Virus record (IMG/VR): IMGVR_UViG_3300036771_000041
Span: 1-21,426 of that record
Direction: 5' to 3' (one strand)
DNA length: 21,426 nt
Origin: a virus
The position numbers and the translations under genes were made by a program. Position 1 is the stretch's first letter, and each line of letters begins with the position of its first letter. Positions 1-21,426 of this stretch are shown here, in pieces. The notes beneath the pieces were generated by a model, which was not told the DNA's origin, made no database searches, and worked only from the letters and a program-made list of their open reading frames with translations.

Positions 1-153
1 GGGACCAACCTGCAGGGAATCCCACCTCGGGTGGATGTACTCAGGGTTGTTGTCGACGTTGAAGATCAGTTCACAGTCGTAGAACGCGATACCGGTGGTA
101 CCACCGGGATCTAATGCGGTAATGGAAAGATGTCCATCTTTCAAATCACCCAC
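1..153 (-). CDS. RuvC-like Holliday junction resolvase, 3' part cut by window edge
   Basis: The frame stays open to the window edge. It encodes an N-terminus with the motif ALDPGGTTGIAFYD, the first beta-hairpin of the RuvC/RNase H fold; the Asp is the first metal ligand. Phage resolvases of this family cleave branched DNA formed during replication and recombination, before packaging. Only about 50 residues are visible, so the remaining catalytic acids cannot be checked. The start is uncertain: GTG at 153 has a GGAAGG-type sequence only a few bases upstream, and TTG at 144 is possible. It overlaps the end of the upstream small gene by a few bases, as in an operon. RuvC is inferred from the DPGxTTG motif and phage context; another RNase H-fold nuclease is possible. 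Confidence 0.6.
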   Translation of the reverse strand, partial: MGDLKDGHLSITALDPGGTTGIAFYDCELIFNVDNNPEYIHPRWDSLQVGP

Positions 154-341
154 CGCCTTCCGCAGTGTGTGCAATCGTACAGCTTGCGCGTGTCGATGAT
201 CGAGCTCCTGATCCAGGACTCACCCGTTCGGTAGTCGTGGTGGAAACAATCCCTGTACTCTCGACGATGTGTACGCCAGTCATAGAAGGCGCCGACGAGG
301 AGCTCACGCCAGGACCGAAGCCACAGGAGGAAGCTGATCAT
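141..341 (-). CDS. small protein with CxxC motif
   Basis: A 66-residue protein that I do not recognise. The N-terminal part is hydrophobic and aromatic (FLLWLRSWRELLVGAFYDW). The middle has a Cys-His-His cluster (DCFHHD), and the C-terminus carries DCTHCGRRW, a CxxC as in zinc knuckles. Its ATG overlaps the TGA of the preceding gene in a 4-base ATGA, which supports translational coupling and a real gene. An AGGAGG-like sequence is not visible upstream. A metal-binding fold is inference; no function is assigned. Confidence 0.55.
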   Translation of the reverse strand: MISFLLWLRSWRELLVGAFYDWRTHRREYRDCFHHDYRTGESWIRSSIIDTRKLYDCTHCGRRWVI

Positions 342-679
342 GAGTACGTCGTCTCGATAGTGTCGTGAGGTGCCTTGGTCATGGACATCATAGCGATGCG
401 GTGACCCTTTGCGATGCTCTTCAGAATCAGGTCGGCATCATCGATCGCGACCTCCACAGACTTGTCGGCGATGGCTGCCTTGCTCCAGTCGGCGATCGTG
501 AATACCTGACGAGCGTGAAGCTGGTGTGACCCCTCGATTAGTTGCCTGCGCATCACAGCATTCTGGACAAGCATCACGCGGCTCCAGAAGGGGAACTGGT
601 CCGTCTGCTCACCCTTCTGCACCCACTTTACAATGCGAGTGGTTTTGCCTCGCTGCCGCCACATGAATAGTAAATCCAC
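338..679 (-). CDS. small P-loop NTPase-like protein
   Basis: A 113-residue protein beginning at GTG 679, behind an AAGGAG sequence about 10 bases upstream. An internal ATG at 664 is an alternative start. Near the N-terminus MWRQRGKTTRIVKW resembles a Walker A loop ending in GKTT, although the first glycine of GxxxxGKT is Met. Residues about 77-85 (VAIDDADLIL) look like a Walker B strand, and the stretch IAMMSMTKAP could be the following beta-strand. The order is that of a minimal RecA/AAA-type nucleotide-binding core, but the protein is far shorter than a normal ATPase. It is the first gene after a GTCTA-rich spacer and is coupled to the small Cys-motif gene. Its partner and substrate are unknown. 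Confidence 0.55.
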   Translation of the reverse strand: MDLLFMWRQRGKTTRIVKWVQKGEQTDQFPFWSRVMLVQNAVMRRQLIEGSHQLHARQVFTIADWSKAAIADKSVEVAIDDADLILKSIAKGHRIAMMSMTKAPHDTIETTYS

Positions 680-803
680 CCTGTGGTCTCCTTTCCTTCT
701 CTACGTCAAGTCTACGAAAGTCTAATCAAGATCCTTTAAGCCCCATAGAAGCCCCTCAGCGATCACGAGACTCTTGTTAGACTTGAGTTGACATAGCTTA
801 GAC
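680..803 (-). promoter_or_regulatory. GTCTA-motif spacer I
   Basis: No gene is seen here. The spacer carries several copies of GTCTA/TAGAC in both orientations (around 709, 720, 780 and 798). Two are about 10 bases apart (TAGAC-TTTCG-TAGAC on the minus strand), so they face the same side of the helix. A 16-base block at 718-733 recurs exactly in spacer II. I see no convincing -35/-10 pair, so this could be a regulator-binding region or a different promoter class. Confidence 0.4.
718..733. repeat. 16-base repeat aagtctaatcaagatc, copy 1
   Basis: An exact 16-base match to 6920-6935. Both copies lie in intergenic spacers just upstream of a minus-strand gene start. A related block (caagatcctt followed by aagc) occurs near 19619-19631 in the third spacer. 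Confidence 0.7.
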
Positions 804-1139
804 TCACGTCTTCACTAAGCTCTGAGACGCGAGCTTCTCTCGAACGTATTCCAACTGAGCCTGCAGTTCTCTGATCCTGTCCTCGAGCTCTGCCTCCCGC
901 TTCTTGAGAGACCCTTCGCCACGAGTGACTGACTTGAGGTTGTTATAACTGAGGTTGGTTCGATCGCCGTCGATGAAGCAGATGCGTTCAGTACTCGTGT
1001 CGATCGGACGGCCGATCTTCTGCTCGTACCTGACGTGGTGGGTTAGACGCCACTGCTGAGGGCCATCCATCCGCACCTTGGTGTAGCTGTAACCGTTCTG
1101 CGAGATACGGGTGGCTCCGATGGGTGCGACATCGCCCAT
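804..1139 (-). CDS. HNH-type DNA-binding protein, probably catalytically degenerate
   Basis: A 111-residue protein. Residues about 15-75 follow the HNH_3-like pattern of phage homing endonucleases: a GYSYTKVRM strand, then RLTHHVRYEQKIGRPI and FIDGDRTNLSYNNLKSV. In typical members the position before the DGDxTN motif is His (HxDGDxTNN); here it is Phe (CFIDGDRTN), so the metal site may be impaired. The C-terminal 35 residues (LKKREAELEDRIRELQAQ) are strongly predicted coiled coil. The start ATG overlaps the TGA of the 29-residue membrane peptide. It may be a nicking enzyme, a degenerate homing nuclease or a DNA-binding protein that dimerises through the coiled coil. Family assignment is moderately sure; lack of activity is inference. 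Confidence 0.6.
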   Translation of the reverse strand: MGDVAPIGATRISQNGYSYTKVRMDGPQQWRLTHHVRYEQKIGRPIDTSTERICFIDGDRTNLSYNNLKSVTRGEGSLKKREAELEDRIRELQAQLEYVREKLASQSLVKT

Positions 1140-1228
1140 CAGTCTTCTCCCTTCAATTCAGACCAGCAGAATAAGATCGGCACGATGATGCACCAGAATA
1201 CCATGTTGGCAATGAGTCCCCACAGCAT
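1139..1228 (-). CDS. 29-residue membrane peptide
   Basis: The reading frame starts at ATG 1228 and encodes MLWGLIANMVFWCIIVPILF followed by the polar tail CWSELKGED. About 18 residues form one hydrophobic segment, so it is probably a single-pass inner-membrane peptide. A strong GGAAGAGG ribosome site lies a few bases upstream. The ATG overlaps the stop of the preceding gene (TGATG), and its own TGA overlaps the start of the HNH-like gene. These tight couplings on both sides argue for a real gene. Function unknown. Confidence 0.55.
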   Translation of the reverse strand: MLWGLIANMVFWCIIVPILFCWSELKGED

Positions 1229-1437
1229 CACATACCTCTTCCTAAGGCACGTGTGATGTCAGCGCCACCGTCCTCAGGTGTTAGTCCGAGGTAGTTCAGG
1301 AGCAGCGCGCAGTCGGCAACATCCCTCGCCGCTGAGGCAACACGTCGAGCTGCAGCGCGCTTCACTTCGGGGGGCGGTTCGACAAAGGTCAAGACGCTTT
1401 TGTTCGTACTCTTCTGTCGAAACTCTCTGCTTGGCAT
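1228..1437 (-). CDS. hypothetical 69-residue protein
   Basis: First gene after promoter P1, with an AAGGAG ribosome site just before the ATG. The N-terminal half is basic and polar (MPSREFRQKSTNKS). The middle is Ala/Arg-rich and probably helical (VKRAAARRVASAARDVADCA), followed by LLLNYLGLTPEDGGADITRAL. I recognise no family. The position behind its own promoter and the coupling to the next gene support that it is expressed. Confidence 0.6.
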   Translation of the reverse strand: MPSREFRQKSTNKSVLTFVEPPPEVKRAAARRVASAARDVADCALLLNYLGLTPEDGGADITRALGRGM

Positions 1438-1458
1438 CGCTCTCCTTTCTCTACTTCT

Positions 1459-1488
1459 ATTATATAGCAGACTCCATAATGTCTACAA
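1459..1488 (-). promoter_or_regulatory. promoter P1
   Basis: On the minus strand, -35 TTGTAG at 1488-1483, an 18-base spacer and -10 TATAAT at 1464-1459 (within CTATATAATAG). The expected start lies about 15 bases before the ATG at 1437, leaving room for the AAGGAG site. It shares the -10 sequence and exact 18-base spacing with P2-P5, but its spacer lacks the clear CCC-N5-RGG dyad. Confidence 0.65.
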
Positions 1489-1495
1489 GGAGAAA

Positions 1496-1573
1496 TTAAA
1501 GAGCACCCCTTTTGATTAGGAGGTAGATCAACCAGACAAAGGCAATGATTCCTAGGATGGCTAGAATGATCAC
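1496..1573 (-). CDS. 25-residue membrane peptide downstream of DNA polymerase
   Basis: A GTG start at 1573 overlaps the polymerase TGA by a 4-base GTGA. The product has the core VIILAILGIIAFVWLIYLLI, ending KRGAL: almost entirely hydrophobic with a positive tail, as in a single-pass membrane peptide with an inside-positive C-terminus. A GGGGGG run sits four bases before the start. It ends just upstream of the P1 -35 box. The coupling and clean transmembrane pattern support it; function unknown. Confidence 0.5.
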   Translation of the reverse strand: MIILAILGIIAFVWLIYLLIKRGAL

Positions 1574-3933
1574 AGTTCCCCCCAGTGTTTCCCGTAGGAG
1601 ATGTCAACCTTGAAGGGAACGTAATCCGTCCACTCTTCTGCGGAGCGAATCATTTCCTCTTGAAGGATCGCTGCAACCTCTTCGCGGTTGTCCTCATGGC
1701 ATTCCGCAGCCAGGGCATCATGGATCGTGAGTCGGATGTGACCGAGACCACGTAGACGAGGACGTACTCGGATGAGTGCCCGCAAGCAAATGTCTGAAGC
1801 GGTCGACTGTGGCAGGTAGGACAACGCCTCGTTAAGGACGTCAGTACGATTTTCGTCGGTGATAAGGGCAAAGCGTCGGTGGCGCCCGAAGGTAGTGACC
1901 AGATCTTCTCCCCCGAGAACCAATGCCTTAACATCGCCCTGCCAATCTCGGACACGAGGAATAGTGTCCAGGAAGTTCTTGAGGTCCTTCTCGGTGTTCT
2001 TGACAGACCATCCGTACTCTTCAGCGATTGTATACGCTGTGCGTCCGTAGCTGAGTCCGTAGAAGTACGCCTTAACTCGAACTCGCTGGTCCTTGTTGAG
2101 GTCGATGCCTGCGTAGAGCTTCTTGCCCAATGTGATGAAGATGTCAGCATTAGGATCAGCGAAGACGCTCCGTAGGTACTCGTCACGTGCCAGTGTACAG
2201 ATGACACGTCCTTCGGCCTGTGCATAGTCACCATGCACGAAGACGTTCTCTGGCTTACTGACATTGAACTGCTTACGGATGACCTTGTCTCGGTCGATGT
2301 TCTGCAGGTTAGGATTCTTGGATGCCAGTCGACCAGAAGTGGAACCGTGAAGTGAGTACGTCGTATATACTCGCCCACGATACGTTCGTTCACGGATACC
2401 CTTGACATAAGTTCCGTACTTCTTCGCTTCCTTGCGGTTCTCCATGAGGAGGGTAATGAACGCTGCTAGCTTACTGGCAGGATCCAGCTTGGCCAGGATT
2501 GCTTCAAGGTGGTCCACGTCGGTCGAAGCGGTTCTGACTCCATTGTCGTAGAAGAACTCCTTGAGCTGCTTAGGCGAATTTGGATTGATTCCGCCTGCTT
2601 TGTCATAACAATGGTCGCCTGCGAAGCTGTCGAACACTCCTCGGCGATCACTAATGGACTCAATGAACTGCGCCTCAAGCTGAAGTGAGTACTCCTTGTC
2701 GATGTGAATTCCGTTGAGTTCAAGAAACTTGAGTTCATTAGCAGCTGCGACCAAGAAGTCATGGAGCTCTCGGAGCGTCGCACCCGGGACGTCAGGAAGG
2801 AATGAAGGCTGTGTATGCCTTTCCCTTTCCAACTCTCCTTCGAAGTACTCGGCAAGGTCCCATGTGACAGCCAAGTCGTAGGCGTTGTACTTGTAGAGGA
2901 TCGGACGTGGGATAGCGGCATAGTTCTTCCCCACCCCTAGATACTTCTGAATTTCGTGCTCCCACTGCGGAGTCCCTAGGATCTCCACACCTAGGTCCTT
3001 CAGTCTGTGGTATCCCGGGCGCTCGTCGAGACAGTAATGCGCCAGCATGGTATCGAACCACAGAGGGATGTCGCCCAGCAACGGATACAGACCGGCGAGG
3101 TCGAACTTACCATTGTGGCAGATGACCTTGAGCTTCCGAAGCAGGTCACCTAGAGCTGTTCGCACCGCCTGAGACTTACACGCGTTCTCGCCAATGACCA
3201 GTGCTTTGCCCTTGGCGTAACCCAATCCGATGCAGAGCATCTGGTAGCGATTCGGGTGGTCGTAGTCGTTGTCCTTGTCAATGCCGCACTCGATATCGAC
3301 GACAACCTTGTCTGTTCTGTTGGCCAGTTCCCCGAGAGCCTGAAGTGTGTCATCTTCGTCATCTACCACCACATACTGAGGGGGAGCCCACGGCTGCATA
3401 GGTCGCACGAGCTTACCCACATCGTTTGCCAACGATGGAAAGGCATCCCCGTTGCGGAGACAGAACGCAGGGTGGAATGAAGCGACAACCTCTGCCCCTT
3501 CCACTGTGGGGCATACTTTTGGTGGGCCAACTCGAAGCGCAGTGATTCCTTGACCTGTGCTGAGAACGACCTGGGCTGCTGTGTTACCCAGAGCCAGAAT
3601 TTGTCGTGACCCTTCGAGTTCAGCAAGGAGACGAGGTCGACAGCACTCCACCGATCGCTTGGAAGGGGTAGCGTTGTCAGGAGGCCTACAGGAGGTTGCG
3701 TTGGTAAGTAGAGTGTCCCTTCGACTAATGTCATAATGATCCAAGATACGGTTGAGAAGCTTGCCACTGGGTCCCACGAAGGGGACACCACCTCGTGCCT
3801 CCTTGACTCCAGGGGCTTCTCCCACAATAGCAATACCATTCGGTTCCTCCGGGATCGCCGAAGGCACGTAGCGACCTACATCGCGAAGGTCACAATCCTC
3901 ACACCGAGCGAGTGGGTGGTGTCGATCGCTCAC
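1570..3933 (-). CDS. family A DNA polymerase with N-terminal uracil-DNA-glycosylase domain and 3'-5' exonuclease
   Basis: A 787-residue replicative polymerase with three parts. Residues 1-180 are a family 4 UDG-like domain: cluster cysteines C11, C14, C82 and C98 (or C97), motif GEAPGVKE at 38-45, GVPFVGPSG at 49-57, TNAT/CRPP near 77-85 and SFHPAF with H154. Residues about 185-370 are a DnaQ-like proofreading exonuclease with D213-x-E215, HNGKFD (D278) and Y349-N-A-Y-D353. The polymerase region has GRLASKNPNLQNI near 534-546, motif A D569-Y-A-Q-A-E, motif B R617-x3-K621-x3-Y625-G and motif C H738-D739. Motif B has Tyr where E. coli Pol I has Phe762, and motif C has Ala740 where Pol I has Glu. 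No 5'-3' exonuclease domain is present. The start is GTG, overlapping the dpdA stop in a 4-base GTGA. UDG-polymerase fusions are known from other phages such as SPO1. Confidence 0.93.
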   Translation of the reverse strand: MSDRHHPLARCEDCDLRDVGRYVPSAIPEEPNGIAIVGEAPGVKEARGGVPFVGPSGKLLNRILDHYDISRRDTLLTNATSCRPPDNATPSKRSVECCRPRLLAELEGSRQILALGNTAAQVVLSTGQGITALRVGPPKVCPTVEGAEVVASFHPAFCLRNGDAFPSLANDVGKLVRPMQPWAPPQYVVVDDEDDTLQALGELANRTDKVVVDIECGIDKDNDYDHPNRYQMLCIGLGYAKGKALVIGENACKSQAVRTALGDLLRKLKVICHNGKFDLAGLYPLLGDIPLWFDTMLAHYCLDERPGYHRLKDLGVEILGTPQWEHEIQKYLGVGKNYAAIPRPILYKYNAYDLAVTWDLAEYFEGELERERHTQPSFLPDVPGATLRELHDFLVAAANELKFLELNGIHIDKEYSLQLEAQFIESISDRRGVFDSFAGDHCYDKAGGINPNSPKQLKEFFYDNGVRTASTDVDHLEAILAKLDPASKLAAFITLLMENRKEAKKYGTYVKGIRERTYRGRVYTTYSLHGSTSGRLASKNPNLQNIDRDKVIRKQFNVSKPENVFVHGDYAQAEGRVICTLARDEYLRSVFADPNADIFITLGKKLYAGIDLNKDQRVRVKAYFYGLSYGRTAYTIAEEYGWSVKNTEKDLKNFLDTIPRVRDWQGDVKALVLGGEDLVTTFGRHRRFALITDENRTDVLNEALSYLPQSTASDICLRALIRVRPRLRGLGHIRLTIHDALAAECHEDNREEVAAILQEEMIRSAEEWTDYVPFKVDISYGKHWGEL

Positions 3934-4676
3934 GCGGCCATCGCCCAGGTGCTCAGCAGCTCGATGTTGTAGGCGAGTGCCTGTGACTTGTTGATGAACA
4001 CGTCGAAGTACTTATCTGGACGAGAAGCAACTTCACCATCCAGAATGCTCCTGGCATGGTAGGCATAGTTGAAGGGTGCCGAAGTATCGACACCGCGTAC
4101 ACCTGCAATATGGAACTGTCCTTGAAGGTCGTGCAGCTCCCGAATGTATTCAGGGTTCGTACCGAGCAAGTGAACCTGGAACCGACTCGGATGGGTACGT
4201 CGAATGTACAGAGCCAGTTCAGACCTGATGTCGTCCTTATTGCAAGTCGTCATCAGGTGACGTGGGATACCCAGGACGTTGATGTTCTCGTGGTCCGATG
4301 CATAGGCTTCCACACAGGCACAGCACTCGTCAAAGGACTTGCCCTGGACGACACCCATATAGTTAAAGCGGGTGTCGACGCCGAAGCGGAAGAAGTCCTT
4401 GGCCAACTGAAGAGTGTCGTCCATGTAGCCCAGAACATCTGGAACGACGATCTCGTTGACCATCAGGCCCAGAGCCATCGAACGTAGCTGCCCATGTGAC
4501 AACAGGTTACCTTCAGCAGCACCGTTATCCATGATCAGGTAGTTGCCCTGACGCCGAGCATTGATGTAGGCTTCCTGGTACTCAGGGTTGCCTAGGTGCT
4601 CTGGAAGAACCAACTGGTAGTTAGTCCTCTCGACGGTCTTCATAAGGCTGTACGGTGGAATCAGTGCCAGTTTCAT
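3930..4676 (-). CDS. dpdA: DpdA-like DNA guanine transglycosylase
   Basis: A 248-residue protein of the tRNA-guanine transglycosylase superfamily in its compact phage form; bacterial DpdA is much longer. These enzymes exchange a guanine base for preQ0 or a relative, here presumably in phage DNA. Visible signatures are MDNGAAEG with D50, VPDVLGYMDD with D80, YMGVVQGKS at 106-114 and a later VLGIPRHL strand, consistent with the TIM-barrel core and its two catalytic Asp residues. A strong AAGGAAAGG ribosome site precedes the ATG. It overlaps the upstream small gene by 56 bases and the polymerase start by 4. The full preQ0 pathway in the same window (folE, queD, queE, queC) is the best support for a DNA-modifying role rather than tRNA modification. 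Confidence 0.85.
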   Translation of the reverse strand: MKLALIPPYSLMKTVERTNYQLVLPEHLGNPEYQEAYINARRQGNYLIMDNGAAEGNLLSHGQLRSMALGLMVNEIVVPDVLGYMDDTLQLAKDFFRFGVDTRFNYMGVVQGKSFDECCACVEAYASDHENINVLGIPRHLMTTCNKDDIRSELALYIRRTHPSRFQVHLLGTNPEYIRELHDLQGQFHIAGVRGVDTSAPFNYAYHARSILDGEVASRPDKYFDVFINKSQALAYNIELLSTWAMAA

Positions 4677-4866
4677 ACCAGTACCTTTCCTTCATCAGGC
4701 CCAGAGAGAGCAGCTGCATGTCGACCTGGCCACCGCCCTGAGAAAAGGACATCGTGGTCAGCACGTAGTGCCGCCACTTTCCACCAGGCAGTTCCAAGGT
4801 TATGCGCTGACCGATCTCGGCCATGATCACTGTATTGCTAGTCGGCTTACGCTTCCAAGGCCACAT
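4621..4866 (-). CDS. hypothetical 81-residue protein
   Basis: Starts at ATG 4866, just after the stop of the 45-residue membrane peptide, and overlaps the dpdA start by 56 bases. The N-terminus is basic (MWPWKRKPTSN). The centre looks beta-rich (IGQRITLELPGGKWRHYVL, then GGGQVDMQLLSLGLM), and the tail is acidic (YEDRRED). No family recognised. Reality is supported by the contiguous spacing and protein-like composition. An internal ATG (MAEIGQRI) 14 codons in is an alternative start. Confidence 0.55.
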   Translation of the reverse strand: MWPWKRKPTSNTVIMAEIGQRITLELPGGKWRHYVLTTMSFSQGGGQVDMQLLSLGLMKERYWYETGTDSTVQPYEDRRED

Positions 4867-4869
4867 GTG

Positions 4870-5007
4870 TCACCACAGGTTGATGTATTGGACTGCCTTG
4901 ATAGTCAAGCCAGTCAGGATAAGCATGATCAGGATCGAGAACCACAGGCCGATGAACCTGCCCCACTTGGCAGGATCCGGTCCGCGCTTCTTCTCGGGGT
5001 CGTACAT
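4870..5007 (-). CDS. 45-residue single-pass membrane protein
   Basis: Starts at ATG 5007 behind a GGAGG ribosome site six bases upstream. The first 17 residues are charged (MYDPEKKRGPDPAKWGR), followed by a hydrophobic stretch (FIGLWFSILIMLILTGLTI) and a short tail KAVQYINLW. This predicts one membrane span with a positive segment on the inner side. It lies between the 113-residue gene and the 81-residue gene. Function unknown. Confidence 0.65.
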   Translation of the reverse strand: MYDPEKKRGPDPAKWGRFIGLWFSILIMLILTGLTIKAVQYINLW

Positions 5008-5008
5008 A

Positions 5009-5350
5009 TTAGCCTCCACTGGGTGTGAACCCGTGCTGAGGACGCTCCTGGTTCATCATGCTGGCGACCTTCTGGTTACGCCACTCGTCGAACTCCTTCT
5101 GGTGTTCAGCGATTTGGAGCTGCATCATACGCATCTTGATGTAGCTATACCGTGCGTAGTTGGACAGGTCGAGCACCTCGAACATGGCCTCTTCCATCAT
5201 GTCCTTGCCGAGGAAGGCGAAGGCACCGTACTGAGTGGCCCCCATGTTGTGTCGCTCCTGGCACCGCACATCGAACTCGTCACTCAGTTGCTTAACCAAG
5301 TCGACGAGTATCGTGATCTCCGGCTGCTCAACCTGCTGTTCGTCAGTCAT
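5009..5350 (-). CDS. possible all-alpha NTP pyrophosphohydrolase (MazG-like superfamily)
   Basis: A 113-residue, highly helical protein. The region ERHNMGATQYGAFAFLGKDM, followed by MEEAMFEVLDLSNYARYSY, resembles the acidic E-x3-E-x2-D and LDxxNY pattern of phage MazG-like and DUF5664-type dNTP pyrophosphohydrolases. The C-terminal part is a charged helix and then a Pro/Gly tail. Its ATG overlaps the mazG stop (TGATG), so the two would be made together. If the assignment holds, both trim nucleotide pools, perhaps alongside 7-deazaguanine synthesis from GTP. The family call is tentative because the first acidic pair of the MazG motif is not obvious. Confidence 0.5.
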   Translation of the reverse strand: MTDEQQVEQPEITILVDLVKQLSDEFDVRCQERHNMGATQYGAFAFLGKDMMEEAMFEVLDLSNYARYSYIKMRMMQLQIAEHQKEFDEWRNQKVASMMNQERPQHGFTPSGG

Positions 5351-5658
5351 CAGAACCTCTCCTGGTTGATCTTCTGCTTGACGTAGTATGCTGCGGCCAA
5401 GTCAATCTTAGCAATGGCACAGATGTTCAGAAGGTAGATGAAGACGTCAGCTAGCTCACCCTGCAGGAGCTTCTCTGCCTCATCCCTTTCCAGACTGCCG
5501 CGCTGGAGCTTCTTGACAATGTTGGCTACTTCACCAACCTCGCCACACATCGCGAGCGCATGGTGTCCCAGGTCTTCGGCAGTGTCGGGGAACCACTGCT
5601 TGGACGCTTCGTGCGACTCTTCTGCTAGCGCACGGAAGATGGCACTGAGATTAACCAT
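5350..5658 (-). CDS. mazG: MazG-like nucleotide pyrophosphohydrolase
   Basis: A 102-residue single-domain MazG protein. The motif CGEVGEVANIVKK supplies E40 and E43, and GELADVFIYLLN supplies E68 and D71; together they form the ExxE...ExxD magnesium site that hydrolyses NTPs or dNTPs to the monophosphate. I chose the ATG at 5658 because it overlaps the folE stop (ATGGTTAA) and has a TGGAG site upstream. The in-frame extension to 5745 would run deep inside folE and gives no MazG-like sequence. Phage MazG proteins are thought to adjust nucleotide pools or (p)ppGpp in the infected cell; which substrate applies here cannot be read from the sequence. Confidence 0.85.
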   Translation of the reverse strand: MVNLSAIFRALAEESHEASKQWFPDTAEDLGHHALAMCGEVGEVANIVKKLQRGSLERDEAEKLLQGELADVFIYLLNICAIAKIDLAAAYYVKQKINQERF

Positions 5659-6403
5659 TACGGATCCACTCCAGGAACTCGGCCTTCGCTGTACGGGTGT
5701 GATCTGCGAAGACACCAGACACTTCGGACGTTGTAGTGATGACACCTGCAGTACGAACGCCGCGCATCGCCATGCACATGTGCTCAGCCTTCATGACTAC
5801 TGCCAGGCCCTTAGGCTGAAGCCTGGAGTTCAGGAACTCGTGTAGTTCAGTAGTGAGCTCTTCCTGGACGTGGAACCCCTTGGATACATATCCCACAGCT
5901 CGTGCGAACTTGGACAGGCCAGCGATCTTCTCGTCCGGAACGTAACCGATCCAAGCGTTGCCATGGAAGGGCAAGGTATGATGTGCGCAGAGGGTGTAGA
6001 AGGGGATCGGACCAAGAGTGATCATGTTCTGCGACTTGGCCTCGAAGGTCGTGAACTTGAACTCTTCGCGAATCGTCAGTTCCTTCATGGCCTCAGCCAG
6101 ACGACGTGGCGTCTCCCTGTGGTGTTCCTTGTCCAAGTTCACACCGAGGCTGCGCAGGAACTCTTGTGCCGCCTGCTCGCTCTGATCGTACACAGCTTCC
6201 TTGGCTACGAAGAGAGACTGGCGAGCAGGTAGCTTCATGCTAGGAATGAGTGGCATATCGTTCCTGCTACGCCTAGCATAGTCAGCCTGCTGCTCTTCGA
6301 GAGTCATCGACGCGTACGACTTAACACATTGTGGGTGTCCATCGTTCGGGTAGTGCGTCACGTCCTTGCCACGATCCTCATCAGCGTTGACGTAATCAGC
6401 CAT
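5651..6403 (-). CDS. folE: GTP cyclohydrolase I, first step of preQ0 synthesis
   Basis: A 250-residue type I GTP cyclohydrolase, converting GTP to dihydroneopterin triphosphate, the substrate of QueD. Zinc ligands are visible as C139 and H142 in YTLCAHHTLPF and C210 in EHMCMAMRGV. The core motifs GYVPDEKIAGLSKFAR and QEELTTEL fit the family. The usual CEHH reads CAHH here, so the neighbouring Glu is Ala. The first 65 residues are a charged extension without recognisable similarity. Start at ATG 6403 is preferred: it has GGAG eight bases upstream and overlaps the queD stop. The ATG at 6418 has no ribosome site. Location between queD and mazG points to 7-deazaguanine rather than folate synthesis. 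Confidence 0.93.
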   Translation of the reverse strand: MADYVNADEDRGKDVTHYPNDGHPQCVKSYASMTLEEQQADYARRSRNDMPLIPSMKLPARQSLFVAKEAVYDQSEQAAQEFLRSLGVNLDKEHHRETPRRLAEAMKELTIREEFKFTTFEAKSQNMITLGPIPFYTLCAHHTLPFHGNAWIGYVPDEKIAGLSKFARAVGYVSKGFHVQEELTTELHEFLNSRLQPKGLAVVMKAEHMCMAMRGVRTAGVITTTSEVSGVFADHTRTAKAEFLEWIRNG

Positions 6404-6908
6404 TGATGATCTCCGCATTCTGGTTATACGGCACCACCTGGGTGAAGGTAGCAGAGTTGATGTTACCCTCCCAGAGCTCTACGGCTACGATCCACAGGTC
6501 TCCCTGGAACTGGTCCTGCAGCTTCAGGCAGATAGCCTCGGCCACAGACTCCACAGTGGGCCAGGGCTTGGGTAGGTAGTCCACCTCTTGGCCATCGGGT
6601 GCTTCGCCGAAGATGAACGTCTTGCAGCCGTCATCCGTCAGTGCAGTGAGTAGATTGTCGTTGCCGCCGATCATCATGCCGTGGTCAAGATGCCTATCGA
6701 TCCACTGCCTTATGACCTTCTTGACGGAAGAGAAGTCGACACTGATGCCATTCTCATCTACGCCACCAGGGAGTTCGTAGGCCTGGAAGTGAATCCTCGC
6801 TCGCCACGTGTGTCCGTGAACGTTGGTACACTTTCCGCCCAGGAAGGGCAGTCGATGCGCCGCCTCGAACGTATGTTCTACAGCAACTGTCACCTGACCC
6901 ATCACCAC
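6396..6908 (-). CDS. queD: 6-carboxy-tetrahydropterin synthase (QueD)
   Basis: A 170-residue member of the PTPS/QueD family, which turns dihydroneopterin triphosphate into 6-carboxytetrahydropterin, the second step to preQ0. Zinc ligands are H19 (FEAAHRLP), H31 and H33 (NVHGH); the catalytic Cys is C27 in GGKCTNVHGH. Further family signs are DFSSVKKVI near 59-66, DRHLDHGMM, WPTVESVAEAI and VELWEG. The start is either GTG 6908 or ATG 6902, three consecutive candidates (GTG GTG ATG) after an AAGGAG site. GTG 6908 has the closer spacing of five bases, and ATG is eleven away. It is the first gene after the GTCTA-rich spacer II and overlaps folE. Confidence 0.93.
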   Translation of the reverse strand: MVMGQVTVAVEHTFEAAHRLPFLGGKCTNVHGHTWRARIHFQAYELPGGVDENGISVDFSSVKKVIRQWIDRHLDHGMMIGGNDNLLTALTDDGCKTFIFGEAPDGQEVDYLPKPWPTVESVAEAICLKLQDQFQGDLWIVAVELWEGNINSATFTQVVPYNQNAEIING

Positions 6909-7054
6909 GAAGTCTCCTTAAGTCTAATCAAGATCAACTTCTACCGTTAAAGCTCTACGCTGAGCTTGGACAAAAACTGTCTAACGAAAGTCTAGCTATG
7001 GACAAAGCGCGGACAATCACCGCTTGAGCTCTCGCTGATCGCCCGCGCTTCACG
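6909..7054 (-). promoter_or_regulatory. GTCTA-motif spacer II upstream of queD
   Basis: No gene is seen. The part from 6909 to about 7010 holds GTCTAA at 6922 and 6981, GTCTAG near 6991 (minus strand TAGAC-TTTCGT-TAGAC, 11-base period) and two GGACAA words. It includes copy 2 of the 16-base repeat directly before the queD ribosome site. No member of the P1-P5 promoter family is present, so queD expression must come from read-through or another promoter type. Confidence 0.4.
6920..6935. repeat. 16-base repeat aagtctaatcaagatc, copy 2
   Basis: Exact match to 718-733. On the minus strand it reads GATCTTGATTAGACTT and ends directly before AAGGAG of queD, so it lies in or just before the 5' leader. 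TAGACT inside it could serve as a weak -10, but there is no good -35. Confidence 0.7.
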
Positions 7055-7132
7055 TCAGAGCCAGCCGAGCCAGTGACGCCACCAGCTATGAGGTATGTGA
7101 CCTCTGCACCAGCGACGTGGACAGGCGTACAT
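7055..7132 (-). CDS. possible 25-residue Trp/Arg-rich peptide
   Basis: An ATG overlapping the stop of the 96-residue gene (TGATG) opens a 25-codon frame encoding MYACPRRWCRGHIPHSWWRH with a short end WLGWL. It has two Cys, three His, five Trp and five Arg, which could form a tiny metal knuckle. There is no clear Shine-Dalgarno site, so translation would depend on coupling. It is short enough to be chance; the unusual composition and exact overlap are the only support. Confidence 0.35.
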   Translation of the reverse strand: MYACPRRWCRGHIPHSWWRHWLGWL

Positions 7133-7422
7133 CAGACCCAGGACTTGTGATAGTCCTGGTCAGTCATCTGATACCAGACAGCACTGTCGTCAGGCACGAC
7201 GAACCAGTCGGTATTGTTCAGCAAGATGATCGGGTACCCAGGATTCCGAATGAACAGAGTACCGGGATCGTTACCTGCGATGGCATACTGCTGACCAGCG
7301 TACTGCGAAGCAGTAGTGGGAACGAGACCGAGCCAGGTCTGGAAGTCACTCAGGTTCGTCGTGTCCCACTGCATCGACTTCGCAGTGGCCAGCTTCTGAG
7401 TAACAGATGCGGGAGTTGCCAT
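7132..7422 (-). CDS. hypothetical 96-residue protein after queC
   Basis: An ATG-started protein whose beginning sits beside the queC stop, preceded by AAGGAGAAC. The sequence starts helical (MATPASVTQKLATAKS) and then alternates aromatic and hydrophobic residues (LFIRNPGYPIILLNNTDWFV), suggesting a small alpha-plus-beta domain. It ends MTDQDYHKSWV. No cysteines and no known motif. I do not recognise the family. Position in the queC operon does not by itself indicate a role in the pathway. Confidence 0.7.
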   Translation of the reverse strand: MATPASVTQKLATAKSMQWDTTNLSDFQTWLGLVPTTASQYAGQQYAIAGNDPGTLFIRNPGYPIILLNNTDWFVVPDDSAVWYQMTDQDYHKSWV

Positions 7423-8207
7423 CAGTTCTCCTTCGTCGTCGGTTCGAAGTCGACGCTCTCGATAAGCCGACCACTTAATGCTTGTGCCTCCTGGAAGGAA
7501 ATCCTGTTGATACCATTAGCATAGTGACCACCGACGCCGGTCTCCGCGTAGTCGGTCGGGTCCTCGACGCCTGCAAGGAAGAACGCTTCCTTGCGCTCGA
7601 CACAGGTACCGCACTTGCCGCAGTGCTTCTCGCCACCCTTGTAGCACGACCAGGTCTCGGAGAAGTCCACTCCGTGCTGCATACCGATGGAGACGATTTC
7701 CGCCTTGGACACAGTGAGCCAGGGTGCGTAGATCTGGAACTGCGGGTGGATGAAACCCTGATTGGCAACGTGCAGAGTCGCCTCGAGCGTCCGAACGAAC
7801 TCGGGACGACAGTCCGGATAGATGGCATGGTCACCCGCGTGCACACCCAGACCCAGGAGCCAACCACCCTCGTTGATGCAGGCAGCAGCAGCGATGCTGG
7901 CCATGATCATGTTGCGGTTAGGTACGACCGTCTGCTTCATGCTCTCGTGTTCGTAGTGACCCTCAGGTACGTCACGGTCACCCACAAGAGCCGACTTCGT
8001 CAGCAGTTGCGACACACTGGTCAGGTCGATGACCTTCCAGTCCAGACTGCTCAGGTTGTCGACGTGGTACTGAACGAAGTCCAGTTCCTTCTTGTGCTTC
8101 TGTCCGTAGTTAAAGGACAGCACCTTCACGTCGTTGCTGATGTCGTACATTTGGTACAGCATCGCAATACTGTCCATACCACCACTGACTACCGCGATGT
8201 TAGTCAA
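7422..8207 (-). CDS. queC: 7-cyano-7-deazaguanine (preQ0) synthase QueC
   Basis: A 261-residue QueC that converts 7-carboxy-7-deazaguanine, ATP and ammonia to preQ0. The PP-loop SGGMDS is at 8-13. The zinc cysteines are C188, C196, C199 and C202 (WSCYKGGEKHCGKCGTC). The stretch VPNRNM near 95-100 is also typical. It exceeds common QueC lengths by a C-terminal tail of roughly 40 residues. There is no N-terminal glutamine amidotransferase, so it is not the Gat-QueC type linked to amidino-dG. The start must be TTG at 8207, since the preceding in-frame codons include a stop; it overlaps the primase-helicase gene by 8 bases and has only a weak ribosome site, which may limit its translation. Confidence 0.93.
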   Translation of the reverse strand: MTNIAVVSGGMDSIAMLYQMYDISNDVKVLSFNYGQKHKKELDFVQYHVDNLSSLDWKVIDLTSVSQLLTKSALVGDRDVPEGHYEHESMKQTVVPNRNMIMASIAAAACINEGGWLLGLGVHAGDHAIYPDCRPEFVRTLEATLHVANQGFIHPQFQIYAPWLTVSKAEIVSIGMQHGVDFSETWSCYKGGEKHCGKCGTCVERKEAFFLAGVEDPTDYAETGVGGHYANGINRISFQEAQALSGRLIESVDFEPTTKEN

Positions 8208-10401
8208 AGTTCACCACCAGTTTCTGCTTCTGTTTCTTTTCAACCGGGAAGTAACGTTCTCCTCTTCCTACCTTATGCATTGTCACTAGTCCACGTTGCA
8301 TCAAGGTCTGGAAGATGTTCCCTGCATCTCTTGCCTGCAGATGGTAGCCTTGCATTAGCCGCGAACGAGAGATGCCAGGGTTCCTCTTGATGGCTTCTAG
8401 AACCTTCTGGAGCTCACGTTCGTTGGTCGTAATGCCGATGCCATCGACTACCTGGTTCGTGTAGTCGCGCCATTGCTCTACGAACCGGATTGCATAAAGC
8501 ATGTCGACCAGTTCTACAGTGACCTCAACGCCAGGCTCCACCAGGTTCTTACTAGCAGCTGCAAGGACAGCCACCTTAAGGCCCGACTTACACAACCGGT
8601 CGTACGTCGGTGTCATGATCTCAGGCTGCGCTGCCTTGAGCCCTGACTTCATCATATCCTGTTCGAGCAGATTGTATCGTGCCCACGCAGCAGGTGTGAG
8701 CTGTGCATTCCAACTAGCAGGAGCGGAGTACACGATCCTACCGTCACGTCGCTCAAGCTTCGGCTCGGTGAAATAATGCTGGCGCATTCGTTGCATCGCA
8801 GCCATGATTGTGTCACGCCCTGTGGTATCCCGAGCTGTGGGAGGACCCAGCGGTTGGACGCGTGTCACATCTGACTCTGCCGTGATGAAGACAAAGCGGG
8901 GGATGAATCCAGAGCTGACGTGTTCGTGCGTAAGCAGGCTGCATACCTTGTTACGAATGCCACCTGCAAACAACATCAGGACTGGATCCTTGACCTCGAT
9001 CGTCTCCTTCTTCAGGATTCTTTTCTGTAGCTTACCGTCATAAAGCTTGGTAAGCGTCTCTGCCATGCCCGCATAGTAGTCCTTCTTGTTCAACGCATCC
9101 AGTAGTCCGCTGAATTCGTCTCGCAGGAAGATCGACGGTTGACTAGGCCTGGTAGAGAGGGAAGACATCAGTCCCTCGATCGAACCATCGGTCGCAAGAA
9201 TGGTACTGCTGTCTACCTCCTCGAGCAGATCCATTGCAATGTCCATCGCTGTTGACTTACGGGTCAGCGTGGTATCTGCCAGGATCATGAACCACAGGTT
9301 GGGCTTTATAACACCGAATGAGGTGGGCAACCTCACGGCGCCGGCGAGTAGTGCTGACAGGATAACGAATGCTCCTGCCTGGTGGTACTGTGGTGCAGCG
9401 TCACCTAGCGAACTCGCCCACTTGATGTAATCGTCAGCGAATGTACTGTAACCTTCGAGCTCTTCACGTTCACGGTCTAGGAGGAGAGGTGCAAGATGTA
9501 CTTCGGCTGGCGACATGAGCTTCTGGTTCTCTTGGAACCTCAGCCATGCCTTGAGGACATCCTTCCAGAGCTGGTGCGCTGGCCGACCATCTCGCCGGAA
9601 CTTATTACACTTCGAATCACGTGCGACGATATATACTTCTTCTTTGCTCATCCCCCCTTCGAAGCACATCATTTCCAGATTCCACAGGGCCTTACTCCAG
9701 TCGACACCCTTATCGGGTTCATTGTTGTAGTGCATGAAGGCCTGTGGAGGTAGATCGTTGTCGTACTTCTCGAGGAGCTCGTCGCCTGTGAAACTGGGGA
9801 GGGCTTCGGGAAGCTGTTCGTCCTTCTCGGTAGTCTCCGCCAAAACCGGATACTTGGAGAAGTCCGAGATTCGATACTTGTCTCGCCTATGCTCTAGGAT
9901 TCTGACAGGTACCTCATCATATTCCGGCTTCCTATTGTAGGTACCCGGAATACGCATCAGTTGGGTTAGGTCCCAACCGCTCTTGTCTGCCCCCTGGAAG
10001 GCATGGTAGTACGCGATCCGCTTGCTGATGCTCTCCGCATCAAACGGGTCGACAGGATCTTCGAACGCCCAATACGCCTGGTAACGATTGGGGGATGTCT
10101 CAATCTCAAACGTAGGCTTGACTACGCAGTTGTTCGGGTGACACTCGTCAAGATCTGACCAAGCGTTGGTGCATGTTGCTACACTGTCTTTGTTCCTCTT
10201 GGGCCGAGAGAGTAGCTGCGGACAGAAGTACACGTTATGTGTAGCCGACATCGTATTGATGCGCTCTTCGATCTTATCCCGTTCGCCGGGCCAGTGGTGG
10301 AACTCCTCTGCGAAGTTCCGCATGCCCGGCCTAATGAACGCGATGCAGAGATACCCTGTCGCTTGCCCGAAGAGGTGTTCAAGAAAGGAACCGTAAATCA
10401 A
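8200..10401 (-). CDS. primase-helicase (PrimPol-like domain plus P-loop ATPase)
   Basis: A 733-residue replication protein. The N-terminal third resembles archaeo-eukaryotic primases of the RepB/PrimPol type: WSDLDE with D83 and D85, ETSPNRYQAYWAF at 101-113 and the family motif DLTQLMRIPGTYNRK at 144-158. A middle region carries a divergent Walker A ADTTLTRKST (375-384), in which the first Gly is Ala, and a Walker B SIFLRDE (423-429), as in DUF3987-like phage helicases. The C-terminus (ELQKVLEAIKRNPGISRSRL onward) reads as a winged helix ending in a Lys/Gln-rich tail. The start is TTG 10401, with GAGAGGG eight bases before it; a later ATG (M27) would remove conserved sequence. It lies between the ssDNA-binding protein and queC. 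Confidence 0.8.
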   Translation of the reverse strand: MIYGSFLEHLFGQATGYLCIAFIRPGMRNFAEEFHHWPGERDKIEERINTMSATHNVYFCPQLLSRPKRNKDSVATCTNAWSDLDECHPNNCVVKPTFEIETSPNRYQAYWAFEDPVDPFDAESISKRIAYYHAFQGADKSGWDLTQLMRIPGTYNRKPEYDEVPVRILEHRRDKYRISDFSKYPVLAETTEKDEQLPEALPSFTGDELLEKYDNDLPPQAFMHYNNEPDKGVDWSKALWNLEMMCFEGGMSKEEVYIVARDSKCNKFRRDGRPAHQLWKDVLKAWLRFQENQKLMSPAEVHLAPLLLDREREELEGYSTFADDYIKWASSLGDAAPQYHQAGAFVILSALLAGAVRLPTSFGVIKPNLWFMILADTTLTRKSTAMDIAMDLLEEVDSSTILATDGSIEGLMSSLSTRPSQPSIFLRDEFSGLLDALNKKDYYAGMAETLTKLYDGKLQKRILKKETIEVKDPVLMLFAGGIRNKVCSLLTHEHVSSGFIPRFVFITAESDVTRVQPLGPPTARDTTGRDTIMAAMQRMRQHYFTEPKLERRDGRIVYSAPASWNAQLTPAAWARYNLLEQDMMKSGLKAAQPEIMTPTYDRLCKSGLKVAVLAAASKNLVEPGVEVTVELVDMLYAIRFVEQWRDYTNQVVDGIGITTNERELQKVLEAIKRNPGISRSRLMQGYHLQARDAGNIFQTLMQRGLVTMHKVGRGERYFPVEKKQKQKLVVNFD

Positions 10402-10510
10402 GTTACCATCCCTCTCGGACTATGAAGTGGTGGGCGCCTGTATCAGGACTTATTGGTAGGTTCCTGAAAAGCTTCGTGGGGCTACTACCAGGCCTGGGCC
10501 GGTCATTTAA

Positions 10511-10536
10511 GGTCAGCCAGCACGTGTGAGCTGACC
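10511..10536 (-). terminator. hairpin between ssDNA-binding protein gene and primase-helicase
   Basis: A perfect 7-base stem, ggtcagc at 10511-10517 with gctgacc at 10530-10536, and a 12-base loop containing cacgtg. On the minus strand it follows the ssDNA-binding gene by about 17 bases, and TTAAAT comes after it, a weak U-run. It may be a partial terminator lowering primase expression, or a protein-binding dyad. The rest of the 151-base gap (10402-10552) has a CCAGGCCTGG palindrome and no convincing gene. Confidence 0.4.
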
Positions 10537-10552
10537 CCCACCACAAGGGACG

Positions 10553-11032
10553 TTACGGCAGGAGGGATCCGGCCTTCTTCTTCGCCCCGCCACCGGCGAC
10601 GCTGCTGAGCTTGGTGCCCTCGACCCACGGAGCGATCGACTTGACCTCGTTGCTCTCGTCGTAGTTCTTGTCACCGACCGTACGCTCGGGCCGGATCGTC
10701 ACGCGCACAACGACGTCGCGACTGATCAGGTCCTCAGGGTCCGGAACCTCGAACTCGCCGGAGCGAACATCGTAGCCCAGAGCCTTCATCAGCTGCGAGA
10801 AGGTGTAGAGAGCACCCTCGAACAGCATGCAGTTGGTCCAGACCTTCTTGTCCGCGTACTCACCATCCTGGACGGTGAACTCGATGCCCCAGTACGGCTT
10901 GCCGTTGTTCTTCTCCGACTGGGACTCACGGAGGTCGATGTCCGTGATCTTCACGTGGTAGTAGCCACGCGGGATCGGCTTGCGCGCCTCACTCGAGGCT
11001 TCCTCCGAAGAGAAATTAACCTTCAGACCCAT
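10553..11032 (-). CDS. DUF669-like single-stranded DNA-binding protein
   Basis: A 159-residue protein with the pattern of phage DUF669/OB-fold ssDNA-binding proteins: GYYHVKITDIDLRES, then NGKPYWGIEFTVQDGEYADK and KVWTNCMLFEGALYTFSQLM, followed by a helix with LGYD and a final strand VVVRVTIRPE. The C-terminus is Gly/Lys-rich (GGGAKKKAGSLLP) rather than the acidic tail of bacterial SSB. Its start lies beside the stop of the Sak4-like gene. SSB-like proteins next to Sak4-like ATPases are a known single-strand annealing pair in phages. The assignment rests on pattern and neighbourhood. Confidence 0.75.
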   Translation of the reverse strand: MGLKVNFSSEEASSEARKPIPRGYYHVKITDIDLRESQSEKNNGKPYWGIEFTVQDGEYADKKVWTNCMLFEGALYTFSQLMKALGYDVRSGEFEVPDPEDLISRDVVVRVTIRPERTVGDKNYDESNEVKSIAPWVEGTKLSSVAGGGAKKKAGSLLP

Positions 11033-11033
11033 T

Positions 11034-11813
11034 TTAGTTGCTCGTTTCCATTACGGTTTCGGTTTCGATGTATTTCATGATTTCCGCCATGGTCGGTTCG
11101 ATCATGAGTTGCGGAAGCTTATTCGTACGGTCCTTAGCCGTACAGGTGTCCGTGGCCTGTGCCAGAAGGAGGTGACCCTGACGAGACTCTCCGTCAACCT
11201 CGATCTCCTTCATGTACATGAAACAGACGATGTCGAGGAATGCTGCGACCTCCTTGGCCAACTTGCCCGAGAGGTAAGGCTCCTTGATCAGCATCCCAGT
11301 CTTGTTGTCCTTCTCGACCTTGACTAAGGCCGTGAAGATTGTGTTGACGGGCAGGTCTCGGAACGCGCGTACGAACTTTCGCATCTGTTCCAAGTTGATG
11401 CCCCACTCACGCATGGACGGGACGTCCTCGTCGCGCTCCGAGTTCTTCTCCAGGAGGTTCTTCATGATACTGTACATGTTGAACTTCTGGATCTCGGTCA
11501 GCGAGTCCAGGATGACGGTGCGGTACTTGTGGTTGCCTGCGTTCAGCTCGTCGTAGACGCCCTGCACATCCCTCCAGGACTCCACACGCACAGTGTCGAC
11601 GTTGGGGTAGGAGTGCTTGAGGGTCTCGGTTCCACCCTCGAAGTCCACGCACAGGACAGACCGCATGGAGGGTACGTCATCGGATGATCCGGCCAGTCGC
11701 GTCTTCCCGACACCACTGTCGCCGTAGATCATGATGTTCAGGTTCGATTCTCGTTCGCCTGCCTTGACGACCTTGAGGCCGGCAAACTTGGAAGGGGTGA
11801 GTAGTTCAGACAC
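11034..11813 (-). CDS. Sak4-like RecA-family recombination ATPase
   Basis: A 259-residue AAA_24-type protein. Walker A is GDSGVGKT at 31-38 after the strand NIMIY; the Walker B strand RTVILDSLTE (D103) follows; LCVDFEGG near 54-61 is typical of the family. Sak4 proteins are short RecA-core ATPases that promote single-strand annealing together with an SSB, matching the DUF669-like gene immediately downstream and the exonuclease upstream. The start is GTG 11813, overlapped by the small membrane ORF. The later half is helical and contains RAFRDLPVNTIFTALVKVEK, a probable core strand and loop region. Confidence 0.85.
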   Translation of the reverse strand: MSELLTPSKFAGLKVVKAGERESNLNIMIYGDSGVGKTRLAGSSDDVPSMRSVLCVDFEGGTETLKHSYPNVDTVRVESWRDVQGVYDELNAGNHKYRTVILDSLTEIQKFNMYSIMKNLLEKNSERDEDVPSMREWGINLEQMRKFVRAFRDLPVNTIFTALVKVEKDNKTGMLIKEPYLSGKLAKEVAAFLDIVCFMYMKEIEVDGESRQGHLLLAQATDTCTAKDRTNKLPQLMIEPTMAEIMKYIETETVMETSN

Positions 11814-11883
11814 GGTATGCTCCGTATGAGAAGACGACTACCAGGACGAACAAACACAAAATGCAGTAGAGCCTGTACAGCAA
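11806..11883 (-). CDS. possible 25-residue membrane peptide
   Basis: A TTG directly after the exonuclease stop, nine bases from an AAGGGG ribosome-like site, opens a frame encoding the core LLYRLYCILCLFVLVVVFSY and the end GAYRV. It would be one transmembrane segment with basic residues at both ends. Its TGA overlaps the GTG of the Sak4-like gene, so it fills the gap between the two recombination genes exactly. The rare start codon and small size keep confidence moderate. Confidence 0.45.
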   Translation of the reverse strand: MLYRLYCILCLFVLVVVFSYGAYRV

Positions 11884-13134
11884 CTACTCGTTCCCCTTCG
11901 ACTCTGTTGAAGGCACTTTCTCTTCCCAGTAGTGGTAGCGTCGCTTGTCGAACATCGTCGACAATGTGTACAGGAAATCCTCACCCTGATTCTCACCGAT
12001 GCACGGCTGCCTGAAGGCGCAGGTGTTACAACCGAAGCGTCCAGCGTTGGGATAGATCGCCAGGTTGGGATTGGTCATGTCAAGCGCTTCGAGGTAGATG
12101 TTCTTAGCAGCCTGCTTCAGCTCGGTCTCGTTCCTGTGGACGGTCATCCGCTGGTGGAAGACGCCACCGTTCTCCTTGAGCCAGTCCAGGTACTCGTCGT
12201 ACACACCCATCACGTACGCACCGTTGTCGTTCTCCTCGACGGTACGCTTGTAGATGTCGTAGTTAGTATCCTGTGACTTCGACACGCTGTACATGCAACC
12301 CAGGCGACGACGCGTCATAGGCTCAGGCTCTTCGGGGAAGCCCTTCTTCTGTTCGTGGTAGACAAATCCGGCGATGCGGATTCCGATACTCCACAGGGCC
12401 CAACAGTAGCGGGTGATCTGGTCATCGATGAGAAGGAACTCTTCCCTGTCGCCTGCTAGCTGAGCGGCTGTCTTCCAGTCCACAACCCAGTAGCGTCCAT
12501 CGACGCCTTCGAAGATAGCGTCGATGCGGCCGCCGTAGGTAACAGGCAGGCCATCCCAGTTCTTCCGCTCCCACATGCCGTCGCGAGTTGGAGGGTACAG
12601 TGTCTCGCAGTAGGCGGTGTAGCGTGACCAGCAGGTATCGCATTTGCACCGGAGCTGCTCGTTGGTGTCAGGGTTGACAACCGGGACCTCGAATCCGATT
12701 TCCACCTTGCGGGGGATCAGATCCTTATCGAGAGCGGGTGAAACCTCATTGGCGTGGTACAGGATCATACCCTCGCCTAGAGCCATACGCTCTTCGTAGT
12801 CCTTCTTGATCTCGGAATCGAGGTCCCGGCTCGTGATGTTGTGCGCTACACAGTAGTCAAACAACTGCTCCTGACACTTCTGCCTGAAGGCCTGGACTGC
12901 AAGGGTCGTAACGACGTCACGAGGCTTGTCCCAGAGCTCCGGAGTATAGAAGACCTCCATCGCTTTGTGGTAGGCCGTACCGAACTCGAGCGGCTTGGCC
13001 GTCGTACGTGGGTACCAGAACTCGCGGAAGATCCAGTTCCACCTACGCCTACAACCACGGAAGGACTTCGACTCGGAAGTGTGCAACGAGTGCACCAGCT
13101 TCGCGTCGATGTAGTCCTGTACAGTCAGGAGCAT
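11884..13134 (-). CDS. Cas4/RecB-like exonuclease of the PD-(D/E)XK superfamily
   Basis: A 416-residue nuclease. Active-site candidates are GTAYH (H56), E145 in VEIGFEVPV, D205 in GGRIDAIFE, D219-x-K221 in VVDWKTA and a QxxxY motif at DDQITRY (Q239). A probable iron-sulfur cluster is formed by C28 (SFRGCRRR) with C369, C372 and C378 (CNTCAFRQPC), the split arrangement of AddB/Cas4. An extra cluster, CKCDTCWSRYTAYC at 163-176, sits between E145 and D205 and could bind a second metal. The enzyme would resect DNA ends for the Sak4-like ATPase and the ssDNA-binding protein that follow. It is the first gene after promoter P2, with an AAAGG site nine bases before the ATG. Confidence 0.85.
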   Translation of the reverse strand: MLLTVQDYIDAKLVHSLHTSESKSFRGCRRRWNWIFREFWYPRTTAKPLEFGTAYHKAMEVFYTPELWDKPRDVVTTLAVQAFRQKCQEQLFDYCVAHNITSRDLDSEIKKDYEERMALGEGMILYHANEVSPALDKDLIPRKVEIGFEVPVVNPDTNEQLRCKCDTCWSRYTAYCETLYPPTRDGMWERKNWDGLPVTYGGRIDAIFEGVDGRYWVVDWKTAAQLAGDREEFLLIDDQITRYCWALWSIGIRIAGFVYHEQKKGFPEEPEPMTRRRLGCMYSVSKSQDTNYDIYKRTVEENDNGAYVMGVYDEYLDWLKENGGVFHQRMTVHRNETELKQAAKNIYLEALDMTNPNLAIYPNAGRFGCNTCAFRQPCIGENQGEDFLYTLSTMFDKRRYHYWEEKVPSTESKGNE

Positions 13135-13178
13135 GTGCTCGAACCTTTCGTCTGGTTCGCTGAACTGTTGATACTACT

Positions 13179-13208
13179 ATTATATATGATCCCCACTCGG
13201 GAAATCAA
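13179..13208 (-). promoter_or_regulatory. promoter P2
   Basis: On the minus strand, -35 TTGATT at 13208-13203, an 18-base spacer and -10 TATAAT at 13184-13179. The spacer starts TCCCGAGTGGGGA, a CCC-N5-GGG dyad shared with P5. The predicted leader before the exonuclease ATG is about 38 bases. It lies just after the queE stop, so it starts a new transcription unit. Confidence 0.75.
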
Positions 13209-13222
13209 CGGTGACTTTTATG

Positions 13223-13978
13223 TCACTTGTCCTCTTCAGCACCAAAGAGGAGCACATGGTCACGTAGCGTCATGTTGAACCGGCGAGCGAGGATGTCGTT
13301 CTCGAGCTTGCGAACCGTCTCGAGCAGCTTCGGACCGTTCTCACCTTCGGGCATGATCCAAACACGATCCGGTGAGATGTCGTGGCTTCCCACAATCCGG
13401 TCGATCTCCGTAAAGTCCGATGACTGCTGGACCACGAACTTGAAGTCAGCACCCAGCGCGTCGAACTCCTCGATCACCTCTGGAATGTACCGCTCTTCGA
13501 TACTGTTTCCACTATGCTGCAGCTTCGGGCTTACGTTCCACTGGATCGGCAAGCCAGTGCTATACGGAATCTGTCGCGGCGACTTCGTGCCGCTCGTCTC
13601 GAAGGACAACTGCCAGTCCAAACTGTCGTCCTCGAATGCCCGAACCAGCTTCTCCATGGCGTCGATCTGCAGCAACGGCTCCCCACCGCTAATGATCACG
13701 AGACCACCCTGCGGCATCATCCCGCCCAGCTCCGCGACAGCACCTTCGACGGTGACTCGCCGCATCTCCTTAGCAGGGTCGTAAGGCGTCTCGACCTTGC
13801 CGTGAAGTGCAACCTGACGCTCCGTGAACACCCACGTGAAGGGGGTATCGCACCACGTGCAGTGGAGGTGGCACCCACCGGTACGAATGAAGCCGGCGTA
13901 CTGCCCGCGCTGCCGACCCTCACCCTGCCAGATCGGACCGTAGATACGAGTGACCAGGAGGTCACGGTTCTCAGACAT
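13223..13978 (-). CDS. queE: 7-carboxy-7-deazaguanine synthase QueE (radical SAM)
   Basis: A 251-residue radical SAM enzyme that rearranges 6-carboxytetrahydropterin to 7-carboxy-7-deazaguanine. The cluster motif is C36-x3-C40-x2-C43 (GCHLHCTWCDTPFTW), preceded by GPIWQGEGRQRG, which is characteristic of QueE. SGGEPLLQ (97-104) and a VSPKL strand are further family signs. Length is normal. The gene ends about 15 bases upstream of the P2 -35 box. It closes the long P3 operon of small proteins and is about 5 kb from queC and 6.5 kb from queD, yet on the same strand. Its role is to supply the QueC substrate for DNA modification. Confidence 0.93.
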   Translation of the reverse strand: MSENRDLLVTRIYGPIWQGEGRQRGQYAGFIRTGGCHLHCTWCDTPFTWVFTERQVALHGKVETPYDPAKEMRRVTVEGAVAELGGMMPQGGLVIISGGEPLLQIDAMEKLVRAFEDDSLDWQLSFETSGTKSPRQIPYSTGLPIQWNVSPKLQHSGNSIEERYIPEVIEEFDALGADFKFVVQQSSDFTEIDRIVGSHDISPDRVWIMPEGENGPKLLETVRKLENDILARRFNMTLRDHVLLFGAEEDK

Positions 13979-13988
13979 TACTTACCCT

Positions 13989-14276
13989 TCAGATGTAGGA
14001 AGCCCAGAATTCAACGACAAAGGAGGATGCACGAACGATTTGGATGTGGCCGTCGTCGTGCAGAAGCTGGATGTACTGGATGTTGCCGAATTGGTCTTCG
14101 GTGACGTCGTGGTCGATCACGTGAACGTCGATAACCTGGAGCTCAAGCCCGTTGAAGTACTCGATCTTGATACGACCCGGAGTAGCCTTGTCGTGCTTCC
14201 GAAGCTTGTAGTCCTCGTACTGTGCCTGAGGTCCGTACTCCCTACCTATCCATTGGACGGCGTCTCGGAATCCCAC
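13989..14276 (-). CDS. hypothetical 95-residue protein
   Basis: The start is GTG 14276, with an AAGGGAAGAG ribosome site just upstream. The N-terminal 30 residues are helical and basic (MGFRDAVQWIGREYG). The remainder alternates in a beta pattern (RIKIEYFNGLELQVIDVHVI and YIQLLHDDGHIQIV), suggesting a small beta barrel or sandwich. No cysteines, no known motif. It precedes queE with a 10-base gap. Not recognised. Confidence 0.65.
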   Translation of the reverse strand: MGFRDAVQWIGREYGPQAQYEDYKLRKHDKATPGRIKIEYFNGLELQVIDVHVIDHDVTEDQFGNIQYIQLLHDDGHIQIVRASSFVVEFWASYI

Positions 14277-14307
14277 GGCTCTTCCCTTCTCAGGTCATTC
14301 CAGATGC

Positions 14308-14523
14308 TTACGGCAACCCATGATACTCCTCGCCCCAGGAGGATTCCGACTCCGAGCCAGAAGTAGGCGTTGGCAAGAATGTCTCCGCCTTCCTAAACAC
14401 CCATGCCTTACGGCCTCGATCAGTGTGACTCTTGACCTGTTGCTTGATACCCTCTTCGTTGTAGGCAAAGCTCTGCCCGCCGCGCTCCTCGAACACGACG
14501 GCAATAGCTTCGTCCATTTTCAC
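14308..14523 (-). CDS. hypothetical 71-residue protein
   Basis: A GTG at 14523 overlaps the stop of the Lys/Gly-rich peptide in a 4-base GTGA; ATG 14517 is an alternative. The sequence starts MKMDEAIAVVFEERGGQSFA, then a basic middle (HTDRGRKAWVFRKAETF) and a low-complexity Ser/Glu tail (TSGSESESSWGEEY). I do not recognise it. Another frame over the same bases looks less protein-like. Confidence 0.55.
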   Translation of the reverse strand: MKMDEAIAVVFEERGGQSFAYNEEGIKQQVKSHTDRGRKAWVFRKAETFLPTPTSGSESESSWGEEYHGLP

Positions 14524-14633
14524 TTGCCTTTGCCCTTCCCCTTCTTTCCACCTACATTGTGTCCATCTTGCCCATGCTTCGAGATGCCCGAACCCTTAGG
14601 CTTCGCTGGCTTCCCCGACTCGTGCTTCCCCAT
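14520..14633 (-). CDS. 37-residue Lys/Gly-rich basic peptide
   Basis: An ATG at 14633 opens a 37-codon frame whose product has about ten Lys and ten Gly, three His, almost no hydrophobic residues, and ends GGKKGKGKGK. It overlaps the end of the preceding gene by 38 bases and the next start by 4. The composition resembles a disordered nucleic-acid-binding tail. No strong ribosome site is seen besides GGAG some 10 bases before the start. A coding role is plausible but unproven. Confidence 0.45.
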   Translation of the reverse strand: MGKHESGKPAKPKGSGISKHGQDGHNVGGKKGKGKGK

Positions 14634-15018
14634 GTGGTGCTCCCCAGTTCCCATCGCCTCGGTACTCAGGTGCCTGTGGAGTCTTAGGCAAAAGATTCCG
14701 CCCTAGTGCCTTGAACCACTCGTGACCCTGAGCCCATCCACTAGTTGGTTTCTTACAGATGCTGCAGACCCACCAGCCGTACTTCTTCCCTCTGGTGAAG
14801 CCCCGTGCCTTGAGATTAGTTCCCGTCGATGCACAGTCGCAGAATTTCGTTGGCCTCTGGAACACGGCCCGCACGATAGGTGAGAAGTGCCACACACCGT
14901 ACTCACGGTTGATGTCCTCGGCCATTCTGTTGACCAGGAGACCGTTCTCGACGGTTGACTGGACGAAGATGGAAGCCTCGCCGTCGTCGTCGAACTGTAA
15001 TATTACGTACTTAGCCAC
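14596..15018 (-). CDS. hypothetical zinc-ribbon protein, 140 residues
   Basis: The start is GTG 15018, with GGAGGA five bases upstream, overlapping the TAA of the preceding gene. The longer open frame to 15126 lacks a ribosome site. The N-terminal half (KYVILQFDDDGEASIFVQ) looks alpha/beta. Four cysteines, C60 and C62 (FCDC) and C85 and C88 (WVCSIC), are spaced like a zinc ribbon, and FTRGKKYGWWVCSICKKPTS is the exposed basic loop. The C-terminus is Gly/Ala/Glu-rich. Such ribbons often bind nucleic acid; no more specific function can be given. Confidence 0.6.
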   Translation of the reverse strand: MAKYVILQFDDDGEASIFVQSTVENGLLVNRMAEDINREYGVWHFSPIVRAVFQRPTKFCDCASTGTNLKARGFTRGKKYGWWVCSICKKPTSGWAQGHEWFKALGRNLLPKTPQAPEYRGDGNWGAPHGEARVGEASEA

Positions 15019-15211
15019 TGGACTCCTCCGTGACAATCCTAATGGAGTATTGCTTCCGAATGGGTTCGCCGAGGAGACTGTGGTATTGCCCGATACTGTC
15101 GATCTGCAGGTCGTGGAATTCACCACGCTCGACGACGTCGGCCAGGCTGCGGAGCAACTCCGCCGCGCGCTTGCCGACGACCTTCGTAACCTCGGATCTC
15201 TGCCTAGGCAT
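15011..15211 (-). CDS. hypothetical 66-residue protein
   Basis: The start is ATG 15211, overlapping the previous stop as TAATG and with GGAG five bases before it; an upstream in-frame Met near 15262 has no site. A basic N-terminus (MPRQRSEVTKVVGKRAAELL) precedes a helix and two beta-like segments, ending ITEESSG-like (exact end VTEESSG). Not recognised. Its exact stop/start overlaps on both sides support it. Confidence 0.6.
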   Translation of the reverse strand: MPRQRSEVTKVVGKRAAELLRSLADVVERGEFHDLQIDSIGQYHSLLGEPIRKQYSIRIVTEESSG

Positions 15212-15375
15212 TACTTCTCCAGTCCGATCTTGATGTACTGGTCGAACGGTGAGTCTTCGCACTCAACAGCACTGATGTGTCTGTAGAAGGTACCAACTCC
15301 ATCGTGGTCGATGATGACGACCTCACGCTCCGGGTCGGCCACCTGTAGGGCCTCAATGAGCTCGCGTGCCTTCAT
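15211..15375 (-). CDS. hypothetical 54-residue protein
   Basis: The ATG at 15375 overlaps the TGA of the 194-residue gene (TGATG). The product begins MKARELIEALQVADPEREVV, then IIDHDGVGTFYRHISAVE, and ends YIKIGLEK. The LIEALQxxDPExEVV pattern followed by a beta-hairpin is frequent in small phage proteins of unknown role. The gene fits exactly between its neighbours. Confidence 0.65.
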   Translation of the reverse strand: MKARELIEALQVADPEREVVIIDHDGVGTFYRHISAVECEDSPFDQYIKIGLEK

Positions 15376-15959
15376 CAGTACCCCCAGTTGTACCCTGTGC
15401 GAGGGATAATGGTGCAGTTCGCCTTGAGACGGTCACGGAAGTGTTCGGGCACTTCGCCACCGTACCAAACATTGTGACTCACGATGTGATGGGTGATGTC
15501 ACCACGAAGTTCGAATTCCCAACGACGTCCACCAAATCCGAGGTCACCCTTGTGGTTCCTCCAGGACTCTTTGGATGGCTCGGGACCTAATGAGTAGCAG
15601 TCATACTTGGACGTGACATAGAACGTCTTGCCACGTTCCTGTTCGTTGACCTTATCCATCCAGGTGTTGCAGCTGAAGCAGAGTTGCCTATCCACCAGTT
15701 GTGTCTGCATCGCAGGGAACCAGCACATGAGCTCACCGCGTTGCTTGCACTCCTTACACACGACGGTCTTTTCGCCCATCAAGTGTGCAACGTCGCCCCA
15801 GCACTTCACCTCGGACGGCGCAGGATTGAACTCCAAGTCCGTGATGTAGTCAACACCTTCAGGCATCTCGGTGTACCTGAAGTTAGTCCCGTCACTGTCA
15901 CACTGGTAGTAGTATCGTCTTCCGTCAGGAGTAGTGAAGCCACTACCTACCTTGCTCAC
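15375..15959 (-). CDS. hypothetical Cys-rich protein, 194 residues
   Basis: The start is GTG 15959, overlapping the preceding TGA in a GTGA; GGAGG lies 9-11 bases upstream. Two CxxC pairs, C68/C71 (VVCKECKQ) and C94/C97 (LCFSCNTW), are placed like a treble-clef or zinc-ribbon finger; C53 and C79 are additional. The first 50 residues are beta-rich (GRRYYYQCDSDGTNFRYTEM), and the C-terminal 80 residues are rich in Trp, Tyr and His. HNH-like His clusters (DITHHIVSHNVW) appear near 155-165, so a divergent nuclease is conceivable, but I do not assign one. Confidence 0.65.
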   Translation of the reverse strand: MSKVGSGFTTPDGRRYYYQCDSDGTNFRYTEMPEGVDYITDLEFNPAPSEVKCWGDVAHLMGEKTVVCKECKQRGELMCWFPAMQTQLVDRQLCFSCNTWMDKVNEQERGKTFYVTSKYDCYSLGPEPSKESWRNHKGDLGFGGRRWEFELRGDITHHIVSHNVWYGGEVPEHFRDRLKANCTIIPRTGYNWGY

Positions 15960-16147
15960 AACAGATTCGCCTCCAGCATCAGGCTCGCCAGGTGAGGGTT
16001 GTTTCTGACCAGCTTCTGCGAGCCACGAATCGCCCTTGCCTCGTAGGGATCCTTACGGTCGTCGACCCAGTTGTGCTTGTGATCCCACTCCATGTACAGT
16101 GCACCTGCGGCGATAAACACTCCGAGACAGATACCGAACAGCAACAT
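15956..16147 (-). CDS. 63-residue membrane-anchored protein
   Basis: The start is ATG 16147 (TGATG overlap), chosen because GAGGAG is eight bases upstream; the GTG at 16156 would have no spacing. The N-terminus MLLFGICLGVFIAAGALY is a signal-anchor-like transmembrane segment. The rest is cytoplasmic and charged (MEWDHKHNWVDDRKDPYEAR, then RGSQKLVRNNPHLASL). No lipobox is clear, although the C in GICLG is near the membrane start. Function unknown. Confidence 0.65.
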   Translation of the reverse strand: MLLFGICLGVFIAAGALYMEWDHKHNWVDDRKDPYEARAIRGSQKLVRNNPHLASLMLEANLL

Positions 16148-16365
16148 CAGCCCCACTCCTCGAACTCGACTTCGACGACGTCCTGGTAGTCCTTCAGCTC
16201 GTCACACTGCTGCTTGATCAGGTCAGCCAACTCGTCCGCGTGTGACTGGAAGTAACCGTAGACGGTGTCGCAGACGTCGTCCTCCTCTTCGCACTGCTCG
16301 TCGATCTCGATCCCCGCCTCGCCTGTGTTGACGAGGATCGTTGCTTGGATGCGTACGATGGGCAT
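16147..16365 (-). CDS. hypothetical acidic 72-residue protein
   Basis: ATG 16365 overlaps the previous TAA (TAATG) and follows an AAAGGG site. The protein is strongly acidic, with an EQCEEEDDVCD stretch near residues 23-33 and a C-terminal DVVEVEFEEW. It could be a nucleic-acid mimic or simply a small alpha/beta protein (MPIVRIQATILVN as the first strand). Not recognised. The in-frame extension to 16395 has no ribosome site. Confidence 0.6.
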   Translation of the reverse strand: MPIVRIQATILVNTGEAGIEIDEQCEEEDDVCDTVYGYFQSHADELADLIKQQCDELKDYQDVVEVEFEEWG

Positions 16366-16598
16366 TACTGAATTCCCTTTCCGAAGCGGAAGCACTTCCC
16401 GATCTCGGTTCGCTTACCGAAGCCAGGGCACGGGAGTACATCCGTCCCGTGCATGTGGATCTCTACCTGGTCGTAGTCGCCCTTGTTGATGGAGGACCGG
16501 CCCTGAACGACGCACTCTTCCTTGTTGACGACCTTCTCGTTGAAGATGTAGTAACGTCGTACGCGCGGTTCCCCCACGATCTGCTTGGATGATTTCAT
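16365..16598 (-). CDS. hypothetical 77-residue protein, first gene of the P3 operon, probably leaderless
   Basis: The ATG at 16598-16596 lies six bases after the last base of the P3 -10 box, which is where transcription should begin, so the mRNA would start at or next to the start codon. No ribosome site is possible. The product is basic (MKSSKQIVGEPRVRRYYIF), has a possible beta core and ends with IGKCFRFGKGIQ; three Cys are present. No family recognised. Upstream in-frame Met codons fall inside or before the promoter. Confidence 0.65.
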   Translation of the reverse strand: MKSSKQIVGEPRVRRYYIFNEKVVNKEECVVQGRSSINKGDYDQVEIHMHGTDVLPCPGFGKRTEIGKCFRFGKGIQ

Positions 16599-16604
16599 AT
16601 CTTT

Positions 16605-16634
16605 ATTATATATGGTCCTCGCTAGGGATATCAA
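16605..16634 (-). promoter_or_regulatory. promoter P3 (leaderless start)
   Basis: On the minus strand, -35 TTGATA at 16634-16629, an 18-base spacer beginning TCCCTAGCGAGGA and -10 TATAAT at 16610-16605. The -35 overlaps the stop codon of the preceding gene. Spacer dyad CCC-N5-AGG as in P4. Confidence 0.75.
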
Positions 16635-16936
16635 GCCTCACTTTTGGGGCCGTAAAGAGCCCACAGGAGGTCTAGCTTGTGTTTCACTGCCCTATAACGA
16701 CTGCGCTCATCGTCGGGGAGATCACGAACAGCGAGGTGCTTGTAGGAGGCGTCCTTACTTGCCATAACTAACTCTTCGTAGGCCTTGAATATTCCCATGA
16801 TCAGTTCTAGGTCGCGGAGTATCAGGAAGTCTGCGATGTTGCCTCTGCCATCAACAGTAGGCTTCTCGACCATGTCGGTAGTGAAGTCGTCGAGCATGTT
16901 CACTATCTGCTTACGGAGCAGGAGCATACTTGCCAT
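16631..16936 (-). CDS. hypothetical helical protein, 101 residues
   Basis: ATG 16936 overlaps the helicase stop (TAATG), with GAAGGG upstream. The protein is predicted mostly helical: SMLLLRKQIVNMLDDFTTDM, then FLILRDLELIMGIFKAYEEL and a basic C-terminal helix (RSRYRAVKHKLDLLWALY). It could be a small partner of the SNF2 helicase because the two are coupled. No known motif. Confidence 0.6.
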   Translation of the reverse strand: MASMLLLRKQIVNMLDDFTTDMVEKPTVDGRGNIADFLILRDLELIMGIFKAYEELVMASKDASYKHLAVRDLPDDERSRYRAVKHKLDLLWALYGPKSEA

Positions 16937-18486
16937 TACAGCCAGCCCTTCTCGAGGTCTTGCATGGTCAGTTCCTGCTGGTAGTCCAAGACGGAGTCGC
17001 CTAGAATTTGCTGTAGCCACGTCCACTGCTCGTTCAGTTGCTGGTGCCGACCAAGGTCAACGGTGTTCCTGGCCATGAAATCTGTGACCTGCACCGCATT
17101 CTTCTGCCCCACCCTGTGGAGTCTGTCCTCGGCCTGCCTGTTGATCGCTTGCTTCCAGCTTCGGTCGATGAAAACGACATGCGAAGCCCTCGTCAAGGTG
17201 ATCCCGACGCCACCAGATTGGATAGTCCCAGTCATGCACTTCAGCTTTCCTTCCTGGAAGTCGCGGATGTGCTGACGCCGTGTCTGCTCGGAAACGTCGC
17301 CTGTGATCATTCCGTATGGCATCCCTTCCTTGGCCATGTGCTTAGCCAACAGGTTGACAGCGCTCTTGAACTGGGAGAAGATGACCACAGGCTCGACCGA
17401 ATCCTCAAGCAGGTCCATGGCGGCATTGATCTTCACCGACGGATCAATGATGTTGTAGCGGCGGGCATTAACGATTCGCCACTTCCAGTTGTGCTTCGGA
17501 TCGAACTCACGTTCTCGGTCGTACTCTTCGGTCTCCCTATTCGGATCCCAACGCTTGTTCAGCTGCCTCTTCTGGTAGTGCTCTGCCTGAATCGATCCTA
17601 CTGCGAACTGCTGCAGACGGATCAGTCGAGTGATGGCCTCGGGAGCAGGTAGAGGCTCCTCGTCACCCTTATTGCTCTCGACCCAGGTGAGCTGCGACTT
17701 CCGGATCTCGTCGTAGGCCTTACGCTGCTGCGGAGTCAGATCGACCCACTGCGTCGTGTAGTACTTCTCCGGAAGATCCTTCAGAACCTCTTCTTTACGC
17801 CTACGCAAGTAAAAAGGTTCTATACCCTTCAGCAAACGATCCGTGTTCTTGACGCCTGTGATCTTGTGATAGCCCTGTGGAGTCAGTGTATATTCCACAT
17901 GGTCTTTATAGAAGCGCCAATACGAGGTATATACACGCGGCTTGAGCCAGTGTAACACACTCCACAGGTCATGGGGCTTGCTGTCTGCGGGCGTTCCGCT
18001 TGCGGCGAACTTGTTTTCGGTGTGCAAAGACCTAACGGCTTGTGTCATCTGGGTCTTGCGGTTCTTCATGCGATGGCACTCGTCAGCAATGACCGAGAAC
18101 CATTCGACACGCTTCAGTGACTCCTTCAGGAGCCGTAGTGCATCCCAGTGAATGAGGTAGACCTGGTAAGGCTGCTTCAGCGCTGCCCTGAACGCTTCGC
18201 GGTCCTTTGGGTCGATGCAGTAAACCTTCAGACCGGGAATCATCCAGGCGTAGTGGTCTTCCCAGCTACCCAAAACGGTCAACGGTGCAATGACGAGGGT
18301 CTTGGATGACATCCGACCCTTCTCGAGGCGCCACTCACGATCGGTGGCGATGGCCTCGAGCGTCTTGCCGATACCCATGTCGTCGCCACAGAGAACGTGG
18401 TCGATGTCCTTGAACTTCTTGAGCGCCTCTTCCTGGTAAGGAAAGAGTTCATAGTGCGGTTCCAGCTGTTCCGCCAGAGTCTTCAC
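16936..18486 (-). CDS. SNF2/superfamily 2 helicase
   Basis: A 516-residue superfamily 2 ATPase. Motif I is GDDMGIGKT (34-42) after LFPYQEEAL, motif II DECH (135-138), motif III SGTPADS near 163-169, motif V TIQSGGVGITLT (421-432) and motif VI QAEDRLHRVGQ (451-461), the last being typical of SNF2-type translocases. Phage members act in replication or recombination, remodelling DNA-protein complexes. A charged insert of about 35 residues (near 305-340) lies between the two RecA lobes. The start is GTG 18486, with AGAGG seven bases upstream; it overlaps the upstream gene by 38 bases. It is the largest gene of the P4 operon. Confidence 0.9.
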   Translation of the reverse strand: MKTLAEQLEPHYELFPYQEEALKKFKDIDHVLCGDDMGIGKTLEAIATDREWRLEKGRMSSKTLVIAPLTVLGSWEDHYAWMIPGLKVYCIDPKDREAFRAALKQPYQVYLIHWDALRLLKESLKRVEWFSVIADECHRMKNRKTQMTQAVRSLHTENKFAASGTPADSKPHDLWSVLHWLKPRVYTSYWRFYKDHVEYTLTPQGYHKITGVKNTDRLLKGIEPFYLRRRKEEVLKDLPEKYYTTQWVDLTPQQRKAYDEIRKSQLTWVESNKGDEEPLPAPEAITRLIRLQQFAVGSIQAEHYQKRQLNKRWDPNRETEEYDREREFDPKHNWKWRIVNARRYNIIDPSVKINAAMDLLEDSVEPVVIFSQFKSAVNLLAKHMAKEGMPYGMITGDVSEQTRRQHIRDFQEGKLKCMTGTIQSGGVGITLTRASHVVFIDRSWKQAINRQAEDRLHRVGQKNAVQVTDFMARNTVDLGRHQQLNEQWTWLQQILGDSVLDYQQELTMQDLEKGWL

Positions 18487-18835
18487 CTAGCAACCTCTTC
18501 TCGTCCTCTTCGGACAGCTCCGTATTGAATACGTGCGTGAAGCTGTCCTCGTCGTAGCCCATCTTGCCGAGGTGCATGCCGAACGATAGAGCGTTGATCA
18601 ACGCTCCGATAGGAGCATGCTCGATGCCTTCGAGATCCTGTGCTCTGCTAAGATTCTCCATGTCCTCCTTGCAGCGTGCCCAGAGAAAGTCTGCGAAGGC
18701 CGAGATAGGTATCGGTACTAGGACTCTGTCAGTTTCCATCCAGGTCAGAAACTCCTGGTTCACCTTGCTCATGTCCGCCTGAATCGCTGCCTGTTGGTCC
18801 GGCGTCAGGTCTGGCATCGGAATGTGCATTGTCAC
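18449..18835 (-). CDS. hypothetical 128-residue protein
   Basis: Starts at GTG 18835 or ATG 18829. The protein is helical and acidic, with TPDQQAAIQADMSKVNQEFL and SRAQDLEGIEHAPIGALINA; the LINALSFGMHLGKMGYDEDS stretch may be a hydrophobic helix. It ends EEDEKRLLGEDSGG. No family recognised. It overlaps the helicase start by 38 bases and the end of the zinc-finger-like ORF by 107 bases; the latter overlap is unusual and leaves one of the two boundaries in doubt. Confidence 0.6.
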   Translation of the reverse strand: MTMHIPMPDLTPDQQAAIQADMSKVNQEFLTWMETDRVLVPIPISAFADFLWARCKEDMENLSRAQDLEGIEHAPIGALINALSFGMHLGKMGYDEDSFTHVFNTELSEEDEKRLLGEDSGGTAGTAL

Positions 18836-19175
18836 CTAACCACAGTTCGCCGATCACGTTACCAGTCACGCGACAGATCCAGAGGCTTACCCAGGCCTGT
18901 CCGCGCTTCTCGTGTTTCATGGCCAAAGTGCTGTAGCCGTGCCACTTGTGACAAGCCCTACAGTACTTGCCATCTTGCGGGTCAGCGCTCTGGCTCGGAG
19001 GAGTCCATGAGCTGCCCTGGAACTTCTTCCGTCTCCTGTACCGCTTCTGACCGCCTTCTAACCATGACGGCGTCGGCCTCGGCGACTCGGATGACCCAGC
19101 TTCCACAGGCACACCTCTCTCGCTCGATGTGTCCTCTGCGGATGTGATAGTGGACGAGTTGCGGTCTGAAGCCAC
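18729..19175 (-). CDS. zinc-finger-like ORF, boundaries uncertain
   Basis: An open frame of 148 codons from GTG 19175. Only the central part, 18836-18981, is not covered by other genes. It encodes a convincing protein stretch: GKYCRACHKWHGYSTLAMKH, then RGQAWVSLWICRVTGNVIGE, with C72, C75, C101 and His residues as possible zinc ligands. The first 65 residues run in another frame over the HTH gene and are Ser/Arg-rich; the last 35 run over the 128-residue gene. A GTG at codon 24, with AGAGG seven bases upstream, is a possible later start. The core is likely real; the full length is not certain. Confidence 0.5.
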   Translation of the reverse strand: MASDRNSSTITSAEDTSSERGVPVEAGSSESPRPTPSWLEGGQKRYRRRKKFQGSSWTPPSQSADPQDGKYCRACHKWHGYSTLAMKHEKRGQAWVSLWICRVTGNVIGELWLGDNAHSDARPDAGPTGSDSGGHEQGEPGVSDLDGN

Positions 19176-19275
19176 GTAAACGTGCGTAGTCGTTAATCTT
19201 AGCTACGCCGGAGTCGTTGATCTGGTCTTCGCGCTCGTCTGCCTCCATCGCTGCGAACAGGTCGTCGGTGTTCAT
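18982..19275 (-). CDS. possible helix-turn-helix DNA-binding protein, 97 residues
   Basis: The ATG overlaps the previous TGA in ATGA. After an acidic N-terminus (MNTDDLFAAMEADERED) comes a candidate winged or excisionase-like HTH: VAKINDYARLRGFRPQLVHY, then HIRRGHIERERCACGSWVIR, with the last strand entering VAEADAVMVRRR. The layout of a helix pair followed by a short beta wing is that of MerR/Xis-type DNA-binding domains, which would suit a regulator. A CAC motif inside the wing is unusual. The tail is acidic and polar. The family call is based on pattern only. Confidence 0.6.
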   Translation of the reverse strand: MNTDDLFAAMEADEREDQINDSGVAKINDYARLRGFRPQLVHYHIRRGHIERERCACGSWVIRVAEADAVMVRRRSEAVQETEEVPGQLMDSSEPER

Positions 19276-19553
19276 AGCTTCTGCCTGTGCTCACCGAAGT
19301 TGCAGTGCTTACCGGTGTAGTTAGTCGAGTGCTCCTCGCACCAGCCGTACTGCTGTGGCCACTCCTTCGAGTACTCTGAGCCAATACGGATCTGCTTCTC
19401 CAGCTCCGACAGAATCATTATCGGACCGGCGTCGATCTCGTCACGACACAGGTCGAACTCGTGGTTTGCCTCTTCGGCCAAGTCCTGCAGCTTGGTGGCA
19501 GCATCACGCATCCGAATAGCTAGGCTACGCATGGCTTCCAGTTTGGTAACCAT
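19272..19553 (-). CDS. hypothetical 93-residue protein with coiled coil and Cys/His end
   Basis: First gene after P4, with TAGGAGG eight bases before the ATG, one of the strongest ribosome sites in the window. Residues 1-65 form one long amphipathic helix (LAIRMRDAATKLQDLAEEAN). The C-terminus YGWCEEHSTNYTGKHCNFGE contains C72, H75, C84 and H89, spaced like a small zinc finger. No family recognised; a dimeric DNA- or protein-binding adaptor is conceivable. Confidence 0.7.
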   Translation of the reverse strand: MVTKLEAMRSLAIRMRDAATKLQDLAEEANHEFDLCRDEIDAGPIMILSELEKQIRIGSEYSKEWPQQYGWCEEHSTNYTGKHCNFGEHRQKL

Positions 19554-19572
19554 TCTTCACCTCCTATCTATA

Positions 19573-19602
19573 ATTATATAGGGACCTCAAGTGGGATTGC
19601 AA
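19573..19602 (-). promoter_or_regulatory. promoter P4
   Basis: On the minus strand, -35 TTGCAA at 19602-19597, an 18-base spacer beginning TCCCACTTGAGGT and -10 TATAAT at 19578-19573. The start is expected about 13 bases before the ATG at 19553, leaving the TAGGAGG site within the leader. Confidence 0.75.
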
Positions 19603-19618
19603 GTGTCGAACCGCGACC

Positions 19619-19757
19619 AAGATCCTTAAGCTCACTGAGCTCGAGGGGCTATAGACTATCGAGTAGACTTTGTCTAAGCTAGGTCTAACGAGAGATTCCC
19701 CTCACTCCGTTAGCTCTTATCGCTAGCAAGGGGAGCCTCTCGTAGACTCTCGTAGAC
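19619..19757 (-). promoter_or_regulatory. GTCTA-motif spacer III
   Basis: No gene is seen. It has TAGAC/GTCTA at about 19654, 19664, 19670, 19683, 19743 and 19753, several at 10- to 11-base periods (minus strand TTAGAC-CTAGC-TTAGAC and GTCTA-CGAGA-GTCTA). An imperfect hairpin region with cccct at 19698-19702 and aggg at 19729-19732 may terminate the P5 transcript. The left part shares caagatcctt with spacer I. Confidence 0.4.
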
Positions 19758-20078
19758 TTAACTACGCTTGATGTTCGCGTCGATCGATTCGTAGTAGCGC
19801 CTGAGCTCTGCCTCACGCTGATCACCAGAGACCCCCCGCTCGAGAACGGGATAGGCCTTGGGCTTCGCCCGCAGGACTTCGGGTGCATCTTCAGCGGGTA
19901 GGCTACCGTCGAGCATGACGGAGATCACCCAGCCTGTGTTTTCCCACACACAACGCCTGTTCCGGCAGATCATGGTGATCGCCTTCTTGGTGAAGTCCTG
20001 CGTGGGCCTGGTGCCCTCTTCTTCACCCGGCTCCTGACACTTAGGACACCGCTTGCGCCTGTCGAGTTCTGATTCCAT
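19758..20078 (-). CDS. zinc-ribbon protein, 106 residues
   Basis: ATG 20078 overlaps the DUF397-like stop (TAATG). The N-terminal half is a zinc ribbon: C11/C14 (RCPKCQEPGEEEGTRP), then C38 and C43 (MICRNRRCVWENTGW). This is the four-Cys arrangement of many transcription-factor-like phage proteins, separated by a short loop. The C-terminal half is charged and helical (SGDQREAELRRYYESIDANI). It may bind nucleic acid; the exact role is unknown. Confidence 0.65.
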   Translation of the reverse strand: MESELDRRKRCPKCQEPGEEEGTRPTQDFTKKAITMICRNRRCVWENTGWVISVMLDGSLPAEDAPEVLRAKPKAYPVLERGVSGDQREAELRRYYESIDANIKRS

Positions 20079-20298
20079 TAGCCTTCACGCGTCCCAGGCA
20101 TGAACTTCCTGTTAGCCACGTCGTGATCCTTTCTGAGCTTGGCGTAGTCGAACTCACCATTCTTGACGCCTGCGATGAACGCCTCCCACTCATCCTCGTC
20201 GTAGAAGGCGGTGTTCATTAGCGTGTCCTCAACCATGACGACGCCACTCTCGAGTATCGTTACGTCAACGCATCCCCCATCCTGGCAGAAACTTGACT

Positions 20299-20302
<4 letters not shown>
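20078..20302 (-). CDS. DUF397-like protein
   Basis: A 74-residue protein with the DUF397 pattern: SSFCQDGGCVDVTILESGVV, then a strand MVEDTL, and the ending EWEAFIAGVKNGEFD. In Streptomyces and relatives DUF397 proteins are small partners of XRE-type regulators (WhiJ-related loci) and influence development. A phage copy could interfere with such a regulator. The usual VRDS motif reads MVEDT. The ATG overlaps the preceding stop by four bases (ATGA). The similarity is by eye and supports an actinobacterial host. Confidence 0.65.
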
Positions 20303-20721
<419 letters not shown>

Positions 20722-20742
20722 TGTAATACCTCCTCTCTTTCT

Positions 20743-20772
20743 ATTATATAGTAACCCTTAATGGGAAATCAC
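20743..20772 (-). promoter_or_regulatory. promoter P5
   Basis: On the minus strand, -35 GTGATT at 20772-20767 (one base off TTGATT), an 18-base spacer beginning TCCCATTAAGGGT and -10 TATAAT at 20748-20743. The spacer has a perfect CCC-N5-GGG dyad. The -35 lies directly after the long hairpin. Confidence 0.72.
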
Positions 20773-20773
20773 C

Positions 20774-20847
20774 GGGATAAAGAAAGCCCGCAATGACACC
20801 GCCACGCCGATGCTAGACGCCGTATGTCATTGCGGGCTTCCTTATCC
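20774..20847 (-). terminator. long terminator hairpin ending the RNA array
   Basis: A perfect 15-base stem, 20784-20798 with 20825-20839 (aagcccgcaatgaca and its complement), extended by a further gggataa/ttatccc pairing with a small bulge to more than 20 pairs in total; the loop is 26 bases. On the minus strand the stem is followed by TTTCTTTA, a U-rich tail. It separates the structured RNA array from P5. The stem is much longer than a typical terminator, so RNase III processing or a regulatory role is possible. Confidence 0.7.
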
Positions 20848-20852
20848 CCATT

Positions 20853-20866
20853 CCCGTCCCCACGGG
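20853..20866 (-). ncRNA. small hairpin CCCGT-GGGG-ACGGG
   Basis: A five-pair stem with a four-G loop between element F and the terminator hairpin, on the minus strand. It may be the last folded unit of the array or part of its 3' end. Confidence 0.35.
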
Positions 20867-20871
20867 TTGAA

Positions 20872-20938
20872 GAAGCACTACTTCTGCCTATCCGTGCATC
20901 CGGGGTTGAGTACACAGAAACTGCCTTCGTAGTGCTTC
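20872..20938 (-). ncRNA. structured RNA element F
   Basis: A 67-base segment closed by a perfect ten-pair stem (GAAGCACTAC at 20938-20929 with 20881-20872). The interior allows TTCTG/CAGAA and CCG/CGG pairings. It lacks a GGTTCRA T-loop and a GCTC D-stem, so it is not a recognisable tRNA. The strand is inferred from the neighbouring tRNA-like elements. Confidence 0.4.
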
Positions 20939-20941
20939 AGC

Positions 20942-21066
20942 GCGTTAGCCTGACTCGAACCGTCGTCTCGGGGGGCACTTTCGGTGCTGACGACCGCTCT
21001 GATACTGCAGGTATCAAAGCTGAGGCTGCCGACCATGCTTACGGGGGCAAGCATTTCGGTTAACGC
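20942..21066 (-). ncRNA. structured RNA element D, tRNA-like 3' end
   Basis: A 125-base segment closed by GCGTTA/TAACGC (21066-21061 with 20947-20942). Inside are three hairpins: ATGCTT/AAGCAT (21054-21049 with 21040-21035), a ten-pair GCTTTGATAC hairpin with loop CTGCA (21020-20996) and GTCGTC/GACGAC (20994-20989 with 20967-20962) enclosing GCAC-CGAAA-GTGC. A T-loop-like GGTTCGAGTC precedes the closing strand, but its stem pairs at only three of five positions. It may be a degenerate tRNA or a different RNA. Confidence 0.4.
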
Positions 21067-21070
21067 TCCA

Positions 21071-21129
21071 GTACCTGGCTCGGGGTTCGGCGGCGGAAGG
21101 GAATTACGCCGCCGACACTTTCCAGGTAC
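21071..21129 (-). ncRNA. structured RNA element E
   Basis: A 59-base segment closed by a perfect eight-pair stem (GTACCTGG at 21129-21122 with 21078-21071), enclosing a nine-pair hairpin TCGGCGGCG/CGCCGCCGA (21115-21107 with 21095-21087) with an 11-base loop. No tRNA arms. The same pairing works on either strand; minus is assumed. Confidence 0.4.
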
Positions 21130-21136
21130 GTTAAAC

Positions 21137-21238
21137 GGGAAGCTCCTCTTTCGGCCGACACTGCACCGACGCTTTCAAGGCGCGAGGACTTCGGCGTGTA
21201 GTATGCATGCCTCGACGGGTTACAAGCCCGTACTTCCC
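21137..21238 (-). ncRNA. structured RNA element C with anticodon-arm-like hairpin
   Basis: A 102-base segment starting directly after the CCA of element B and closed by GGGAAGT/GCTTCCC (seven pairs, one U-G). On the minus strand ACGGG-CTTGTAA-CCCGT (21231-21215) looks exactly like an anticodon arm with U33 and anticodon UGU (Thr), followed by a CGAGG/CCTCG hairpin (21214-21210 with 21187-21183). No D-arm or T-arm is found on this strand. Read on the plus strand, the same hairpin would sit where a T-arm belongs. A tRNA-Thr call is therefore not justified. Confidence 0.4.
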
Positions 21239-21347
21239 TGGCGCCCATCGGAGGAATCGAACCTCCGTCTTTCAATGCACTTTTCCCCGATCGGGTCGTC
21301 ACCAGACCATAAGTGCATTGAGTGCTCTGCCACTGAGCTATGAGGGC
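21239..21347 (-). tRNA. tRNA-like RNA with expanded anticodon arm and encoded CCA
   Basis: The D-arm (TAGCTCAGTGGCAGAGCA), the T-arm GGAGG-TTCGATT-CCTCC (21266-21250) and an encoded 3' CCA (21241-21239) are canonical. The acceptor pairs at four positions (GCCC/GGGC), but the next three do not match. In place of the anticodon arm there is an 11-pair stem (TCAATGCACTT at 21321-21311 with 21282-21272) capped by 28 bases, which contain a GGTC/GACC hairpin. No normal seven-base anticodon loop can be drawn, so no amino acid is assigned. Confidence 0.6.
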
Positions 21348-21350
21348 CTC

Positions 21351-21426
21351 GTGGGATGGAAGGAGTCGAACCTTCGTCTGCGACTTGCGTCCTGGAGTCG
21401 CTGCTCTTTGCCGTTGAGCTACATCC
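21351..21426 (-). tRNA. tRNA-like RNA with 10-base anticodon loop, 5' end outside window
   Basis: T8-A9, the D-arm GCTC-AACGGCAAA-GAGC, the T-arm GAAGG-TTCGACT-CCTTC and the acceptor GGATG/CATCC fit a tRNA; two more acceptor bases should lie beyond position 21426. The anticodon stem GCGACT/AGTCGC (21401-21396 with 21385-21380) closes a ten-base loop CCAGGACGCA instead of seven, and no U33 is in place. CCA is not encoded. The isotype cannot be given. Confidence 0.6.

Follow-up and report, generated by a model that had tools for sequence, protein, structure and literature searches.

Does this phage make a 7-deazaguanine base and place it in its own DNA? The first-pass annotation of the stretch analysed here, a viral sequence of 21,426 nucleotides (the window), had proposed a complete preQ0 route and a DpdA-like transglycosylase. 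FolE, QueD, QueE and QueC are indeed all encoded together with a DpdA homologue, which is the gene content of group 2 (the preQ0 phages) of Hutinet 2019. This type is already known, and the window is a further member. From characterised relatives, we infer that the phage probably (at about 0.72) makes a 7-deazaguanine base and places it in its own DNA for guanine, mostly as dPreQ0, which would protect the DNA against restriction.

All five ORFs listed by the annotation lie where it had placed them, on the minus strand (Table 1), except that its folE start at 6403 is an in-frame ATG and 6418 is the better start. It had missed two cassette genes, mazG and a gene for a 113-aa protein (orf113), and had called the gene set dispersed. 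This is true of queE, which alone is set apart, upstream of the exonuclease gene. In contrast, queC, orf96, queD, folE, mazG, orf113 and dpdA are contiguous, running from 8207 to 3930 between the primase gene and the UDG-PolA gene. The preQ0 and transglycosylase genes, queE excepted, are one cassette and are not scattered. The cassette order was repeated in related contigs as far as each contig extends, and a dN/dS of 0.11 against the relative L010 shows purifying selection on dpdA. Therefore, the gene set is not a chance assembly.

Table 1. Genes of the cassette and its surroundings in the window
Feature	Position	Strand	Evidence and remarks
polA, UDG-DNA polymerase I fusion	1570..3933	-	PF03167 + PF01612 + PF00476
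dpdA, compact DpdA-type guanine transglycosylase (248 aa)	3930..4676	-	fold, profiles, catalytic residues
orf113, small all-helical protein between mazG and dpdA	5009..5350	-	conserved; GAxKYG, ExxDLxNYARY
mazG-like NTP pyrophosphohydrolase	5350..5745	-	PF03819 over cut-off, PHROGs; likely true start near 5658
folE, GTP cyclohydrolase I	5651..6418	-	PF01227 E 3e-49, phrog_2197
queD, 6-carboxy-tetrahydropterin synthase	6396..6908	-	QueD/PTPS PF01242 E 1e-25, phrog_2389, CxxxHGH
orf96, small protein between queC and queD	7132..7422	-	present in close relatives only
queC	7422..8207	-	PF06508 E 2e-55; TIGR00364 over cut-off
primase/helicase (RepB-primase N-terminus, DUF3987), upstream cassette border	8200..10401	-	
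replication/recombination backbone	10553..13134	-	DUF669 + Sak4 + PD-(D/E)XK exonuclease
DUF669	10553-11032	-	
Sak4	11034-11813	-	
PD-(D/E)XK exonuclease	11884-13134	-	
queE, radical-SAM 7-carboxy-7-deazaguanine synthase	13223..13978	-	phrog_2076 E 9e-38, CxxxCxxC; outside main cassette

The preQ0 route is complete, as had been claimed. The folE, queD, queC and queE genes are real and the motifs of their products are intact: CxHH and, further on, EHMC in FolE, CxxxHGH in QueD, SGGMDS and a four-Cys zinc motif in QueC, and C36-x3-C40-x2-C43 in QueE. QueE also matched Radical_SAM and, at about 1e-19, the QueE NCBIfam models, the latter below their curated cut-offs. Profile matches agreed with the annotation that QueC is not fused to an amidotransferase and that QueF is absent from the window. 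Neither QueF nor GATase_6 was found in the window, in 12 related contigs or in two cultured phages; several of these records are 42-55 kb long, and a tailoring enzyme may sit beyond the 21 kb that the window covers. The QueF matches in Bacillus phage BSP7, Weizmannia phage Youna2 and two contigs fall in folE genes and were rejected as tunnelling-fold cross-hits. Since QueF and GATase_6 are missing from the window and the 14 related records, preQ0 is likely to be the end product, judging from gene content. The preQ0 genes are common to the queuosine route. They might serve synthesis of queuosine in host tRNA and not the phage DNA, and some phages have these genes without dpdA (PMC6884629). For this locus such a role is very improbable: besides the lack of QueF, QueA and QueG were not seen either, the transglycosylase has neither the PF01702 match nor the zinc motif of a canonical TGT, and its gene is linked to the polymerase gene.

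Single-sequence searches with the 248-aa protein (Pfam, NCBIfam, and PDB by phmmer) gave nothing useful, and it was only profiles and structure that placed it in the TGT/DpdA superfamily. The annotation had named a structure prediction as the test of its DpdA-like assignment. We ran it, and the resulting model (pLDDT 96.8) falls inside the TGT superfamily. The best Foldseek match was the DpdA structure 7ui4 (E 1e-6, 22% identity), followed by TGTs, and VIA gave a Z of 16.3 against both 7ui4 and an archaeal TGT (rmsd 3.3, 226 aligned). A profile built from 84 relatives returned 7ui4 as the sole significant PDB sequence (E 4e-5). D197 aligns with the nucleophile D264 of E. coli Tgt, and D50, the presumed general acid/base Asp, lies in a DNG/DNS motif and is equated with D89 of the DSGG motif by motif only. 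D50, H169, G172 and D197 are invariant in all 84 compact DpdA rows. None of these rows has the zinc motif CxCxxC...H found in E. coli Tgt, and PF01702, which represents canonical TGT, had no match in the window while it matched 14 of 14 control genomes. By fold, profile and catalytic residues the protein is a TGT/DpdA-superfamily enzyme, and by the lack of the zinc motif and of a PF01702 match it is not a canonical TGT.

Other members of the compact, zinc-less family come from Campylobacter phage CP220, Cellulophaga phage phiST and Bacillus phage BSP7, whereas a search of 84,980 bacterial and archaeal genomes with two pattern sets confirmed no relative. The CP220 member bears on the identity of the base. 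Campylobacter phages are reported to be highly modified by dADG, and ADG is made by QueC on the way to preQ0 (PMC6884629), so the same pathway could feed an earlier intermediate to a compact DpdA and yield dADG (or dCDG) instead of dPreQ0. Because the compact family includes the CP220 protein and Campylobacter phages carry dADG, the base cannot be read from the genes alone, and the proposal of dPreQ0, which agrees with the preQ0 route, the unfused QueC and the lack of QueF, is not settled. We think a dADG outcome possible and the less likely of the two. The window protein sits in its own clade of the tree, far from CP220, and dPreQ0 has been found in phages that encode these same genes alongside a longer DpdA. 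In these group-2 phages it accounts for 28% of G in Rosebush and 32% in CAjan, and CAjan without dpdA has no dPreQ0 (PMC6884629).

The annotation had also noted an overlap of 4 bases between dpdA and polA. The overlap is real (GTGA, 3933-3930), and an overlap is kept in 62 of 69 relatives. This tight and conserved junction supports co-expression of dpdA with the polymerase. It had been read as modification timed with replication, which is a weak point, since co-expression shows neither timing nor whether the substrate is DNA or a nucleotide.

Comparison of relatives with related polymerases showed that folE is present in 40 of the 40 with dpdA, and that MazG and/or orf113 is in the cassette of all 40. 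The three relatives lacking dpdA have no cassette gene at all, MazG and orf113 included, and still retain the sak4-DUF669-primase-polA backbone. Judged by these sequences, the cassette is gained or lost as a unit, together with MazG and orf113. The MazG metal motif GEVGE...ExxD is intact, and our guess is that MazG trims dNTPs. The orf113 model is all-helical and of moderate quality (pLDDT 75), and orf113 had no Foldseek, Pfam, PHROG or PDB match. At 84 compact-DpdA loci less than 65% alike, QueE, QueD and QueC were found within 6 kb at 57, 52 and 51 loci, respectively, many of the contigs being short. MazG-type, orf113 or P-loop kinase genes were within 3 kb of 45/73 compact-DpdA loci and 0/14 longer-DpdA loci (p 1e-5), a contrast that counts related loci, is biased by HMM seeds from the compact set and is not proof; the pattern tracks clades and represents a handful of events, not 45.

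One reading of these neighbours is an exchange in the nucleotide pool. MazG and orf113 would prepare the substrate or clear dGTP, with MazG making dGMP or lowering dGTP; the zinc-less DpdA would swap guanine for preQ0 to give a dPreQ0 nucleotide, kinases would restore the triphosphate, and UDG-PolA would incorporate it, comparable to the PurZ/MazZ phages. If true, this would allow full guanine replacement. Apart from the gene association and the lack of a zinc subdomain, a modified dGTP route has been proposed for Campylobacter phages (PMC6884629), and MazZ of S-2L converts dGTP to dGMP (PMC8342488). Nevertheless, we consider pool exchange unlikely. The nearest solved relatives of this MazG are dCTP pyrophosphatases (dCTP pyrophosphatase 1), with MazZ at only E 0.06, and the window showed no dedicated kinase. 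Known TGT and DpdA enzymes act on polynucleotides, and Cui et al. in 2023 reportedly argued for insertion after replication. Moreover, the que cluster of Shewanella phage S0112, which includes a queuosine tRNA-ribosyltransferase gene, also contains MazG (PMC6893657). Given the constancy of MazG and orf113, exchange in the pool keeps a small probability beside exchange in DNA. The choice between the two is now directly testable, and a natural comparison is offered by close relatives of which some have the whole cassette and others none of it. MazG and orf113 themselves are concrete candidates for the means by which the compact-DpdA family attains its modification level.

The reading we prefer, a base exchange in phage DNA, would work as follows in a lytic tailed phage. 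FolE, QueD, QueE and QueC would turn GTP into preQ0. The compact DpdA, predicted to consist of the TGT-type barrel alone and to lack the zinc subdomain, would remove guanine via a covalent Asp197 intermediate and insert preQ0, giving mostly dPreQ0. Through the overlapping genes DpdA would be made with the replicative polymerase and be present during DNA synthesis, and the altered guanines would shield the phage DNA from restriction enzymes. The host of the lineage is probably an actinobacterium, since the relative L002 encodes an Rv2525c-like glycoside hydrolase and the nearest cultured primases are those of Microbacterium, Gordonia and Arthrobacter phages. A SNF2 protein (16936-18486) was considered as DpdE or Zorya in a defence island and rejected, its matches being those of a generic helicase.

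Among known systems, group-2 preQ0 phages share FolE, QueD, QueE and QueC with a DpdA and, as far as the 21 kb of the window show, the lack of an amidotransferase, and in CAjan dpdA likewise adjoins clamp and polymerase genes. However, MazG and orf113 were not found beside their dpdA, and in our set their DpdA measures 304-385 aa, more than the compact form. BLAST does not join this longer DpdA (DpdA1) to the compact family, and hhalign found no meaningful match between the compact family and an alignment of two DpdA1 sequences. The bacterial DpdA 7ui4, the best fold match, aligns at the HLLG and D-x-x-x-P motifs, but it is a 436-residue chain from Dpd restriction-modification islands. CP220 and Flavobacterium phage immuto have a compact DpdA with the invariant residues, probably the subfamily that Cui et al. 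2023 named DpdA3, which would be marked by clustering with the Campylobacter phage enzyme and by complete guanine replacement. Their DpdA is about 20% identical to the window protein and forms a separate deep clade, its gene has kinase neighbours instead of MazG and orf113, and immuto additionally has QueF and a formyltransferase-like gene. BSP7 and Youna2 share the compact DpdA and the order helicase-exonuclease-AAA-primase-queC-queD-queE-folE-...-dpdA-polA, with a dpdA/polA overlap of 8 bases. They differ in that a P-loop kinase-like gene stands between folE and dpdA in place of mazG and orf113, and their DpdA, annotated as hypothetical, is about 25% identical. The analysis shows that uncultured phages of soil and other environments commonly combine a compact DpdA with the full preQ0 route and have long done so, and what is new here is a large uncultured phage lineage with MazG and orf113 as near-constant members of the cassette.

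The window, a 21,426-base virus record from IMG/VR, had no megablast match in 50,697 phage records. The preQ0 genes and dpdA were all present on the minus strand where the first-pass annotation had placed them. FolE, QueD, QueC, and QueE were identified by profile searches and retain intact metal and catalytic motifs. The minus-strand order is helicase, small genes, queE, exonuclease, Sak4, DUF669, primase, queC, orf96, queD, folE, mazG, orf113, dpdA, and polA. Because of this order, the preQ0 genes are not dispersed, as had been proposed, but form a single block between primase and polymerase; only queE lies outside it. polA encodes a DNA polymerase I fused at its N terminus to a uracil-DNA-glycosylase domain (PF03167), and SPO1-like phages have similar full-length matches to this product. 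An HNH_3 endonuclease-like ORF downstream of polA is retained in most relatives, and two adjoining tRNA genes, one of them tRNA-Trp, lie at the window's end.

Coordinates of features in the window and in related loci (L002, L009, L013)
Locus	Feature	Position	Strand
Window	HNH_3 ORF	804-1139	
Window	polA	1570-3933	minus
Window	dpdA	3930-4676	minus
Window	orf113	5009-5350	minus
Window	mazG	5350-5745	minus
Window	folE	5651-6418	minus
Window	queD	6396-6908	minus
Window	queC	7422-8207	minus
Window	queE	13223-13978	minus
Window	tRNA genes	21242-21426	minus
L002	queE	7975-8664	
L009	175-aa family gene	15822-16349	
L013	queE	93-770	

As a single query, the 248-residue dpdA product had no match in Pfam or NCBIfam, and the PADLOC DpdA model matched it weakly (E = 3e-4). 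Its relatives came from metagenomic viruses and from Bacillus phage BSP7, Weizmannia phage Youna2, Cellulophaga phage phiST, Flavobacterium phage immuto (already annotated as DpdA), and Campylobacter phages. These compact proteins (176 loci, 217-295 aa) are one BLAST-connected group, to which the longer DpdAs (304-385 aa) of 9g, CAjan, Dp-1, and a Rosebush-genus phage have no BLAST link. Cui and colleagues (NAR, 2023) reportedly named the Campylobacter type DpdA3 and tied it to complete guanine replacement. D50, N51, E55, H169, G172, and D197 are invariant in an alignment of 84 compact sequences, whose profile found one significant sequence among solved structures, the bacterial DpdA 7ui4 (E = 4e-5). 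AlphaFold modelled the protein with high confidence (pLDDT 96.8, pTM 0.93); Foldseek ranked 7ui4 first and TGTs next, and VIA-align gave a Z of 16.3 over about 225 residues with 7ui4 and archaeosine TGT. D197 was aligned by hhalign to the aspartate of FDCVMP, residue 264 and the known nucleophile of E. coli Tgt, and D50 lies in a DNG/DNS motif, the counterpart of DSGG in Tgt (D89). The Tgt zinc motif is in none of the 84 rows. Therefore, the protein is a TGT/DpdA-superfamily enzyme cut down to a bare barrel; the earlier assignment is confirmed and sharpened. After dpdA, 11 Campylobacter/Flavobacterium-type loci encode a 175-aa formyltransferase-like family, possibly a preQ1 formyltransferase, which is absent from the window.

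The TGT and DpdA enzymes known so far carry out base exchange within polynucleotides; the simplest reading is that compact DpdA would do so in DNA. It is unlikely that the base is exchanged in the nucleotide pool, as was proposed for Campylobacter phages before DpdA was known there (PMC6884629). This route has a precedent in cyanophage S-2L, whose MazG-type enzyme MazZ makes dGMP for base replacement (PMC8342488). In addition, 45 of the 73 compact loci have a gene for a MazG-type protein, orf113, or a P-loop kinase within 3 kb, compared with 0 of the 14 longer-DpdA loci, although the HMM seeds for this contrast were taken from the compact set. Moreover, few events lie behind the pattern, since in the tree of compact DpdAs MazG and orf113 mark one clade (23 rows, 100/97 support, window inside) and the kinases go with the CP220-type clade and with the BSP7 branch. 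In Shewanella phage S0112, one que cluster holds both MazG and a gene of tRNA-ribosyltransferase type (PMC6893657), and the nearest solved relatives of the window's MazG are dCTP pyrophosphatases; both observations argue against pool exchange.

dPreQ0 is our first guess at the base, since by gene content the window fits group 2 as defined by Hutinet et al. (PMC6884629), and preQ0 replaces 28% of G in Rosebush and 32% in CAjan (PMC6884629). CAjan without dpdA has no preQ0 in place of G (PMC6884629). Searches of the window and 14 related records detected no GATase_6 domain, and the QueF-type matches there were solely FolE cross-hits. dADG is a less likely candidate: PMC6884629, referring to Crippen et al. 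2019, reports it in Campylobacter phages, which have an enzyme of the compact family. Thus, the interpretation in the first-pass annotation is partly supported: the full preQ0 route, the transglycosylase, the unfused QueC, and the lack of a visible QueF hold, and its dPreQ0 is the probable base, with dADG as the alternative.

The host is likely an actinobacterium, because the related locus L002 encodes an Rv2525c-like glycoside hydrolase and the nearest cultured primases are from Microbacterium, Gordonia, and Arthrobacter phages. No compact DpdA relative was confirmed in 84,980 bacterial and archaeal genomes with two pattern sets, which fits lytic phages.

Within contig limits, the order exo-Sak4-DUF669-primase-queC-queD-folE-mazG-orf113-dpdA-polA is repeated in the relatives that were retrieved with the DpdAs of the window and L002. 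Among polymerase relatives (at least 3 kb of upstream DNA, thinned at 90% identity), 40 had dpdA; all 40 had folE, 37 mazG, 38 orf113, and every one mazG or orf113. The three without dpdA had none of folE, queD, queE, queC, mazG, or orf113, and Sak4, DUF669, primase, and polA were in order in all three. Thus, the cassette is a well-defined all-or-none unit that includes mazG and orf113 as two near-constant members. Of 69 loci, 62 have dpdA overlapping polA, by a length that is approximate because the farthest in-frame start was used, and most others have the two genes near each other. Between the window and the related L010 (79% identical), dN/dS was 0.11 for dpdA, 0.12 for queC, and 0.17 for folE, which overlaps mazG.

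The orf113 product, near-constant beside the window's DpdA clade, is helical with motifs GAxKYG and ExxDLxNYARY; no relatives were found in Pfam, PDB, or 50,697 phage records. In L002, L021, and L022, queE lies between queD and folE; the window, L011, L013, L017, and L019 have it upstream of the exonuclease gene. In L013, L017, and L019 this upstream queE is only 27-29% identical to the window's, although other genes are 60-85% identical. Place and lineage differ within one phage group, and queE alone appears to have been replaced repeatedly. BSP7 and Youna2 keep the overall order of the window, but a P-loop kinase-like gene replaces mazG and orf113. Arthrobacter phage Anansi has a comparable primase-to-polymerase layout with just one small gene between.
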